Shown here piece after piece: positions 1 to 64,000 of a DNA stretch of 64,000 nucleotides; position 1 is the stretch's first letter; every line of letters begins with the position of its first letter. The position numbers and the translations under genes are program-made. The notes under the pieces are model-generated. The model saw only the letters and a program-made list of their open reading frames with translations, was not told the DNA's origin and did not search any database. This stretch comes from an uncultured Tateyamaria sp. GTDB lineage: Bacteria; Pseudomonadota; Alphaproteobacteria; Rhodobacterales; Rhodobacteraceae. Where the stretch lies: NCBI RefSeq assembly GCF_947488715.1, contig NZ_CANLAG010000002.1:620001-684000 (forward strand), written 5' to 3'.

Positions 1-2
1 AC

Positions 3-953
3 CATGTGCAGGTCTGGGACGTGTCGGTGGAACGGCAGGTGGAAATGCGCGGCCCCGACGCAGGCCGCCTAATGCAAATGCTGACCCCGCGCGATCTGCG
101 CTCAATGCTGCCGGGGCAGTGCTACTATGTGCCTATCGTCGATGAAACGGGCGGCATGCTGAATGACCCCGTGGCGGTCAAGCTGAGCGAGGACCGCTGG
201 TGGATCTCGATTGCCGACAGTGACTTGTTGCTCTGGGTCAAGGGCATTGCCAATGGCTACCGTCTGGATGTGTTGGTCGACGAACCAGACGTGTCGCCAC
301 TGGCGGTGCAGGGGCCCAAGGCCGACGCCTTGATGGAGCGCGTCTTTGGCGAGCGGGTGCGCGACATCCGCTTTTTCCGCTTTGACATGTTCCAGTTCGA
401 GGGCTGCGATCTCGCCATCGCGCGCTCGGGCTATTCCAAACAGGGCGGGTTCGAGATTTATGTGCCGGACACCGCCCTCGGCATGCCTTTGTGGAACGCG
501 CTGTTTGATGCGGGTGAGGATTTGCAGGTGCGCGCGGGCTGCCCCAACGGGATCGAGCGTATTGAGGGTGGTCTGTTGTCCTATGGCAACGACATGACCG
601 ACGACAACACACCGCATGAATGTGGGTTGGGCCGGTTTTGCGACACACAGACGGCTATTGGCTGTATCGGCCGCGACGCGCTGTTGCGGGTGTCCAAGGA
701 AGGACCAGTGCAGCAAATTCGACCGATCGCCATACACGGTGACGCGGTGCCGACCTGCGATCGGCCCTGGCCGCTTTTGGCGGGGGGAAAACGTGTGGGG
801 CAGGTGACCTCGGCGGTCTGGTCGCCGGATTTCAAGACGAATGTCGCGATTGGCATGGTGCGTATGACCCATTGGGATCCGGGCACGGAGCTCGAGGTCG
901 ACACTCTCGACGGCATACGCCGCGCCACGGTACAAGAGGCGTTCTGGTTGTAA
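3..953 (+). CDS. dmdA: Dimethylsulfoniopropionate demethylase DmdA, 5' end cut off by window
   Basis: This is a GcvT-fold, tetrahydrofolate-dependent enzyme that removes a methyl group from DMSP to give methylmercaptopropionate and 5-methyl-THF in the cytoplasm. About 317 codons are visible and the frame is open to the left edge. Full-length DmdA is roughly 365-370 residues, so about 50 N-terminal residues lie outside; the GTG at base 6 is not the real start. The segments CYYVPIVDETGGMLNDPVAV and WWISIADSDLLLWVKGIANG are those I associate with DmdA rather than glycine-cleavage GcvT. The acrylate-handling gene acuI follows directly, an arrangement known from roseobacters, and a BCCT transporter lies 1.7 kb on. 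A generic aminomethyltransferase is the only real alternative. Confidence 0.9.
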   Translation, partial: HVQVWDVSVERQVEMRGPDAGRLMQMLTPRDLRSMLPGQCYYVPIVDETGGMLNDPVAVKLSEDRWWISIADSDLLLWVKGIANGYRLDVLVDEPDVSPLAVQGPKADALMERVFGERVRDIRFFRFDMFQFEGCDLAIARSGYSKQGGFEIYVPDTALGMPLWNALFDAGEDLQVRAGCPNGIERIEGGLLSYGNDMTDDNTPHECGLGRFCDTQTAIGCIGRDALLRVSKEGPVQQIRPIAIHGDAVPTCDRPWPLLAGGKRVGQVTSAVWSPDFKTNVAIGMVRMTHWDPGTELEVDTLDGIRRATVQEAFWL

Positions 954-1036
954 GGGCAGGACCGGGGCGCTGCCCCGGACCCCGGCATATTTGAAGAACA
1001 ATGAAGGGATGGACCCTTCGTGAAATGGAGAACGAC

Positions 1037-2023
1037 ATGTTCAATGCATTGGTTGTGAACAAGGATGAAGACAGCGGCAAGACGTCCGCCGCGGTGCAGG
1101 AGCTGTCGCTGGACGATCTGCCGGCCGGAGACGTGACGGTTGCTGTCGAGTATTCCACGGTCAACTATAAGGACGGCCTGTGCATTGGCCCCGGCGGCGG
1201 TTTGGTGCGCAAGTATCCACATGTGCCGGGCATTGATTTCGCAGGGACTGTCGAGGCGTCCGACGATGATCGCTACAAGCCCGGCGACAAGGTTGTGCTG
1301 ACTGGCTGGCGCGTGGGCGAGGCCCATTGGGGCGGCTATGCGCAAAAGGCGCGGGTCAAGGCCGATTGGCTGGTGCCGCTGCCCGAGGGGCTGGACACGC
1401 GTGCCGCGATGGCCGTGGGAACCGCCGGGTTCACCGCAATGCTGTCAGTGATGGCGCTTGAGGATCACGGGATCAAGGCGGGGCCGGTTCTGGTGACCGG
1501 TGCTGCGGGCGGTGTGGGGTCGGTGGCGACGGCCATTCTGGCCAATCTCGGCTACAAGGTGGCGGGTGTAACAGGGCGGCCCGAGACGGCGGACTACCTG
1601 ACATCGTTGGGCGCCAGTCAGATCGTGGCACGTGAAGAGATCAACGAGACCACCAAGCGTCCGCTTGAGGGCGAGACCTGGGGCGGATGCGTGGACGCCG
1701 TGGGCGGCGCGATGCTGGCCCGCGTGTTGGGTCAGATGGAATATGGCGCATCCGTCGCCGCCGTCGGTCTGGCCGGGGGCGCGGCTCTACCTGCGACGGT
1801 CATTCCGTTCCTGCTGCGCGGTGTGAACCTTCTGGGCATCGACAGCGTCATGCAGCCCTATGACAACCGCGTCCGCGCCTGGGCACGCATCGCCAAGGAC
1901 CTGCCCATGGACAAGCTCGACGCCATGATCCAGCCCGCCACATTGTCAGATCTGCCCGGTCTGGGTGCTGACATCCTCAAGGGTCAGGTCAAGGGCCGCG
2001 TCGTGGTCGACGTGAACGCCTGA
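1037..2023 (+). CDS. acuI: Acryloyl-CoA reductase AcuI (MDR superfamily)
   Basis: NADPH-dependent reductase of the YhdH/AcuI branch of the medium-chain dehydrogenases (328 aa). It converts acryloyl-CoA to propionyl-CoA, which detoxifies acrylate made from DMSP. The N-terminal MFNALVVNKDE, a GroES-like domain without structural zinc cysteines, and the cofactor loop GAAGGVGSVA are visible. The ATG at 1037 is chosen because GGAG (1027-1030) sits six bases upstream; an upstream in-frame ATG at 1001 has no such site. It lies 83 bp after dmdA on the same strand, so co-transcription is likely. Family assignment is firm; the substrate is inferred from the dmdA context. Confidence 0.9.
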   Translation: MFNALVVNKDEDSGKTSAAVQELSLDDLPAGDVTVAVEYSTVNYKDGLCIGPGGGLVRKYPHVPGIDFAGTVEASDDDRYKPGDKVVLTGWRVGEAHWGGYAQKARVKADWLVPLPEGLDTRAAMAVGTAGFTAMLSVMALEDHGIKAGPVLVTGAAGGVGSVATAILANLGYKVAGVTGRPETADYLTSLGASQIVAREEINETTKRPLEGETWGGCVDAVGGAMLARVLGQMEYGASVAAVGLAGGAALPATVIPFLLRGVNLLGIDSVMQPYDNRVRAWARIAKDLPMDKLDAMIQPATLSDLPGLGADILKGQVKGRVVVDVNA

Positions 2024-2034
2024 TCGGGCTAAAC

Positions 2035-2061
2035 GGGTCTCCGAGCCAGCTTCGGAGACCC
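2035..2061 (+). promoter_or_regulatory. Hairpin containing the Shine-Dalgarno of the HIT gene
   Basis: A perfect 10-bp stem (GGGTCTCCGA with TCGGAGACCC, 7-base loop) ends three bases before the HIT-protein ATG. The 3' arm contains GGAG (2054-2057), which is that gene's only plausible ribosome-binding site. No T-run follows, so it is not a standard terminator. It may lower translation of the HIT gene or mark a processing site after acuI. Confidence 0.5.
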
Positions 2062-2064
2062 CAC

Positions 2065-2481
2065 ATGACCGCCTATGACGACCAGAATATCTTTGCCAAG
2101 ATCCTGCGGGGGGAAATCCCGTCCTTCAAGGTCTATGAGGACGACAACACCCTGTGTTTCATGGACATCATGCCCCGCACCGACGGGCATTGCCTTGTGA
2201 TCCCAAAAACGCCTTGCCGCAATGTTCTGGACGCCAGCGACGCACAGCTGGCCGCAGTGATGGCAACGGTGAAAAAGGTCGCCAACGCCGCCAAAACCGC
2301 CTTTGTTGCCGACGGCATCACCCTCCAACAGTTCAACGAGACCGCAGGCGGGCAAGAGGTGTTTCACCTGCATTTCCACATCCATCCGCGCCACGCAGGT
2401 CTGGCAATGCGCGCACCGGGGCAAATGGGTGACATGGATGCGATCAAGGCCCACGCGGAACGGATCAGCGCCGCATTGTGA
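2065..2481 (+). CDS. HIT-family (histidine triad) nucleotide-binding protein
   Basis: A 138-residue protein of normal HIT/HINT length. The family's active-site motif is seen as HLHFHIHPR near residue 100, preceded by the usual N-terminal segment NIFAKILRGEIPSFKVYEDD. HIT proteins of this group hydrolyse adenosine phosphoramidates or similar nucleoside monophosphate conjugates in the cytoplasm; the cellular substrate is unknown. It lies 41 bp after acuI and its ribosome-binding site is inside a hairpin. No functional link to DMSP can be deduced beyond position. Confidence 0.92.
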   Translation: MTAYDDQNIFAKILRGEIPSFKVYEDDNTLCFMDIMPRTDGHCLVIPKTPCRNVLDASDAQLAAVMATVKKVANAAKTAFVADGITLQQFNETAGGQEVFHLHFHIHPRHAGLAMRAPGQMGDMDAIKAHAERISAAL

Positions 2482-2680
2482 CGGCGACTGATTCGCGCGC
2501 CTCACAGAGATTCGCCCGCGAATCCGCCAGAATCATTGAAGATCAGCGCCGCTTTTTCACCGCTGTCGGAAAACGGCAGAATTTTGCAGCAAACGACCCC
2601 GCAGAGCGGAATTAACACTTCGTCAATCTCTCGGCGCGTGGTTTCCTGACTGTCATAAAAAAGACAACAGGAAGGAAGCC

Positions 2681-4375
2681 ATGTCTATTCAACCTCCTCT
2701 CACGGAGCTTCCCATCAAAACCGCTGATACGGGGTTTTATCGGGGCTTCAGTGTCAACGTCGCGGTGATCAGTAAGATCATCATCAGCATGCTCGTCGTC
2801 TGGTGCATCGTCTGGCCAACCGAGGCGGGCACGATCCTGGGTGACTGGAACAGCGTCATCCTGTCGAACTTTGCCGCCTGGTACATCTGGGTCGTGACGT
2901 TCTTTGTGATCGTCTGCATCGGTTTGGCCATCTGGCCCACAGCAGGCAAGCTGAACCTTGGCCAGCCGGGCGAGAAACCAGAGTTTACCAACTTCTCCTG
3001 GTTCTCGATGATGTTCGGCGCCGGGATCGGTGTTGGCATGCTGACATGGGCCGTCGCCGAGCCTGTGGCACACTTCAAAAACAACCCGTCCGTCATTCAG
3101 GGCGCGACAACAGCACTGGGCGAGGACAACGTGCGCGAGGCCTATGTCTGGTCGTTCCTGCACTGGGGTCTGGGCGCGTGGGCGTGCTACGCCATCGCGG
3201 GTCTGGCTCTGGCCTTCTTCAGCTACCGTCGCGGCCTGCCGCTGACGATCCGGTCGTCGCTGACGCCGCTCTTTGGCGCGCGGCTTTCGGGTCTGCTGGG
3301 CAACATCATCGACATCGTCGCCGTGGTTGCGACCATCCTCGGTGTGGCACAGACGCTGGGCTTTGGCGTGGAACAGTTCGTTGCGGGTCTGACCCGTATC
3401 GGCATCGGCGGTCTGGTGCTCGAAGACGGCTCTGCAACAACGCTGGGCATCATCGTGGCGCTGCTTGTCATCATGGGGGCCTCGACACTGTCGGCGCTGT
3501 CCGGTGTTGGCAAGGGCATCAAATGGCTGTCCAACATCAACATGGTGCTGTCGATTGTCCTGCTCGGCTTCTTCATCATCTTTGGTGCGACATTCTTTGG
3601 GGCCACAGCGTTCTTTGTGGGGATCTGGGATTACCTGATCGCACTCCCATGGCTCAGCTTCAACGTCTACAGTTCTGACGGCGTCGAAGGCTCCGAAGCG
3701 TTCCTGCTCACACAATGGCAGGGCTGGTGGCCGGTGTTCTACTGGGCCTGGTGGATCGCATTCGCCCCCTTCGTGGGTCTGTTCCTTGCGCGCATCTCGC
3801 GTGGTCGGACCATCCGCGAATTCGTACTGGGTGCCATGATCGTGCCGTCGCTGATGTGCTTTGTCTGGTTCTCCTGGGCCGGTGGCACAGCGATCGACCT
3901 GGAACTGAACGGTGAGGCCAACGGCCTGATCCTGGATGCGGCCAATGGTGACAAGATCTTTGCCATGACCGAATTCATGCTGGCCCCCATCGCACAGGCG
4001 CTGGCCTGGGGCATGGCGGTTCTGATCGTTGTGCTGTTGATGACGTTCCTGGTCACATCCGCTGACTCTGCGGTTCTGATCGTGAACACCATCAACGCCG
4101 CGGGCGACGAAGGTCCCAAGGCGCGCCCCCACATCCTGTTCTGGGGCGCCGCCCTGGGTCTGGTTGTTGCGGGTCTGCTGATCTCTGGTGGCACCGGTGC
4201 CATTCAGACTGCGATGGTGATCGGCGCGCTGCCGTTCTCAATCGTGATGGCGCTGATGTGCATCGCGCTGATCAAGGCGATCTACAACGATGGCCGCCGC
4301 GAGGCGGCAGGTGTACCGGCGGTGCATTCGGAAATTCCGGGTGCCACAGGGAATGGCCTGTCACCTGCTGAATAA
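2681..4375 (+). CDS. BCCT-family osmolyte transporter, candidate DMSP/betaine carrier
   Basis: A 564-residue inner-membrane protein with about 12 hydrophobic segments and the betaine/carnitine/choline transporter hallmarks: MMFGAGIGVGMLTWAVAEP in the third helix region and FYWAWWIAFAPFVGLFLARI followed by SRGRTIREF. The aromatic substrate box reads WWIAF where BetP-type carriers have WWISW, so its last tryptophan is phenylalanine. AGGAAGGAAG precedes the ATG. The gene follows dmdA-acuI-HIT and ends in its own terminator. DMSP or glycine betaine uptake fits the neighbours and the family, but the substrate is inferred. Confidence 0.88.
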   Translation: MSIQPPLTELPIKTADTGFYRGFSVNVAVISKIIISMLVVWCIVWPTEAGTILGDWNSVILSNFAAWYIWVVTFFVIVCIGLAIWPTAGKLNLGQPGEKPEFTNFSWFSMMFGAGIGVGMLTWAVAEPVAHFKNNPSVIQGATTALGEDNVREAYVWSFLHWGLGAWACYAIAGLALAFFSYRRGLPLTIRSSLTPLFGARLSGLLGNIIDIVAVVATILGVAQTLGFGVEQFVAGLTRIGIGGLVLEDGSATTLGIIVALLVIMGASTLSALSGVGKGIKWLSNINMVLSIVLLGFFIIFGATFFGATAFFVGIWDYLIALPWLSFNVYSSDGVEGSEAFLLTQWQGWWPVFYWAWWIAFAPFVGLFLARISRGRTIREFVLGAMIVPSLMCFVWFSWAGGTAIDLELNGEANGLILDAANGDKIFAMTEFMLAPIAQALAWGMAVLIVVLLMTFLVTSADSAVLIVNTINAAGDEGPKARPHILFWGAALGLVVAGLLISGGTGAIQTAMVIGALPFSIVMALMCIALIKAIYNDGRREAAGVPAVHSEIPGATGNGLSPAE

Positions 4376-4423
4376 GCTCTGACTTTCCTGTTGCCCGTTG
4401 GGGCAACTGGGATAACATCGAAA

Positions 4424-4452
4424 GGCCCCGACCGGATGGTTGGGGCCTTTTT
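4424..4452 (+). terminator. Rho-independent terminator after the BCCT gene
   Basis: GGCCCCGACC and GGTTGGGGCC form a 10-bp stem (one G-T pair) around the loop GGAT, followed by TTTTT at 4448-4452. A second, shorter hairpin (GTTGCCC/GGGCAAC, 4390-4407) lies between the stop codon and this terminator. Confidence 0.85.
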
Positions 4453-4475
4453 CTGTCCCGTCGGAGTGTTGGCCA

Positions 4476-5702
4476 TTGTCCCTTGATCTCGAATTTGTCC
4501 GCGCACAGTTTCCTGCGTTTTCCGAACCGTCCTTGCAGGGGCAGGCGTTCTTTGAGAACGCGGGCGGCAGCTATGCCTGCAAGCAGGTCATTGACCGGCT
4601 GACGCGGTTTTACACCCAGCGCAAGGTGCAGCCCTATGCCGACTATGACGCTTCGCGTCTGGGCGGTCTGGAAATGGATGAGGCGCGCGACCGCATGGCC
4701 GCGATCCTTGGCGTGGAAACGGACGAGCTGAGCTTTGGTCCGTCCACCACCCAGAACGTCTATGTGCTGGCGCAGGCCTTTGCACAGATGATGAAACCGG
4801 GCGAGGCGATCATCGTCACCAATCAGGATCACGAGGCCAACACCGGGCCATGGCGGCGGCTGGCCGAGCGCGGGATCGAGGTGCGCGAATGGCAGGTTGA
4901 CCCGGCCACAGGGCATCTGGATCCCGCCGCCCTAGAGGACATGCTCGACGAAAGCGTACGTCTCGTCTGTTTTCCGCATTGCTCCAATGTCGTGGGCGAG
5001 ATCAACCCGGTGACAGAGATCACCGCGCTGTCCCATGCTGCGGGCGCGTTTGTCTGTGTGGACGGGGTCAGCTATGCGCCGCACGGGTTTCCCGATGTGG
5101 GCGCGCTTGGTCCCGACATTTACATGTTCTCCGCCTACAAAACCTATGGCCCGCACCAGGGGTTGATGGTGGTCCGGCGTGCCTTGGGCGAATTGCTGCC
5201 CAATCAGGGACACTACTTTAACGCAGGTTCCCTGTCCAAGCGGTTTACGCCCGCCGGACCCGACCACGCGCAGGTGGCGGCCTGTGCTGGCATGGCTGAT
5301 TATGTGGACGCGCTCTTTGACCACCATACGGGTGGGGGTGAGGCACAAGTGTCCCCGCGGGGACAGACCGTCCATGACCTGATGCGCGACCGCGAAGTCG
5401 TCGCTCTGCGCCGCGTTATGGACGCACTCAAGGACCGCAACGACCTGCGCGTTCTAGGCCCCACCGATGCCACCCGGCGTGCACCAACGGTTGCGCTGGA
5501 AGTGGGCCGCGACCCTGTTGCCGTTGCCGCCGCGTTGGCGCGTCACGGCGTGATGGCAGGGGGTGGCGATTTCTATGCCGTCCGTGTCCTCGAGGCGATG
5601 GGCGTGGACCCGTCGCGCGGTGTTTTGAGGCTCAGTTTCACGCATTACACGAACGACGCAGAGATCGATCAGCTGCTGGTCGCACTCGACGCCGTTTTGT
5701 GA
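4476..5702 (+). CDS. Class V aminotransferase-like PLP enzyme
   Basis: About 408 residues with the class V (cysteine desulfurase/kynureninase-like) fold: FFENAGGSYACKQVI at the N terminus, FGPSTTQNVYVLAQAF for the phosphate region, FVCVDGVSYAPH with the cofactor-contacting Asp, and the PLP-lysine motif MFSAYKTYGPHQG. The TTG at 4476 is preferred (GGAG at 4463-4466, nine bases upstream) over the TTG at 4440, which lies inside the terminator stem. These proteins are often named cysteine desulfurase-like, but I see no clear active-site Cys and cannot name the amino donor. It is a single gene with its own start, 78 bp before the photolyase. Confidence 0.85.
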   Translation: MSLDLEFVRAQFPAFSEPSLQGQAFFENAGGSYACKQVIDRLTRFYTQRKVQPYADYDASRLGGLEMDEARDRMAAILGVETDELSFGPSTTQNVYVLAQAFAQMMKPGEAIIVTNQDHEANTGPWRRLAERGIEVREWQVDPATGHLDPAALEDMLDESVRLVCFPHCSNVVGEINPVTEITALSHAAGAFVCVDGVSYAPHGFPDVGALGPDIYMFSAYKTYGPHQGLMVVRRALGELLPNQGHYFNAGSLSKRFTPAGPDHAQVAACAGMADYVDALFDHHTGGGEAQVSPRGQTVHDLMRDREVVALRRVMDALKDRNDLRVLGPTDATRRAPTVALEVGRDPVAVAAALARHGVMAGGGDFYAVRVLEAMGVDPSRGVLRLSFTHYTNDAEIDQLLVALDAVL

Positions 5703-5725
5703 CCTTAAGTCATCCTGTTTTCTGT

Positions 5726-5754
5726 TGATCCGAATGGTGTCGGGCTACGTAAGT
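5726..5754 (+). promoter_or_regulatory. Candidate RpoE/ChrR-type (ECF11) sigma-factor promoter for phrB
   Basis: TGATCC (5726-5731), an 18-base spacer and TAAGT (5750-5754) match the promoter form I recall for the singlet-oxygen sigma factor RpoE of Rhodobacter sphaeroides (TGATCC-N18-TAAGA-like). A start site near 5760 would leave a leader of about 20 bases before the GTG at 5781. In R. sphaeroides a photolyase gene (phrA) and a cfa gene are RpoE targets, and both families occur here in the same order. Confidence 0.6.
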
Positions 5755-5780
5755 CTCGGTAACAAAAGAAAGACAGGGAC

Positions 5781-7199
5781 GTGAGCAGTTCACCCATCAT
5801 CATGTGGTTCCGCAGGGACCTGCGGTTTAGCGATCATCCAGCGCTGGCCGCCGCGTGCGAGACCGGTCGTCCGGTGATCCCGGTTGTGATCCGCGATGCT
5901 TCTGTCGATGATCTGGGGGCCGCACCCAAGTGGCGGTGGGGCCTCGGTGTTGATCATCTGGGCCAAAGCCTCGCTGCGGCGGGCAGCCGTCTGACCTATC
6001 GCTCCGGGCCTGCGCTGGACGTCCTCAAAGCGCTGATCGCCGAGACGGGGGCAGAGGCCGTGTATTGGTCGCGCCTTTACGATCCGCAGGCCGTCGCCCG
6101 TGATACAGAGGTCAAGGCCGCCCTTAAAGAGCAAGGCATCGACGCGCGCAGCTTTGGCGGGCATCTGATGTTCGAGCCGTGGACCACCGAGACCAAGACC
6201 GGTGGCTTTTACAAGGTCTACACCCCGTTCTGGAAATCGGTAAAGGATCGCACCGTCGACGCCCCGCTGCCTGCACCTGGAAAGATACCAGCACCACAAA
6301 GCTGGCCTGTAACGGACAATCTGGCAGACTGGTCACTGGGCGCAGCCATGAACCGAGGGGCGGCCATCGTGCGGCCCTATGTGCGTCTGGGCGAAAGCGC
6401 GGCGCAAGACCGCCTTGGCGCGTTCATCGCATCACGCGTGGCCACCTATGACGCGGGCCGCGACATCCCCGCCGAAGACCGCACGTCCAACCTGTCGGAA
6501 AACCTCGCCCTCGGAGAGATCAGCCCGCACCAGTGCTGGCACGCCGCCATCCGTGCCCGTGAAGAGGGCAAACCGGGGGCTGAGACCTATCTCAAGGAAC
6601 TGGTCTGGCGCGAGTTTGCCTACCACCTGATGCACCACACGCCGCGCATCCTGGATGCCAACTGGAAACCCGACTGGGACGCGTTCCCGTGGAACACAGA
6701 CGACACCACACCCGACGTTCAGGCGTGGAAAATGGGGCGCACCGGCATCCGCTTTGTCGATGCGTCCATGCGCGAGATGTACGTGACGGGCCGCATGCAC
6801 AATCGGGGCCGCATGATCGTGGCGAGTTACCTTACAAAACACCTTCTAACCCATTGGCGCATAGGCCAAAAGTGGTTTGACGACTGCCTGATCGACTGGG
6901 ACCCTGCCGCCAATGCAATGGGATGGCAATGGTCGGCGGGATCGGGCCCTGATGCCACGCCCTATTTCCGGGTGTTCAACCCGGTCACGCAGCTCGACAA
7001 GTTTGACAAGAACCGAGACTACGTGACCCGCTGGATCGCCGAAGGGCGCAGCAACAAACACGCGGACGCACTATCATACTTTGAGGCGATCCCTCAGGCG
7101 TGGGGCCTGTCACCGGACGCCCCCTATCCCGACCCGATCGTGGCCGCGGATCAAGGGCGCAAAATCGCGCTAAGTGCCTATGAAAACCGGGATTTTTGA
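5781..7199 (+). CDS. phrB: Deoxyribodipyrimidine photolyase (cryptochrome/photolyase family)
   Basis: A 472-residue flavoprotein that repairs UV-induced pyrimidine dimers with blue light. The antenna-binding Rossmann domain starts MWFRRDLRFSDHPAL. The C-terminal FAD domain shows LKELVWREFAYHLM, TGIRFVDASMREMYVTGRMH with NRGRMIVASYLTK, and DPAANAMGWQWSAGSGPDA. This is the class I CPD-photolyase pattern. The start is the GTG at 5781, preceded by AGGGA. A sigma-E-type promoter lies just upstream and cfa follows 75 bp downstream, suggesting a light/singlet-oxygen defence unit. Confidence 0.93.
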   Translation: MSSSPIIMWFRRDLRFSDHPALAAACETGRPVIPVVIRDASVDDLGAAPKWRWGLGVDHLGQSLAAAGSRLTYRSGPALDVLKALIAETGAEAVYWSRLYDPQAVARDTEVKAALKEQGIDARSFGGHLMFEPWTTETKTGGFYKVYTPFWKSVKDRTVDAPLPAPGKIPAPQSWPVTDNLADWSLGAAMNRGAAIVRPYVRLGESAAQDRLGAFIASRVATYDAGRDIPAEDRTSNLSENLALGEISPHQCWHAAIRAREEGKPGAETYLKELVWREFAYHLMHHTPRILDANWKPDWDAFPWNTDDTTPDVQAWKMGRTGIRFVDASMREMYVTGRMHNRGRMIVASYLTKHLLTHWRIGQKWFDDCLIDWDPAANAMGWQWSAGSGPDATPYFRVFNPVTQLDKFDKNRDYVTRWIAEGRSNKHADALSYFEAIPQAWGLSPDAPYPDPIVAADQGRKIALSAYENRDF

Positions 7200-7234
7200 A
7201 CACAATTTGGTGCGCGCGCTTGCGTGACACTGAC

Positions 7235-7252
7235 TGTCAAGCTAGCTTGACA
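7235..7252. promoter_or_regulatory. Perfect 18-bp palindrome in the cfa leader
   Basis: TGTCAAGCTAGCTTGACA is identical to its reverse complement and lies 22 bases before the cfa ATG. It contains a TTGACA hexamer on each strand. A dimeric repressor (TetR- or MarR-like) operator is the simplest reading. No matching regulator gene is adjacent. Confidence 0.5.
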
Positions 7253-7274
7253 AAAATGCGAACGGGGAGAGCGC

Positions 7275-8483
7275 ATGATCAAGACCACAACAGACGGCGA
7301 ACGGAATTTGCCGCGCTATTTCGCCCGCGCGTTCACACTGCTGAAAACGATGAACCGGGGGCGCATCGACTTTGTCCTTTCTGATGGCCGTCACTTTCGC
7401 GCCGAAGGTCCAAATCCGGGCCCGGTGGCCGAGGTGCATGTCCACAACAACGATTTGTTTGCGCGGTTGATCCGCGAAGGCGATCTGGGGTTCTGCGACG
7501 CATATCTGGACGAATGGTGGACCACACCGGACCTGCAGGCGTTCATGGACTGGGCGCATGCGGACAATGATGACATCTATGATGGCTTTCCCGGCATGGG
7601 TCTGGTGCGCCGTTTTGAAAAGTTTCGCTTTTGGCTGCAACGCAACAACCGGCAACAGGCGCGCAAAAACATCAGTTATCACTACGACCTGGGCAACGAG
7701 TTTTATGGCCTGTGGCTGGACGACACGATGACCTATTCGTCAGCGTTGTTCGAGACCGGACAGGAAAGCCACGAGGCGGCACAAATTGCGAAATATGCCA
7801 GCATGGTTGACCAGATGGGCGCGCAACCCGGCGACCATATCCTTGAGATCGGTTGCGGTTGGGGCGGCTTTGCCGAATACGCCGCCAAGGAACGTGGCCT
7901 GAAGGTTACGGGGCTGACGATCAGCGAAGAGCAGTTTAAGTACGCGCAGGAACGCATTGAAAAGGCTGGCCTTTCAGACCAGGTCGACTTCAAGCTGCAA
8001 GACTACCGGGATGAGCGTGGCACCTATGACGGCATCGCCAGCATCGAGATGTTCGAGGCGGTGGGCGAAAAATACTGGCCTGTCTATTTCGAGACTGTAC
8101 GCGAGCGGCTGAAACCCGGCAAGAACGCGACGCTTCAGATCATCACGGTGCAGGACCGTCGTTGGGACGTTTACAAACGTGGTGTGGATTTCATCCAGAA
8201 GTACATCTTTCCGGGCGGTATGCTGCCCAGCCCGTCGGCGTTGCGCGAGCAGATCGTCAAGGCGGGGCTCGCCGTTGAGCGGTCGGTTGAGTTTGGTCAG
8301 AGTTACAACATCTCGCTGCGTCGCTGGCATGAGACATTCAACGAAAAGTGGGATCAGATCGCTGATATGGGATTTGATGACCGGTTTCGCAGGATGTGGA
8401 ATTTTTACCTCACCTCTTGCGCGGCGACGTTCGAAAGTGCCAACTGCGACGTGACCCAGATCACGATCAAAAGACCCGGATAA
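7275..8483 (+). CDS. cfa: Cyclopropane-fatty-acyl-phospholipid synthase-type methyltransferase
   Basis: A 402-residue SAM-dependent enzyme that adds a methylene bridge to, or methylates, unsaturated acyl chains of membrane lipids. The SAM motif ILEIGCGWGGFAEYAA, the family signature NISYHYDLGNEFYGLWLDDT with MTYSSALF, and IEMFEAVGEKYWPVYF are all present. Length is normal. The ATG at 7275 follows GGGGAGAG. It sits between the photolyase and trgA; in R. sphaeroides a cfa gene next to a photolyase belongs to the singlet-oxygen response. Whether the product is a cyclopropane, a furan precursor or another methylated lipid cannot be read from sequence. Confidence 0.9.
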   Translation: MIKTTTDGERNLPRYFARAFTLLKTMNRGRIDFVLSDGRHFRAEGPNPGPVAEVHVHNNDLFARLIREGDLGFCDAYLDEWWTTPDLQAFMDWAHADNDDIYDGFPGMGLVRRFEKFRFWLQRNNRQQARKNISYHYDLGNEFYGLWLDDTMTYSSALFETGQESHEAAQIAKYASMVDQMGAQPGDHILEIGCGWGGFAEYAAKERGLKVTGLTISEEQFKYAQERIEKAGLSDQVDFKLQDYRDERGTYDGIASIEMFEAVGEKYWPVYFETVRERLKPGKNATLQIITVQDRRWDVYKRGVDFIQKYIFPGGMLPSPSALREQIVKAGLAVERSVEFGQSYNISLRRWHETFNEKWDQIADMGFDDRFRRMWNFYLTSCAATFESANCDVTQITIKRPG

Positions 8484-8502
8484 ACGATGATGGACACGAC
8501 CC

Positions 8503-8943
8503 ATGCCTGACGCAGCCAAATTGGTGGCCGGCATCGGCTTGGGCCTGCTTGCCTTTGTAGTGTCGGGCATGATCATGCCCCTGTTCGAAGAAGGCACGAA
8601 TTTCGGCTGGTTCACGCAGGTGAACGTGTTGGTCGGTATTCTGACGGGCTGGTTTGTCGTGGGTGGCCGCGCAGGCCGCGGGATGGTGTCGGCGGTGAAT
8701 GTGGGCCTGACGGGTCCTGTGGTCATGGTGTTCTGGGCGCTGTTCATCCAATCGTGCAACGAAATGGTGCGCATCGCGATGAAGAACCGTTATGATGGCG
8801 CGTTCGAAGCCTTGGTTGCGGTGTTCGAGATCGGTGCTGAATGGGCGCTCTTGATGACGACGATCCCGGTCTGGGCCACCTTGCTGGCTGGCGGCGTTGT
8901 TGTCGGGTTGCTGACCGAATATGCGTGGCGGACCTGGCGTTAA
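8503..8943 (+). CDS. trgA: TrgA family membrane protein (tellurite resistance locus)
   Basis: A 146-residue protein with about four hydrophobic segments: KLVAGIGLGLLAFVVSGMIM, VNVLVGILTGWFVVGG, VGLTGPVVMVFWALFIQS and LLAGGVVVGLLTEY. It matches the TrgA family first described at the R. sphaeroides trgAB-cysK tellurite locus, and the two expected partners follow in order. The biochemical role is not known; an inner-membrane location is clear. It begins 19 bp after cfa and ends 5 bp before trgB, so translation is probably coupled. Confidence 0.85.
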   Translation: MPDAAKLVAGIGLGLLAFVVSGMIMPLFEEGTNFGWFTQVNVLVGILTGWFVVGGRAGRGMVSAVNVGLTGPVVMVFWALFIQSCNEMVRIAMKNRYDGAFEALVAVFEIGAEWALLMTTIPVWATLLAGGVVVGLLTEYAWRTWR

Positions 8944-8948
8944 TCCCC

Positions 8949-10073
8949 ATGAAAAACTTGTTCTTTTACGGCTCTTTGCGCCACGTTCCTTTGTTGGAAT
9001 TTGTGTTGGGGCGCGGCGCGGACCAGTTGGACCTGTCTGACGCGGCGTTGGCGGATCATGCCGTGTTGGCCGCACCGGGCGGCGTGTTTCCGGTGCTGGT
9101 GCCGCAGGCGGGCGCAGTGGCGCAGGGCATTCTGGTGCGCGGGTTGAGTGAGGCGGATGTTGCGCGCTTGCGGTTTTACGAGGGCGGGTTCGACTATGAT
9201 CTGTGCCAGATCAAGTTGATCTCGGGCGCGCAGGCCGAGGTGTTTATGCCTTCGCCCACAGTCGAAGTGACAGAGGCGGCGTGGGCCCTGGACCGCTGGG
9301 TGCAAGATTGGGGCGCGATGAGCCTGGCCGCTGCTGACGAGGTTATGGCGGCGTACGGCGTGGCATCGCCCGAAGAGATCGCGGCCCGGTTCCCTCGCAT
9401 CCGCGCGCGCGCCTGGAGCCGGGTGTTGGCCAAGTCGGGCCGCCATGGACAGGGCGTTCTGGATGGCCGGGTCGAGATTGTTGACCGGCGCCGGGCGCAC
9501 ACCAACTTTTTCGGGCTCGATGAAATACAGCTGCGTCACGAGACCTTTGACGGGGGCATGTCCGAGGTGCTGGACCGGGCGGTGTTCATCTCGTCCGACG
9601 CGGCAGTGGTGTTGCCCTACGATCCGGTGCGAGACCGGGTGCTGTTGGTTGAGCAAATTCGGTTGGGCGCTGTTGGGCGGCACGATTCGGTTGTGTGGCA
9701 GATGGAGCCGGTGGCCGGTCTTGTTGATCCCGGTGAGCGTCCCGAAGATGCGGCCCATCGCGAGGCGTTTGAAGAGGCGGGGCTGAGATTTGTCGCGCTG
9801 GAGCCTGTGGGTGAGTGCTATGCGTCACCTGGGTCGTCGACGGATTTCTTTCACCTTTACGTGGGTTTATGCGACTTACCTGATGAAGCGGGTGGCGTTG
9901 GCGGGGAAGAATCCGAGGGTGAAAACATCCGGTCGCATCTGATGTCTTTTGAGGCACTGTTGGAGCTGGCCGAGGCGCGCAAAACCGCGAATGTTCCATT
10001 GACCCTTTTGACCTATTGGTTGGCGCATCACCGCACACGTCTGCGCAGCGGCGCACAGAGCGTCGTGGGTTGA
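8949..10073 (+). CDS. trgB: TrgB-type fusion: gamma-glutamylcyclotransferase-like domain plus Nudix hydrolase
   Basis: About 374 residues in two domains. The N-terminal ~150 residues begin MKNLFFYGSLRHVPLLEF, the GGCT/AIG2-like fold. The C-terminal half is a Nudix hydrolase with a complete Nudix box: G, five residues, E, seven residues, RE, AF, EE, AG (residues about 256-278). The ATG at 8949 is chosen because it opens the GGCT motif directly after trgA; a longer in-frame start at 8841 lies inside trgA. Nudix partners of this type resemble ADP-ribose pyrophosphatases. The substrate and its relation to tellurite are not known. Confidence 0.87.
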   Translation: MKNLFFYGSLRHVPLLEFVLGRGADQLDLSDAALADHAVLAAPGGVFPVLVPQAGAVAQGILVRGLSEADVARLRFYEGGFDYDLCQIKLISGAQAEVFMPSPTVEVTEAAWALDRWVQDWGAMSLAAADEVMAAYGVASPEEIAARFPRIRARAWSRVLAKSGRHGQGVLDGRVEIVDRRRAHTNFFGLDEIQLRHETFDGGMSEVLDRAVFISSDAAVVLPYDPVRDRVLLVEQIRLGAVGRHDSVVWQMEPVAGLVDPGERPEDAAHREAFEEAGLRFVALEPVGECYASPGSSTDFFHLYVGLCDLPDEAGGVGGEESEGENIRSHLMSFEALLELAEARKTANVPLTLLTYWLAHHRTRLRSGAQSVVG

Positions 10074-10125
10074 GGTCGCACATCGCGCCCGCTACACCTG
10101 AGTGAAAGAGAAAAGGAACGCTGTC

Positions 10126-11154
10126 ATGCACTATGCTTCGGATCTGGCTGCGGCCGTTGGAAATACCCCGTTGATCAAGCTGCGCAAGGCCAGCGAAGAG
10201 ACCGGGTGCACCATTCTGGGCAAGGCGGAGTTCATGAACCCCGGCCAGTCGGTCAAGGACCGCGCGGCGCTGTCGATCATCGAGGATGCGGTGGCATCGG
10301 GCGCGCTGAAGCCCGGCGGCACGATTGTCGAAGGCACGGCCGGGAACACGGGCATCGGTCTGGCGCTGGTCGGCGCGTCGATGGGGTTCAAGACAGTCAT
10401 CGTGATCCCCGAAACCCAGAGCCAGGAAAAGAAGGATATGCTGCGCCTTGCGGGTGCAGAGTTGGTTCAGGTGCCTGCCAAACCCTATGCCAACATCAAC
10501 AACTATATCCGCTATTCGCAACGTTTGGCGGAGAAGCTGAATGAAACGGAGCCGCATGGTGCGGTCTGGGCCAATCAGTTCGACAACGTGGCCAACCGCC
10601 GGGCGCATGTGAAAACGACCGGTCCGGAAATCTGGGAACAGACCGGTGGCAAAGTCGACGGCTTTACCTGTGCTGTCGGCTCGGGCGGGACGCTGGCGGG
10701 CGTGGCCGAAGTGTTGCAGCCCAAGGGCGTCAAGATCGCTCTGACCGATCCCGAAGGCGCGGGCCTGTTCAAGATCTATACCGGCGAGGAAAACCCCGGC
10801 AACTCTATCACCGAAGGCATCGGGCAGGGGCGCATCACTGCCAACCTCGAAGGGTTCACGCCGGACATGGTGTACCGGGTGCCGGATGCGGAGGCCTGCG
10901 AGATCGTCTTTGATCTGATGCAGAATGAAGGCCTGTGCATGGGCGGATCAACCGGGGTGAACATTGCGGGCGCCATGCGCCTCGCACGCGATCTGGGGCC
11001 AGGCCACACCATCGTGACCATCCTGTGCGATTTCGGTACGCGCTATCAGTCCAAACTGTTCAACCCCGATTTCCTGAAGGAAAAGGGGTTGCCGGTGCCG
11101 CAATGGCTCGACCAGGGGCCTGCGAGCATTCCCGGCGTGTTCGAGGACGTGTGA
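10126..11154 (+). CDS. cysK: Cysteine synthase A (O-acetylserine sulfhydrylase)
   Basis: A 342-residue PLP enzyme that makes cysteine from O-acetylserine and sulfide. The PLP lysine is in NPGQSVKDRAAL, the phosphate/substrate loop is EGTAGNTGIGLALVG, and GSGGTLAGVAEVL is the glycine-rich cofactor clamp. AAAGGAAC precedes the ATG at 10126 and decides it over a GTG at 10102. It completes the trgA-trgB-cysK order known from R. sphaeroides, where cysK was isolated as a tellurite-resistance determinant. Cystathionine beta-synthase-like enzymes are the main alternative. Confidence 0.92.
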   Translation: MHYASDLAAAVGNTPLIKLRKASEETGCTILGKAEFMNPGQSVKDRAALSIIEDAVASGALKPGGTIVEGTAGNTGIGLALVGASMGFKTVIVIPETQSQEKKDMLRLAGAELVQVPAKPYANINNYIRYSQRLAEKLNETEPHGAVWANQFDNVANRRAHVKTTGPEIWEQTGGKVDGFTCAVGSGGTLAGVAEVLQPKGVKIALTDPEGAGLFKIYTGEENPGNSITEGIGQGRITANLEGFTPDMVYRVPDAEACEIVFDLMQNEGLCMGGSTGVNIAGAMRLARDLGPGHTIVTILCDFGTRYQSKLFNPDFLKEKGLPVPQWLDQGPASIPGVFEDV

Positions 11155-11157
11155 CGC

Positions 11158-13509
11158 GTGCAGGGTTTTGCCCACGTATGGCAGGTGTTGCGCGCGGTTT
11201 GCGTGGTGCTGGTGCTGTCTGTGTCGATGGCCTGGGCGCAGCAGGTGTCCGCCCCCAATTACGCCGAATGGCAAAGCGTTGCGACGCGCGCCGAGCAAGC
11301 GGTCGAGGCCGCGCAGGCCTCTGATGAGGCGCTCACCACTTTGCGGGCCGAAGTCGCCGGGTGGCGGCAGCAATTCCAGGCACAACTGACGGCCAATGAC
11401 AGCCGGTTGCAGACGCTGGCCGACCAGATCGACGCGCTGGGGCCAGCGCCCGCAGAGGGCGAAAGCGAAGCCAGTGAAATCGCAGCGCGACGCGCCGAAC
11501 TGAGCGCACAGCGCGAGCGTTTGTCGACGCCCCGGCGCACGGCCGAAGAAGCGTTTAGCCGCGCCAACGGTGTGATCGCCGAAATCGACGAGATCCTGAG
11601 ACAGCGGCAGGCGGATGCGTTGCTGAACGCAGGCCCATCGCCCGTGAACCCGACCCATTGGCCCGGCGCGTTGCGCCATGCAACCGAGAGCGCGGGCGCC
11701 ATTCTGGCCAGCGTTCAACAGGCTTGGCACAACCCGGCAGCGCGTGCGCGGGCGCAGGACAACCTGCCATTGGTGCTGATGCTGCTGGCTGTTGGGCTGG
11801 TTCTGGTCAGCCGGTCGCGGCGCTGGTCTGAAGTGCTGGCGACACGCATTCAGCGTGCCGACAGTGGATACGGGGCCGAAGCGGCAGGGTTCGTGGTGTC
11901 ACTGGGCCAGATCCTGCTGCCCATGCTGGGTCTGTTTGCCATTGTCCGTGCGATCGGGGTGACCGAGCTGTTGGGTCAACGGGGCGCTGTTCTGTTGAAT
12001 GCGCTCGAGCCGATGGGCCTGACGTTGTTCTTTTCGCTGTGGCTGGCCAGCCGCATTTTCCCGCGCAGTGACACGCTGCGCACGCCGCTTGCCTTGCCGC
12101 CGGAACGCCGGGTCGAGGGTAACATCTATACCGTTGTGCTGGGCGTCGTCTTTGCCGCCTATATCCTGCTCAACGCATTTTCCGACTATGACCGTTATGA
12201 TCTGCCTGCGCTTGCGGTTCTGAATTTCCCGCTGACGCTGGTGGGTGGACTGTTGTTGATGCGCATGGGCTGGCTGATGCGCCGCAACCTGCAGCACAGG
12301 TCCGAGGACAACCCGGATTTCGATGGGGATTACGCATCGCGTTTCGTCGGCCTGCTCGGGCGTCTGGTGTCGGTGGCAGGTTTGGTGGCACCGATCCTTG
12401 CGGCATTGGGGTACGGCGCGGCGGCGCAATCGCTGGTCTATCCGACCATCCTGACGCTGGCGCTGGTCGGCACGGTTGCATTGATGCAGCGTTTTCTGCG
12501 CGATCTCTATGCGACGCTGCGACCCGGTGAAGGAGCCGCCGAAAGCCTGATCCCGACGCTGGCCAGTTTCGTGCTGGTGCTGCTGTCCTTGCCGCTGTTG
12601 GCGTTAATTTGGGGCGCGCGGATCACCGATCTGACCGAAGTTTGGGCGCGCCTGCGCTCTGGGCTGACCATTGGCGACATGACGATTTCGCCGGGCAGTT
12701 TCTTTACCCTGATCATCGTCTTTGTGCTGGGCTATTTGCTGACGCGCGGCGTGCAGGGCGCGATGAAGACGTCCGTTCTGCCCAAGACGCGGATTGATCC
12801 CGGTGGACAGACGGCCATCGTGTCCGGACTGGGCTATGTCGGGATATTCCTTGCGGCCCTTGTGGCGATCACGGCGGCGGGTCTGGACCTGTCGAGCCTT
12901 GCGATTGTGGCCGGTGCGCTGTCGGTGGGCATCGGTTTTGGTTTGCAGACGGTGGTGTCGAATTTCGTCTCAGGCATCATCCTGTTGATCGAGCGCCCGA
13001 TTTCCGAAGGCGACTGGATCGAGGTTGGTGGGCAAATGGGGTATGTCCGGTCGATCTCTGTTCGGTCGACGCGGATCGAGACCTTTGACCGGACGGATGT
13101 GATTGTCCCCAATGCCGATCTGATTTCCGGTACAGTGACAAACTATACCCGTGGCAACACGGTGGGGCGTGTGATCATCCCGGTTGGTGTGGCCTATGGC
13201 ACCGATACGCGGCATGTGGAGCGGGTGCTGAAGGAAATCGCGGACGCGCATCCGATGGCTTTGGCCAATCCTGCTCCGATGATCCTCTTTGCCGGGTTCG
13301 GGGCTGACAGTCTCGATTTCGAGATCCGCATGATCCTGCGGGATGTGAACTGGATGATGTCCGTCAAGAATGAGGTCAATCACCAGATCGCCGCCCGGTT
13401 TGCCGAAGAGGGGATCGAGATACCCTTTGCCCAGCGGGATGTGTGGTTGCGCAACCCAGAGGCATTGCAGCCGCGCGCGCCTGCGCCGGATCAGGAAGGT
13501 GACAGATGA
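11158..13509 (+). CDS. Large MscS-family mechanosensitive channel with periplasmic N-terminal domain
   Basis: A 783-residue inner-membrane protein. A signal peptide (ending near SMAWAQQ) is followed by a ~170-residue helical periplasmic region rich in Ala, Glu and Arg (DUF3772-like), then about ten membrane helices. The C-terminal MscS core shows ALSVGIGFGLQTVVSNFVSG, the pore helix, followed by LIERPISEGDWIEVGGQMG and the beta domain. It releases solutes during osmotic downshock. The start is GTG at 11158, three bases after the cysK stop; its stop overlaps the alaX start by 4 bp. MscK-like proteins share this architecture. Confidence 0.9.
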   Translation: MQGFAHVWQVLRAVCVVLVLSVSMAWAQQVSAPNYAEWQSVATRAEQAVEAAQASDEALTTLRAEVAGWRQQFQAQLTANDSRLQTLADQIDALGPAPAEGESEASEIAARRAELSAQRERLSTPRRTAEEAFSRANGVIAEIDEILRQRQADALLNAGPSPVNPTHWPGALRHATESAGAILASVQQAWHNPAARARAQDNLPLVLMLLAVGLVLVSRSRRWSEVLATRIQRADSGYGAEAAGFVVSLGQILLPMLGLFAIVRAIGVTELLGQRGAVLLNALEPMGLTLFFSLWLASRIFPRSDTLRTPLALPPERRVEGNIYTVVLGVVFAAYILLNAFSDYDRYDLPALAVLNFPLTLVGGLLLMRMGWLMRRNLQHRSEDNPDFDGDYASRFVGLLGRLVSVAGLVAPILAALGYGAAAQSLVYPTILTLALVGTVALMQRFLRDLYATLRPGEGAAESLIPTLASFVLVLLSLPLLALIWGARITDLTEVWARLRSGLTIGDMTISPGSFFTLIIVFVLGYLLTRGVQGAMKTSVLPKTRIDPGGQTAIVSGLGYVGIFLAALVAITAAGLDLSSLAIVAGALSVGIGFGLQTVVSNFVSGIILLIERPISEGDWIEVGGQMGYVRSISVRSTRIETFDRTDVIVPNADLISGTVTNYTRGNTVGRVIIPVGVAYGTDTRHVERVLKEIADAHPMALANPAPMILFAGFGADSLDFEIRMILRDVNWMMSVKNEVNHQIAARFAEEGIEIPFAQRDVWLRNPEALQPRAPAPDQEGDR

Positions 13510-14225
13510 CCGAGATGATGTTTCGCGACGACGCTTATCTGCGAGAGGCGGAGGCCACCGTGGTGGCACACACACCGGAGGGCGGGATCGTTTTGGACCG
13601 CACGTTGTTTTATCCCACGGGTGGTGGACAGCCGGGGGACAGCGGTTCGATCGCCTGGTCCGGGGGAGACATTTCGATTGCGACGGCGATCAAGGGGGAG
13701 GGCGACGCCATTGTGCTGGTCCCTGCCGAGCCGCGCGTGCTGCCGACGGTTGGGTCCGTTGTGACGCAAGCCCTCGATTGGGACCGCCGGTTTGCGCACA
13801 TGCGTGTGCACACCGCGCTGCACCTGTTGTCGGTGGCCTTGCCGTTTGGTGTCACTGGCGGGGCCATCGGTGCGGGTCGTGGGCGGCTGGATTTCGACAT
13901 GGCCGACGCCCCGCAAGACCGCGACGGATTGCAGCAGGCCTTGAACGATCACGTTTCTGCCGACCTGCGCGTCAGCGAGGAATGGATCACCCAAGACGAT
14001 CTGGACGCCAATCCAGGCATGGTCAAAACCCTGTCGGTGCAACCACCGCGCGGGGCAGGGCGCATTCGTCTGGTCCGCATCGGTGACGGTGACAATGTTG
14101 TCGACTTGCAACCCTGCGGTGGCACGCACGTGGCGCGCACGGGTGAGATTGGCACCCTGCGCATCGGCAAGATCGAAAAGAAGGGCCGCATGAACCGCCG
14201 TGTTTACCTGCATCTCGACGACTAG
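13506..14225 (+). CDS. alaX: Alanyl-tRNA editing protein AlaX
   Basis: A 239-residue free-standing editing domain that hydrolyses Ser- or Gly-tRNA(Ala). The two metal-binding motifs of the AlaRS editing domain are present: HTALH (near residue 103) and CGGTH (near residue 204). FYPTGGGQPGDSG marks the glycine-rich motif at the N terminus. The start ATGA overlaps the stop of the mechanosensitive channel gene, indicating translational coupling. Length fits the larger AlaX class. Confidence in the family is high; the exact mischarged tRNA is inferred. Confidence 0.92.
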   Translation: MTEMMFRDDAYLREAEATVVAHTPEGGIVLDRTLFYPTGGGQPGDSGSIAWSGGDISIATAIKGEGDAIVLVPAEPRVLPTVGSVVTQALDWDRRFAHMRVHTALHLLSVALPFGVTGGAIGAGRGRLDFDMADAPQDRDGLQQALNDHVSADLRVSEEWITQDDLDANPGMVKTLSVQPPRGAGRIRLVRIGDGDNVVDLQPCGGTHVARTGEIGTLRIGKIEKKGRMNRRVYLHLDD

Positions 14226-14289
14226 GCGCATTTTTGTGGCATCTAGCGTCTTGCCTTTCTGTGTCGGAATTGGATAGAGACAGCGTCAC

Positions 14290-14379
14290 GGACAGGTGGC
14301 CGAGTGGTCGAAGGCGCACGCCTGGAAAGTGTGTAGGCGGGAGACCGTCTCCAGGGTTCGAATCCCTGTCTGTCCGCCA
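14290..14379 (+). tRNA. tRNA-Ser (anticodon GGA)
   Basis: A 90-base class II tRNA including encoded CCA (14377-14379). The acceptor stem pairs 14290-14296 with 14369-14375 and includes a G-T pair. The anticodon stem CACGC/GTGTG encloses loop CTGGAAA with anticodon GGA at 14324-14326. A long variable arm precedes the T arm GGGTTCGAATCCC. Serine identity rests on anticodon and long variable arm. Confidence 0.96.
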
Positions 14380-14676
14380 CCCACCTCATTTGTGCATCTG
14401 TAGGGCCCCTGGTGGGGGTGTTCTCAGTTGTCTGATGTCCGCCTGAATGTTGAGTCTTGAATACTAGCCGCATAGAATTCGGTGATAATTGAGACAAACG
14501 TCAATTTGCGCACAGCGACATTCGAAAATCGTGAATAGTGAGACAAATGTTTTCAATAAATGGCACATGAGGCCGTGCGCTTCTGTACCTGCTGAAATTT
14601 GCGTCTTACCTTGTGCGCAACGCGGCGACGGAATCCGTCCTGCGGCGCATCCGGCACAGACAGGGAATACACTCAT
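14380..14676 (+). other. Intergenic region with regulatory direct repeats upstream of hpsN
   Basis: This ~300-bp gap between tRNA-Ser and hpsN has no convincing gene and is more AT-rich than its surroundings. TGAGACAAACGT (14490-14501) recurs as TGAGACAAATGT (14539-14550), 49 bp apart, or nearly five helical turns. The first copy is also framed by AATTGA (14487-14492) and TCAATT (14501-14506). These look like binding sites for a regulator of the sulfonate operon. Regulators of DHPS operons elsewhere are often IclR- or GntR-type, but none is encoded nearby. Confidence 0.45.
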
Positions 14677-15984
14677 ATGGCACGCGAATACCTCAAGAAA
14701 GCGACGTTGACGGCACAATCGGGCGCGTCGGATGTGCGCGACACGGTGTCCGGCATTCTTGATGCGATCGAAGCAGGTGGCGATGCCGCTGCGCTGGACT
14801 ATGCGGCCAAGTTCGACAAATACGAAGGCAGCGTTCTTTTGAGTGCCGAAGAGATTGCGGCGGCCAGCGCCCTCGTGCCGGAAAAGCTCAAGGCTGACAT
14901 CCAGTTTGCCCACGAAAATGTGCGCAAGTTTGCCGAAGCCCAAAAAGACACCGTTGCCAACTTCGAGGTCGAAGTTGTGCCGGGCCTGATCGCGGGTCAA
15001 AAGGCGATCCCGGTCGATGCGGCGGGATGTTATGTGCCGGGTGGTCGGTACAGCCACATTGCCAGCGCCATCATGACGGTGACCACCGCCAAAGTCGCGG
15101 GATGTAACCATATCACCGCCTGTTCACCCCCCCGGCCCGGTGTTGGTGTGGCCCCAGCGATTGTCTATGCCGCGCATATCTGCGGTGCGGACAAGATCAT
15201 GGCTATGGGCGGCGTGCAGGGTGTGGCCGCAATGACGTTTGGGCTGTTCGGCCTGCCCAAGGCGAACATCCTCGTGGGTCCGGGGAACCAGTTTGTGGCC
15301 GAGGCCAAGCGTATCCTCTTTGGCCGGGTGGGTATCGACATGATCGCGGGCCCCACCGACAGCCTGATCCTCGCGGATGCGTCGGCGGACCCGCACATTG
15401 TTGCCACGGATTTGGTCAGCCAGGCCGAACATGGGTACAATTCGCCCGTGTGGCTGGTCACGGATGACCGCGCGCTGGCCGAGGACGTGATGGGCCGCGT
15501 GCCAGGATTGATCGACGATCTGCCTGAGGTGAACCGCGACAACGCTTTTGCCGCGTGGCGCGACTATGCCGAGGTGATCGTCTGTGCGGACCGCGAAGAG
15601 ATGGCGGCCTGTTCCGACGACTATGCGCCTGAACACCTGACGGTACAGGCGGAGGATCTAGAGTGGTGGCTGGAGCGGCTGACCTGCTACGGGTCGTTGT
15701 TCCTGGGCGAGGAGACCACCGTGTCATATGGCGACAAGGCATCGGGCACGAACCACGTTCTGCCGACCTCCGGGGCCGCAGGCTATACTGGTGGTCTGTC
15801 GGTGCACAAATACATGAAGATCGTCACATGGCAGCGTGCCACGCGCGAAGGGTCGCGCCCAGTGGCAGAGGCAACGGCCCGGATTTCCCGGCTGGAGGGG
15901 ATGGAAGGGCATGCGCGCGCCGCGGACGTCCGGCTGGCCAAATACTTCCCCGGCGAGAACTTTGACCTCAGCGCGGATGGCTGA
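14677..15984 (+). CDS. hpsN: Sulfopropanediol (DHPS) 3-dehydrogenase, HpsN-type histidinol-dehydrogenase homologue
   Basis: A 435-residue member of the histidinol dehydrogenase family. It keeps the catalytic pair in SQAEHGYNSPVW and the glycine-rich PGNQFVAEAKR. HisD's AGPSEVLVIAD reads AGPTDSLILAD here, as expected for the HpsN branch that oxidises (R)-2,3-dihydroxypropane-1-sulfonate to sulfolactate with NAD. No other his gene is nearby, and sulfopyruvate decarboxylase genes follow 1 kb on. The ATG at 14677 is chosen over an upstream in-frame ATG at 14599 because the family starts near MAREYLKKA. Confidence in HpsN over HisD is good but rests on context and this motif. Confidence 0.82.
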   Translation: MAREYLKKATLTAQSGASDVRDTVSGILDAIEAGGDAAALDYAAKFDKYEGSVLLSAEEIAAASALVPEKLKADIQFAHENVRKFAEAQKDTVANFEVEVVPGLIAGQKAIPVDAAGCYVPGGRYSHIASAIMTVTTAKVAGCNHITACSPPRPGVGVAPAIVYAAHICGADKIMAMGGVQGVAAMTFGLFGLPKANILVGPGNQFVAEAKRILFGRVGIDMIAGPTDSLILADASADPHIVATDLVSQAEHGYNSPVWLVTDDRALAEDVMGRVPGLIDDLPEVNRDNAFAAWRDYAEVIVCADREEMAACSDDYAPEHLTVQAEDLEWWLERLTCYGSLFLGEETTVSYGDKASGTNHVLPTSGAAGYTGGLSVHKYMKIVTWQRATREGSRPVAEATARISRLEGMEGHARAADVRLAKYFPGENFDLSADG

Positions 15985-16038
15985 CCCGGTATTCCGGGTT
16001 CCAAGGTTTGGTAGGCTGCGCTGGGAGGGAGAGGTACG

Positions 16039-17019
16039 ATGAAGGCATTAGTATATGACGGGGTAGAGACCCTGGGATTTCGCGATGTGCCGGATGCTGT
16101 TGCGGCAGCGGGCCAAGAGTTGGTGCGCATCGAGGCATCAGGCATATGCGGGTCGGATATGCATGCCTATCTGGGTCACGATGACAGACGACCCGCGCCT
16201 TTGATCCTGGGCCACGAAGCGGCGGGTGTGATTGTGGGCGGTGCGCGTGACGGAACCCGCGTGACCATCAACCCGCTGGTCAATTGCGGCACCTGTCCCG
16301 CCTGTGTGTCGGGTCGTGAAAACCTCTGTCCCGAACGCATGATCATTTCCATGCCGCCACGCGAGGGCGCGTTTGCGCAGTTCGTGGCGATGCGGCCCGA
16401 AAACCTTGTGACTGTGCCGGACGATGTGCCGCTGACCAAGGCGGCACTGGCTGAGCCTTTGGCGGTGAGCTGGCACGCGGCCAGGTTGGGTTTGGAGGCG
16501 TTGCATGCAGGCGCATCGCAGACCGCGCTGGTGATTGGCGGCGGTGCCATCGGGCTAGCCGCCGCACTGGCGCTCAAGGCGCAAGGGATGGACGACGTGA
16601 CCATTGCTGAGCCCAGTGACACGCGCCGGGCGTTCCTGACTGAGCGCTGTGGTCAAACGGTTGTCCACGCGGGGACAGGTCAATACGGGCTGGTGGTGGA
16701 CGCCGTGGGCTATTCCGCGACGCGCCAGGTGGCCTCGGCACTGGCAGAGCCGGGCGGTATGATCCTGCACATTGGTCTTGGCGAAGACGCCGGTGGTCTC
16801 GATGTGCGGCGCATGACGCTGCAAGAGATCACGTTTATCGGCACCTACACCTATACTGCGCAAGATTTCCGCGACACCTGTGCCGCGATTTTCGACGGCC
16901 GTCTTGGGCCGCTGGACTGGACAGAACACCGCCCCCTTGCCGAAGGGGCAGCGGCCTTTGCCGACCTGCGCGCAGGCGTTGTGGCGGCACCAAAGATCAT
17001 TTTAACCCCCTGGACCTGA
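16039..17019 (+). CDS. Zinc-dependent alcohol dehydrogenase, HpsP-like
   Basis: A 326-residue MDR-family dehydrogenase with catalytic-zinc residues in GICGSDMH and GHEAAGVI, the four structural-zinc cysteines in CGTCPACVSGRENLC, and the NAD(P) loop GGGAIGLAA. It lies between hpsN and comD in the same orientation. In DHPS operons such an enzyme (HpsP, with the short-chain dehydrogenase HpsO) interconverts DHPS enantiomers by C2 oxidation and reduction. No HpsO is seen here. Alternatively it could oxidise sulfolactate to sulfopyruvate, the one step otherwise missing between hpsN and comDE. The substrate is inferred. Confidence 0.75.
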   Translation: MKALVYDGVETLGFRDVPDAVAAAGQELVRIEASGICGSDMHAYLGHDDRRPAPLILGHEAAGVIVGGARDGTRVTINPLVNCGTCPACVSGRENLCPERMIISMPPREGAFAQFVAMRPENLVTVPDDVPLTKAALAEPLAVSWHAARLGLEALHAGASQTALVIGGGAIGLAAALALKAQGMDDVTIAEPSDTRRAFLTERCGQTVVHAGTGQYGLVVDAVGYSATRQVASALAEPGGMILHIGLGEDAGGLDVRRMTLQEITFIGTYTYTAQDFRDTCAAIFDGRLGPLDWTEHRPLAEGAAAFADLRAGVVAAPKIILTPWT

Positions 17020-17043
17020 CACCGGATCGGAGAACACAGACAA

Positions 17044-17550
17044 ATGAACATAGACAAGAAGATCGCGGACGATCTTGTTGCGAACGATATTTCGTTTGTG
17101 ACAACCGTGCCGTGCAAGCAGCTCGCCGGTGTGATCGAGGAAGTCGACACACGGGACGAAATTTTCCACATCCCGTCGAACAAGGAAGACGAGGGCATGG
17201 GCCTGTGCGCAGGCGCGTGGATGGGCGGGAAACGCCCCGCGATCATCATGCAGAACACGGCGATTGGCGTGACGATCAACACGCTGGCGACGCTGATCCA
17301 ATACTACCGGATGCCGCTGCCGATGCTGATCTCGTACCGCGGTGAACTGCGCGAGCCGGTGGCCTGTCAGGTCGAAATGGCAGTGCACACCAAGGCGCTG
17401 TTGGCACAGATGGCGATCCCGACCTACCACTTCCACAAACAGTCGGACGTGGAAGAGCTGGATATGATCTTGAAGTACACATTCATGTGCAACAAACCGG
17501 TGGCGATCCTGACGGACGCCAATTTCTGGGGAGGCTATGGCGACCAATGA
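17044..17550 (+). CDS. comD: Sulfopyruvate decarboxylase, alpha subunit
   Basis: A 168-residue protein matching the pyrimidine-binding half of a thiamine-diphosphate decarboxylase: FVTTVPCKQLAGVIEEV at the N terminus and HIPSNKEDEGMGLCAGAWM, which carries the Glu that activates ThDP. With ComE it decarboxylates sulfopyruvate to sulfoacetaldehyde. The family was named for coenzyme M synthesis in methanogens but serves sulfonate breakdown in roseobacters. GGAGAACAC precedes the ATG. Its stop overlaps the comE start by 4 bp, which fits a two-subunit enzyme. Phosphonopyruvate decarboxylase is the nearest alternative; no phosphonate gene is nearby. Confidence 0.85.
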   Translation: MNIDKKIADDLVANDISFVTTVPCKQLAGVIEEVDTRDEIFHIPSNKEDEGMGLCAGAWMGGKRPAIIMQNTAIGVTINTLATLIQYYRMPLPMLISYRGELREPVACQVEMAVHTKALLAQMAIPTYHFHKQSDVEELDMILKYTFMCNKPVAILTDANFWGGYGDQ

Positions 17551-18101
17551 TCCGTTCCGAAATTCTCAAAGAGATTGCCCCGATCCTGCGTGACCAGCTG
17601 GTTGTGTGCAACATCGGTATTCCCAGCCAGGAATTGCATGCCATCGACGATCAACCGACCAATTTCTATATGCTCGGCACGATGGGCCTGTCGTCTTCGA
17701 TTGGTCTGGGCTTGGCGCTGGCGCAGGACAAGACCGTCATTTCCATTGACGGCGATGGGTCGGTTTTGACCAACCTGTGTACACTGCCGACCATCGCCAA
17801 CAACGTGGCCGACAACTACATCCTGATGATCATCGACAATGGGTCCTATGGGTCCACTGGTGATCAACCGACCTACACGGGCAAAAAGACGTCGCTGGCC
17901 GGCATGGCGCGTGCGGCCGGCTGCGATAACGTGGTCGAAGTGATGGACGTCGACACCGGGCCTGCGCTGGAAAAGGCGATTGCCGAGCGCAAAATGACTG
18001 TGATGGTTGTGAAATGTGAGAGCGGCAATGCCAAGATGCCGGTCATCACGATGGATCCGGTTGTGATCAAGGACCGGTTCATGAAGGCCGTCCAGGCCTA
18101 A
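17547..18101 (+). CDS. comE: Sulfopyruvate decarboxylase, beta subunit
   Basis: A 184-residue ThDP-binding half with the GDG...N cofactor motif (ISIDGDGSVLTNLCTLPTIA) and FYMLGTMGLSSSIGLGLALA. It pairs with ComD. The ATG at 17547 overlaps the comD stop (ATGA). No sulfoacetaldehyde acetyltransferase (xsc) or phosphate acetyltransferase follows, so the product must be handled by genes elsewhere. A hairpin directly after the stop probably ends the operon. Confidence 0.86.
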   Translation: MIRSEILKEIAPILRDQLVVCNIGIPSQELHAIDDQPTNFYMLGTMGLSSSIGLGLALAQDKTVISIDGDGSVLTNLCTLPTIANNVADNYILMIIDNGSYGSTGDQPTYTGKKTSLAGMARAAGCDNVVEVMDVDTGPALEKAIAERKMTVMVVKCESGNAKMPVITMDPVVIKDRFMKAVQA

Positions 18102-18107
18102 GCCCAA

Positions 18108-18134
18108 GGGCCGGTGGTTTTGCGCCACTGGCCC
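18108..18134 (+). terminator. Stem-loop after comE
   Basis: GGGCCGGTGG and CCACTGGCCC pair over 10 bp (one G-T) around loop TTTTGCG, seven bases after the comE stop. There is no strong T-run, so it may be a weak terminator or an mRNA 3'-end stabiliser. Confidence 0.5.
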
Positions 18135-18205
18135 GATTGCATTAAGCCGCTCTTCATCCCTCTTTGCTTACTGTGCCGTCAAAGACATGCACGGGGTGCG
18201 CATAG

Positions 18206-21031
18206 ATGGGCGTTGACTGGCGAAAGTCGCCGCGGATTTCTCTGAAACTGCCATTGATGATGTTTGCAATGGCGGCTGTGGCTATGCTGGCCATGGGGTT
18301 TTTCTCTTACCGCGTGGCCAAGACGGCACTGATTGAGCAAGGTCACGTGCGTTTGGATGCGACGACCCACGCACGGCAGGTGGAAATCGACGAGTGGCTG
18401 GACTGGACACTGGACGATATCGCGCTGCAATCGCAGAACCCGAATATCATCAATGCGTTGCGGTCCTTTGAGGGCGCGTGGCGCACGCTGGACGGCGATC
18501 CGACACAGTATTTGCGCAAGGTCTATGTCGACGATAACCCAAACCCGGTCGCCGAACGGGATGCACTGATCTATCCCGATGACAGGTCGGCCTATTCCCG
18601 TAACCATCGAAAACACCACGAATTTTTCCGATCTATGGCCAATCAACGTGGCTATGACGATGTCTTCCTCATTGGGCGGGACGGGGCGGTGTACTACTCC
18701 GTCTTCAAAGGTGCGGATTTTGCTGCGGCTGACACACCGCCATTGCTGCGCGATGCGGCCCTTGCGGCGTCGCGCGTCGAGGGTGGCTTGGGTGCTTTGG
18801 TCGATTTTGCAGTGCCTGAAGCGGCGGAAAAGCCGGTGACACATTTTGCCGCCGTGATCCGCGACGGCGGCGGTGATCCAATGGGAACTCTGGTGTACCG
18901 TGTGTCCGGCGATGCGATTGCGCGGATTCTGACACACTCGGTTGCCCTCAGCGATGATGGCGCGACTTACGTCACTGGCCGGGACGGTCTTGTCATCGCC
19001 TCGGTGCTGGAGCCCGGTGCGCGCGTTGCAGACATGGATGGGGCAACTGATGATGTCTTTGCCGAAGAAGCCCTGACAAAACAGGGGGCTGAGTGGCGCG
19101 TGGTGACACGTGAACCGATGGCACATCTCATTGCGCCTGCGACGTTGGTTCTGAATACGATGATGACCCAGGGTGCCATTGTCCTTGCGGTGATGACCTT
19201 GGCGGGCATGTTCATTGCCCGCGGTCTGGCTGCGCCATTGAACCAATTGCGGCGCGCCATGCGCATGATCGGTCAAGGGCGGTATGACGCCACCATACCC
19301 GCCACTGACCGGCGCGATGAAATCGGCGACATGGCCCGCACATTGAAGACGTTTCAGGGTACACTGCGCAACGCCGAAATTGCGATGCAAGACAACCGGA
19401 TCAGAAGTGCAGCGATGGATGCCAGCTCTGCCGCTATGATCATTCTGGGCGCAGACGGATCAGAAACGTACAGGAATACGGCAGCGCAGGATCTGTGTGA
19501 CAGGCTGGCATTGGCGGCAGAAACGCGGCCCTTGGCTGGACCGCCCTCGTGGCTTCCGTCCGCAACACGCGCCATTTTTGAGAGCAATCACCGGGAACGG
19601 CACCGTGCAGATTTGGTTATTGATGACGTGTCTTTGCACATCGTGCTCGATCCCATACGCGCCGCCGACGACACGATGGCGGGCTGGGTTCTTGAGTTGT
19701 CGGATGTTACCACCACCAGCCGTGAACAGGCCGTATTGCAAAGTTTGGACACACATCAAATTCGTGTGGATTTTTCACCCAGTGGAACGGTCTTGAAAGC
19801 CAACGGCAACTTCGTCGAGGCAGTTGGTCAAGAGGTTGTGGGCGTGTCTTGGTCAGAACTGAACGCGGATCAATCCTGGCAAGAGCTTGTGATCAAGGAT
19901 CATTGGGATGGGTCGTTGGCGCTTTGTCCGTTTCAAATCGCAACTGTATTGCGGGGCAGTATGTCAGCCGTGCGTGATGCAGATGGCAAGGTGGTACAGT
20001 TTGTGCTGTTGGCCGCTGATGTCACAAAAGCCGTGCGTGCCTTGCAAGCTGCGGAAGCTCAGCGATCGTCCATGCAACAGACACAAACGCAGGTGGTGGA
20101 TGTTTTGCGATCCGGCCTTGCCAAACTGTCGAACGGTGACTTGACCGTACGTCTCGAGGAACGCTTTACCGAGGATTATGAACAACTTAGACTAGACTTC
20201 AATGCCGCATGTGACACTTTGGAACGCGCGCTGCTTGAAGCGTCGCACACTGGTTTCACAATCCGCCAACAAAGCGCTGAGATTTCGACGGCGTCGCACC
20301 AACTGGCAAAACAAGGCGAGGCGCAAGCAATAGCCTTGCAACAAACGGCGCAAACGATGGATGCGTTGACCAAGAACGTTCAGACAGCCGCATCCCGCGC
20401 AAACGCGTCCAACCGAATGGTGAGCGAAACAAGCGCACGGGCGCAGGCACATGGGGCCATTTTGCAAGAAGCGGAAGCTGCCATGATTGCGATCCGGGAC
20501 AGTTCTGGTGAAATTGCACATATCGTGTCGGTGATTGATGACATCGCGTTTCAGACCAATCTTCTCGCGCTGAACGCCGGCGTGGAAGCAGCACGCGCGG
20601 GCGAAGCGGGACGGGGTTTTGCCGTGGTTGCATCCGAAGTGCGCGCGCTCGCGCAACGAAGCGCAAACGCGGCGTCTCGAATTGGGGCGCTGATCCAAAC
20701 AAGTGGGGATCATGTCCATCGTGGTGTGGATTTGTTTAGGGAAACAGGTAAGGCATTAAGTGAAATCGCAGACTCAGTGACCGACATCAGTGATCACATG
20801 ACCAGTATAGCTGCAGCCAGTTCGGAACAGTCGCAAGCCATCGCGGATGTCAACGCAACGGTCTCGGACATTGACAGGTCCACACAAGAGCATGCCGCAA
20901 TGTTCGAACAAACGTCTTCTTCGAGCCGAATACTACTGTCTCAATCGGAAGCGTTGACCGGTACTCTCAGTGAGTTTGTCTTGCGAGACAAGAGGCGGGA
21001 TGGGCAAGAAGCCTATGCGCAGGCGGGCTGA
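18206..21031 (+). CDS. Methyl-accepting chemotaxis protein with periplasmic sensor, two HAMP and two PAS-like regions
   Basis: A 941-residue chemoreceptor. One membrane helix near residues 15-35 and a second near 310-335 bracket a ~275-residue periplasmic sensor, probably Cache-like. HAMP follows (near 337-385), then two PAS-like segments (about 395-510 and 520-625), a second HAMP-like segment ([11 protein letters not shown], near 655) and the signalling domain with the hairpin tip [20 protein letters not shown]. No CheR-tethering pentapeptide is seen at the C terminus. It lies between comE and cheB. The ligand is unknown; sensing sulfonates is only suggested by position. Confidence 0.9.
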
Positions 21032-22079
21032 GACCGTGAATGCGCTTCATGAAATGAAACCAAGCCGTGTTGTTGTTGTGGATGACTCCCGCACAATTCG
21101 GCGGTGGCTCACCAGCGTCGTCGCGACCGACCCTCGACTGGAGCTGGTTGGAACCGCCGGGTCCGCCGACGAGGCGCGTGCCGTGATCAAGGCGACAAAT
21201 CCAGACGTTCTAACTTTGGACATTGAGATGCCCGGTATGAACGGTTTGGAGTTTCTTGGTCATATCATGCGATTGCGACCGATGCCGGTCATCGTTTTTT
21301 CCGGTGCATTTGACAGGCAACCCAATGCAGCCACACACGCGATGGCTGTTGGCGCTACTTTTTGTCTGAACAAGCCCGCGATCCCAACGCATGATGAAAA
21401 TGCACACTTACGAGACTGCATTTACGCAGCCGCAACAGGTCGGGCGCTCCCGAACGTTGTAGACAGATCAACCAAACCCAATTTCGCCGACCAAATTCTG
21501 CTTGTTGGTGCTTCGACTGGAGGCGTGGGAGCGATTGAAGTCCTGGTCAACCAGCTGCCCGAGGATGCGCCGCCAATCGTAATTGCACAGCACATGCCAC
21601 ACAGTTATCTCAAGAGTTTCTCAAAACGGCTGAACCGCCTTGTCTCGCATGATATTGGCCTGGCTTCGGACGGTATGCGCCTAGCGCCTGGAGAGATCCG
21701 CATTGCGCCATCAACTGACGCTCAGACTTGTGTCACTTGGCACAGCGGAGCGTGGCATATCAACTTCACTGCAAAGAGAGTAGATCACACATTTTGCCCT
21801 TCGGTCGACGTATTGTTTGCATCAGCGGTCCCATGGGCACACCAAGTCGGCGCATTGTTATTGACTGGGCTCGGGACTGACGGCGCGAAAGGCATGTTGG
21901 CCCTTCGGCGCGGTGGAGCGACGACACTGGGACAATCACGGGACAGCTGTGCCGTTTACGGAATGCCGGGCGCTGCGTTGGCCATGAACGCGTCCGAAGC
22001 AGAATTCCCAATAGAGGAGATCGGAACCGAGATGCTGGCACGGCTAAAGGCTAAGGAGCATGAGGTTTATCCACTGTGA
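21000..22079 (+). CDS. cheB: Chemotaxis methylesterase/deamidase CheB
   Basis: About 359 residues: an N-terminal receiver (VVVVDDSR, phospho-acceptor Asp in [12 protein letters not shown]) and a C-terminal methylesterase with catalytic Ser in [13 protein letters not shown], His in AQHMPHSY and Asp in [10 protein letters not shown]. It removes methyl groups from receptors when phosphorylated by CheA. The start is uncertain: the ATG at 21000 has AGAGG four bases upstream; ATG 21015, GTG 21036 and ATG 21054 are also possible. It overlaps the receptor's 3' end. The stop overlaps cheD by 4 bp. Local GC content looks lower than in flanking genes. Confidence 0.92.
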
Positions 22080-22588
22080 CCGAACGGCGCATCCACATCA
22101 CACAAGGTGAGTACGCGACATCGTCCTTCGATGAAGTGGTAATCTCTACTCTGTTAGGGTCCTGCGTGTCTTGCTGTTTGTGGGATGATCAAGCCGGTGT
22201 AGGCGGTATGAACCATATGCTTTTGGCTCAGGGTTCAGCGGGCGATACCGTTCGGACCCTGTCAGGTTTGAGCGCTATGGAGTTGCTGATCAACGACCTC
22301 GTCAAACTTGGTGCTTCAAAGCCCCGTTTGAAAGCAAAAGCATTTGGGGGCGCCAGAATGATCAAGGGGCTTTCCGATATTGGGGCCCAGAACGCAGAAT
22401 TTACAGTTTCTTACCTGAAGAAAGAGGGCATTCCACTTGTTACCCAGTCTTTGGGTGGTACGCGAGCTCGAACACTGCGATTCTGGCCCACATCTGGACG
22501 TGTATTGCAAAGGGTGAGCGATACAGAAGTGGGGTGCATTGAGCCTCGGCCGACCCCGGCAATAGGCCATGATGTGGAGATCTTCTGA
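22076..22588 (+). CDS. cheD: Chemoreceptor glutamine deamidase CheD
   Basis: A 170-residue protein with the CheD catalytic cysteine in LLGSCVSCCLWD and histidine in GGMNHMLL, plus KAFGGARMI and the Thr region near GGTRAR. It deamidates specific glutamines on receptors and often modulates CheC-type phosphatases. It starts at a GTG overlapping the cheB stop (GTGA). It is convergent with the - strand chemotaxis genes, with 31 bp between stops. No cheC is seen. Confidence 0.92.
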   Translation: MTERRIHITQGEYATSSFDEVVISTLLGSCVSCCLWDDQAGVGGMNHMLLAQGSAGDTVRTLSGLSAMELLINDLVKLGASKPRLKAKAFGGARMIKGLSDIGAQNAEFTVSYLKKEGIPLVTQSLGGTRARTLRFWPTSGRVLQRVSDTEVGCIEPRPTPAIGHDVEIF

Positions 22589-22619
22589 AAATGCTCCATA
22601 CTCTTTCGTAAAATTCATT

Positions 22620-22970
22620 TCAAAACAAGTCTAGAGACCCGGCCTGGCGTTCTTGAATTGTGGATTCCTGATCAAGCAGATCCTTTGTCGTTGCCAGTTG
22701 CAGACTAGAGATGGCCAGTGTTTGCATTTCCCCACGCAAGGTAAGAGCCTCGGTCAACCGAGCTAGGTCGATGAGTGATTGATGCAAATTGTCCAATTTT
22801 TGGAAATCTATGATCGACTGGCTTTGAATGTTTGCAGAATCAGACAAGCTTAGCTCCGAGATGCCATCTGAGACAGATTCGAGGTCCGCAGCCAATTGGT
22901 CCAGTAGGCCAGCCATATTCCCCATGACTCGCTGGAAATTAATGTCGCTAGTCTCTGACTTTGCTTTCAC
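22620..22970 (-). CDS. Small helical chemotaxis protein, candidate CheZ/CheT-like CheY phosphatase
   Basis: A 116-residue, predominantly helical, acidic protein of no family I can name with certainty. Residues 55-66 read DFQKLDNLHQSL, giving a DxxxQ motif (Asp60, Gln64) inside an amphipathic helix, as in the CheZ active-site region. The C terminus is SLDLF, similar in character to the short CheY-binding tail of CheZ. The start ATG overlaps the stop of the upstream cheY (ATGA), so the two are made together. Size and operon-end position recall CheT of Sinorhizobium meliloti. Function is inferred. Confidence 0.6.
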   Translation of the reverse strand: MKAKSETSDINFQRVMGNMAGLLDQLAADLESVSDGISELSLSDSANIQSQSIIDFQKLDNLHQSLIDLARLTEALTLRGEMQTLAISSLQLATTKDLLDQESTIQERQAGSLDLF

Positions 22971-23353
22971 AACGGACCTACGACAGTTTCAATGCACTTG
23001 CGAAGGTCCTGCGGTTGAAACGGTTTCTTCAGGAAATTGTTCATGCCAAGTTTTCGGCCGTAATCGATAATCTGCTGCTCAGTCCGACCCGTAATCAATA
23101 TGAAGCCTACGGACTTTGTCTGTGCAGATGAACGCAAGTGGTGAAGCAGTTTGAGACCATCCATATTCGGCATATTATAGTCCGAGATGACCAGGTGTAC
23201 CGGCGACTTTGCCAACGCATGAACTGCACTCTGCCCATCCTCAGCAGTCGAGATGTGTCTGATGCCAAAACTATCCAAAGTTTGGGTCAAGATACCGCGG
23301 CTTGTCGACATATCATCGACCACCATAATGCGAATTTTATCACGAAGTGCCAT
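22967..23353 (-). CDS. cheY: CheY-type response regulator
   Basis: A 128-residue single receiver domain: acidic pair in IMVVDDMSTSRG, phospho-acceptor Asp in LVISDYNMPNMDG, Thr/Lys switch residues in ILITGRTEQQ and FLKKPFQPQDL. The ATG at 23353 is chosen because AAAGGAC lies just upstream; an in-frame ATG at 23377 lacks a site. It overlaps the end of cheR by 14 bp and the next small gene by 4 bp. It would carry the signal from CheA to the flagellar motor or act as a phosphate sink. A second cheY lies upstream of cheA. Confidence 0.88.
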   Translation of the reverse strand: MALRDKIRIMVVDDMSTSRGILTQTLDSFGIRHISTAEDGQSAVHALAKSPVHLVISDYNMPNMDGLKLLHHLRSSAQTKSVGFILITGRTEQQIIDYGRKLGMNNFLKKPFQPQDLRKCIETVVGPL

Positions 23354-24233
23354 GTATGTCCTTTCGCGACTGTCCATTTTTGGAAAGTGATCGCTCTATA
23401 CGTTCATAGGAAGTCGGTCCGACAGACTTGAACCCATGTTCCAAGGCAGATGATATTCTCTCGGAGTGGCCCAGAAAAAATAGCCCGTTGCTTTCTAGCT
23501 CCGCGTGAAAGCGTGACCATAGGCTTTCCTGAGCCGTCTGATCAAAATAGATAACGACGTTTCTGCAATATATTGCGTCGAACTTGTACCGCATGGGCCA
23601 CTCGGAAAACAAATTGAGTTCATGAAATCTAATACAATCACGTATTGACTTCTTTACTTTGAACTCATCTTCCAAATCGGAAACGACATCTGTGAATTGC
23701 TGCTTGTCTGCTGCGGACAAACCTGCCACTTGGCGTTCGGAGTAGGTCGCGTTTCGCGCGAAATCAACTACCTTGGGATCAATGTCAGTGGCAAGTATGC
23801 GAAAATCTGAATGAGATAGTTTGGGGAAATTCCTCAGCATATACATCGCAATTGAGTACGGTTCTTGTCCGTTTGAACAGCCGGCGGACCAAATTCGAAT
23901 GCGGCGCCCATCAGATATCTTTTGGCGAATAACGTTACCCAGCCTGTCTGATAGAGTTGTAAAGTGGTGAGCCTCTCGAAAAAAATGTGAAACGTTTGTT
24001 GTGAGCGCCGATATCATATGGCGTCTTTCTGAAATTCCAGCGTCAGAACAGACATGCTTAACGTAGTGCTGAAATTCATTCATTTGCAAAGCCCGTAACC
24101 GATGCCTCAATCGGGATTGAACCATCATCCTTTTCTCGGCTCTCAACTTTAGACCACACTCGCGACGCGCAAGAGCGGAGAGTTCTTCGAATGATGCTGG
24201 ATCCATGTTGGGCCGTGAGTGATCAGCATCCAT
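23340..24233 (-). CDS. cheR: Chemotaxis protein methyltransferase CheR
   Basis: A 297-residue SAM-dependent enzyme that methylates receptor glutamates. It has the helical N-terminal domain, then TTNVSHFFREAHHF, the SAM motif IWSAGCSNGQEPYSIAMYM, RILATDIDPKVVDFAR and FDAIYCRNVVIYFDQ. The ATG at 24233 overlaps the cheW stop (TGATG). Base composition is visibly more AT-rich than cheA, which may reflect a different history for this part of the cluster. Confidence 0.94.
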   Translation of the reverse strand: MDADHSRPNMDPASFEELSALARRECGLKLRAEKRMMVQSRLRHRLRALQMNEFQHYVKHVCSDAGISERRHMISALTTNVSHFFREAHHFTTLSDRLGNVIRQKISDGRRIRIWSAGCSNGQEPYSIAMYMLRNFPKLSHSDFRILATDIDPKVVDFARNATYSERQVAGLSAADKQQFTDVVSDLEDEFKVKKSIRDCIRFHELNLFSEWPMRYKFDAIYCRNVVIYFDQTAQESLWSRFHAELESNGLFFLGHSERISSALEHGFKSVGPTSYERIERSLSKNGQSRKDIHGTS

Positions 24234-24691
24234 CAAGCGGCATCGCTTTGCACGATTGAGATCACGTTAGGTAAGTCCAAGACGCGTATCATTCTGTTGT
24301 CGATCAAAGTCAGTGACTTTATGACGGTAGGATGGTTCTGGCCGACACTGTCCGGCGGCGGCTGCAAATCGCTTTCTTCCAACGCAATGATGTCCGACAC
24401 AGCGTCGACCAACAGCCCGGTCATTGTGTCCTCATGTTTGACCACGATAATGACATGCCTGTCCGAGTGCTCTTTGGGTGGCAGCCCAAGGCGCTCGGCC
24501 AAATCCATCACAGGCAGAACTGTACCGCGGAGATTTATGACACCACGCATGAAGCTTGGTGCATGGGGAAGGGGGGTGGCTTTGGTCCAGCCGCGGATTT
24601 CCCGAACACTCATAATGTCCAGCGAATACTCTTGATCACTGAGTTTGAAGGTAAGCAGTTCTACCGTTTGCGTAGCGAGTGTTTCGGGCAT
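24233..24691 (-). CDS. cheW: Chemotaxis coupling protein CheW
   Basis: A 152-residue SH3-like scaffold linking receptors to CheA. Typical segments are LLTFKLSDQEYSLDIMSVRE, FMRGVINLRGTVLPVMDLAE and VGLLVDAV-like text (GLLVDAVSDII). It lies one base from the cheA stop and overlaps cheR, so the order cheA-cheW-cheR is tightly coupled. Only one cheW is present in the window. Confidence 0.94.
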   Translation of the reverse strand: MPETLATQTVELLTFKLSDQEYSLDIMSVREIRGWTKATPLPHAPSFMRGVINLRGTVLPVMDLAERLGLPPKEHSDRHVIIVVKHEDTMTGLLVDAVSDIIALEESDLQPPPDSVGQNHPTVIKSLTLIDNRMIRVLDLPNVISIVQSDAA

Positions 24692-24692
24692 G

Positions 24693-26813
24693 TCATGCTT
24701 CCATTTTCATTGGGGCGGGTGCCGGTCGTGACAGGTCGGACGCTTGGGCGACGATGTCGGATGGGTCGAGAATCAAGGCAATTTGCCCATCGCCCAGTAT
24801 TGTCGCGGCGGCGATCCCTGGTGCGCGGTAATAGGTGTCGTCGAGGCCTTTGATGACAACCTGGCGTTGGTCTTGGATTTCGTCGACGATCAGCGCACCG
24901 GCGCGGCCATCTTCGTGTGAAATGAGAAGAGCCACGGAATCGACATACGTGTCCTTTCGGTCTCGGTAACCTAGCAAATGACCCAAGTCGAAAAGTGGGA
25001 CAAAACCATCCCTGACTCGAACGATATTGAGGCCTGGTTGCAGTGTTTCTAGGGACGTTTCGGTGAGCGTCATGGTTTCTGCAACCATGTTCAGCGGTAA
25101 AACTAGGGTTTCTCCAGCAACTTCGACGACCATGCCGTCGAGGACCGCAAGGGTGAGGGGCAATGAGATCGTGAACGTGGTCCCGGACCCTTCGTTAGAG
25201 GCAATTGAGATGCGGCCGCCCAAAGCCTGGATTGCTGTGCGAACCACGTCCATGCCAACGCCTCGCCCAGACAGATCGGACACAGTGCTGGCGGTGGAAA
25301 AACCAGGAAGGAAGAGTAAGTTGTCAATCTCAGTGTCGCTGAGTGCTGCGTCTGCGGCAACCAGTCCCTTTTCACAAGCAATCTTGAAAACACGCGCCCG
25401 GTCGATACCTGCACCGTCATCGGCGACTTCGATGATCACCCGGCCGGACCTGTGTGCGGCGGACAATCGTACAACGCCTTCTTCAGGTTTGCCGGCAGCG
25501 ACGCGGTCGGCGGTGCTTTCCAAACCGTGATCGACTGCGTTTCGGATCATATGGGTCAACGGGTCGGCGAGCCGTTCTATGACTGTTTTGTCGACCTCTG
25601 TCGTCTCGCCATCGGTGTGTAAGCGCACATTTTTTCCGACGGCCGCCGACGACTCGCGAACAATGCGAGACATGCGTTGAAAGAGCGACTTGACCGGTTG
25701 GGCGCGGATCATCATCACGCTGTCCTGTATATCACGGGTCAAGCGTTGGAATTCCTCGAGGCCATTCATGGCGTCCGAGTGCGGTGAAAGCCCGGCGCTC
25801 AGTAGGCTTTGTGCGAGCATGGCTTGGTTGATCACCAATTCACCAACGAGGTTCACCAAGCGTTCGATACGGTCCAGATCCACGCGTACAACGGATTTCG
25901 CAGCAACAGGTGCGCGTTGCTCTTCGGGTTTTTGTGCAGGCTGCGCAGATGCGGAAATGGGTTCGGGCGGCGCAGTTGGCGCTTTATCAAGGGGAGGCAG
26001 TGGCTCAAGCGATGGGATCGATACGGGCTCGGGAGTTTCGCCATCGGAGTCGGTGACGGAGAAACTGCACAGACCTTCCACGAATTCGAATGTGGAGTTG
26101 ATTTCCGCCTCATCAACTGCTGTTGAAAGCTCAATGCTCCAGGAAAGGTAGGACGTCTCTGGAACGAGTTGGTCGAAGCTGGGCAATTTGGATGTGTTGC
26201 ACGTGACCTTGCAGTCACCCAACTCGGACAATGCGTGCAAAACGGGGTAAGCGTCGTTGCCGTTCTCGTACATTTCATTGTCGGGCGTGAAGGTGATCAG
26301 ATAGGTTTTTACGCCTTCTGACGTGGTTTCCTCAGACAAGTCCGGACCAAAGTCGAAATCGAGCTTCAAACCAACGGGGTTGAAGTCAATTTCCGGCTCT
26401 GGCTCTGCGAGACTGGGTTCGGCGGCGATGCAGGCGTCCAGTTCCCCCGCCAGGTGTTCGCCCTGGGCAGTGGGAATGTCGGTGTCATCGCGACAGGCGC
26501 GCACCAAGTCCGAAAGGTGATCGCTTGCGCGGAAGAACAATTTCAGCAGTTCAGAATCTACATTCAGGCGACCGGAACGCACGCCATCCAGAACGGTTTC
26601 GTATTTGTGGGCGAAGCGCACCAACGCTTCGAGCCCGAAGGCACCAGCACCACCCTTGATCGAGTGGACAGCCCGGAACACGATGTGGATGGTTTCGCTG
26701 TCATCCTCGCCGTCATCCATCAATTGCAGGCCGTCCTGCATCGCCTCGAGCAGTTCCTCACATTCGACGAAGAAGGAGGCGCGAATTTCGGCCATGGGAT
26801 CGGTGGGTGCCAT
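24693..26813 (-). CDS. cheA: Chemotaxis histidine kinase CheA
   Basis: A ~706-residue kinase. The HPt domain carries the phosphorylated His at about residue 50 (AVHSIKGGAGAFGLE). A Pro-rich linker near residues 265-300 leads to dimerisation (RIERLVNLVGELVINQAML), an HATPase domain (THMIRNAVDHGLE, VADDGAGID, GRGVGMDVVRT) and a C-terminal CheW-like regulatory domain. A central region (about 170-265) probably holds the response-regulator-binding P2 domain. The ATG at 26813 is used; AGGA lies about ten bases upstream. It phosphorylates CheY and CheB. Confidence 0.94.
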   Translation of the reverse strand: MAPTDPMAEIRASFFVECEELLEAMQDGLQLMDDGEDDSETIHIVFRAVHSIKGGAGAFGLEALVRFAHKYETVLDGVRSGRLNVDSELLKLFFRASDHLSDLVRACRDDTDIPTAQGEHLAGELDACIAAEPSLAEPEPEIDFNPVGLKLDFDFGPDLSEETTSEGVKTYLITFTPDNEMYENGNDAYPVLHALSELGDCKVTCNTSKLPSFDQLVPETSYLSWSIELSTAVDEAEINSTFEFVEGLCSFSVTDSDGETPEPVSIPSLEPLPPLDKAPTAPPEPISASAQPAQKPEEQRAPVAAKSVVRVDLDRIERLVNLVGELVINQAMLAQSLLSAGLSPHSDAMNGLEEFQRLTRDIQDSVMMIRAQPVKSLFQRMSRIVRESSAAVGKNVRLHTDGETTEVDKTVIERLADPLTHMIRNAVDHGLESTADRVAAGKPEEGVVRLSAAHRSGRVIIEVADDGAGIDRARVFKIACEKGLVAADAALSDTEIDNLLFLPGFSTASTVSDLSGRGVGMDVVRTAIQALGGRISIASNEGSGTTFTISLPLTLAVLDGMVVEVAGETLVLPLNMVAETMTLTETSLETLQPGLNIVRVRDGFVPLFDLGHLLGYRDRKDTYVDSVALLISHEDGRAGALIVDEIQDQRQVVIKGLDDTYYRAPGIAAATILGDGQIALILDPSDIVAQASDLSRPAPAPMKMEA

Positions 26814-26824
26814 GCTCAAGTTTC

Positions 26825-27190
26825 CTAACCAGCGACCATTTGCAGGGCTTTGACCAGTTTGGCGGGGTCAAAAGGCTTTACGATCCATCCCGTTGCACCG
26901 GCGCTGCGGGCGCGCATCTTGAGTTCCGGTGCCGCCTCAGTGGTGAGGACGAGGATTGGCGTTGTTTTATAAGCGCTTTGGTCGCGCACGGCGTCGATGA
27001 AACCAAAACCGTCCATGCGCGGCATGTTGATGTCGGTGATGATGACGTCGGGCGCCGTTTTGGCAAGCACCTCGGTGCCGTGGATGCCGTCGTCAGCGGT
27101 GTGAACCGTAAAGCCCGCAGGCTCCAGCGCCAAACGGATCATGTCACGCATTGTGCGGCTGTCATCCACAGCCAGAATTTCGAGCCCCAT
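26825..27190 (-). CDS. cheY: CheY-type response regulator (second copy)
   Basis: A 121-residue receiver: ILAVDDSRTMRDMIR, Asp in VIITDINMPRMDG, ILVLTTEAAPELK and WIVKPFDPAKLVKAL. This is the classical motor-type CheY pattern. It is GC-rich, like cheA and unlike the other cheY. It sits immediately upstream of cheA, 11 bp away, and its start overlaps the STAS gene stop (TAATG). Of the two cheY genes this one looks more like the direct CheA partner. Confidence 0.92.
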   Translation of the reverse strand: MGLEILAVDDSRTMRDMIRLALEPAGFTVHTADDGIHGTEVLAKTAPDVIITDINMPRMDGFGFIDAVRDQSAYKTTPILVLTTEAAPELKMRARSAGATGWIVKPFDPAKLVKALQMVAG

Positions 27191-27465
27191 TACGCGCCCT
27201 CCACAAGATTTTCGGGTGTGATCCCCATATATGACAATTGCCGCTCTGCGCGGTCACTCAGGTCGGTGATTTCGATCTGGCCGCCATTTGCGCGCACAGA
27301 GCGTGCGGCGCTCATGATCAGTTGGACACCAAGCGCGCCCATATGCGTCACGCCCGATCCGTCGAACCGTAGTGTCCCGGTGTCGAGGCGAGATGTGATT
27401 TCGCGGCTCAACCCATTGACTGTGGATGCGTCCAGCCGCGGCGGCAAAGTAAGAGTCTCAACCAT
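27190..27465 (-). CDS. STAS-domain protein at head of the chemotaxis operon
   Basis: About 91 residues with an anti-sigma-factor-antagonist-like STAS fold: LRFDGSGVTHMGALGVQLIM has the region that carries the phosphorylatable Ser/Thr in that family, followed by ITDLSDRAERQLSYMG. The start is uncertain: ATG 27465 fits the domain boundary. A longer form from GTG 27507 has GGAGG only one base upstream, which is too close. STAS proteins head several alphaproteobacterial chemotaxis operons; what it regulates is unknown. Confidence 0.8.
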   Translation of the reverse strand: MVETLTLPPRLDASTVNGLSREITSRLDTGTLRFDGSGVTHMGALGVQLIMSAARSVRANGGQIEITDLSDRAERQLSYMGITPENLVEGA

Positions 27466-27621
27466 GGCACCGCCAGTTTGCCGCATGTGCGTTTGATGCC
27501 ATGCCACACCTCCGAATGTTCAATCTGCATCAGGGGTGTAGCGGACGCTCGGTTAAGACTGCGTTACTGGTTTGGCCCGTACCGACGGGGTTTTGCGTGA
27601 TGCCGTATCACAGCACGAAAA

Positions 27622-27648
27622 AACCCGCGCCGATGCAGGGCGCGGGTT
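27622..27648 (-). terminator. Bidirectional-type terminator below the C1 operon
   Basis: AACCCGCGCC and GGCGCGGGTT form a perfect 10-bp stem with a seven-base loop. There is an A-run on the left (27618-27623) and a T-run on the right (27653-27658), so it can act on both strands. On the minus strand it ends the methyltransferase operon and separates it from the chemotaxis genes. Confidence 0.85.
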
Positions 27649-27675
27649 GCGATTTTTTGTAAGCGTGTGGGGGCG

Positions 27676-28758
27676 TTATGCGCGGCGGCGACGCCCGCCC
27701 GTGCGACCGGCACGACCGCGCGATTCTTGCCCGGCTTTGGGCGCTGTACGGTTGAACTCGATCCACGCACCGCCGCCATCATCGTTGTTGGTCAGGAAGT
27801 TGGCGGCGCGAATGGCCTCCATTTCCTTGCCCGCACGGGGTTTGGTCGATCCCATGCCAAACAATTGCACCAACGCTTCGTCGTCCATCCCATCCGGCAA
27901 CACGATGCCAGCGGCCTCAATCTCGGCGCGTTTTTCGGCGATCTTGGTTGGACCAACGGGCAGGGCGACGGGGTTCATGATCGCAGAGGTCATCCCGGCC
28001 CCCATGGCCATCGGCAGGAACGCATTGTTGATGCCATGTCGGTTTGGTAGGCCAAAGGAGATATTGGACGCGCCGCAGGTGGTGTTAACGCCCAATTCTT
28101 CGCGCAAGCGTCGCACAAGCGTGAAAACCTGCAACCCGGCGGTGCCCATTGCGCCGATGGGCATCACCAGCGGGTCCACAACGATGTCATGGGCCGGGAT
28201 GCCAAAATCGGCGGCACGTTCCACGATCTTTTTGGCGACGGCAAAACGCACGTCCGGGTCTTCGGATATACCGGTGTCATCGTTGGAAATGGCGACAACC
28301 GGCACATTGTATTTCTTGACCAAGGGCAGAACCAGTTCGAGCCGTTCCTCTTCGCCCGTCACGGAATTGAGCAGGGGGCGACCCTCGGCGGCGGCCAAAC
28401 CGTTTTCCAGCGCACCCGGTACCGAGCTGTCGATGCAGAGCGGGCAATCGGTCACGGCCTGAACGGTTTCAACGAGCTGCTGCATCAGTGTGGGCTCGAC
28501 AAAGTTGTTGTCGGCGTACCGAGGGTCTTCGGCCATCTTGTTCGAGAATACGGCACCGGAGTTGATGTCGAGCACGGTGGCACCCGCCGCAACCTGGGCC
28601 AGCGCATCGGATTCCACCCGCGAGAAGTCGCCGCGCTCAAGCTCTTCGTTCAGGATTTTGCGGCCGGTGGGGTTGATGCGTTCGCCAATAACGCAAAAGG
28701 GCTGATCAAAACCGATCAACGCGGTCTTGGTTTTGGATTCGACGACGGTGCGTACCAT
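27676..28758 (-). CDS. Methyltetrahydrofolate:corrinoid methyltransferase-like protein
   Basis: A 360-residue pterin-binding TIM-barrel protein. FCVIGERINPTGRK matches the entry to the pterin site of MetH and AcsE-type enzymes; GATVLDINSGAVF and DSSVPGALENGL continue the barrel. It would move a methyl group between a corrinoid protein and THF. The last ~20 residues form an unusual Gly/Arg-rich basic tail. It follows a methylene-THF reductase-like gene by 15 bp. No corrinoid protein or MttB-type methyltransferase is in the window, so the methyl donor is unknown. Confidence 0.8.
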   Translation of the reverse strand: MVRTVVESKTKTALIGFDQPFCVIGERINPTGRKILNEELERGDFSRVESDALAQVAAGATVLDINSGAVFSNKMAEDPRYADNNFVEPTLMQQLVETVQAVTDCPLCIDSSVPGALENGLAAAEGRPLLNSVTGEEERLELVLPLVKKYNVPVVAISNDDTGISEDPDVRFAVAKKIVERAADFGIPAHDIVVDPLVMPIGAMGTAGLQVFTLVRRLREELGVNTTCGASNISFGLPNRHGINNAFLPMAMGAGMTSAIMNPVALPVGPTKIAEKRAEIEAAGIVLPDGMDDEALVQLFGMGSTKPRAGKEMEAIRAANFLTNNDDGGGAWIEFNRTAPKAGQESRGRAGRTGGRRRRA

Positions 28759-28773
28759 AATAATTGCAGTCCT

Positions 28774-29700
28774 TTAGGCGTTGGCTGGAACCGCGGCGGC
28801 GCCGCCGTTCTCGATGGCCCAGTTGGCATTGGTCTTGATCCCACCCAGCGGGAAAAAGTGCACCTGGGAGATGTTGAAATCCGGATTTGCGGCCTTGTGT
28901 GCGGCCAGTTCCGAGATCACGTCGGTCGGCTCGAACGGCAACAAAAGCTTGGTCACGTCCTTGGCACGGCGTTGCAACACCCGCAGTGACGGACCGACGC
29001 CGCATGCAATCGCGAACTTGATCATTGTTTGCAGCTTGGCCGGGCCCGCGATGCCAATGTGGATCGGCAGGTCGATGCCAGCATCCTTGAGACTGTCGGC
29101 CCACGTGATGATCGGTGCGGCCTCAAAGGCGAATTGCGTGGCAATCGCCATCTGTGCGTCCGTGCGGTTGGAAAAGTCCTGTTTCCAGCGCAATGCGTCC
29201 TCGACATTCGTCATGCCACCGTCGGGGTCGATGTCCTTGTTGCCCTCAGGGTGTCCGGCGACATGCAGATTCTTGAACCCGGCTTTGTCGAACAGCCCGC
29301 TTTCGAGCAGCTGCATCGAGCTGTGGTAGTCGCCATGCGGCGTGTCCACACCCCCGGCCAACAATAGCGCCTGATCCACATCCGCTTCGCCCTGATAGCG
29401 CGCAATCCAGTCGGCGAGCGTGGCCGCGTCCTTGATGATGCGCGCGGGAAAATGCGGCATGACCGGGAAGCCTTCGTCGTTCAGACGTTTGGCGGTTGCG
29501 ACCATGTCTCTGATGGGCGTGCCTTCGATATGAGCGATGTACACGCGCGTACCAGCGGGCAGGATGGCGCGAAAATCATCGACCTTTTGCGCGGTGCGGG
29601 GCATGACCTCGATCGAGTATCCCTGCAAAAACGCCTCGACATCTGGGCCAAGCGTGCCAGGCGTGGGCCCGTCATCTTTCTTGAAGTTCAGCAATGCCAT
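28774..29700 (-). CDS. Methylenetetrahydrofolate reductase-like protein
   Basis: A 308-residue protein of the MTHFR superfamily. It includes YSIEVMPRTAQKVDDFRAIL (the strand carrying the catalytic Glu), LLLAGGVDTPHGDY, and HVAGHPEGNKDIDP. IHIGIAGPAKLQTM matches the region before the barrel end. It would interconvert methylene- and methyl-THF. It is not the usual MetF; this branch travels with the methyl-THF methyltransferase downstream and a small protein upstream. GGAGG precedes the ATG. Confidence 0.8.
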   Translation of the reverse strand: MALLNFKKDDGPTPGTLGPDVEAFLQGYSIEVMPRTAQKVDDFRAILPAGTRVYIAHIEGTPIRDMVATAKRLNDEGFPVMPHFPARIIKDAATLADWIARYQGEADVDQALLLAGGVDTPHGDYHSSMQLLESGLFDKAGFKNLHVAGHPEGNKDIDPDGGMTNVEDALRWKQDFSNRTDAQMAIATQFAFEAAPIITWADSLKDAGIDLPIHIGIAGPAKLQTMIKFAIACGVGPSLRVLQRRAKDVTKLLLPFEPTDVISELAAHKAANPDFNISQVHFFPLGGIKTNANWAIENGGAAAVPANA

Positions 29701-29730
29701 AACGGTGCCTCCTGGCTGGGGTTGCGGGGT

Positions 29731-30027
29731 CTAGGCCCATCCCTCGTTGTCGATCAGCGCCTTGATCCGCGCGGTGTCATATTCGGTTTCAAGACGGACG
29801 GCTTCGGCCTCGGCCACGGCGTCGGGGTCACCGTCAACCGGGTAGGGCGCGGCCTTGCGCCACTCGGCCAGATAGGCGTCCGCGTCCTTGGCGTTCACCT
29901 TCATCGCGGCACGGTCGATGGCCTGCTCAAACCGCTCTTCGAGCTGGCGTTTGGCACCACGACGGCCCTTGCCGACGATCACCTGTGCGGGAATATCGCG
30001 CCAAAATACGATGGTGACGTCCGGCAT
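29731..30027 (-). CDS. Small protein of the so-called virulence-factor family, C1 operon
   Basis: A 98-residue protein starting MPDVTIVFWRDIPAQVIVGK, matching a small family often labelled 'virulence factor' in databases. That name has no support here. It contains RRGAKRQLEERFEQAIDRAA and a C-terminal helix. The ATG at 30027 is preceded by GGAGGA. It is the first gene of a three-gene minus-strand operon with the two folate enzymes, so a role in C1 metabolism is more likely than virulence. The biochemical function is unknown. Confidence 0.75.
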   Translation of the reverse strand: MPDVTIVFWRDIPAQVIVGKGRRGAKRQLEERFEQAIDRAAMKVNAKDADAYLAEWRKAAPYPVDGDPDAVAEAEAVRLETEYDTARIKALIDNEGWA

Positions 30028-30322
30028 CTGATTCCTCCGATCAATTTTTCCCTCAATACGGCACGACAGGTGCAGCACGCGGCTTGTTTTCGACAAAACC
30101 AGCCACTGTTGCGACCTGTAAAGCGGCGCGGTGATGGCTGTGGTGGTGATGGCGTATCGCGGAGCGTCGGTAAATCTCGAAATTTTCATATTGATCCTGC
30201 GGCGAACCGCGACGGAACCTGTGCGATTTCAGCGGGTAGAGGGTGTCACAGGTCCGCGGCCACTTGCGTGGCTGACACTTAGGACTTATCGTTGGTGCAA
30301 CTCGAAAAGAAAGGCGCAGAAG

Positions 30323-31447
30323 ATGGCGCCAAAGCGTCCCCAAGGTGCGGGCGCGTTTCAGAAAAGAGGCCACGCTTTGCGGTCTCAGCCCGTGCCGCGT
30401 GCCCCAGGATCGCCCGAGCTTTATGCCGCGCTCGATCTGGGCACGAACAGTTGTCGTATGCTGATCGCCGAGCCGCGAGGCGCGGGGTTTAATGTTGTCG
30501 ACAGTTTCTCGAAATCGGTGCAGCTGGGCCTTGGCCTTGAGCGGTCTGGCAAGCTGTCGCGCGGGTCGATGACACGCACCGTACAGGCATTGCGGATTTG
30601 TCAGCAGAAACTGAAGCGGCACAAGGTCAAGCGCATGCGCCTGGTCGCGACCGAAGCCTGTCGCCGCGCCGTAAATGCGCGTGACTTCATCGAACGGGTA
30701 CACCGGGAAACAGGCCTGCGGCTAGATATCATCGAGCCGGAGGAAGAGGCCCGGCTGGCCGTGATTTCTTGTGCGCCCCTGGTGAGCCCAAAGACGGAAA
30801 ACCTGTTGGTGGTTGATATTGGTGGCGGCTCAACCGAGCTGGTGTGGATTGACCTGTCTGCGGTGCCGAAACGGGACCGGCCACAGGCGATCATGCGGCT
30901 GCACTCTGGGTTCATCCGCGCGGTGAGCGATGTGCCAGAGGCACGTGTGGTGGATTGGATCAGCGTCCCGCTGGGCGTGGCGACGCTGCGCGAGCAGTTC
31001 AACGATGTCGAGGACGATGCCGCGCGCTTTGCGTTGATGAGCTGGTTTTTCGAGGAAAACCTGGCGGACTTCTCGCCGTATCACGCGACAGAGCCGACCG
31101 AGCGGTTTCAGATTGTCGGCACCTCGGGGACGGTGACAACCGTGGCTGCGTCGCATTTGGGGCTGAAACGCTATGACCGGACCAAGGTGGACGGCCTGCG
31201 CATGTCATCAGAACAGATCGATGCGGTGATCCGTTCCTATTTGTCGATGGGACCAGGCGGGCGACGCGCGGACCCGCGCATTGGATCGGACCGTCATGCA
31301 TTGATCATGTCGGGGGCTGCAATTTTGCAGGCGTTGATGCGCTGTTGGCCCACGGACCGTCTGTCGGTGGCGGATCGCGGTTTGCGCGAGGGGTTACTCT
31401 ATGCGCAGATGAGCGCCGATGGCGTTCTGGATGATCAGATGGTGTGA
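30323..31447 (+). CDS. ppx: Ppx/GppA-family phosphatase
   Basis: About 374 residues of the ASKHA fold: AALDLGTNSCRMLIAEP (phosphate 1 loop) and VVDIGGGSTELVW (phosphate 2 loop), then IVGTSGTVTTVAA. It degrades polyphosphate or pppGpp. The ATG at 30323 is chosen because an earlier in-frame ATG at 30131 adds 64 residues of non-conserved text. The N terminus is basic. It is followed by rlmE, a pairing common in Alphaproteobacteria. Exopolyphosphatase and pppGpp hydrolase activities cannot be told apart here. Confidence 0.88.
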   Translation: MAPKRPQGAGAFQKRGHALRSQPVPRAPGSPELYAALDLGTNSCRMLIAEPRGAGFNVVDSFSKSVQLGLGLERSGKLSRGSMTRTVQALRICQQKLKRHKVKRMRLVATEACRRAVNARDFIERVHRETGLRLDIIEPEEEARLAVISCAPLVSPKTENLLVVDIGGGSTELVWIDLSAVPKRDRPQAIMRLHSGFIRAVSDVPEARVVDWISVPLGVATLREQFNDVEDDAARFALMSWFFEENLADFSPYHATEPTERFQIVGTSGTVTTVAASHLGLKRYDRTKVDGLRMSSEQIDAVIRSYLSMGPGGRRADPRIGSDRHALIMSGAAILQALMRCWPTDRLSVADRGLREGLLYAQMSADGVLDDQMV

Positions 31448-31507
31448 CCTTGATACGCGCGGCGACGCGCGGTATCGGACACGCCTGATATGGAAAGGGT
31501 AGACCCC

Positions 31508-32239
31508 GTGGCCAAGACCCCAAGCGGCAAGAACACATCCGGACGCGGGCAGCGTGATCTCAAGGTGAAGGTCAAGACGGCACGCGGGCGCAAGCTGTCT
31601 TCGACGCGCTGGCTGCAGCGGCAGTTGAACGATCCCTACGTTAAGCGCGCGCAAGCCGAAGGGTATCGGGGGCGCGCAGCCTACAAGATCCTTGAGCTTG
31701 ATGACAAGTTTCGGTTTCTGGTGCCCGGCGCGCGCATCGTCGATCTGGGCGCAGCCCCTGGCGGCTGGTGTCAGGTGGCGGTCAAACGCTGCAACGTGTT
31801 GGGCGAACGGTCCGGCAAAGCGGTCGGCACGATCCTGGGCGTGGATTTGCAAGAGATGGAGCCCATCGCCGGGTGCGAGCTGTATCAACTGGATTTCATG
31901 GAAGACGACGCCGACGAAAAGGTCAAAGGCTGGCTGGGCGGCAAGGCGGATGTTGTCATGTCCGACATGGCGGCATCGTCGTCAGGTCACAAACAGACCG
32001 ACCACCTGCGCATCATCTCACTGTGCGAGGCCGCGGCCTATTTCGCATTTGATGTGCTGGAGGAGGGCGGCACATTTGTCGCCAAAGTGCTTGCTGGTGG
32101 GGCAGAGGGCAGCCTGCAAAAACTGCTCAAGCAACGCTTTGACAAGGTTGCAAACGTCAAGCCACCCGCGTCACGTGCCGACAGTTCAGAGAAGTTTGTC
32201 GTGGCGACCGGATTTCGCGGCGCGTCCGCGCCCGTCTGA
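31508..32239 (+). CDS. rlmE: 23S rRNA (uridine-2552-2'-O)-methyltransferase RlmE/FtsJ
   Basis: A ~243-residue SAM-dependent RNA methyltransferase. It shows [16 protein letters not shown] with the catalytic Lys, the SAM motif [33 protein letters not shown] with the catalytic Asp, and the late Lys in [10 protein letters not shown] ~25-residue basic N-terminal extension precedes the domain, as in alphaproteobacterial RlmE. The GTG at 31508 (AAAGGG eight bases upstream) is preferred to the ATG at 31490. Confidence 0.92.
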
Positions 32240-32410
32240 CCGTTCCAGCGACTTGAGCGCCAGAGACTTGAGCGCATCGACATCCGACGGGTTTAGCGCG
32301 TCTTGTCGCGCGACGCGCGGGGTGTTGGACGTGTTCAGAGCGGCATCATTCTGGCGCAGCAACTCAAAAATGCGGCCATGGCGCGGGTTGTTAGGATCGT
32401 GAAAAGACAT
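32186..32410 (-). CDS. Possible small hypothetical protein overlapping rlmE 3' end
   Basis: A 74-residue open frame starting [20 protein letters not shown], with an internal repeat ([10 protein letters not shown]) from a short DNA duplication (GACTTGAGCGC at two places near 32252 and 32267). It overlaps the rlmE end by 54 bp on the other strand and has no clear Shine-Dalgarno sequence. Composition is protein-like and no other gene fills the gap, but evidence is weak. Confidence 0.3.
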
Positions 32411-32578
32411 GGGTACAATAACCATCACACGGCATAAAAATAAGATGAAAGGCGGCAGCCTACGATCAAAGTCGATGGTTGTAATTTTACGCGAATTGCG
32501 GGGTATTACAAGAACGTTAATACGCGCACGTATGGCGTGAAAATCGCCCGCGGCAATGGCACGATCGAACCCGTTGCG
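32240..32578. other. Convergent intergenic region between rlmE and the GlxA-type regulator
   Basis: About 340 bp. The left half holds the doubtful minus-strand frame described separately. The right half is AT-richer and contains GTATTA (32503-32508) and TAATAC (32518-32523) as an inverted repeat with nine bases between. No T-run follows, so a terminator is not evident. No further gene or RNA is recognised. Confidence 0.5.
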
Positions 32579-33583
32579 TCAGATGGACAAACGGGCCGCG
32601 TGGGTGCCGCGCTCGCGGTAGGGCGTCGTGTCATAGTGGGCGCGGTAACATTTCGAGAAATGCGAGGGCGAGGCGAACCCGCACGCCAAGGCCACGTTGA
32701 TCACGCTCATGTCCGTCTGCATCAACAGGTTGCGGGCCTTTTGCAGGCGCAGTTCCATATAGTACCGCTTGGGGCTGCGGTTCAAATAGCGGCGGAAAAG
32801 CCGTTCCAACTGGCGCGTGGACATGCCCACGTCCTTGGCCAGAATAGAGGGGCTGATCGGCTCTTCGATGTTCTGTTCCATGATCTGAATGACCTGGCTC
32901 AGCTTGGGGTGACGTACCCCGATCCGTGTGGGCACAGACAGACGCTGCGTGTCCTGATCTGTGCGGATTGACGAATAGATCAGCTGATCCGCCACTGCAT
33001 TCGCCAGCTGTTCGTCGGTATCGTTGGCAATCAGCTTGAGCATCAGATCAATCGAAGACGTACCGCCCGCTGTGGTCAGGCGCTTGTCATCGACCACAAA
33101 GACCGATTTGGTCAGTTCAACTTCCTGAAACTCTTCGGCAAAGCTGTCCTGATTTTCCCAATGGATCGTGGCACGTTTGCCATCCAGCAAACCGGCCTTG
33201 GCGAGAGTATAGGCGGCGGTACACAGACCAGCGACAGGCAGGCCCTTGCGCGATTCACGACGCAACCAGCCCAGCAGCCGTTTCGTCGATGCCGCCTGAA
33301 CGTCAATGCCACCGCACAACATCACCACATCGTCGCGGTTCAACTCTTCGAGGTCACCATCCAGTTTGAAGCCTGTGCCAGCAGAGCAGGTGATGAAATC
33401 CCCGCCTTCGCCGATGATCCGCCAACTGTATACTTCGCGGCCCGCCATGCGGTTTGCGATCCGCAGGCTTTCCAGCGCGGCGGCGAAACAAAGCATGGTG
33501 AAATTATCAAGCAGGACAAAGACAAAACGCTTGGTTTTATCGACCTCTTGTCGGGTCTGTGTCGCCGGGCGCGTGGTGGACAT
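32579..33583 (-). CDS. GlxA-type transcriptional regulator (DJ-1/PfpI domain plus AraC HTH)
   Basis: A 334-residue regulator. Residues about 20-190 form a DJ-1/PfpI-like sensor with VVMLCGGIDVQAA and the elbow GLCTAAYTLAKAGLLDG. Residues about 225-325 form an AraC-type double helix-turn-helix (ILAKDVGMSTRQLERLFRRY, VALACGFASPSHFSKCYRAH). Members of this group, such as GbdR and ArgR/OruR-like proteins, control catabolism of betaines and amino acids. No obvious target is adjacent; the divergent neighbour is DAHP synthase, 188 bp away. Confidence 0.88.
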   Translation of the reverse strand: MSTTRPATQTRQEVDKTKRFVFVLLDNFTMLCFAAALESLRIANRMAGREVYSWRIIGEGGDFITCSAGTGFKLDGDLEELNRDDVVMLCGGIDVQAASTKRLLGWLRRESRKGLPVAGLCTAAYTLAKAGLLDGKRATIHWENQDSFAEEFQEVELTKSVFVVDDKRLTTAGGTSSIDLMLKLIANDTDEQLANAVADQLIYSSIRTDQDTQRLSVPTRIGVRHPKLSQVIQIMEQNIEEPISPSILAKDVGMSTRQLERLFRRYLNRSPKRYYMELRLQKARNLLMQTDMSVINVALACGFASPSHFSKCYRAHYDTTPYRERGTHAARLSI

Positions 33584-33771
33584 CGCGGCAGTATTCCTGA
33601 ATTGATGGTTGGTCCGTTGGGACCCCCGTTTTGCATCGCCTGACGCAAAGCATGATCACGCAGTATTCGCCACGTCAAGAGGGCTCATTTGTGATATGGT
33701 CACTGCGATACAGCTTTTGTATAGAAGGTGCGCGGTCATGGGATCGCTAACAAATTCTGCGGAGACATGAG

Positions 33772-35145
33772 ATGAGCGATTGGACAAAATCTGACTGGCG
33801 CAAAAAGCCCCGGATTCAGATGCCCGATTATACCGACGAGGCGGCGTTGCACGCTGTCGAGGCACAGCTGTCCAAGTATCCGCCGCTTGTTTTTGCGGGC
33901 GAAGCACGGCGTCTGAAAACACTGTTGGCGGACGCATCTCGTGGCGAAGCGTTCCTGTTGCAAGGTGGCGACTGTGCAGAGGCGTTTGACCAATTCAGCG
34001 CAGATGGCATTCGCGACACCTTCAAAGTGATGTTGCAGATGTCGATGGTTCTGACATTCGGGGCCAAAGTGCCGGTGATCAAACTGGGCCGGATGGCGGG
34101 GCAATTTGCCAAGCCACGTTCGGCTCCCACAGAGACTGTGAACGGTGTGGAACTGCCCAGCTACCGCGGTGACATCATCAACGAGCTGGCATTCACGCCC
34201 GAGGCGCGGATCCCCGACCCCAAGAAGATGCTGCAAGCCTACACACAGGCCGCAGCGACCCTGAACCTGTTGCGCGCGTTCTCCACCGGTGGCTTTGCGG
34301 ACATGCACCGCGTGCATTCGTGGACACTTGGTTTTGCCGATGGGAACGGCGCGGAAAAGTACCGTGAGATTGCGGCACGCATCCAGGACACGCTCGATTT
34401 CATGTATGCGGCCGGGATCGACTCGGACACGACGCATGAATTCTCGACCGTCGAATTCTACACCAGCCACGAGTCGCTGTTGCTGGAATACGAAGAGGCG
34501 CTGACCCGCGTGGACAGCACCACAGGCAAGTGGCTGGCAGGGTCCGGTCACATGATCTGGATTGGCGACCGTACACGTCAGCCCGACGGCGCGCATGTCG
34601 AGTTTGCACGCGGTGTGCAGAACCCGATTGGCCTCAAGTGCGGGCCGTCGATGACCACCGATGACCTCAAGGTGCTGATGGCGAAGCTGAACCCCGAAAA
34701 CGAGCCTGGCCGCCTGAGCCTAATTGCCCGGTTCGGGGCAGGGACGGTTGCCGAGCATCTGCCGCGCCTGATCAACACGGTCCGCGAAGAAGGGGCCGAG
34801 GTCACTTGGGTCTGCGACGCGATGCACGGCAACACGATCAAGTCGTCCACGGGTTACAAGACACGGCCCTTTGACAGCGTGCTGCGCGAGGTTCGCGAGT
34901 TCTTTGGCGTTCATGCTGCCGAAGGCACTGTGCCGGGCGGCGTGCATTTTGAGATGACCGGCCAGGACGTGACCGAGTGCACCGGCGGTGTACGCGCAGT
35001 GACCGAAGAGGACCTGAGCGACCGTTACCACACAGCCTGCGATCCGCGTTTGAACGCGTCGCAATCGCTGGAACTGGCGTTCCTCGTTGCCGAAGAGCTG
35101 TCGGACCTGCGGACCGCACGGAAAAAGGCGCGCGCAGCAAGCTGA
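33772..35145 (+). CDS. 3-deoxy-7-phosphoheptulonate synthase, class II
   Basis: A 457-residue class II (plant-type) DAHP synthase, the first enzyme of the shikimate pathway, joining erythrose-4-phosphate and phosphoenolpyruvate. Seen are [33 protein letters not shown], a metal-binding and substrate region in [20 protein letters not shown], and [18 protein letters not shown]. Length is typical for the class. CGGAGA lies ahead of the ATG. It is a single-gene unit with a strong terminator. Confidence 0.94.
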
Positions 35146-35164
35146 TCGTTCCAAGAGACAAACG

Positions 35165-35204
35165 AAAAGAGCGCCGGATTGGGATGTCCGGCGCTCTTTT
35201 TTTT
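35165..35204 (+). terminator. Rho-independent terminator after DAHP synthase
   Basis: A perfect 14-bp stem pairs AAAAGAGCGCCGGA (35165-35178) with TCCGGCGCTCTTTT (35187-35200) around an eight-base loop. A run of eight T (35197-35204) follows. The 3' arm with its T-run is duplicated immediately downstream. Confidence 0.93.
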
Positions 35205-35234
35205 GGAATGTCCGGCGCTCTTTTTTTTGGAATG
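35187..35234 (+). repeat. Exact 24-bp tandem duplication of the terminator 3' arm and T-run
   Basis: Bases 35187-35210 and 35211-35234 are identical. Each unit holds TCCGGCGCTC, eight T and GGAATG. The second copy could pair with the single 5' arm to form an alternative, long-loop terminator. Slippage or repair-mediated duplication is the simplest origin. Confidence 0.95.
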
Positions 35235-35243
35235 TCAGTGTTG

Positions 35244-35939
35244 TCAGTCGTCTGACGAGACGATGCGGAGATAAGGCACATCAGGCCGTGGTGTCCGGCT
35301 TTTGAACCGTGGTGCGGGTTCGGAAAATCCGCGGACCGGTGCCGCCTTTTTCGGTTCTGCCATGTCTGCGGGCACTTCGGGTGCCGTCGATGCCGCCGTG
35401 ATGGGGCGGATCTTGGCGCCGACCACGTCAAAACGCCGGGGCGTGTGGCCAATGTCGCCCTGGGCAATCATGCAGCCCAGAATACGGCTCACGTCGCCCA
35501 GATCACTCTTGAGCGGGAGCAGCAGCAGGCGTGCATCCAAATGCGGTTTGGTCGCGGTCGTTTCTGCATTCAGGCGCAGTTCACACACGGCTGGGCGCTG
35601 GCACACATCCTCAAGAACATCGTTGATCTGGCGGCGGCAGGGCGGCGTGATAAGCGACGTCAGCGGCATACCGCGCACTTCCATCCCCATCAGGTCACTC
35701 AGGTGGCTGCCGGCAATGCGAATCCGGGCCATTCCGGGTGCGATGCGTTCCAGCACAAAGGTGTATTCCAACGCCGACTCGATCCCACGCGGATCAATCT
35801 CGGATCGGCGCGGCATCAAGCGCGAGCCGCGCAGCCCATCCCAATAGGCCTCGACCTGGGAAATAGCTGAAAATCCTACTTCTGCGCGAAATTCTGTCAT
35901 AATGGCTATATTGTGCGGGTTCAGGTCCGATTTGTCCAT
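35244..35939 (-). CDS. PAS-domain protein of unknown function
   Basis: A 231-residue protein. Residues about 20-165 match the alphaproteobacterial PAS_5-type domain (YWDGLRGSRLMPRRSEIDPR, ALEYTFVLERI, IAGSHLSDLMGMEVRGMPL). The C-terminal ~65 residues are Pro/Ala-rich and probably disordered. There is no output domain, so it may act through partners. It is convergent with DAHP synthase, and its stop lies ten bases from the duplicated terminator arm. Confidence 0.75.
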   Translation of the reverse strand: MDKSDLNPHNIAIMTEFRAEVGFSAISQVEAYWDGLRGSRLMPRRSEIDPRGIESALEYTFVLERIAPGMARIRIAGSHLSDLMGMEVRGMPLTSLITPPCRRQINDVLEDVCQRPAVCELRLNAETTATKPHLDARLLLLPLKSDLGDVSRILGCMIAQGDIGHTPRRFDVVGAKIRPITAASTAPEVPADMAEPKKAAPVRGFSEPAPRFKSRTPRPDVPYLRIVSSDD

Positions 35940-36112
35940 TGGTTGCGTCTTCCACTCGTTATCTGCGTATTATCCAGCGGAACTGTGCTGTGATCTGGGC
36001 AAAACGTATCAAATTGGAGGGGACTTTGGCGGAGATTCCTAACGATTGGTTAACCGATGCGCGGTTGGGCTTTGGCTTGCCTGCGTTCGCGTGACGTCCT
36101 ACACGCGTGAGC

Positions 36113-37027
36113 ATGACAACATCTTCCAATGCGCCGACACTGCGTTCGATGACCGGCTTTGCCGCTGGAACCGGATCACTGGAGCCTTTCCGCTGGTCCT
36201 GGGACATTCGGAGTGTGAACGGCAAGGGGCTCGATCTGCGGTTGCGGCTGCCGGACTGGGTTGACGGCCTTGAGGCTGCGGTACGGCCACTGGTTGCGGC
36301 CCACGCTAAGCGGGGGAACATCACCCTATCGCTGCGGGTGACGCGCGATGATGCGGTGGCGGCGGTTGCCCTGAATGTACCGCAGATGAAGGCTGTTGTT
36401 GCCAGCATGTTGCAGATCGAGAGCGAGGCGATGGAGCGTGGCCTGTCGTTGGCCCCATCGCGTGCCAGTGACATCGCGCTGGTGCGCGGAGTTCTGGAGC
36501 AGGGCATGGCGCAAGATGATCCGGCACCGCTCAAGGCCGCGTTGTTGGCCGAGTTGCCCGCGCTGTTGACGGCCTTTGACGCGATGCGGCAGTCCGAAGG
36601 TGCTGCTCTCTTGGGCGTGTTGTCGAGCCAGCTCGAAACGGTGACGGCGCTGACGCAAGAAGCCGCTGCACTGGCCGAAGCGCGCAAGGACGACGTGGCC
36701 GAAGCATTGAAACGCAATCTGGCCCGCGTTCTGGACAACACCGACGGCGCAGACCCGGACCGGGTTGCGCAAGAATTGGCACTGTTGGCTGTCAAAGCGG
36801 ACGTGACCGAAGAAATCGACCGTCTGCACGCGCATGTCGCAGCCGCCCAAACGCTGTTAGACACCGCAGGCCCCGTGGGGCGCAAACTGGATTTCCTGAT
36901 GCAGGAGTTCAACCGCGAGGCCAACACGCTGTGTTCCAAGGCGCAAAACGCGGACCTGACGCGCGTCGGTCTTGAGTTGAAGGCGCTTATCGACCAGATG
37001 CGTGAACAAGTTCAAAACGTGGAATAA
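36113..37027 (+). CDS. yicC: YicC/YloC-family endoribonuclease
   Basis: A ~304-residue protein beginning near [13 protein letters not shown], the family N terminus, with [20 protein letters not shown] next and [20 protein letters not shown] at the C terminus. YicC-family proteins are cytoplasmic RNases linked to RNA turnover. The start may be GTG 36107 or ATG 36113; neither has a strong ribosome-binding site. It is followed by gmk five bases later, a conserved neighbour pair. Confidence 0.9.
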
Positions 37028-37032
37028 CGCCC

Positions 37033-37683
37033 ATGCCCGACACACAGTCCAGACGCGGATTGCTGATCATTCTCAGTTCCCCTTCGGGAGCAGGCAAGAG
37101 CACGTTGGCGGGCCGATTGCGCGCATGGGATCCTGAATTGGGTTTCTCGGTGTCCGCAACCACACGTGCGCCACGCCCCGGCGAAGTGGACGGCGAACAC
37201 TACCGGTTCATCGAAGAGGCTGATTTCAAGGCGCAGGTTGCGGCAGGTGATATGCTGGAACACGCGCATGTTTTCGGCAATTTCTATGGATCACCCAAGG
37301 GGCCGGTTCAGGCCGCCATTGATGCGGGGCGGGACGTGCTTTTTGACATTGATTGGCAGGGGGCGCAGCAAATCACAAACTCGGCGCTCGGCCAGCATAC
37401 GCTGTCGATCTTTATCTTGCCGCCATCGATTGCCGAATTGCGCCGCCGCCTTGAGGGCCGCGCGCAAGATGATGCCGAAACCATCACGCGACGCATGCAG
37501 AAAAGCTGGGACGAGATCAGCCACTGGGGCGGGTATGACTATGTCATCGTCAACGACGATCTGGACGAGACCGAGGCCCAGCTCAAGACCATCATCACCG
37601 CCACCCGTCTGCGCCGGTTGCAGCAACCGCAACTGACGGACCATGTGCGGGCTCTACAGGCCGAATTCGAGGAGGTGTCATGA
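37033..37683 (+). CDS. gmk: Guanylate kinase
   Basis: A 216-residue kinase converting GMP to GDP. The P-loop is [10 protein letters not shown] (residues about 14-23), followed by [19 protein letters not shown], which binds GMP, and [11 protein letters not shown]. Length is normal. It lies in a tight run of overlapping genes: the stop overlaps the next start (ATGA). Confidence 0.96.
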
Positions 37684-38207
37684 CACTTTACGCATTGGGC
37701 GAAGATCGCCCCGAGATCGCAGAAGACACGTGGGTGGCACCGGATGCGAACCTGATTGGCAAAGTGGTTCTGGAAGAGGCGGCATCCGTTTGGTTCGGCT
37801 GTACGATCCGCGCCGACCATGAGGAAATTCGCATTGGCCGTGGCACGAACGTGCAGGAAAACTGTGTCATGCACATTGATATGGGTTTCCCGTTGACTAT
37901 CGGTGCCGGGTGCACGATTGGGCACAAGGTGATGCTGCACGGCTGCACGATCGGCGAAAACAGCCTGATCGGGATGGGCGCCACGGTGTTGAACGGCGCG
38001 CGCATCGGCAAAAACTGTTTGATCGGGGCAGGGGCGTTGATCACTGAGGGCAAGGAAATCCCCGACGGATCACTCGTAATGGGCGTGCCGGGCAAGGTTG
38101 TACGTACGCTAGATGACGCCGCGATCCAGGGTTTGCGTGCCTCGGCGCTGCATTATCAGGAGAACATGCGCCGGTTTCGCGACACAATGGTCGAGGTGGT
38201 CGCCTGA
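37680..38207 (+). CDS. Gamma-class carbonic anhydrase family protein
   Basis: A 175-residue left-handed beta-helix protein with hexapeptide repeats ([40 protein letters not shown]). The three expected zinc histidines appear in CVMHIDMG and [11 protein letters not shown]. YrdA/CaiE-type homologues are often annotated as carbonic anhydrases, though many show little activity. It overlaps gmk and the next gene by a few bases. Confidence 0.9.
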
Positions 38208-38530
38208 TGCCACATTGCGAACTCAGCTATTCCGACGATCTGGGTATTGATGCCAAAGCGATCCTGTCCGAAGTCGAGGCCTGTATCCTGCGCCATGACG
38301 ACGGTGCGGGCGAGACCAAGGGCCGAGCCTATCCGGCGCCAATTTTTCACCACTCGCATCTCAAGGCCTCTGTGGTATTGCTGTCAAAACCGCACCGTGG
38401 TGCGGCGTTTACGGCTGCGCTGCAACAGGACCTTGTTGCGCTGATCGCTGCGCATTTGCCTCCGAAATGCTGGCTGAGTGTCGACATCACATACAGCACG
38501 GCGACCTATCACACGGAATTTCTCGAATGA
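38207..38530 (+). CDS. 5-carboxymethyl-2-hydroxymuconate isomerase-like tautomerase
   Basis: A 107-residue protein whose N terminus [12 protein letters not shown] matches the CHMI (HpaF) family, where Pro1 after Met removal is the catalytic base. No homoprotocatechuate pathway gene is adjacent, so the substrate may differ. It overlaps the preceding gene (TGATG) and the following one (ATGA), making it part of the gmk-headed operon. Confidence 0.78.
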   Translation: MPHCELSYSDDLGIDAKAILSEVEACILRHDDGAGETKGRAYPAPIFHHSHLKASVVLLSKPHRGAAFTAALQQDLVALIAAHLPPKCWLSVDITYSTATYHTEFLE

Positions 38531-39714
38531 TCTCGAACAGCAAGGGGTCGATCATGCGCCCCGACCCGTTGCCAGACAGCGCATCGCGCCCGGTGGTGAC
38601 ACCTCTGAGCCCGTCGGTGGTCTATGCCTCCGACACGCCCGACATGCTGGACGCACAGTATGATGGCGACCTGCAGGGCTATACCTACAGCCGCGAAGGG
38701 CATCCAAATGCGGACGTCGTGGCGCAGGCCATTGACCGCATGGAGGGCGCGCCGCACATGGGTGTGGTCACGGCCAGCGGCATGGCTGCCGTGTCCGCCG
38801 TTTTGTTGGGGCTGACGCAGGCCGGAGATCACGTCATCGGGGGCAATCAGCTTTATGGCCGGTCGCTGCGCATGATGGCCGAAGACTTGCCACGCCTGGG
38901 CATCGAAACATCCATGGTTGATCCCGGTGACGTGGACGCAGTGCGCGCCGAAATCCGACCCAGCACCAAGATGATCCTTGTCGAAGTCGTGTCGAACCCG
39001 ACCTTGCGGGTTGCAGATATCCTTGGCCTGTCCGCACTGGCGCGCGAAACGGGGGTGCTGCTGGTCGTCGACAACACCTTTACCACGCCGCGCGCGTTTC
39101 GGGCCTTTGATCACGGCGCTGATATCGTCATCCACTCTGTTACCAAACTTTTGGCGGGCCATTCCGACGTCATGTTGGGCTATGTCGCGGCCAAGGATCA
39201 GGCACTGAATGATCGGTTGCGGGTGTTTACGGTGACGGCCGGCATGACACCCAGCCCCTTTGACTGCTGGTTGGCAGAGCGTGGCATGCTTAGCTTTCCG
39301 CTTCGCTTTGACCGGGCACAGTCAACGGCCGCAACACTGGCCGATCATCTGGCGGGTCTGCCGGGCGTCAAGCGGGTGCTTTACCCTGCGCGCCACGACC
39401 ATCCGGACCACGATCAGGCAGCAGTTCTGCTCAAGGGGCAGTATTGCAACATGGTCAGCTTTGAGATTGATGGCGACCGCGATGCGGCCAATGCCTTTGC
39501 GCGCGCGGCACAGGGTTTGAATTTCGCACCGACCCTCGGTGATGTTGGCACCACCATTTCGCACCCCGCGTCGTCATCGCACCGTGCATTGACCGCTGAA
39601 CGCCGCGCAGAGCTGGGCATGACCGAGGGGTTTTTCCGTATCTCGGTCGGTTTGGAAGATCCCAAAGCCCTATGCGATGTGTTCACCGAAGCGGTCCAGG
39701 CCGCCATAGGCTGA
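38527..39714 (+). CDS. Cys/Met-metabolism PLP-dependent enzyme (trans-sulfuration family)
   Basis: A ~395-residue enzyme of the cystathionine gamma-synthase/beta-lyase/methionine gamma-lyase family. YTYSREGHPNADVVAQAIDR and TASGMAAVSAVLLG surround the phosphate site, and the PLP lysine is in HSVTKLLAGHSDVMLG. Bond specificity cannot be read. The ATG at 38527 overlaps the previous stop; a longer in-frame start at 38467 lies inside that gene. It precedes phoR by 14 bp. Confidence 0.88.
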   Translation: MISNSKGSIMRPDPLPDSASRPVVTPLSPSVVYASDTPDMLDAQYDGDLQGYTYSREGHPNADVVAQAIDRMEGAPHMGVVTASGMAAVSAVLLGLTQAGDHVIGGNQLYGRSLRMMAEDLPRLGIETSMVDPGDVDAVRAEIRPSTKMILVEVVSNPTLRVADILGLSALARETGVLLVVDNTFTTPRAFRAFDHGADIVIHSVTKLLAGHSDVMLGYVAAKDQALNDRLRVFTVTAGMTPSPFDCWLAERGMLSFPLRFDRAQSTAATLADHLAGLPGVKRVLYPARHDHPDHDQAAVLLKGQYCNMVSFEIDGDRDAANAFARAAQGLNFAPTLGDVGTTISHPASSSHRALTAERRAELGMTEGFFRISVGLEDPKALCDVFTEAVQAAIG

Positions 39715-39728
39715 TCGGGGCCGGATGA

Positions 39729-40802
39729 ATGCAGGACGACGTGTTGAACAGCATTCTGGCCGCTGTGCCGCAACCGGCGCTGGCCATCGACAACAGCGAG
39801 CGGATCGCGGCGGCAAACGACGCAGCACTGGCCCTGATTGGTCAGCACGTGCTGGGCCGCAACTACGTGACCATGTTGCGCCAACCCGCCCTGTTGGACA
39901 CGGTTGAGGCGACGCTGGTCGACGGAAAGGCAGGCACAACGCGGTATCTGGCAAATGACGGCGCACAGGACACGACATTCCGTGTGAGTTGTCGGCCCGT
40001 CCTTGGATTGGGGCGTGATGGGGCAGGGGTCGCATTGCTGGTGTTCGAAGACATGACCCATCTCGAGCAAGCCAGCCAGATGCGACGTGATTTTGTGGCA
40101 AATGTCAGCCACGAATTGCGCACACCGTTGACCGCCTTGATGGGGTTCATCGAAACCCTGCGCGGACCTGCACGCAACGACCCCGAAGCCTCCGGGCGGT
40201 TTCTGGACATCATGCAGGACGAAGCCGAACGCATGAACCGGTTGGTGGGCGATTTGATGTCGCTCAACCGCGTTGAAGGCGACGAGCGTGTGCGTCCGAC
40301 CGAGACAGTGGTTCTTGGGGATGTCCTTGATTCCACATTGCGCACCATGCGCCCGCTTGCCAGCGAGGCCGGTGTCGAATTGGAGCCGGACTTTCACGAT
40401 GTTCACGCGGTCATGAACGGGGACGGTGATCAGCTCAAGCAGGTCTTTACCAACCTCATCGAAAACGCCATCAAATACGGTGGCGCAGGTGGCAAGGTCA
40501 CGGTGCGTATGGTTCTGAACCCGCGCGAAGCGGCACTGCGTGCGCCGGGCGTTCGCGTGCAGATCATTGACTATGGCCCTGGCATCGACCCAGTCCACCT
40601 GCCGCGCATCACCGAGCGGTTCTACCGCGCCGACGATCACCGTAGCCGCGCGCTGGGTGGAACGGGTCTGGGGCTGGCGATTGTCAAACACATCATCAAC
40701 CGGCACCGTGGTCGGTTGCGGGTGGAAAGCGTGCTGGGCGAGGGCGCAACCTTTACCATCATTCTGCCGGTACGGGATTATTCGGGACCGCAATCCGACT
40801 AA
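39729..40802 (+). CDS. phoR: Phosphate-regulon sensor histidine kinase PhoR, apparently soluble
   Basis: A 357-residue kinase: an N-terminal PAS domain (AIDNSERIAAANDAALALIG), the phospho-acceptor His in FVANVSHELRTPLTALMGFI, N box VFTNLIENAIKYGG, and GGTGLGLAIVKHII. No hydrophobic membrane segment is visible, although PhoR of enteric bacteria and Caulobacter has one. It would phosphorylate PhoB under phosphate limitation, gated by PstSCAB-PhoU. It lies directly before the pho box and pstS, and phoB is at the far end of the cluster. Confidence 0.88.
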   Translation: MQDDVLNSILAAVPQPALAIDNSERIAAANDAALALIGQHVLGRNYVTMLRQPALLDTVEATLVDGKAGTTRYLANDGAQDTTFRVSCRPVLGLGRDGAGVALLVFEDMTHLEQASQMRRDFVANVSHELRTPLTALMGFIETLRGPARNDPEASGRFLDIMQDEAERMNRLVGDLMSLNRVEGDERVRPTETVVLGDVLDSTLRTMRPLASEAGVELEPDFHDVHAVMNGDGDQLKQVFTNLIENAIKYGGAGGKVTVRMVLNPREAALRAPGVRVQIIDYGPGIDPVHLPRITERFYRADDHRSRALGGTGLGLAIVKHIINRHRGRLRVESVLGEGATFTIILPVRDYSGPQSD

Positions 40803-40810
40803 TTCTGGCG

Positions 40811-40839
40811 GTGTCATAAAACCGTTACACAACTGTCAC
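40811..40839 (+). promoter_or_regulatory. Pho box upstream of pstS
   Basis: Three seven-base units at exact 11-bp intervals, GTGTCAT (40811), CCGTTAC (40822) and CTGTCAC (40833), are separated by AT-rich tetramers (AAAA between units one and two). This is the PhoB-binding arrangement. It lies about 80 bases before the pstS start, suitable for activating the pst operon. Confidence 0.8.
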
Positions 40840-40921
40840 AAAAGCATAGCGAGGTCTGCCTAAACGGGCGGCAAGGTCCTCATGGGGGGGATCACCAAAT
40901 ATGTACAGACAGGAGACATTC

Positions 40922-41962
40922 ATGTCCTTTGTGAAACTCACCACATCGGCGCTGGCCATCTCGGCCGTTGCTGCAACTGCCGCTGTGGCGCGCGACCAGG
41001 TCCAAGTTGCCGGTTCGTCCACCGTTCTGCCTTACGCCTCCATCGTGGCCGAAGCCTTTGGCGAAAACTTTGACTTTCCCGCGCCTGTTGTCGAATCGGG
41101 CGGTTCCTCCTCGGGCCTCAAGCGTTTCTGCGAAGGCGTCGGCGAGAACACGATCGACGTTGCCAACGCATCGCGCAAAATCCGCGACAAGGAAATCAAG
41201 GCCTGTGCCGAAGCTGGTGTGACCGACATCATCGAAGTGCGCATCGGCTATGACGGCATCGTTTTTGCCAGCCAGATCGACGGCCCGGCCTACACCGCGT
41301 TCCAGCCGTCCGACATCTTCAACGCTCTGGGGTCCAAGGTTCTTGTGGACGGCGAAATTGTCGACAACCCGCACCAGCAATGGGCCGATTTCAACGGTGA
41401 CTTGCCCGCCACGGACATCGTCGCATTTATCCCCGGCACCAAGCACGGCACACGCGAAGTGTTCGAAGACAAGGTGCTGCTGGAAGGCTGCGAAGCAACC
41501 GGCGCAATGGAAGCGATGATCGCCTCCGGCATGTCCGAAGATGACGCCGAAGATACCTGCATCGACGTACGCCAGGACGGCAAATCGGTCGACATCGACG
41601 GCGACTACACCGAGACACTGGCGCGCATCGACGCCAACCTCAACGGCATCGGCATCTTTGGTCTGGCGTTCTACGAGAACAACACAGACAAGCTGAAGGT
41701 CGCGACCATGGGCGGTGTTGCCCCATCGACTGAAACCATCTCGACCGGTGAATACCCCGTGTCGCGTCCGCTGTTCTTCTACGTCAAGAAAGCGCACATC
41801 GGCGTGATCCCAGGCCTGAAAGAATACGCTTCGTTCTTTGTCGCCGACGAGATTGCCGGTTCTGACGGCCCTCTGGCGCAATACGGTCTGGTGTCTGACC
41901 CCGAACTGTCGGCCACTCAGGACGCCGTGGCAAACGAAGCCACAATGGGCGGCGGCAGCTAA
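40922..41962 (+). CDS. pstS: Periplasmic phosphate-binding protein PstS
   Basis: A 346-residue secreted protein with a signal peptide (ALAISAVAATAAVA) and the phosphate-site motifs VAGSSTVLPYASIVAEAF, ESGGSSSGLKRFCEG and a GTKHGTREVF segment. It captures phosphate for PstCAB. AGGAG lies nine bases before the ATG at 40922, which decides it over the ATG at 40901. A strong terminator-like hairpin follows the stop before pstC. Cysteines near the C-terminal half may form a disulfide. Confidence 0.95.
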   Translation: MSFVKLTTSALAISAVAATAAVARDQVQVAGSSTVLPYASIVAEAFGENFDFPAPVVESGGSSSGLKRFCEGVGENTIDVANASRKIRDKEIKACAEAGVTDIIEVRIGYDGIVFASQIDGPAYTAFQPSDIFNALGSKVLVDGEIVDNPHQQWADFNGDLPATDIVAFIPGTKHGTREVFEDKVLLEGCEATGAMEAMIASGMSEDDAEDTCIDVRQDGKSVDIDGDYTETLARIDANLNGIGIFGLAFYENNTDKLKVATMGGVAPSTETISTGEYPVSRPLFFYVKKAHIGVIPGLKEYASFFVADEIAGSDGPLAQYGLVSDPELSATQDAVANEATMGGGS

Positions 41963-41981
41963 GCCACGCTATCTAATACCG

Positions 41982-42011
41982 GGGGCGGCGTTCGCGCGCC
42001 GCTCCTTTTTT
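41982..42011 (+). terminator. Intrinsic terminator/attenuator between pstS and pstC
   Basis: GGGGCGGCG (41982-41990) and CGCCGCTCC (41997-42005) pair over 9 bp with one G-T around TTCGCG, followed by six T (42006-42011). Partial read-through here would give more PstS than membrane components. Confidence 0.82.
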
Positions 42012-42073
42012 CTGCCTTTAGCCTGCGTCCTGCTGCGGGCGCTGCCAAACAAACCACCATTCTCGGAGCTGCC

Positions 42074-43546
42074 ATGTCACTGTCCTGGCTCATCCTCGTC
42101 GTTCTTGCCATTGCGGCCATGGGGTATGTGATGGGGCGCGCACGCGCGCTCAAGAGTGCAGGCGGCGACAGCCGTGCGCTGCACTCGTTGCCGGTCTACT
42201 ATGGGACGAACGTCGCGATGTGGGCCATTGTGCCGGCCTTTGCCGTGCTGCTGGTCTGGCTGCTGGCGCAACCGATCTTTGTAAACTCGCGCGTTCTGGC
42301 ATCGCTCTCGGACATCACCGTCGCCGACGGAAGCTCGATGGGCCTCGTGATGAGCGATGTGCGCAGGGTGGCCGATGGCCTCGACGTCGCGGTCCAGCAA
42401 GGCGCGATGACCGTCGACGCTGCGCGGACACTGACGACCGAGGATACTGACATTCGCGAATTGTTGGGCGGTGTCGGCGTAGCACTGGGGTCGAGCGTCA
42501 GCCCGGATGTGCTGCGCGGCGCGCAAACATATCGGCAATTGACGGGCATTGGGTCCGTTGTGATGACTGCGCTGGTGCTGATCATCGCGCTGGGTGGCGC
42601 GGCATTTGCCTATGCCCGATCCGATGCTGATTTCCGCGCCCGCAACGTCGTTGAAAAAGGCATTCTGGTGTTGCTGGTCAGCGCGGCCTCCATTGCGGTT
42701 CTGACCACCATCGGCATCCTGTTCGCGCTCTTGTTCAACACGATTGAATTTTTCCGGCTTTATCCGGCGGCTGACTTTTTCTTTGGGACCAAATGGGCGC
42801 CCAGCTTTTCAGGGCGCGGTGGCGCCTCCGACCTTGGCGTACTGCCACTGTTGTGGGGGACGTTCTATATCTCGTTCATCGCATTGCTGGTGGCCGTGCC
42901 GGTGGGCCTGTTTTCGGCGATCTACCTGTCGGAATATGCCAGCCCGCGGGTGCGCAGCATCGCCAAACCGTTGATCGAAATCCTCGCCGGTATCCCGACA
43001 ATCGTCTACGGTCTGTTCGCGCTGCTGACAGTTGGGCCGATCTTGGTGTCGATGTTCGGAAAGGACACATTGGGCTGGATGTCGGGCGGCACCGCTGTCA
43101 TGACGGCGGGCCTCGTTATGGGGATTATGCTGATCCCCTTTGTCAGCTCCTTGTCGGATGACATTATCAACGCAGTGCCACAGGCGATGCGCGACGGGTC
43201 TTACGGGCTGGGTGCAACGCAATCCGAAACAATCCGCCAGGTGATCCTGCCTGCGGCTTTGCCGGGTATCGTGGGTGCGATCCTGCTGGCGGCAAGCCGC
43301 GCCATCGGCGAAACGATGATCGTGGTGCTGGGGGCAGGGGCCGCGGCACGGCTGAGCCTGAACCCTTTTGAAGCGATGACAACGATCACCGCCAAGATCG
43401 TGAGCCAATTGACAGGTGATGCGGACTTTGCCTCGCCAGAGGCGCTGGTGGCATTTGCCCTCGGCATGACGCTGTTTGTCCTGACGCTGGGGCTGAACAT
43501 CTTTGCGCTCTACATCGTGCGCAAATATCGGGAGCAATACGACTGA
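42074..43546 (+). CDS. pstC: Phosphate ABC transporter permease PstC
   Basis: A 490-residue inner-membrane protein, longer than enteric PstC (~320) because of an N-terminal extension of ~200 residues with two or three membrane segments and a periplasmic loop. The conserved core shows GLFSAIYLSEYASPRVRSIA, LIEILAGIPTIVYGLFALL and the EAA-type loop DGSYGLGATQSETIRQVILP. Long PstC forms are usual in Alphaproteobacteria. Its stop overlaps pstA (TGATG). Confidence 0.93.
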   Translation: MSLSWLILVVLAIAAMGYVMGRARALKSAGGDSRALHSLPVYYGTNVAMWAIVPAFAVLLVWLLAQPIFVNSRVLASLSDITVADGSSMGLVMSDVRRVADGLDVAVQQGAMTVDAARTLTTEDTDIRELLGGVGVALGSSVSPDVLRGAQTYRQLTGIGSVVMTALVLIIALGGAAFAYARSDADFRARNVVEKGILVLLVSAASIAVLTTIGILFALLFNTIEFFRLYPAADFFFGTKWAPSFSGRGGASDLGVLPLLWGTFYISFIALLVAVPVGLFSAIYLSEYASPRVRSIAKPLIEILAGIPTIVYGLFALLTVGPILVSMFGKDTLGWMSGGTAVMTAGLVMGIMLIPFVSSLSDDIINAVPQAMRDGSYGLGATQSETIRQVILPAALPGIVGAILLAASRAIGETMIVVLGAGAAARLSLNPFEAMTTITAKIVSQLTGDADFASPEALVAFALGMTLFVLTLGLNIFALYIVRKYREQYD

Positions 43547-44871
43547 TGACCGACGCAAGTATGAATGATGCCGCGTTGCCCAAATCGGGCCTGTCGGTGA
43601 CCGACGCTCGCACGCGCAAGCGCAACGCGGCAGAGAAACGGTTTCGCGCCTATGGCATTGCTGCCATCAGTGTTGGGCTGTTGTTCCTGTTGTTCCTGTT
43701 CGGATCCATCCTGAAGTCCGGTATTCCAGCGTTCACACAGACGGTTGTGGATGTGGAATTCACCATGACCCAAGAGGCGGTGGACGAGGCCGAGAGCAAG
43801 ATGCTCAAGACCAAGGCCTATGAAAACTACTTTATCGCGGCCCTCGAGGCGCAATTGGCAGAGCGTGGGATGGACGTGGCCTTTGACGCCAAAGCCATCC
43901 AGCGGATTGTCGGCAAAACTGGCGGTACAATCCGGTCGCATTTTCAGGACAACCCCGATGCCATCGGGCAACCGGTTTCGTTTGAACTGGCGGCGTCCTC
44001 GCGGGTTGACGGATACTTTAACGGGCGTGTCACGCGTGAGACTCTGGTGGACAGCCGCTTTTTGCAACTGTCGGACCTTGATCTGGTCGATGCGCTGGCA
44101 GAGGCGGGGATCATCCACGGCGCTTTCAACTGGAATTTCATCACCGGCAAGGATTCCGGCGTGGACAATCCCGGCGGTGCGGGCCTCGGGGCCTCGGTGA
44201 TCGGGTCGTTCTTTATGATGCTGGTGGTGCTGTTCCTGTCGCTGCCAATTGGCGTGGCGGCATCCATCTACCTCGAAGAGTTTGCGCCCAAGAACCGGTT
44301 CACCGACTTGATCGAGGTGAACATCTCGAACCTGGCCGCTGTCCCGTCCATCGTGTTTGGTATTCTGGGCCTCGCTGTGTTCATCCAATTCGCAGGGCTG
44401 CCACAGTCCGCGCCGCTGGTAGGTGGTCTGGTGCTGACGTTGATGACATTGCCCACGATCATTATTTCGACCCGCGCGTCACTGGCCGCTGTTCCGCCAT
44501 CGATCCGTGATGCGGCACTGGGGGTAGGGGCATCCAAGATGCAGTCGGTGTTCCACCATGTGCTGCCTCTGGCGATGCCCGGCATCCTGACCGGCACCAT
44601 CATCGGCCTGGCGCAGGCACTCGGGGAAACCGCACCGCTGCTCTTGATCGGTATGGTCGGATTTGTCGCGCGCGAATACCCCGATGGATTTATGGCAGGG
44701 TTTACAGATGCGAACTCTGCCATGCCCGCGCAAATCTACACTTGGGCCAGCCGCGCCGATCCGGGCTTTTATGAAAAGGCATGGGGTGGCATCATCATCT
44801 TGCTGCTCTTCCTGATTACGATGAACACCATCGCCGTGATCCTGCGGCGCCGCTTTGAACGCCGCTGGTAA
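43546..44871 (+). CDS. pstA: Phosphate ABC transporter permease PstA
   Basis: A 441-residue permease, also with a long N-terminal region (DUF3333-like, residues ~40-210) between the first membrane helix and the transporter core. The core contains [38 protein letters not shown] and the EAA loop [20 protein letters not shown]. It pairs with PstC to form the channel. The extension is characteristic of alphaproteobacterial PstA. Confidence 0.93.
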
Positions 44872-44881
44872 GGGGGCTGCC

Positions 44882-45679
44882 ATGAACGACATGAGAATTG
44901 TGGAGAGAGACGTGGAAACCAATGACGTCAAAATCGCAGCCAAGGACGTGCAGGTCCATTATGGCGACACGCATGCGATAAAGGATGTCAGCGTCGACAT
45001 CGAAGACAAAACCGTGACCGCATTTATTGGTCCATCAGGATGCGGAAAGTCGACTTTTCTGCGTTGTATCAACCGGATGAATGACACAATTGATGTGTGT
45101 CGTGTGACCGGTGACATCCGGATTGACGACCAGGACATCTATGATCCCAAGGTCGACCCGGTGCAATTGCGTGCCAAGGTCGGCATGGTGTTTCAAAAAC
45201 CGAACCCGTTTCCAAAGTCGATCTATGACAACGTCGCTTACGGTCCGCGCATTCACGGTCTGGCCAAGAACAAGTCAGACCTTGATGACATCGTCGAAAG
45301 ATCACTGCGGCGCGGCGCCATTTGGGAAGAGGTCAAGGACCGCTTGCATGCGCCCGGCACCGGCCTGTCGGGTGGTCAGCAACAACGCTTGTGCATTGCA
45401 CGCGCCGTGGCCACGGAGCCCGAGGTGCTGCTGATGGACGAACCGTGTTCCGCGTTAGACCCCATTGCCACCGCCCAGGTCGAGGAATTGATCGACGAAC
45501 TGCGCGAGAATTACAGCGTGGTGATCGTCACGCACTCTATGCAGCAGGCCGCGCGGGTCAGCCAGAAAACAGCGTTTTTCCACCTCGGCAATCTCGTCGA
45601 ATACGGTGAAACCGGACAGATTTTCACCAACCCAACCGATCCACGCACTGAAAGCTACATCACTGGCCGCATCGGCTAA
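44882..45679 (+). CDS. pstB: Phosphate ABC transporter ATP-binding protein PstB
   Basis: A 265-residue ATPase: Walker [10 protein letters not shown], signature [14 protein letters not shown], Walker [33 protein letters not shown] is the A-loop region. The ATG at 44882, with a G-rich ribosome-binding site just upstream, is chosen over the ATG at 44855 inside pstA. It powers PstCA and takes part in phosphate signalling with PhoU. Confidence 0.95.
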
Positions 45680-45690
45680 GGAGCAGACCC

Positions 45691-46392
45691 ATGCAAGACC
45701 AACACATTGCCTCGGCCTTTGACCGGGACCTAGAAGCGATCCAGGCGCAGATCATGAAAATGGGTGGTCTGGTCGAGAATGCGATCCTCGAGGCCGCAAT
45801 CAGCCTTGAGACCCGCGATGAGGAACGTGCTGAACTTGTCCGCAAGGGCGACAAGGCCATCGACGCACTAGAAGAAATGATCAACGAAGAGGCAGCACGC
45901 GTGATCGCCTTACGTGCGCCAACTGCGATTGATTTGCGGCTGGTCTTGTCGGTCATCAAGGTGAGCGCCAACCTCGAACGCATTGGAGATTATGCGAAAA
46001 ACCTGGCCAAGCGCACCAGCGTTCTGTCCCAAATGGCGCCCGTGAACGACAGCGCAGGCGCGCTGCGTCGCATGGCCAAAGAGGTCGAGCGGATGTTGAA
46101 GGACGCGCTGGATGCCTACATCGCGCGTGACGCCGAGCTGGCACAGGATGTGATCGACCGGGACGCCGAAGTCGACCAGATGTACAACGCGCTGTTCCGC
46201 GAGTTCCTGACCTTTATGATGGAAGATCCGCGTAACATCACCGCGTGTATGCACCTGCATTTCATCGCCAAGAACATCGAACGCATGGGTGATCACGTCA
46301 CGTCCATAGCCGAACAGGTTGTGTACCTCGTGACCGGCGCGACGCCGGATGAAACACGCCAAAAGGCAGACAAGACGTCACTGCAAGCCTGA
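45691..46392 (+). CDS. phoU: Phosphate-signalling regulator PhoU
   Basis: A 233-residue all-helical protein made of two similar three-helix bundles. The metal-binding/signature residues lie in LERIGDYAKNLAKR (first half) and IERMGDHVTSIAEQVVY (second half). It inhibits PhoR when phosphate is plentiful. It is 11 bp after pstB and 12 bp before phoB. Confidence 0.95.
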   Translation: MQDQHIASAFDRDLEAIQAQIMKMGGLVENAILEAAISLETRDEERAELVRKGDKAIDALEEMINEEAARVIALRAPTAIDLRLVLSVIKVSANLERIGDYAKNLAKRTSVLSQMAPVNDSAGALRRMAKEVERMLKDALDAYIARDAELAQDVIDRDAEVDQMYNALFREFLTFMMEDPRNITACMHLHFIAKNIERMGDHVTSIAEQVVYLVTGATPDETRQKADKTSLQA

Positions 46393-46404
46393 GGAGACTG
46401 CATC

Positions 46405-47094
46405 ATGGCTGTCGATCAGCCCAGAGTTCTGGTGGTCGAAGACGAACCTGCGCAGCGCGAGGTTCTCTCGTACAATCTTGAGGCCGAAGGTTTCGCGGTA
46501 AGCCGGGCCCAAAACGGCGAAGAGGCTTTGCTTCTTGTTGACGAAGACATGCCAGACATCATTGTCCTTGACTGGATGATGCCCAATCTCAGCGGGATCG
46601 AGGTTTGCCGACGTCTCAAGATCCGTCCGGAAACACGGGCTATTCCGATCATCATGTTGTCAGCACGATCCGAAGAAGTCGACAAAGTGCGTGGCTTGGA
46701 AACCGGTGCCGACGACTATGTGATCAAACCGTATTCCGTGATCGAGCTGATGGCGCGTGTGCGCAGTCAGCTGCGGCGCGTCAGACCCGCTTCTGTGGGC
46801 CAGCGTCTGGAATTCGATGACATCGTGCTGGATGCAGAAAGCCACAAGGTCACACGCGCAACTGATGAGTTAAAGCTTGGCCCGACGGAGTTTCGGCTGT
46901 TGAGCACGTTCATGGAAAAGCCGGGCCGGGTCTGGAGCCGTGAGCAATTGCTGGATCGTGTCTGGGGCCGCGACATCTATGTCGATACACGGACCGTGGA
47001 TGTGCATATCGGACGCTTGCGCAAAGCGTTGACACAATATGGGGGTAGCGATCCGGTGCGGACTGTGCGTGGTGCGGGATACGCTCTAGGTTGA
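46405..47094 (+). CDS. phoB: Phosphate-regulon response regulator PhoB
   Basis: A 229-residue OmpR-type regulator. The receiver domain shows VLVVEDEPAQRE and the phospho-acceptor Asp in IIVLDWMMPNLSG; the winged-helix DNA-binding domain contains LGPTEFRLLSTFMEKPGRVW and TRTVDVHIGRLRKAL. It should bind the pho box at 40811-40839. It is the last gene of the cluster; 101 AT-rich bases without a clear terminator follow. Confidence 0.95.
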   Translation: MAVDQPRVLVVEDEPAQREVLSYNLEAEGFAVSRAQNGEEALLLVDEDMPDIIVLDWMMPNLSGIEVCRRLKIRPETRAIPIIMLSARSEEVDKVRGLETGADDYVIKPYSVIELMARVRSQLRRVRPASVGQRLEFDDIVLDAESHKVTRATDELKLGPTEFRLLSTFMEKPGRVWSREQLLDRVWGRDIYVDTRTVDVHIGRLRKALTQYGGSDPVRTVRGAGYALG

Positions 47095-47195
47095 CGCGCT
47101 GGTTTAAGGTTCACGTGTAAGTCACTGGCAAGTCGACTATTTAGACGCTCATTAAATTAACATAATTTGGATTATAGGCCTTATTGATGTCCCAA

Positions 47196-47609
47196 TCATA
47201 GTTGGGCTTCCAGCGCCGAAATGGCGGCCTGCGCGACATCCTTATCCTGATCCGGCGAACCTGACCCGACACCTATTCCGCCCACACATGTGCCATTAAC
47301 CATGATCGGCAAACCGCCGCCCAGGCGCGTCACCTGACCGTCGGTTGCCGCTGCGATGGCAAGCCCAACCGCTTCTGGTATCGCGTCACTGGCCGCACGA
47401 ATGGAGGCCGCGGTACGCGCTTTGGCCCGCGCACTGTCCAGGCTCAGAAATTTTGCACCCGTCATGCGGATCTGGCCAAGCGTCATCCCGCTCGCGTCCA
47501 CGATCACGATGCACTGCGGTTGGCCCATATCCTCAGCACGCTTTACCGCTGCGCTCAGCATCGCGAGTGTCGCCGCGTGTGTCAGTGTCATGGTGTTTTC
47601 GGTGAACAT
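47196..47609 (-). CDS. GlcG/HbpS-family (heme-binding-type) protein
   Basis: A 137-residue protein of the GlcG/HbpS fold: CIVIVDASGMTLGQIRMTGA, ARTAASIRAASDAIPEAVGL and RLGGGLPIMVNGTCVGGIGV. Some relatives bind heme or cobalamin; many are uncharacterised and sit in catabolic operons. The ATG at 47609 is set by the domain start; upstream in-frame codons extend into gnd. It is divergent from gnd, with a palindromic LacI-type operator between them, so it probably belongs to the sugar regulon. Confidence 0.82.
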   Translation of the reverse strand: MFTENTMTLTHAATLAMLSAAVKRAEDMGQPQCIVIVDASGMTLGQIRMTGAKFLSLDSARAKARTAASIRAASDAIPEAVGLAIAAATDGQVTRLGGGLPIMVNGTCVGGIGVGSGSPDQDKDVAQAAISALEAQL

Positions 47610-47629
47610 GGCTTTCCTCCCCGCCGCAC

Positions 47630-47654
47630 ATTTGTTATCGGTAACATAACAAAT
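47630..47654. promoter_or_regulatory. Nested palindromes: LacI-type operator between the GlcG-like gene and gnd
   Basis: The inner site TGTTATCGGTAACA (47633-47646) differs by one base from the perfect palindrome TGTTACCGGTAACA and closely matches sites beside the CUT1 ATPase and the lacI gene. An outer inverted repeat, ATTTGTTAT/ATAACAAAT (47630-47638 and 47646-47654), surrounds it. It lies 22 bases before gnd and 21 before the divergent gene, so one bound repressor could control both. Confidence 0.72.
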
Positions 47655-47675
47655 TTGAATCCGGAGGGAAAGCAG

Positions 47676-49097
47676 ATGTCCGCAGCAGAAATCGGTGTGA
47701 TTGGATTGGGTACGATGGGTGCAATGATCGCGCTCAACATCGCTGACAATGGTTTTCGGGTCGCGGTGCACAACAGAACGGCGTCGCGCATTCCCGAGTT
47801 CATGGCGCAGGCCGGTGATTTGGCCGAACGCGTTTCCGGCCATGCAGAGCTGTCGGATTTTGTCTCGGCGCTCGCCAAACCACGCAACATCATTCTGATG
47901 GTTCCAGCGGGCGAAGCCGTCGACGCGCAGATCGCGCAGCTGCGCCCCCTACTCGACTCGGATGACATGATCATCGACGCTGGCAACGCCAATTTTCACG
48001 ACACGCAACGTCGCGCACAGGATGCAGAGGCCGACGGCGTGCCATTTCTGGGAATTGGGGTGTCCGGCGGTGCTGAAGGCGCCCGTTTCGGCCCTTCTAT
48101 TATGGGTGGCGGTACGTCCGCCGCTTGGGGCCGCGTGGCGCATATCCTGGAGGCGATTTCCGCCAAATACGAGGGCACGGCCTGTGCCACCTATATGGGC
48201 GCTGGCGGCGCCGGACATTTCGTCAAGACCGTGCACAACGGTATCGAATACGCAGACATGCAATTGATTGCAGAGGCATACGGCGTCATGCGCGACGGCA
48301 TGGACATGGATGCTGCGGCCTGTGGTGGCGTGTTCGACCGTTGGAACGAGGGGGCGCTGGAAAGCTATCTGATCGAGATTTCGGGCAAGGTTGCCGCCGC
48401 AACAGATACCGAAACAGGTCAGCCTATGCTGGATGTCATTCTGGATCGCGCGGGACAAAAAGGCACCGGCCGCTGGACCGTCATCGAAAGCCAGATGCTG
48501 GGCACACCGGTGCCGGTGATCGAGGCCGCTGTGGTTGCACGGAATATGTCCGCGGCCCGTGACTTGCGGCTGTCAGGGGCTGCCGCATTCGGCGATCACG
48601 CCAAGACCATTGGCCAGGACGTCCTGACGCTAGACGATCTGGAACGCGCGCTGATTGCGGGCAAGATCCTTTGCTATGCGCAAGGTTTTGATCTGTTGGA
48701 CAAGGCAAGCGCCGACTACGACTGGGCGTTGCCCATGGCAGATATTGCACGTGTGTGGCGCGAAGGATGTATCATCCGGTCTGCGATGTTGAATGATATG
48801 GCGTCGGCGCTCGCGGACGCGCCTGGTCAAAACTTGGCCCTTGCGCCCTATTTCCAGAACGTCATCACACAAAACGTGGACGGGTTGAGGAAAGTCGCAA
48901 CTGTCGCGATGGCAGCCGGGCATCCGGTCCCTGCCCTTGCGTCGGCGCTGAACTATTTTGATACGCTGACCAGCGCACGCACGACGGCGAACATGCTGCA
49001 AGCCCAGCGGGATTACTTTGGCGCACACAGCTTTGAACGAACGGACCGCGACGGTGCACATCACGGTCCGTGGCTGGATCAGCACCTACAGGGGTGA
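47676..49097 (+). CDS. gndA: 6-phosphogluconate dehydrogenase, decarboxylating
   Basis: A 473-residue enzyme giving ribulose-5-phosphate, CO2 and NAD(P)H. The cofactor loop is GVIGLGTMGAMIALNIADNG, the signature FLGIGVSGGAEGARFGPSIM is present, and the catalytic Lys is in GHFVKTVHNGIEYADMQLI. Length matches the long GndA class. GGAGG lies nine bases upstream of the ATG at 47676. It is 3'-convergent with the lactonase gene, overlapping it by 12 bp. The operator upstream ties it to the CUT1 sugar cluster. Confidence 0.93.
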   Translation: MSAAEIGVIGLGTMGAMIALNIADNGFRVAVHNRTASRIPEFMAQAGDLAERVSGHAELSDFVSALAKPRNIILMVPAGEAVDAQIAQLRPLLDSDDMIIDAGNANFHDTQRRAQDAEADGVPFLGIGVSGGAEGARFGPSIMGGGTSAAWGRVAHILEAISAKYEGTACATYMGAGGAGHFVKTVHNGIEYADMQLIAEAYGVMRDGMDMDAAACGGVFDRWNEGALESYLIEISGKVAAATDTETGQPMLDVILDRAGQKGTGRWTVIESQMLGTPVPVIEAAVVARNMSAARDLRLSGAAAFGDHAKTIGQDVLTLDDLERALIAGKILCYAQGFDLLDKASADYDWALPMADIARVWREGCIIRSAMLNDMASALADAPGQNLALAPYFQNVITQNVDGLRKVATVAMAAGHPVPALASALNYFDTLTSARTTANMLQAQRDYFGAHSFERTDRDGAHHGPWLDQHLQG

Positions 49098-50009
49098 GAC
49101 CCCGTTGACGTTCAAAAACACCGAGTAGAGCGAAGTTGTGCCGGCGATGAAAAGCCGGTTCAACTTTGGTCCGCCAAAGCAGACATTTGCCACCAGTTCG
49201 GGGATGTGAACCTTGCCAATCAGGGTCCCGTCCGTATTCAGGCAATGCACACCGTCCGCTGCCGAGGTCCAGATGCGACCATCGCGGTCAAGGCGGAAGC
49301 CGTCAAACAGCCCTTCGGTGCATTCGGCGAACACGGCACCGTCCCCCAATGATCCATCTGCTGCAACCGTATGACGGCGGATATGTTTGGGGCCATTGGC
49401 GTCATGCGTTAGGCCAGTGTCTGCGATGTACAGGAACGACTCGTCCGGGGAAAAGGCCAACCCGTTGGGTTTGAAATAGTCATCCGCAACAATGCTGATC
49501 GTGCCATCGGGGTCCACACGGTACACGTGGCACGCGCCTATTTCGCTCTCTGCCCGTTCGCCCTCGTAGTCCATCAGGATCCCGTAACTGGGGTCGGTGA
49601 ACCAGATGGACCCGTCGGATTTCACCACCACGTCGTTGGGCGAGTTCAACCGCTTGCCCTGGTAGCTGTCGGCGATAACCGTGATGCGCCCGTCATGTTC
49701 GGTGCGCGTTACACGCCGCGCCAGATGCTCGCAGGAGACAAGGCGGCCCTGTCGGTCAATCGTATGTCCGTTTGAATTGTTCGACGGGTCGCGGAACGTC
49801 GACACGGATCCGTCCGTTTCATCAAAGCGCATGATGCGGTTGTTCGGAATGTCGGACCACAGCAGATACCGGCCAGCGGCAAACCACACAGGCCCCTCTG
49901 ACCAGCGCGCACCGGTCCACAACCGTTCGACATGTGCATGGCCTACGAAACAGGCCTCAAATTCAGGTTCAATGACTTCGAACCCGGTTCCCTCGATGAT
50001 GCCGAACAT
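49086..50009 (-). CDS. SMP-30/gluconolactonase-family lactonase
   Basis: A 307-residue six-bladed propeller enzyme: RWSEGPVWFAAGRYLLWSDI (metal-binding Glu), NSPNDVVVKSDGSIWFTDPS (Asn and Asp ligands) and KPNGLAFSPDESFLYIADT. It hydrolyses sugar lactones such as gluconolactone. It is the last gene of the CUT1 operon and would act on an oxidised sugar before phosphorylation and 6-phosphogluconate dehydrogenase. Its start overlaps the b561 gene by about 40 bp. Confidence 0.88.
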   Translation of the reverse strand: MFGIIEGTGFEVIEPEFEACFVGHAHVERLWTGARWSEGPVWFAAGRYLLWSDIPNNRIMRFDETDGSVSTFRDPSNNSNGHTIDRQGRLVSCEHLARRVTRTEHDGRITVIADSYQGKRLNSPNDVVVKSDGSIWFTDPSYGILMDYEGERAESEIGACHVYRVDPDGTISIVADDYFKPNGLAFSPDESFLYIADTGLTHDANGPKHIRRHTVAADGSLGDGAVFAECTEGLFDGFRLDRDGRIWTSAADGVHCLNTDGTLIGKVHIPELVANVCFGGPKLNRLFIAGTTSLYSVFLNVNGVSPL

Positions 50010-50712
50010 TGTCTTTTCCTTCTTCTACGTCGCCCACGCGCCGCATGCCCCAACTGGCCGCTGGGACCTTGTTGCCGGGGTGCTGTGGGTCTGTGCCCCA
50101 GATGGCCTGGTAAGTGTCCACTGCCATACCCCGCCTTTGCAACAGCGCAAAGGTCACAAAGAGACCGGCCCACCATATCGTGAGCGTCAGCCACATCCAG
50201 ACCGGGGCGTTGGCCTTCCACAGGCCCAGCACGATGGTCACGATGCCCGCGCAAATGGTGCCGTATCCGATGGTTTTGTGCAGCGCCTCAAACGCACGCC
50301 GCCACGGGGTCATGTCGTAGTGGTGTCCGCGCATCTGCGTGTCTGTCGGCCCACCTTTGGACCCGCGAAACAGGCCCAGCACGATCTGGATGGTTGCACC
50401 GACCAACACCGCGTATCCCAGCCAGTTGTGCCACGTCATGCTGGCGATGTCGCTGGGCAGCACAAGGATCAGCCCCAATACCGAAAGGCCAACGACAATG
50501 GATTGCCCCATCCAGTGACTGCGCCACCAGGTCTGATTGTCCAGCTCTTGGGGCCAGTTCTGGCCCGGCATCACCTTGAAGAATCGCGCGACCAACACCG
50601 CCAATGGCGCCAGCACACCCCATGCCACAACCATCAGCCGGGCGTGCCAAGACACCGCAAAGCCGATCTCGTGGGCGCGTGTCGCATCTATGGGGGCGAG
50701 CAGCCAGTCCAT
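49969..50712 (-). CDS. Cytochrome b561-domain membrane protein in a sugar operon
   Basis: A 247-residue protein with about five to six membrane helices and the cytochrome b561/DOMON-linked pattern. Candidate heme histidines occur in ISWHARLM-like text (VSWHARLMVVAWGVLAPLAV), SMTWHNWLGYAVLV and ALHKTIGYGTICAG. The start ATG overlaps the stop of the ABC permease gene (TGATG), so it is a true operon member. It would move electrons across or within the inner membrane. A link to sugar oxidation is inference from its position between a sugar permease and a lactonase. Confidence 0.78.
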   Translation of the reverse strand: MDWLLAPIDATRAHEIGFAVSWHARLMVVAWGVLAPLAVLVARFFKVMPGQNWPQELDNQTWWRSHWMGQSIVVGLSVLGLILVLPSDIASMTWHNWLGYAVLVGATIQIVLGLFRGSKGGPTDTQMRGHHYDMTPWRRAFEALHKTIGYGTICAGIVTIVLGLWKANAPVWMWLTLTIWWAGLFVTFALLQRRGMAVDTYQAIWGTDPQHPGNKVPAASWGMRRVGDVEEGKDNVRHHRGNRVRSH

Positions 50713-51647
50713 CAGCCTTTGACCGCTCCGGCGGTCATACCTGTGATGATCTGGCGTGACGCGAACAGAGTAAAGATGATCGGCGGAATGGCCAGCAGCA
50801 TGCCGGTCGCCATGATCACACCCCATTCCACATTGAACTCGGACATGTTGTTCACGATCAGGATCGGCACTGTCTTTGTGTCGCGGTCGCTGAGCGCGGA
50901 GGCCAGCAGGTATTCGTTCCAGGCGATGCGGAACGTAAAGATGGCAGCGGCCGCAAGTCCGGGTTTGATCAAGGGCAGAACCACTTTGAAAAAGACCTGG
51001 AACGGGCCCGCGCCATCGACGCGCGCAGCCTCTTCGAGGGATCGCGGCACTTGCACGATAAAGCTTTGCAGGATCCAGATCACAAACGGCAGGTTCATCG
51101 CCACATAGATCAGAATGATGCCCGAATGTGTCCCGGCGAGGCACACATCCCCCCTGCCCCCGAATGCCTCGCGGATGGCACCGCCGACCAAACCGTCGCG
51201 GTCCAGACAGAATTCGTTGTTCCACAGCCCAAACACAGGCACCAAAAGCACCGCAGGCGGGACCATGCGCACCATCAACGTGGTCAGCGACACGGTATCA
51301 CGCCCCATGAATCGGAAACGCACCAGTGCATAGGCGGCCATACATCCGATCACCAATGTCAGGATTGTGGACACCAGCGCGATGATGAGCGAGTTCACAA
51401 ACGCCCCGCCAAATTTCAGCGAGCAGAAATCAACGTGATCGGGTTCGTACCACAACACGTCACACAGAGCCTTCTCATAGTTCTGAATGGTCGGCAGAAA
51501 GATCAGTCCTGACGTGCCAGAAATGATGTCCACATCCAGCTTGAACGAGTTCATGAACATCAGGATCACAGGCCCGACGGACATAAATACCAACAAGGCG
51601 ATGACCGCATAGAAGGCCGGATTTGCTTTGGTGTTGGGAGATGACAT
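50712..51647 (-). CDS. CUT1 sugar ABC transporter permease (MalG-type) with cysteine-rich periplasmic loops
   Basis: A 311-residue permease with six membrane helices and the EAA loop SLEEAARVDGAGPFQVFFKV. Two loops predicted to be periplasmic are enlarged. The first carries Cys62 and Cys75. The second, between helices 3 and 4, carries Cys147 and Cys169 in a ~20-residue insert not usual for MalG proteins. Disulfides are possible. The start overlaps the upstream permease stop (ATGA). The substrate is unknown. Confidence 0.88.
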   Translation of the reverse strand: MSSPNTKANPAFYAVIALLVFMSVGPVILMFMNSFKLDVDIISGTSGLIFLPTIQNYEKALCDVLWYEPDHVDFCSLKFGGAFVNSLIIALVSTILTLVIGCMAAYALVRFRFMGRDTVSLTTLMVRMVPPAVLLVPVFGLWNNEFCLDRDGLVGGAIREAFGGRGDVCLAGTHSGIILIYVAMNLPFVIWILQSFIVQVPRSLEEAARVDGAGPFQVFFKVVLPLIKPGLAAAAIFTFRIAWNEYLLASALSDRDTKTVPILIVNNMSEFNVEWGVIMATGMLLAIPPIIFTLFASRQIITGMTAGAVKG

Positions 51648-52558
51648 CAGGTTTCCTCCTGCACGGCGGCGGTCAGGCGCGCGGCGCGGGCTTCTTGCCA
51701 GCGGTTGAAAACGAACATCGCCACGGTCAGGGCCAGCAGCAGCATCAGCAGGTAGTTAGACATCGCCGCCGCCACGCCAAGCTCACGGAATTCGGTGGCT
51801 GTCCGGCTGATCCGCAGGGCAAGGATTTCGGTCGACAGGCCCGGCCCCCCTTCGGTCATCACGAGGATCACTTCGAGAACCTTGAAGGCGTCGATGAGCC
51901 GCAAAAGCGCGGTTACGATGAGGACGGGCATCATCAAGGGCAGCTTGATGTGCACAATCTGTTGCCAGGCGGTTGCCCCGTCGATGCGGGCCGCTTCCAA
52001 CGCAGAGCGCGGCAGGGATTGCAACGCGGCCAGGGCAAGAATGAAGATAAACGGTGTCCACTGCCAAATGTCGGCAATGATGACGCTCATCAACGCGTGA
52101 TCGCCCAGCCAGTCGACACGGGGCAAACCCACGCTTTCCAGAAACCGGTTAAAGGTGCCCACAGTCGGGTGGTACATATAGCGCCACATCAGGCCCACCA
52201 CGACGGGTGCGATCATCATCGGCAGGATGAACATCGTACGCAGAACCGAGATGCCGCGGATGTCCCGGTCAAGCAGCAGCGCGAGACCGACGCCGATCAC
52301 CATTTCGATGCTGACGACGAAGAAGGCAAATCGCAACGTGACGCCAAGGCTTTCGTGAAAGTTGGGGTCGTTCCACAGTGTGATGTAGTTTTTCAGCCCG
52401 ACAAACTCGGCCTCGCCGATGGTTTGACTTGGGTTCCAGTCACGGAAGCTGCCCCAGATCATGTAACCCAGAGGGTACATCAGGGCGATCGCCATAATGA
52501 CCACGGCGGGCACCATAAACATGTAGGGGGTCAGCCGGTTGGGCATGGCCGTTCGCAT
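51647..52558 (-). CDS. CUT1 sugar ABC transporter permease (MalF-type)
   Basis: A 303-residue permease with six membrane helices and the EAA motif ALEAARIDGATAWQQIVHIK. It has no cysteines, unlike its MalG partner. It follows the binding-protein gene by 78 bp, a gap that contains a strong stem-loop. The short N terminus (MRTAMPNRLTPYMFMVPAVV) is typical of the glycerol-phosphate/sugar group. Confidence 0.9.
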   Translation of the reverse strand: MRTAMPNRLTPYMFMVPAVVIMAIALMYPLGYMIWGSFRDWNPSQTIGEAEFVGLKNYITLWNDPNFHESLGVTLRFAFFVVSIEMVIGVGLALLLDRDIRGISVLRTMFILPMMIAPVVVGLMWRYMYHPTVGTFNRFLESVGLPRVDWLGDHALMSVIIADIWQWTPFIFILALAALQSLPRSALEAARIDGATAWQQIVHIKLPLMMPVLIVTALLRLIDAFKVLEVILVMTEGGPGLSTEILALRISRTATEFRELGVAAAMSNYLLMLLLALTVAMFVFNRWQEARAARLTAAVQEET

Positions 52559-52596
52559 GACGGATCCTTGTGCGCTGAGTGTCTGCAGAGAGGGGT

Positions 52597-52624
52597 GGTG
52601 CGCGGCCCAACACCGCCGCGCACC
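52597..52624 (-). terminator. Intercistronic stem-loop after the CUT1 binding-protein gene
   Basis: GGTGCGCGGC and GCCGCGCACC form a perfect 10-bp GC-rich stem with an eight-base loop, 13 bases after the binding-protein stop. There is no T-run. It probably protects the upstream message or partly attenuates permease expression. Confidence 0.65.
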
Positions 52625-52636
52625 GAAGTGGTCAGA

Positions 52637-53965
52637 TTACTGCCACGTGTAGTAGCCGGCGTCTTCCATCACGGCTTTGGTCCGCTCGGCCACACCGTCC
52701 AGGGCTTCCTGGATGTCCAGGTCTTCGGTGAGAACCTTGGACATGGTTGTGCCGATGTCGGCGTTGATCTTACCCCAGACGGGGATGATCGGGCGCCAGT
52801 CGGGGTCGGCGTACTTCAGCGCTTCACCAAAGGTCGACGCGAACGGGAACTTTTCGTTCAGGCCTGCGTCCTGATAGGTCGAGAACCGCGAGGGGTTGCC
52901 ACCTTCCATGGCGACCATCAGGTCACCTTTCTTGGATGTGAGCCACTGCATCAGCAGGAACGCGGCTTCTTTGTTTTCCGCGTTCTTGGGGATGGCAATG
53001 CCGAACCCACCGGTCTGGCTGCCGCGGCGCACACCTTTGGGGTGCATTGCATAGCCAACCTTGCCGACAACCTTGGACCGCTCGGGGTTTTCGAAGCCGG
53101 GCATGAACGCGATGGAGTCCATGAACATGGCCGCATCACCGTTCGCAAAGGCGTTGGCGGCTTCGGCTGGGCCAAAGCTCATGGCGCCTTCGGGACCACA
53201 ATCGACAATGGTTTTCAACGCGTTGGCGGCTTCGACACCGGCGGCGTTGTTGATGATCGGGTTCCATGCGTCGTCAAAGACGCGACCGCCCAGTGGCGCG
53301 AGGTGCAACAGGAACGCGTGGCTGGCCTGGTGGCCCGAGGCCGCGCGCGACGCCATACCACCCATGCCCGGCTCGACTTCTGGCACTTTGCAGGCCGCAT
53401 CAAGCAGTTGGTCATAGGTTTCAGGTGTCGGGATACCGTGCTTTTCAAAGATGTCCTTGCGGTAGGCCAGAACAGAGGTCTCGGAGCCGAACGGAATACC
53501 AAAGAGCGAGCCGGTCTTGCCGGGCAGATACCCTTTGGTACCACCGGCCACGCCGATGTTCTCGACATAGCCATCAATTAGATCGTCCGCGTCATATGCG
53601 GGATCGGACAGACGTGGGTTCATAAAGAATTTGGCGAGGTTTTCCAGCTGATCGGCAAACACATAGTCCGCCTTGGAAAACACCACATAGGAGATCAGGT
53701 CGTATTCGCCCTCATCCTGCGCCAGTTCCAGCGTCTGACGCTCACGCATCTTGAGGTAAGGCAGCTGATCCACCTCGACTTCGATGCCTGTTTCCTTGGT
53801 GAACTCAGGCAGCACCTTCAGAACAGCGTTGTAATGTGGGTGCGCCGGGAAGTTCACGACGACAGTCGTGCCCGCGTATTCCTCGTAAGGGTTGGCAAAG
53901 GCCACCCCGGACATCAAGGCGGCAGTCGTCAGTCCGACAGCCGTGGATTTCAGTACTTTTAACAT
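52637..53965 (-). CDS. CUT1 extracellular solute-binding protein
   Basis: A 442-residue periplasmic protein with a signal peptide (VGLTTAALMSGVAFA) and the family 1 binding-protein fold: TVVVNFPAHPHYNAVLKVLP, LPYLKMRERQTLELAQ, and GGFGIAIPKNAENKEAAFLL near the C terminus. It is abundantly aromatic toward the C-terminal end, as in sugar binders. The ligand is unknown; the gnd/lactonase company suggests a sugar or sugar acid. Confidence 0.9.
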   Translation of the reverse strand: MLKVLKSTAVGLTTAALMSGVAFANPYEEYAGTTVVVNFPAHPHYNAVLKVLPEFTKETGIEVEVDQLPYLKMRERQTLELAQDEGEYDLISYVVFSKADYVFADQLENLAKFFMNPRLSDPAYDADDLIDGYVENIGVAGGTKGYLPGKTGSLFGIPFGSETSVLAYRKDIFEKHGIPTPETYDQLLDAACKVPEVEPGMGGMASRAASGHQASHAFLLHLAPLGGRVFDDAWNPIINNAAGVEAANALKTIVDCGPEGAMSFGPAEAANAFANGDAAMFMDSIAFMPGFENPERSKVVGKVGYAMHPKGVRRGSQTGGFGIAIPKNAENKEAAFLLMQWLTSKKGDLMVAMEGGNPSRFSTYQDAGLNEKFPFASTFGEALKYADPDWRPIIPVWGKINADIGTTMSKVLTEDLDIQEALDGVAERTKAVMEDAGYYTWQ

Positions 53966-53992
53966 GTGTTCCTCCCTAGAACTTATGATGTG

Positions 53993-55081
53993 TCAAAGTG
54001 CGTTTTCGTTCTTGCGATCAAAGAGATGGACGCCAGCCGAGTTCACCGCAAAGGTCAACGACTGACCCAGCGCCACCGGCGATTCCGAGTTGACCTCGAC
54101 CATGACGCGCGCCGGACCACAGCGGCACAACAACACGGATTGCGCGCCGACATATTCCGACACCTGCACATCCAGTTGCAGTGATTGCTCAGGGTTTGCG
54201 TTTTCCTCGAACCGCAGGTCGGACGGGCGAATGCCCAACGTCACGTCCTTGGCGCTGTGCGCCTTGGCGGTCGCCGCTTTTTCACCCTCCAGCAGGATGT
54301 CAAAGCCCTCGCCCACCACATGAATGGCCCCTGCCCGGTCATGGATTTCGCCGTCGAGAAAGTTCATCGGCGGCATCCCCATGAACCCGGCGACAAACTT
54401 GTTCACCGGCTTCTTGAACAGCTCTTCGGGCGTGCCTTGCTGTTGAATGTGGCCGCCGTGCATGACGACGATCCGGTCGGCCAGCGTCATCGCCTCGATC
54501 TGGTCGTGCGTGACGTAGATCATGTTTTTCTCGACACGTTGGCTCATCAAAGCCAACTCGGCCCGCATCTGTCCGCGCAGTTTGGCATCCAGGTTTGACA
54601 GCGGTTCATCAAAGAGGAAAATGCCACTGTCCTTGGCCAAGGCACGCGCCATTGCGACACGCTGGCGTTGACCGCCAGACAAAGCGCCGGGCTTGCGCGC
54701 CAGAAAGTCGGTCAACCCGACCATGTCGGCGACCTCCCTGACCTTGGCGTTGATTTCGGACTTGGGACGTTTGGCCAGACGCAGGGCAAAGCTGATGTTT
54801 TGCGCGACGTTCATGTGCGGATAAAGCGCGTAATCCTGGAACACCATGGCAAGGTCGCGTTGCTTGGGCTCCAGATGGCTGACCGGTTTGTCGTCGACAA
54901 ATATCTCTCCGTCAGAGACATCTTCGAGTCCCGCAATCATGCGCAGCGTAGTTGATTTCCCGCAACCAGACGGGCCAACCAGCACGGTGAACTCGTTGTC
55001 GGCCATTTCCAGGTTGATGCCGTGCAGGACCTCAACGTTGCCGTATCTTTTGACCAGATTTTCGAGCCGGATGGTTGGCAT
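53993..55081 (-). CDS. CUT1 ABC transporter ATP-binding protein (UgpC/MalK-type)
   Basis: A 362-residue ATPase: Walker [11 protein letters not shown], signature LSGGQRQRVAMARAL, Walker B FLFDEPLSNLDAKLRGQMRA, then a C-terminal OB-type regulatory domain (TLGIRPSDLRFEENA). The ATG at 55081 fits the domain start; an in-frame codon at 55147 would place the operators inside the gene. Two palindromic LacI operators lie directly upstream, and this is the first gene of a six-gene operon. Confidence 0.92.
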   Translation of the reverse strand: MPTIRLENLVKRYGNVEVLHGINLEMADNEFTVLVGPSGCGKSTTLRMIAGLEDVSDGEIFVDDKPVSHLEPKQRDLAMVFQDYALYPHMNVAQNISFALRLAKRPKSEINAKVREVADMVGLTDFLARKPGALSGGQRQRVAMARALAKDSGIFLFDEPLSNLDAKLRGQMRAELALMSQRVEKNMIYVTHDQIEAMTLADRIVVMHGGHIQQQGTPEELFKKPVNKFVAGFMGMPPMNFLDGEIHDRAGAIHVVGEGFDILLEGEKAATAKAHSAKDVTLGIRPSDLRFEENANPEQSLQLDVQVSEYVGAQSVLLCRCGPARVMVEVNSESPVALGQSLTFAVNSAGVHLFDRKNENAL

Positions 55082-55098
55082 TGTGTCATTCTCACTTT

Positions 55099-55134
55099 TG
55101 TTACCGGTCACATTAGCAATTGTGACCGGTAACA
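55099..55134. promoter_or_regulatory. Double LacI-type operator upstream of the CUT1 operon
   Basis: TGTTACCGGTCACA (55099-55112) and TGTGACCGGTAACA (55121-55134) are perfect inverted copies of each other, 22 bp centre to centre (two helical turns) with TTAGCAAT between. Each is itself a near-palindrome with the CG centre typical of LacI-family sites. They lie 18 bases before the ATPase start and just after the lacI stop. Confidence 0.82.
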
Positions 55135-55179
55135 CAAGAAAAAACACCGGCGTTAACCTATTGATTACCTACGGTTTTG

Positions 55180-56211
55180 CTATTTCGTGCTGCCGCGAAA
55201 AGTCAGATCGACCTGAACGGACACCAATTTGCGACTCGCATCCGAGTCACGCGACAGCAATTCGCCAATCAGTTTTCCGGTCTCCCGTCCGATGGTCTTG
55301 GGATCGACGGACACGGTTGAGATCGGTGGCATGGCGAACCGCGACACCTCGAAATTGCCAAAACCTGCAACACCAATGTCGCCGGGCACGTTGCGACCAA
55401 ATGCGGGCATGGCCGACAGCACGCCAAAGGCTGGTGCATCCGACACACAGAACACGCAGTCGGTGTCTGGAAAAGTCTCGAACAATCGGTTGGTCGCGGC
55501 AGCGCCATCCTCAATCGACAGAGGCGGTTTGCCGATTTTCAGCACCCGGTCCGTTGGCAGACCCGCTTCGGTCATGGCATCGACATACCCTTTGCGCCGC
55601 GCCGCGCCACGGGTCCAGTCGTCATCCGCCTCACCCAGAAAGGTGATGTTCCGGTATCCTTTAGCGATCAAGGCACGGGTCATATCGGCCGCCGCCTGCC
55701 TGTTGGAAAACCCGATTGTATGGCCAATCGGGTCGTCTGGCCGTTCCCACAGCTCAATCACAGGGACATGCGCATCGCTGAGCAATGCGACCGTGCGGTC
55801 CGAATGCCCGTCATAAGACAGAACAATCGCCTCTGGTCGGCGTTTCAGCATGTCCTCGACCAGCTGTTCTTCGCGCTCAATCGAATAGTCGGTGTGTCCC
55901 AACAGGATTTGCTGGCCAAATTGCTCCAACTCTTCGGTCAACGCCTGGACGGTTTCGGCAAAGTGAAGGTTGTTCAGAGACGGCACCAGTACGGCCACGA
56001 ACCCAGAGCGTTTGGTGCTGAGACTGCCCGCCATGTGGTCGGGGACATAGTTCATGTCCCGCACAACCTTTAGGATCCGTTCGCGCGTATCCTGGGAAAT
56101 AGGGCTGTCTTTTTTCAACGCCCGGCTCACGGTCATCCGCGAGACACCGGCGGCGCGGGCGACATCCCGCATGGTCACGGGGCCGGAAGGTTTTGTGGGG
56201 GCTTGGGCCAT
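55180..56211 (-). CDS. LacI-family transcriptional repressor of the CUT1/gnd regulon
   Basis: A ~343-residue regulator. The helix-turn-helix and hinge read TMRDVARAAGVSRMTVSRAL and HMAGSLSTKRSG; a periplasmic-binding-protein-like effector domain follows (FVAVLVPSLNNLHFAETVQA). The ATG at 56211 is preferred: the longer frame begins with GTG at 56277 without a ribosome site and would cover an operator at 56223-56236. It likely represses the CUT1 operon, gnd, the GlcG-like gene and itself, with a sugar or sugar phosphate as inducer. GntR-type LacI proteins that bind gluconate are similar. Confidence 0.9.
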   Translation of the reverse strand: MAQAPTKPSGPVTMRDVARAAGVSRMTVSRALKKDSPISQDTRERILKVVRDMNYVPDHMAGSLSTKRSGFVAVLVPSLNNLHFAETVQALTEELEQFGQQILLGHTDYSIEREEQLVEDMLKRRPEAIVLSYDGHSDRTVALLSDAHVPVIELWERPDDPIGHTIGFSNRQAAADMTRALIAKGYRNITFLGEADDDWTRGAARRKGYVDAMTEAGLPTDRVLKIGKPPLSIEDGAAATNRLFETFPDTDCVFCVSDAPAFGVLSAMPAFGRNVPGDIGVAGFGNFEVSRFAMPPISTVSVDPKTIGRETGKLIGELLSRDSDASRKLVSVQVDLTFRGSTK

Positions 56212-56222
56212 ATCACGCAGGG

Positions 56223-56236
56223 TGTTCGCGGTAACA
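56223..56236. promoter_or_regulatory. Candidate autoregulatory operator before lacI
   Basis: TGTTCGCGGTAACA differs at two positions from TGTTACCGGTAACA and ends 12 bases before the lacI ATG. The position would allow self-repression. It is the weakest member of the operator set. Confidence 0.45.
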
Positions 56237-56263
56237 ATGCGCGTCAAGGCCTTTGTCAGGGAA

Positions 56264-56293
56264 ATGGGCGCAAACACACAGGAATGCGCCCAT
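56264..56293 (-). terminator. Stem-loop after the LuxP-like binding-protein gene
   Basis: ATGGGCGCA and TGCGCCCAT form a perfect 9-bp stem with a 12-base loop, ten bases after the stop. The trailing T-run is weak. It probably ends the CUT2 block before lacI. Confidence 0.6.
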
Positions 56294-56302
56294 AAACCAA
56301 AG

Positions 56303-57448
56303 TTAGCGTTTCAGCGCGCCAACACCGGAGAAGCGGAATGCCTCTTGTTCCAGAGCGTCGATTTCCTCGGCGCTCATCTGATCATGGGCGACCGTGATCC
56401 GACCCAGGAAGACGAAGGGCAGTTCGTCTGCGCGGTCTTCAAGATCAGCCTTGATCGCTTCGGCTGTTGCCGCGCCCACGTCATCACCCATGCGCATGGG
56501 TGTGGCGTCCAGCTCGCCGCGGCGGATGGCGTCCAGTTCCAGCCCTGTGCCGCCCCAACCGGTCGAGAAGATCTCTTTCTCTTTGCCGACGGACACTTGT
56601 GCCTCAACGCTGCCCATCGCCATGGCGGTGTTGGCGTTGTGGATGATCGTAGCCTCTGGATAGGATTGCAGGATCAGCGATGTGCCGGCAAAGCCGCCTT
56701 CGCGCTGATACTCACCGTAGTGTTCATAGACGGTGTTCCAGCCTGCTTTTTCCTCGACGCATGCTTTGAAATCGCCCGAGCGCTGGTTGTCGGTGATACC
56801 CGGAATACCCCGGTTCATCGCCATTGTGACGCCTTCGCCCAGACGACCGATCATATAGTCGCACATGGTCAACGCACCCGCAGCAGACGAGAAGTCGAAC
56901 CATGCCGCTGGCTGGTGTTCAAGATCCTTGAGCGGAGTGTGGAAGGCCCAGACATAGGTGGTCAGATCGTCGGTTTCTGCCGCCAGTTTGGAAATGTTGT
57001 CTGCCTGAATGGCCAGTTCCGAGGGGCCAAAGACGACATAGTCATAGACGTCCTTGTCCAGCACCACTTGGTTGGCATAGGTCGTTTGCAACGAATGTTC
57101 GACCTGACGCGATGCGAATTCGGTTGTTTCATACTCGATGCCCAACTGATCCAAACGCTTGGTCATGGCCAGATAGTTGCGGGCCCAGAAGTCCGAAGTG
57201 TCCGACGACGGATAGATCAAAGCGATCTGGATCGGCGCGTCTTGCGAGCCGCTGAATTTCACAGCGTCGCTGCCGACGACCGCTTGCATGGCCTCCAGCT
57301 TGCCTTCGGCATTCACCTCAAGCGGCACCCAGTAGTCGCGATCTTCGATACCGGGCAGTTCCTTCAGCGGCAGGGTCGCATGGCCATCTGCCAGTGCCAT
57401 GCCTGTCATCGCTGTTGCCACGAGGGCTGTGGTTGCTAAAAGTCTCAT
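56303..57448 (-). CDS. LuxP-like periplasmic binding protein encoded with an ABC transporter
   Basis: A 381-residue secreted protein (signal ALVATAMTGMALA) of the sugar-binding type. It resembles LuxP, the autoinducer-2 receptor of Vibrio: SDFWARNYLAMTKRLDQL against LuxP's SDYWVRN..., STGWGGTGLELDAIRRGELD, and PMRMGDDVGAATAEAIKADL. From recalled LuxP residues, equivalents of Ser79, Trp82, Arg215, Thr266, Trp289 and Arg310 appear kept, while Gln77, Asn159 and Asp267 look changed to Asp, Ala and Ala. No LuxQ-type kinase is present; a CUT2 permease and a single-domain ATPase precede it. A related furanose sugar ligand is equally possible. Confidence 0.78.
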   Translation of the reverse strand: MRLLATTALVATAMTGMALADGHATLPLKELPGIEDRDYWVPLEVNAEGKLEAMQAVVGSDAVKFSGSQDAPIQIALIYPSSDTSDFWARNYLAMTKRLDQLGIEYETTEFASRQVEHSLQTTYANQVVLDKDVYDYVVFGPSELAIQADNISKLAAETDDLTTYVWAFHTPLKDLEHQPAAWFDFSSAAGALTMCDYMIGRLGEGVTMAMNRGIPGITDNQRSGDFKACVEEKAGWNTVYEHYGEYQREGGFAGTSLILQSYPEATIIHNANTAMAMGSVEAQVSVGKEKEIFSTGWGGTGLELDAIRRGELDATPMRMGDDVGAATAEAIKADLEDRADELPFVFLGRITVAHDQMSAEEIDALEQEAFRFSGVGALKR

Positions 57449-57473
57449 CTTGGTTCCTCCCTTTGCAATGAGA

Positions 57474-57523
57474 GCGGGGCCATCGGCCGGGTCGAGGCTG
57501 CACCCTCGGCCTGGCCACCCCGC
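57474..57523 (-). other. Long intercistronic stem-loop before the LuxP-like gene
   Basis: An outer stem GCGGGG/CCCCGC (57474-57479 and 57518-57523) encloses a 13-bp inner stem with two G-T pairs (57485-57497 with 57504-57516) and a six-base loop. It fills most of the 85-bp gap between the permease stop and the binding-protein start. It may stabilise the downstream message. Confidence 0.6.
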
Positions 57524-57533
57524 ATTTGGCCGT

Positions 57534-58661
57534 TTACCCGCTGTTCACGGTGTCCCCGGCAAAGACGCCGCCGATTGCAAGCAAGGCAATCAACACGCCG
57601 ATCAGAAGTGCGGAAAAGCGCACGAGTTTCTGACCTTCCGCGGTTTTGAGGTCGGCAAACCAGCCGCCCCCGCCATCGCGATCTTTCTTTTGAATCCAGG
57701 CATAAAGCGCCACCGAGCTGATAATCACAAAGCCCGACGCCACTGGCTGCCAGAAGAATTCAATCCGCAGTGTCACCAGTGCGTTCAGCATCATGGCGAG
57801 CAGCAACACGCCCGAGAACGATCCGATGATGGATGCGCGCCCACCAAACAGCGATGTGCCCCCAACAACCACCGCCGCAATGACGTGCAGGTTAAAGAAT
57901 GGCGCCATCGTTGCCTGAATGGCGTTCTGTTTGCCGGTCAGCATCAGACCGGCCAGCGCCGCACAGGCACCACACAGCACATAGGCATAGACCTTGTGAC
58001 GTTTCACGCCGATGCCGGTAAGCTCCGCCGATTCCGGGCTGGACCCGATGGCGACGGTGTAGCGGCCAAAATGCGTGCGTTGCAGGATGTAGTAGCCTGC
58101 GATCATCGTCAGAATCCCGATCACGGCAGGCGTGGGGATAAAGAACGGCGTTTGACCGCGCCCCATTTCCGTCAACACGTCCGGAAAGCGTGCCAGAACC
58201 AGACCCTTGGCCAAGAGCAGCGCGAGGCCCTTGTAAACCAGATCCATCGCCAGCGTCCCGATCAGATCGGGTACGTTCAGGCGCGTGATGATCAGACCGT
58301 TGATCAGGCCCAGAAGCGCGCCAATCGACAACGCAATCGGAATGCCGACATAGATCGAGAACCCGAATTGCTTGACCAGAAACGCCATGATGATGGCCGA
58401 CAGAACGGCAACCGATCCGACGGACAAGTCAATGCCGCGCTGGGTGATGACAAAGGTCATCGCCATCGCCATCGGCATATAAAGGGCGGCGTCCTGCAGG
58501 ATCAGTTCAAGGTTGCTGATCCGGTAGAACCGATCAGGCGAGGCCACGGCCATGAACAGGAAAATGGCGGCAATCATCGCCATCGGCGCGATGACAGCCA
58601 TATACGGCTCAAGCCGTTCGCTCAGCGGCGGCTTATAGTCTGCGTCAACTGCGGTGTTCAT
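57534..58661 (-). CDS. CUT2 ABC transporter permease (RbsC-type)
   Basis: A 375-residue permease with about ten membrane helices and the CUT2 patterns MTFVITQRGIDLSVGSVAVL, LINGLIITRLNVPDLIGTLA and VVVGGTSLFGGRASIIGSFS. A C-terminal segment after a WIQKKDRDGGGGWF linker adds one more helix. The ATG at 58661 follows AAGGAGGA and overlaps the ATPase stop. It should form a transporter with the neighbouring ATPase and the LuxP-like protein. Confidence 0.9.
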   Translation of the reverse strand: MNTAVDADYKPPLSERLEPYMAVIAPMAMIAAIFLFMAVASPDRFYRISNLELILQDAALYMPMAMAMTFVITQRGIDLSVGSVAVLSAIIMAFLVKQFGFSIYVGIPIALSIGALLGLINGLIITRLNVPDLIGTLAMDLVYKGLALLLAKGLVLARFPDVLTEMGRGQTPFFIPTPAVIGILTMIAGYYILQRTHFGRYTVAIGSSPESAELTGIGVKRHKVYAYVLCGACAALAGLMLTGKQNAIQATMAPFFNLHVIAAVVVGGTSLFGGRASIIGSFSGVLLLAMMLNALVTLRIEFFWQPVASGFVIISSVALYAWIQKKDRDGGGGWFADLKTAEGQKLVRFSALLIGVLIALLAIGGVFAGDTVNSG

Positions 58662-59419
58662 GCTGCGTCCTCCTTGGCGCCAACGATCATGCCCAGCACT
58701 TCCTGGGTCGAGCTGTCTGCTGTCAGCACCACGCCAACGCATTGGCCCCGGCGCTGCACGTGAACGCGGTCGGCGACTTCGAACACGTCATCCAGCGAGT
58801 GGCTGATCAGGATCACGGCGAGGCCCTGGGCCTTGAGCGCCTTGATCAGTTTCAGGGTGCGCGCTGTTTCCTGCGGACCCAGGGCGGCGGTGGGTTCGTC
58901 CATCACCAGCACCCGAAGGCCCTCGTGATACACGGCGCGCGCAATGGCCACGGCCTGACGCTGCCCGCCCGACAGGCTGTCGGTGGGGGCGTCCAGTGAT
59001 TTCAGACGCACGCCAAGGCGTTCCATCAGGACCCGCTCGGTCTCGGACCGCATCTTTTTGTTGTCGAGCACGGTGATGCCGAACACTTTTTTGGTCAGCT
59101 CATTGCCCAGAAACATGTTGGCCGCAGGATCAAGGTGATCGGCCAGCGCAAGTGTCTGATAGACCGCGTCAATGCCCGCTCTGGCGGCATCTGCGTGGTT
59201 GGAAAATTCGATCTTTTGCCCGTCGAGGTAAATGTCGCCCTCGGTCGGTTGGTAAACGCCTGTCAGCACTTTGATCAGGGTCGACTTGCCGGCGCCGTTG
59301 TCGCCCACGATGGCGAGCACCTCGCCTGCATATGCCGACAGGTCGACGCCCGCCAATGCGGTGACCCCGCCGAACCGTTTTGTGATGCCCGTCATCTGGA
59401 CAAGGGGTGTCTCTTGCAT
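58658..59419 (-). CDS. CUT2 ABC transporter ATP-binding protein, single-domain
   Basis: A 253-residue ATPase: Walker A GDNGAGKSTLIK, signature LSGGQRQAVAIARA, Walker B VLVMDEPTAALGP, then an H-loop in ILISHSLDDVFEVADRV. It has only one nucleotide-binding domain, whereas classical RbsA proteins have two; single-domain forms (FrcA-like) are known in Alphaproteobacteria. GGAGG precedes the ATG at 59419. The stop overlaps the permease start. Confidence 0.9.
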   Translation of the reverse strand: MQETPLVQMTGITKRFGGVTALAGVDLSAYAGEVLAIVGDNGAGKSTLIKVLTGVYQPTEGDIYLDGQKIEFSNHADAARAGIDAVYQTLALADHLDPAANMFLGNELTKKVFGITVLDNKKMRSETERVLMERLGVRLKSLDAPTDSLSGGQRQAVAIARAVYHEGLRVLVMDEPTAALGPQETARTLKLIKALKAQGLAVILISHSLDDVFEVADRVHVQRRGQCVGVVLTADSSTQEVLGMIVGAKEDAA

Positions 59420-59490
59420 GGCGTTATCCTCCGCCAACTCGGATGGGTGGCGCGGATTGTGCGCCGAAACTTTGGTCGTATCTGCAAAGT

Positions 59491-59523
59491 GCAGGGCCCC
59501 GAGCACTCACACCGGGACCCTGC
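59491..59523 (-). terminator. Intercistronic stem-loop after the first CUT2 binding-protein gene
   Basis: GCAGGG/CCCTGC (59491-59496 and 59518-59523), one mismatch, then CCCG/CGGG form an imperfect hairpin just after the binding-protein stop. No T-run. It is similar in position to hairpins after the other binding-protein genes here. Confidence 0.5.
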
Positions 59524-59533
59524 GGGGAGGACC

Positions 59534-60574
59534 CTATTTCCCCCAAATGGTCGCGTAAGCGTCGCGATAAGGGATGTCAGGGTCAAACGCGTTGCTGTCG
59601 CCCAGCTTGGCCAAACCTTCGGGTGTCACCAGTGCGGGCGATGTGATGTAGCCCGAGCAGGGTTCGCCCTGGATCGCACGGTTGAGCTCATCAACGAGCT
59701 GCCAGCCTTGCAGGTTCAGCGGCTCAGCCACTGTGATCGCCTGGTAGCCGTTCGACCGAATACGCTGGAACGCAGCTTCGGAACCGTCACCAGCAGACCC
59801 CGCTTGGGGACCGGCATCGGGCGACAGACCTGCGGCTGCCAGCGACGGCCCCATAAAGTCGAAATACAGGTCGTTGATCGCCAGCGCGTGTGTCCAGCTG
59901 TCACCGTATTTCTGCAACAGCGATGTGGTCAGCGGGCCCATACGTGTCGATGTATCGGCAATCGGCGTGTCCACATATTCAAGGACCTTGCCACCGGCGG
60001 CTTCCACGGTTTCCTTGAGGCGGTCTGCCTTGTCGATGGCGATCTGATAGGTGCTGTCGGTAAAGATGACGACACCGATGTCCTTGCCACCATCGTCAAT
60101 GGCCCACTCGGCGGCCACTTCGGAAACGGTCATCGCGTCGGTCGACACGTTGGAAAAGATCCCGCCGGGTGCATCGCAGCCGATTTTCGGACCAGAGTGC
60201 CACGCCACCATCGGAATATCCGAGGCAACAACACCTTCCAATGCGGCCTGCTGTTCCACGGCATCAAATCCGTTGATGATGATCCCGTCGGCCTTGAGCG
60301 CAAGCGCCTGACCGATTGCGGCTGTACGACCCTGAATGGAGCCCGCACCGTCCAGAACCCGCACGTCCCAGCCGATTTTGGCCGCGGCCTCTTCGACGCC
60401 GTTCGTGACGCCCAGGATGCCGCCGTTTTTCAGGTCACCGGCCACAACCACAATGGATTTGCCGTCTGCACCGGCGGGTCCTGTGGTGGGTCCGTCCCAA
60501 CCGTCGGCCAGAACCGGCAGGCTGGTGAGCATCGTTGTGGCCAAAAGCCCCGCAACAAATGTTCTCTTTTTCAT
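59534..60574 (-). CDS. CUT2 sugar ABC transporter substrate-binding protein
   Basis: A 346-residue secreted protein: signal peptide MKKRTFVAGLLATTMLTSLP, then the ribose-binding-type fold (VVVAGDLKNGGILGVTNGVE, ALALKADGIIINGFDAVEQQ, IAINDLYFDFMGPSLAAAG). The ATG at 60574 follows GGGAGGAA. It is not closely similar to the LuxP-like protein 2 kb away. The ligand is unknown; sugars or polyols fit. Confidence 0.88.
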   Translation of the reverse strand: MKKRTFVAGLLATTMLTSLPVLADGWDGPTTGPAGADGKSIVVVAGDLKNGGILGVTNGVEEAAAKIGWDVRVLDGAGSIQGRTAAIGQALALKADGIIINGFDAVEQQAALEGVVASDIPMVAWHSGPKIGCDAPGGIFSNVSTDAMTVSEVAAEWAIDDGGKDIGVVIFTDSTYQIAIDKADRLKETVEAAGGKVLEYVDTPIADTSTRMGPLTTSLLQKYGDSWTHALAINDLYFDFMGPSLAAAGLSPDAGPQAGSAGDGSEAAFQRIRSNGYQAITVAEPLNLQGWQLVDELNRAIQGEPCSGYITSPALVTPEGLAKLGDSNAFDPDIPYRDAYATIWGK

Positions 60575-60602
60575 GTGTCTTCCTCCCTTTGCAATTTCAG
60601 TC

Positions 60603-61625
60603 TCAGCGCTTGTCTGCACCTTTTTTGCGCTGAGCGTATCCCGCGATGCCGATGGCAATCAGCAGGGTTACTCCGTTGAACAGCGGCTCGACCCAGAAGG
60701 AGCCGCCGAATTGTTGAATGCCGGAAATGCCGACCGCCAGAATGGCCACACCCACGATGGTGCCCCAGACGTTGACGCGCCCCGGTTTGATGGTGGTTGA
60801 TCCAAGGAACGCACCCACAAGAGCCGGCAGCAGGAATTCCAGACCGACAGAGGCTTGTCCGATCCGCAATTTCGACGCCAGCAAGACCCCGGCCAGCGCC
60901 GTCATTGTGCCGCTCGCCACAAAGGCGCCGATCACGTATTTGCGGGTTGGAATACCGTTCAGTTGGGCCGCTTTTTGATTGGCGCCAATGGCATAGAGAT
61001 ACCGACCGATGGGCGTGTATTCGAGGATGATCCACATCACGACCGTGATCACCACGAGGTAATAGGCGGTGATGGGCAAGCCGAACACAAATGTGGTGTT
61101 GAGCGCGTAAAACCCGTCAGGCAACAGCCCCACCATCTGACGCCCGCCCGTGTGCCACAGCGCCAGCGCGTAGAGGACCGTGCCGGTGCCAAGCGTCGCG
61201 ATAAAACTGTCAATCTTGGCCACTTCGACCAGCAGACCGTTCAGGAAACCGGCTGCAGCACCCAGCACCAGAACCACGGCCACCGCGATGGGCCAGGGCA
61301 AGCCCAGCATGGTTTGCAGGCTGATGGCCAGAATATGCCACAGCACGATGCCATACCCGACAGTCAGGTCGATGCGACCAGCGGCCATTGGGATCATGGC
61401 CCCCAGGGACAAGAGCGCGATAATCGCTTTGTCCGAGATGATGGACCGCAGGTTCAGCATGGTCGGGAACGTGTTTGGCAACAGCACCGAGAACAGACCG
61501 ATCAGGAACACCGTCAGAATGACCAGACCATAGACCGGCAGGAAACGCATGATGCGCTTGCCCGTGCTCAGGCCCTTCAGTTCGGCGGAGGTCGGCTCCA
61601 GTGCGCCGGATTCAAGCGATTGCAT
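60603..61625 (-). CDS. CUT2 ABC transporter permease (RbsC-type, second system)
   Basis: A 340-residue permease with about nine to ten helices: LGAMIPMAAGRIDLTVGYGI, GAAAGFLNGLLVEVAKIDSF and a FLGSTTIKPGRVNVWGTIVG region. The 'RIDLTVG' variant of the usual GGIDLSVG motif is notable. It begins inside the ATPase gene's 3' end (14-bp overlap) and precedes the binding-protein gene by 28 bp. Confidence 0.9.
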   Translation of the reverse strand: MQSLESGALEPTSAELKGLSTGKRIMRFLPVYGLVILTVFLIGLFSVLLPNTFPTMLNLRSIISDKAIIALLSLGAMIPMAAGRIDLTVGYGIVLWHILAISLQTMLGLPWPIAVAVVLVLGAAAGFLNGLLVEVAKIDSFIATLGTGTVLYALALWHTGGRQMVGLLPDGFYALNTTFVFGLPITAYYLVVITVVMWIILEYTPIGRYLYAIGANQKAAQLNGIPTRKYVIGAFVASGTMTALAGVLLASKLRIGQASVGLEFLLPALVGAFLGSTTIKPGRVNVWGTIVGVAILAVGISGIQQFGGSFWVEPLFNGVTLLIAIGIAGYAQRKKGADKR

Positions 61626-63138
61626 CGACCGCGTTCCCTTCTGTCTTGATGTTTCCAGCCGAGGCCGACTGGATCAGATTTTCTGTCGTGAGACGCGTCC
61701 CGCTCAACTCGTCCACGATCGCCCCTTGGCTAAAGACGATTGCGCGGTGGCAGATGGTGGCGATTTCCTCAAAGTCCGTGGACATAATCAGGATCGCGAC
61801 ACCGTCGCCAAGGGCACGGTTCAACAACGCATAGATTTCAGATTTGGCGCCAACATCCACACCGGCGGTCGGGTCTTCGCAAATCAGCAGCTTGCGCTTG
61901 GTGGCGAGCCAACGGCCAATGACGACCTTTTGCTGGTTGCCGCCGGACAGCGCTTCGATGGCCAGTGTCGGATCGTTGGGCGAGAGGCCCAGCTCTGCGC
62001 CGATGATTGCGGCCTGTTCTGCTTCGACGCGCGGCGACAAGAGGTTCAGCAACTTGCGGCCAATGCCGTCGGGGTTAAGGAACGTGTTCTCGCGGATCGA
62101 CAGGCTCATGGCGACCGACTCTTCGGTCCGCTCCTTTGCGACCAGTCCGACCCCTGACCGCAACGCGCGTTGCGGCGACGACAGGTCCGGTTCTTCGCCC
62201 GCCAACTCGACCGTCCCGGTGTAAGGCACAAGGCCAAACAACGCGCGAGAGATCGCCTCGTGCCCTGCCCCGCGCAAGCCGACCAGACCCAGCACTTCGT
62301 TCTTCTGCAGGTCAAACTCCAGCGTCTGCATACCCGGCACTTCAAAATTTCGTACACTCAGCACAGGCGCGCCAATGGCGTCTGTCGCCTTGACCGTCTC
62401 GCGGGTTTTACGCCCAACAATCTTCTGAACCAATTCCTCTGGCGTGGTGTGGTCGATGTTGCGCACGCCAACCATCGAGCCGTCCCGCAACACAGCAACC
62501 CGGTCCGCAATCTGAAAGATCTCGTCCAGCCGGTGCGACACATAGATCATGCCAACACCGCGTTCGCGCAGTGGGCGCAGCGCTGTAAACAGCCGTTCCA
62601 CCTCATCCGCGGGCAAGGACGCCGTGGGCTCATCAAGCACCAGAAACTCGCTGTCCACCGCCAAGGCACGGGCAATCGCCACCAAAGACTTTTCAGTGCG
62701 GCTCAGGTCTTCGACGCGGGTGGTTGGATCGAAATCGCAATCCACTTTCTTGAGCGCCTCAACGGCAAAATGTTCGACGTCCCGCCATTGGATCAATCCG
62801 TTTTTGCGGGAAAAGCCCAAGGCCAGACTGATGTTTTCGGCGACCGTCATCCATTCGATCAGGCCAAGGTCCTGGTGGATAAACGCAACCTTTTGACGCT
62901 CACCAAACCCGGCCGGTTTGTGCTGATAAGGTTCGCCATCGATCAGGACCCGGCCACCGTCGGGCGTGTGAATCCCGCCCAGCACTTTGATCAAGGTCGA
63001 CTTGCCCGCGCCATTCTCCCCGAGCAAGGCAACGATCTCGCCCCGCCCCACGGTCAACGACACATCCTTGAGCGCGTAAGTCCCGCCAAAATGCTTGTCG
63101 ATGCTGTCAAAAAACAAACCCGTTTGCAGGTTTGGCAT
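61612..63138 (-). CDS. CUT2 ABC transporter ATPase with two nucleotide-binding domains (RbsA-type)
   Basis: A 508-residue tandem ATPase. The first domain has Walker A GENGAGKSTLIKV and Walker B FLVLDEPTASLP. The second has the degenerate P-loop GLRGAGHEAISRALFG usual in this family, and the signature LSGGNQQKVVIGRWL. GGGAGGA precedes the ATG. It is the first gene of the minus-strand CUT2 block; an operator-like repeat lies 41 bases upstream. Confidence 0.92.
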   Translation of the reverse strand: MPNLQTGLFFDSIDKHFGGTYALKDVSLTVGRGEIVALLGENGAGKSTLIKVLGGIHTPDGGRVLIDGEPYQHKPAGFGERQKVAFIHQDLGLIEWMTVAENISLALGFSRKNGLIQWRDVEHFAVEALKKVDCDFDPTTRVEDLSRTEKSLVAIARALAVDSEFLVLDEPTASLPADEVERLFTALRPLRERGVGMIYVSHRLDEIFQIADRVAVLRDGSMVGVRNIDHTTPEELVQKIVGRKTRETVKATDAIGAPVLSVRNFEVPGMQTLEFDLQKNEVLGLVGLRGAGHEAISRALFGLVPYTGTVELAGEEPDLSSPQRALRSGVGLVAKERTEESVAMSLSIRENTFLNPDGIGRKLLNLLSPRVEAEQAAIIGAELGLSPNDPTLAIEALSGGNQQKVVIGRWLATKRKLLICEDPTAGVDVGAKSEIYALLNRALGDGVAILIMSTDFEEIATICHRAIVFSQGAIVDELSGTRLTTENLIQSASAGNIKTEGNAVDAIA

Positions 63139-63178
63139 GGCGCGTCCTCCCAGACACAGGCCCCAACGTATCCGTTGA

Positions 63179-63190
63179 GTTACCCGTAAC
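63179..63190. promoter_or_regulatory. LacI-type operator candidate proximal to the CUT2 block
   Basis: GTTACCCGTAAC, arms GTTAC/GTAAC about a CC centre. The surrounding 15-mer AGTTACCCGTAACGT recurs 57 bp away in the same orientation. It is 41 bases before the ATPase start. Confidence 0.65.
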
Positions 63191-63235
63191 GTTACGCTAG
63201 CATCACGTCAGAGCGCGCGCTCTGTCAAGGCTTAA

Positions 63236-63247
63236 GTTACCCGTAAC
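63236..63247. promoter_or_regulatory. LacI-type operator candidate proximal to the divergent lacI gene
   Basis: A second GTTACCCGTAAC, within the repeated 15-mer at 63235-63249. It ends 18 bases before the lacI GTG. Paired with the site at 63179 it could support looping or dual control. Confidence 0.65.
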
Positions 63248-63264
63248 GTAAGATGGCGTGAAAC

Positions 63265-64000
63265 GTGGAAAAGCAGAACAAAAACAACAAAGTAAGCCTA
63301 TCTCAGGTGGCCAATGCCGCCGGGGTGTCCAAAATGACTGCAAGCCGTGTTTTGCGCGGCGAAGGCGGGTACTCGGAACAAACGCGGGTCAAGGTCATGG
63401 CGCAGGTCGACGCCCTTGGCTATCTGCCGAATCGTTTGGCGACGGTTTTTGCGGGCGACCAAAGCTCCACCTTCATCGGGGTGTCGATCCCGGACCTCGG
63501 AAACGAGGTCTTTGCACAGGTCCTGGAGGGCATCGACCGCAAGCTTGGGACGTTCGGATACCAGTCGGTTCTGGGCCTCACACAGCACACGCTGGAAGAG
63601 GAAGAAAACTGGATCAAGACGGTGCTGTCGTGGCAACCCGCAGGGCTGATTTTAACCGGCCGCTACCACTCTGCGCGGGCCACGGACATGCTGCGCAATG
63701 CCGGTGTTCCGGTGGTCGAGATCTGGGATCTGAACGCCGCACCGCTCGACATGAGCGTGGGCATCAACCACTTTGACAGCGGCTTTGACATGGGCCGATA
63801 CCTGACCTCTTTGGGGTATCAAAACATCGGATACGTTGGGACGTCACACGACACCGCAAACGCAGCAACAGAGCGATTGCATGGGTTTTGCAAGGCCGTC
63901 GAGGGTGCAGGCGGCGCCGTGGTCAAGCAGCTTTGCCTGCACGATACGGCGACGTATTATCCCGGTTTCTACGGCACCGAACAGTTGCTGGCCGCAGCAC
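63265..64000 (+). CDS. LacI-family transcriptional regulator, 3' end beyond window
   Basis: At least 245 codons, open to the right edge. The N terminus after the GTG at 63265 reads KVSLSQVANAAGVSKMTASR, a LacI helix-turn-helix, followed by the hinge LGYLPNRLA and an effector domain (FIGVSIPDLGNEVFAQVLEG, ILTGRYHSARATDMLRNAGV). It resembles GntR/Gnt-II-type members. It is divergent from the CUT2 block, with two identical operator-like repeats between them, so it probably controls that block and itself. About a quarter of the protein lies outside. Confidence 0.9.
   Translation, partial: MEKQNKNNKVSLSQVANAAGVSKMTASRVLRGEGGYSEQTRVKVMAQVDALGYLPNRLATVFAGDQSSTFIGVSIPDLGNEVFAQVLEGIDRKLGTFGYQSVLGLTQHTLEEEENWIKTVLSWQPAGLILTGRYHSARATDMLRNAGVPVVEIWDLNAAPLDMSVGINHFDSGFDMGRYLTSLGYQNIGYVGTSHDTANAATERLHGFCKAVEGAGGAVVKQLCLHDTATYYPGFYGTEQLLAAA

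Follow-up and report, generated by a model that had tools for sequence, protein, structure and literature searches.

Gene organization of the locus

The window (the whole 64,000-nucleotide stretch of an uncultured Tateyamaria genome that was analyzed) carries three genes that encode a LuxP-like periplasmic binding protein, a CUT2 permease and a single-domain ABC ATPase (Table 1). The earlier note had described this gene at these coordinates in an operon of binding protein, permease and single-domain ATPase, and the open reading frames and Pfam matches bear this out. By eye, the N-terminus of the binding protein resembles a Sec signal peptide. The permease start was taken as the ATG that overlaps the ATPase stop codon, in a reading frame that is open to 58742. 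The occurrence of Peripla_BP_4, BPD_transp_2 and ABC_tran in one operon supplies the parts of a CUT2 importer by Pfam, and because the other CUT2 parts are present the single ATPase domain is read as a CUT2 variant; two fused ATPase domains are usual but not universal in CUT2 systems, and FrcBCA is a CUT2 importer with a single-domain ATPase. Permease and ATPase homologs were each called at 75 of the 80 loci. RbsABC has the permease and ATPase families and a Peripla_BP_4 binding protein in common with the window importer, but its ATPase has two domains rather than one, and the window binding protein, which carries the LuxP arginines, scores only 34 bits against RbsB.

A complete second CUT2 operon (59534–63138), absent from the earlier note, lies immediately upstream, and the two CUT2 operons are probably one transcript. 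Its binding protein (SBP2) was considered as a close LuxP relative and rejected, its sole PDB match being a ribose-type binder at 23 bits. The CUT1 genes, which follow downstream within this gene cluster, are probably a separate unit, and the SMP-30/gluconolactonase-family gene at the end of that group is found at 35 of the 80 loci. A hairpin ahead of the LuxP-like gene proved not to be special (z = −0.91). No sensor kinase adjoins the operon, in agreement with the earlier note; ABC genes and LacI regulators lie there instead.

Table 1. Genes and putative regulatory elements around the LuxP-like gene (window coordinates)
Feature	Position	Strand	Remarks
SMP-30/gluconolactonase-family protein	49086–50009	−	end of CUT1 group
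CUT1-type importer genes: UgpC-like ATPase, binding protein, two putative permease ORFs	50712–55147	−	
Two LacI-operator-like palindromes, TGTTACCGGTCACA and TGTGACCGGTAACA	55099–55134		ahead of CUT1 genes
LacI-family regulator	55180–56277	−	top NCBIfam matches GntR and IdnR, both below cut-off
LuxP-like periplasmic binding protein, 381 aa	56303–57448	−	Pfam Peripla_BP_4
CUT2 permease, 375 aa	~57534–58661	−	Pfam BPD_transp_2
Single-domain ABC ATPase, 253 aa	58658–59419	−	Pfam ABC_tran, one domain
Second CUT2 binding protein (SBP2)	59534–60574	−	Peripla_BP_4
Second CUT2 permease	60603–61625	−	
Second CUT2 ATPase, tandem-domain RbsA/AraG type	61612–63138	−	
Two copies of AGTTACCCGTAACG, LacI-operator-like palindromes	63178–63248		divergent promoter region, six-gene operon
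Divergent LacI-family regulator (cluster 6)	63265–64000	+	runs past window end; named by eye from sequence

Likeness to LuxP and the ligand pocket

In a PDB search the window protein matches LuxP at 131 bits and the next protein at 34 bits, which rules out a similarity that is due to chance or lies at the level of the fold only. The phmmer match to LuxP (E = 6e-37) spans residues 53–374, and the entries that follow, from E = 1.2e-7 downward in significance, are binders of the ribose type. Identity to LuxP is about 29%. LuxP also supplies the top eight Foldseek matches of the AlphaFold model (E = 2.4e-30, versus 6.1e-19 for the best non-LuxP entry), and the likeness first proposed from sequence alone is thus confirmed. 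The window protein has the fold of the Vibrio AI-2 receptor (PDB 1JX6, 1ZHH and 2HJ9) and its GWGG and MRM(N/G)DD segments, but LuxP pairs with LuxQ whereas the window protein is encoded with an ABC importer.

Comparison with the 1JX6 sequence (LuxP numbering, window residue in parentheses) finds Ser79 (S85), Trp82 (W88), Arg215 (R223), Thr266 (T274), Trp289 (W298) and Arg310 (R319) kept, and Gln77 (D83), Asn159 (A168), Ser265 (N273) and Asp267 (A275) changed. The earlier note had named the same six residues as kept and Gln77, Asn159 and Asp267 as different; both lists hold, and the second is now seen to be a signature of the whole clade to which the window protein belongs. This clade (clade A) was compared in 78 rows, made up of 76 of the 80 loci (the cluster holds no call for L010, L016, L046 or L060), the window and L106, with the window's duplicate locus L001 left out. 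A custom gene caller was used for the loci, and L194–L196 and L198 were read by tblastn. The borate-flanking Arg215 and Arg310, together with Ser79, Thr266 and Trp289, are invariant across the 78 rows, and Gln77, Asn159 and Asp267 are replaced in every row: position 77 is Asp in 77 rows and Tyr in one, position 159 is Ala in 77 and Gly in one, and position 267 is Ala throughout. Both arginines are kept in 108 of 108 rows of a wider alignment; RbsB, in a low-identity alignment, has Glu and Gln in these columns. Among the LuxP rows L094, a partial call with a stop inside the match, was left out.

Five of the seven residues listed as hydrogen bonding AI-2 in 1JX6 (PMC9687752) are kept, and the other two are Gln77 (Asp) and Asn159 (Ala). 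The window protein has none of the five residues common to LuxP and the LsrK-linked clade described below (Asn159, Asp179, His180, Asn287 and Gly292); five near-identical rows were left out of the comparison of that clade with the deep rows. Virtual screening has led to the proposal that a sulfone contacts these two arginines in LuxP (PMC3794749), so the arginine pair may not be borate-specific. Sequence comparison and the structural model together show a predicted LuxP-fold binding protein in which the arginine pair of LuxP is kept and the sugar side of the pocket is altered; a permease and a single-domain ATPase of its own are encoded with it.

Sugar-acid genes, relatives and the origin of LuxP

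In the own genome of the window, genes for GntK, IdnO-like, IdnD-like and tartronate-semialdehyde-reductase-like proteins lie 8–12 kb upstream. GntK scores 183.7 bits against a cut-off of 113.75, and the IdnD-like (353 versus 469) and IdnO-like (321 versus 408) proteins fall below their NCBIfam equivalog cut-offs; the nearest PDB entry to the IdnD-like protein is L-idonate 5-dehydrogenase, and it also resembles sorbitol and xylitol dehydrogenases. An IdnO-like SDR lies within 20 kb of the gene in 24 of the 43 genomes having IdnO, compared with 2 of 135 RbsB-like control genes among the matches listed (IdnO-like meaning at least 62% identity to the own-genome copy, with weaker matches dropped before the 43 genomes were counted). 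At locus L200 the IdnO, reductase, LacI and ABC operon are co-directional, with no second importer in between. Such an IdnO is missing from 7 of the 50 genomes searched, and five of these seven have an alternative acid-sugar set beside the gene (propeller, PdxA-like, enolase-superfamily dehydratase, DHDPS and ALDH); annotations of Phaeobacter inhibens and Ruegeria pomeroyi DSS-3 show this set too. The R. pomeroyi ortholog, SPO_RS21100, is 84% identical, and SPO_RS21115 is the CUT2 binding protein that neighbors it. A tetronate set is present at four Kiloniellales-type loci, and the one kinase scanned from these reaches 551 bits against the 3-oxo-tetronate kinase cut-off of 350. At least one of the three enzyme sets is nearby in 34 of the 50 genomes and none in 16, and no IdnO was found near the deeper ABC-linked paralogs (0 of 4). 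The gene is thereby associated, at the level of genomes, with sugar-acid catabolism. The gene clusters hold up to three importers, and R. pomeroyi has a TRAP importer in addition; a particular enzyme set may thus act for a neighbor.

One tree places the window protein outside the LuxP/histidine kinase clade, across a starred branch supported at 100/99, and a second tree gives the same separation at 100/100 (bootstrap not settled); over-long reading frames of the deep-branch rows L106, L159 and L160 were trimmed at the N terminus for this second tree. A plain LuxP ortholog is ruled out by this position and by the presence of both LuxP and paralog types in 9 of 150 Vibrionaceae genomes. In a tree of 28 rows rooted with one RbsB, the ABC-linked clades form the background and LuxP is derived. 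The suggestion that the protein belongs to a sugar importer and points to the ancestry of LuxP is supported in outline by this background and by the position outside the LuxP/histidine kinase clade; the key node, at 89/83, is the weak part. No paper describing the ABC-linked clade was recognized in a search of open-access literature.

Two groups of relatives have other partners. The Vibrionaceae that have true LuxP keep a separate paralog with the pocket of the window clade. This paralog (54–60% identical) is paired with a HAMP-GGDEF-EAL protein in all 12 Vibrionaceae stretches, its partner there is an SBP2 homolog, and relatives of the window permease and ATPase were not found in these stretches at E 1e-10. 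The paralog is a candidate second input to c-di-GMP. The arrangement follows the logic of NspS-MbaA, a polyamine-binding protein with a c-di-GMP receptor, in that a periplasmic binding protein lies beside a GGDEF-EAL membrane protein, but here the binding proteins are LuxP-like plus the SBP2 homolog. The other group, clade E (Roseicitreum and three other genomes), is 37% identical to the window protein and has LsrK, LsrR-like and LsrG-like genes alongside at four of four loci; in Roseicitreum antarcticum the protein is H9529_RS19310. This group is a candidate for AI-2 import by a protein of the LuxP fold, and its neighbors suggest that a LuxP-type AI-2 importer probably exists, elsewhere than in the window. 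Clade E is placed as the sister of LuxP by the same weak node; if that is right, uptake of AI-2 through a protein of the LuxP type would be older than signaling with it. We put forward only tentatively, as a possibility short of an even chance, that LuxP did not originate as a receptor but is one branch of a group of binding proteins of ABC importers, in which the arginine pair at first bound carboxylates. On this view the group changed partners at least twice, once to histidine kinases (LuxPQ) and once, through the paralog of the window protein, to the Vibrionaceae GGDEF-EAL protein, and LsrK-linked clade E is the sister of LuxP.

The probable ligand and its implications

The window protein captures the ligand for a CUT2-type ABC importer and forms its own branch of the LuxP family; judging from pocket and gene neighborhood, it seems fairly likely that this ligand is an acidic sugar. 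The periplasmic protein would close on an aldonate or keto-aldonate (such as idonate, ketogluconate or gluconate), or in some hosts on C4 acids. Its carboxylate would be gripped by R223 and R319, where LuxP holds the borate anion, while the hydroxyls could be read by D83, N273 and the W167-A168-F169-H170 loop. The loaded protein would then dock on a permease dimer powered by two copies of the ATPase. The upstream LacI regulator might turn on this importer together with the second CUT2 importer, and the nearby dehydrogenases and kinases would pass the product into central metabolism.

An importer of a neutral furanose, lactone or polyol (pentose, aldonolactone or sugar alcohol), in which the enzymes act after intracellular oxidation and the arginines only hydrogen bond hydroxyls, would fit the ribose and allose binders that are the nearest non-LuxP proteins, the SMP-30 and propeller genes within the clusters, the resemblance of the IdnD-like enzyme to sorbitol and xylitol dehydrogenases, and the distant ABC-linked row F (L198), whose neighbors are an FGGY kinase and an MDR dehydrogenase. 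We consider it rather unlikely, since the arginine pair, replaced in RbsB as aligned at low identity, is invariant, and the conserved neighbors (GntK, 3-oxo-tetronate kinase and enolase-superfamily dehydratase) start at the acid level. Apiose was tried and rejected as a ligand: PDB entry 5ibq, which we take to hold apiose, is not among the PDB matches of the window protein and is a weak match of the Vibrionaceae paralog (29.9 bits), and its sister entry 4ry0 has fold rank 16.

One of the two readings offered in the earlier note was the scavenging of AI-2 or a related furanosyl compound; such a signal would be made by neighbors. LuxP is indeed the closest solved protein, five of the seven listed AI-2 contacts are kept, a relative lies in an LsrK operon, and Asn159 is retained in the deeper ABC-linked rows L159, L160, L161, L162 and L197, as is His180 in those that were scored. 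AI-2 binding is also reported for three LuxP-type proteins sampled from Proteobacteria and Deferribacterota, possibly from outside the window clade (PMC12268683). In the window protein, however, Gln77 and Asp267 are changed along with all five residues common to LuxP and clade E, the neighbors are sugar-acid genes, and a paralog with the same pocket is retained in addition to true LuxP in Vibrionaceae. The Lsr system of Escherichia coli K-12 is likewise a CUT2-type importer, but LsrB is not detectably similar to the window protein (21.6 bits, E = 0.034), and the window system has no LsrK neighbor and a single-domain ATPase. No LuxS was found in the own genome, an LsrB search run without a positive control gave no match there, and the best LsrK matches are 26% identical and on other contigs; AI-2 is therefore an unlikely ligand, and an AI-2 importer at this locus appears improbable. 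More improbable still is a protein that is sensory or chemotactic first (for example, a co-receptor) and serves transport second: the GGDEF-EAL pairing in Vibrionaceae, where window-type transport genes were not found, would agree with it, but no receptor gene adjoins the gene in the window, and the dedicated permease and ATPase recur at nearly all loci.

LuxP serves as the textbook receptor for AI-2. A well-conserved ABC-linked family with the same arginine pair and another sugar side offers a direct comparison for the specificity of the AI-2 pocket, and it cautions against annotating all LuxP homologs as AI-2 receptors. In the LsrK-linked clade there is a concrete candidate for AI-2 import of the LuxP type. 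A close LuxP cousin that captures the ligand for a nutrient importer, as in this marine bacterium, helps to show how a feeding protein could become a communication receptor.

Organization and distribution of the operon

CUT2 importers as such are already known, as are one-domain CUT2 ATPases such as FrcA. The operon of the LuxP-like gene is preceded, 114 bases upstream, by a second, complete CUT2 operon whose binding protein is here called SBP2 (see table). With up to two mismatches allowed, the 14-base operator motif has no further site in 56303-63177, so the six genes of both CUT2 operons are likely carried on one transcript. The gap between the SBP2 and ATPase genes holds a strong hairpin (59420-59533, minus strand; z -3.2 relative to shuffles), which may protect the end of the upstream messenger.

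Features in and around the LuxP-like operon, with other annotated features of the window
Feature	Position	Strand	Remarks
LuxP-like binding protein	56303-57448	-	381 aa; N-terminus Sec-signal-like, judged by eye
CUT2 permease	about 57534-58661	-	same direction, precedes LuxP-like gene
One-domain ABC ATPase	58658-59419	-	same direction, precedes LuxP-like gene
SBP2, second CUT2 binding protein	59534-60574	-	
Second CUT2 permease	60603-61625	-	
Second CUT2 ATPase, tandem	61612-63138	-	
Two AGTTACCCGTAACG palindromes	63178, 63235		gap before divergent LacI-like gene
LacI-like gene, divergent	starts 63265		
LacI regulator	55180-56277		downstream of LuxP-like gene
CUT1 importer and SMP-30 protein	49086-55147		downstream, after LacI regulator
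ORF between CUT1 permease and SMP-30 gene	about 49969-50700	-	similar ORF (cluster 14) in 12 loci
Permease, ABC ATPase, PhoU, response regulator	43546-47094	+	ordinary phosphate cluster (Pfam)
tRNA gene	14290-14376	+	window's only Rfam match above gathering score

A scan of species genomes confirmed 138 relatives, the best 80 of which were retained as loci; these are mostly from Rhodobacterales, with others from Roseibium, Hoeflea and Kiloniellaceae and a few from records labelled Granulosicoccaceae and Thiotrichales. Among these best 80 of 138, the binding protein is called in its cluster in 76 loci and the permease and ATPase homologues in 75 each (some misses lie at contig ends); one or more SBP2-importer genes are present in 62, and one or more of the CUT1 group in 29. 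In a phylum-wide sample, 18 of 398 genomes gave any match at E 1e-10. Four of 50 genomes carry, besides the main type, a deeper ABC-linked paralogue (49-54% identity). An SDR gene lies inside the operon in two of four such paralogues (L159 and L160), and in the deeper member L106 genes for an HpcH/HpaI aldolase and an Ldh_2 dehydrogenase precede the LuxP-like gene. PMC2561040 and PMC524169 portray LuxP as nearly confined to Vibrio, apart from a few relatives linked to regulators, and place LsrB in Rhodobacter and Sinorhizobium; a literature search found no description of ABC-linked LuxP-like clades.

Relationship to LuxP and the binding pocket

With the window protein as phmmer query against all PDB chains, LuxP is the best match (131 bits, E 6e-37, residues 53-374) and ribose-type binders are second at 34 bits. 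The AlphaFold model (34-row alignment, pLDDT 88, pTM 0.86) has a predicted LuxP-type fold: its first eight fold matches are all LuxP chains (best E 2.4e-30, TM 0.82 by query), and ribose binders follow from E 6.1e-19.

The pocket was compared in 108 aligned proteins (LuxP numbering from 1JX6): clade A, to which the window protein belongs (78 rows), the Vibrionaceae paralogues (B, 12 rows), LuxP (C, 8 rows including 1JX6) and proteins with histidine-kinase neighbours (D, 10 rows). Ser79, Arg215, Thr266, Trp289 and Arg310, among others, are unchanged in all 108, and Trp82 is present in 106. A total of 24 positions separate C and D (n=18, the LuxP side) from A and B (n=90), including 77 (Gln in 18/18 versus Asp in 89/90), 159 (Asn 18/18 versus Ala 89/90), 179 (Asp 18/18 versus Ser 89/90), 180 (His 18/18 versus Ser 90/90), 267 (Asp 18/18 versus Ala 90/90), 287 (Asn 18/18 versus Thr 90/90) and 292 (Gly 18/18 versus Thr 90/90). 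None of the 78 clade A rows has the LuxP residue at 77, 159 or 267. The part of PMC9687752 that treats 1JX6 lists hydrogen bonds to AI-2 from Ser79, Arg310, Arg215, Thr266, Asn159, Trp82 and Gln77; five of these seven residues are kept in the window protein, and the earlier note's list of kept and changed pocket positions is borne out by the 108-row alignment. Deeper ABC-linked rows (L159-L162, L197) have Asp77, Asn265 and Ala267 as in the window and retain Asn159 and, where scored, His180; this mixture of both residue sets weakens a simple split of pockets into a LuxP side and an A and B side.

LuxP-like proteins beside LsrK and beside a GGDEF-EAL protein

Clade E was found in 4 of the 394 genomes of the family search, a count that includes Roseicitreum antarcticum pRA01 itself (37% identity to the window protein). 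All four loci (L165 4271-14167, L194, L195 and L196) encode a permease, a LuxP-like protein, a one-domain ATPase, RbsD, an LsrG-like protein, a class II aldolase, an LsrR-like regulator and LsrK. The Roseicitreum LsrK is 55% identical to that of E. coli and scores 784 bits (cut-off 528); the LsrG-like (109.6, cut-off 135) and LsrR-like (292, cut-off 486) proteins of Roseicitreum fall below their cut-offs. All four pockets retain LuxP's Asn159, Asp179, His180, Asn287 and Gly292 and differ from it in Glu77 and Ala or Ser267. This operon is a candidate AI-2 importer in which a LuxP-type protein would replace LsrB. In a tree with one RbsB root, LuxP and its kinase-linked relatives have clade E as their sister (89/83, not starred), and a constraint placing clade E with the ABC clades is not rejected (p-AU 0.094); the root is insecure because the outgroup branch, to which the single row F (L198) is drawn, is long.

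The clade B protein occurs in 14 of 150 genomes assigned to Vibrionaceae, in part by inference. Nine of the 14 also have a second match of about 30% identity; in the three examined (L100-L102) this second protein is a true LuxP with a LuxQ-like gene next to it. Among plasmid-collection entries, those from Vibrio match the window protein at 54-56%. In 12 of 12 stretches (including L103 9428-14210 and L104 9256-14024) the clade B gene and an SBP2 homologue are divergently oriented, and the latter is followed by a counterpart of the L104 GGDEF-EAL protein (70-87% identity); the L154 copy of this counterpart is interrupted by an insert. Pfam searches of the L103 and L104 copies report GGDEF and EAL in both and HAMP in L104. 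With this arrangement in every stretch, homologues of both window-operon binding proteins are encoded as a pair beside a c-di-GMP protein in Vibrionaceae. Searches of these 12 stretches with the window's permease and ATPase gave no hit at E 1e-10. Clade B joins the main ABC-linked rows, with the deeper ones outside (fork 100/100 and 88/99 in two trees), a placement that holds if the root is on the LuxP side or beyond.

Sugar-acid genes and the proposed ligand

In the window's own genome (L082), sugar-acid genes lie 8-12 kb upstream of the LuxP-like gene. They encode a GntK/IdnK-type gluconokinase, which scores 183.7 bits against a cut-off of 113.75, and three proteins below their cut-offs: a HIBADH-family reductase (231 against 397 for its best model, 2-hydroxy-3-oxopropionate reductase), an IdnO-like SDR (321 against 408) and an IdnD-like dehydrogenase (353 against 469), to which L-idonate 5-dehydrogenase is nearest among PDB entries. 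Probable operators of a second LacI lie beyond the window (L082 about 5098-5125; window coordinates 68098-68125): TGATACCGATAACA repeats, in tandem, where the IdnO-like gene starts, on the side of the IdnD-like gene.

Fifty of the 80 host genomes were searched for the IdnO-like SDR (matched at >=62% identity, in 43 genomes), the LuxP-like protein and RbsB-like controls, and genes on the same contig within 20 kb were counted as near. Of the 43 genomes, 24 have the LuxP-like gene near IdnO; the corresponding counts are 2 of 135 for RbsB-like controls (from 150 listed of a larger number) and none of four for the deeper LuxP-like paralogues. The Fisher p of 6e-16 reflects the gene cluster more than the LuxP-like operon, since the genomes are related and neighbouring importers travel with the gene. 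The link to the LuxP-like operon alone is best visible in L200, a locus that lacks the second importer and has co-directional genes for the SDR, reductase, LacI, ATPase, permease and LuxP-like protein, and in L048, L050, L052 and L057, where SBP2-importer genes were not called in the stretch.

Six of the 50 genomes have a set of propeller, PdxA-like, enolase-superfamily dehydratase, DHDPS and ALDH genes no more than 8 kb away. Five of the six lack IdnO at >=62% identity; among these five, L030 and L032 contain SDRs that match less well, at 41% and 51%. The dehydratase set is co-directional with both importers in P. inhibens S4Sm; the R. pomeroyi DSS-3 locus has genes for a LacI, a TRAP importer and a heme-binding protein between them. 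A tetronate set, assigned by Pfam family and presumably OtnI, OtnC, OtnK and LtnD, is near the LuxP-like gene in 4 of 50; the single kinase scanned scores 551, above the 3-oxo-tetronate kinase cut-off of 350. Together the three enzyme sets cover 34 of the 50 genomes, and 16 have none.

AI-2 scavenging, which the earlier note had raised beside sugar import, is quite improbable for the window protein: in its genome LuxS was not found (control search positive in 5 of 14 named genomes), an LsrB search run without a positive control gave no match, and LsrK-like matches are just 26% identical and on other contigs. Counting against this view, three sensory domains taken from a set of 267 LuxP receptor proteins, of Proteobacteria and Deferribacterota, bound AI-2 according to PMC12268683, and the window's clade may have been sampled there. 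A neutral sugar or lactone as ligand is rather unlikely. LuxP-type sequence, the arginine pair, a changed sugar side, ABC partners and an acid-sugar neighbourhood are all present, and on balance we favour a LacI-induced importer of a sugar acid. R223 and R319 (Arg215 and Arg310 of LuxP) would hold the sugar carboxylate as their anion, the importer would be induced via LacI, and the acid, once inside the cell, would be reduced or phosphorylated.
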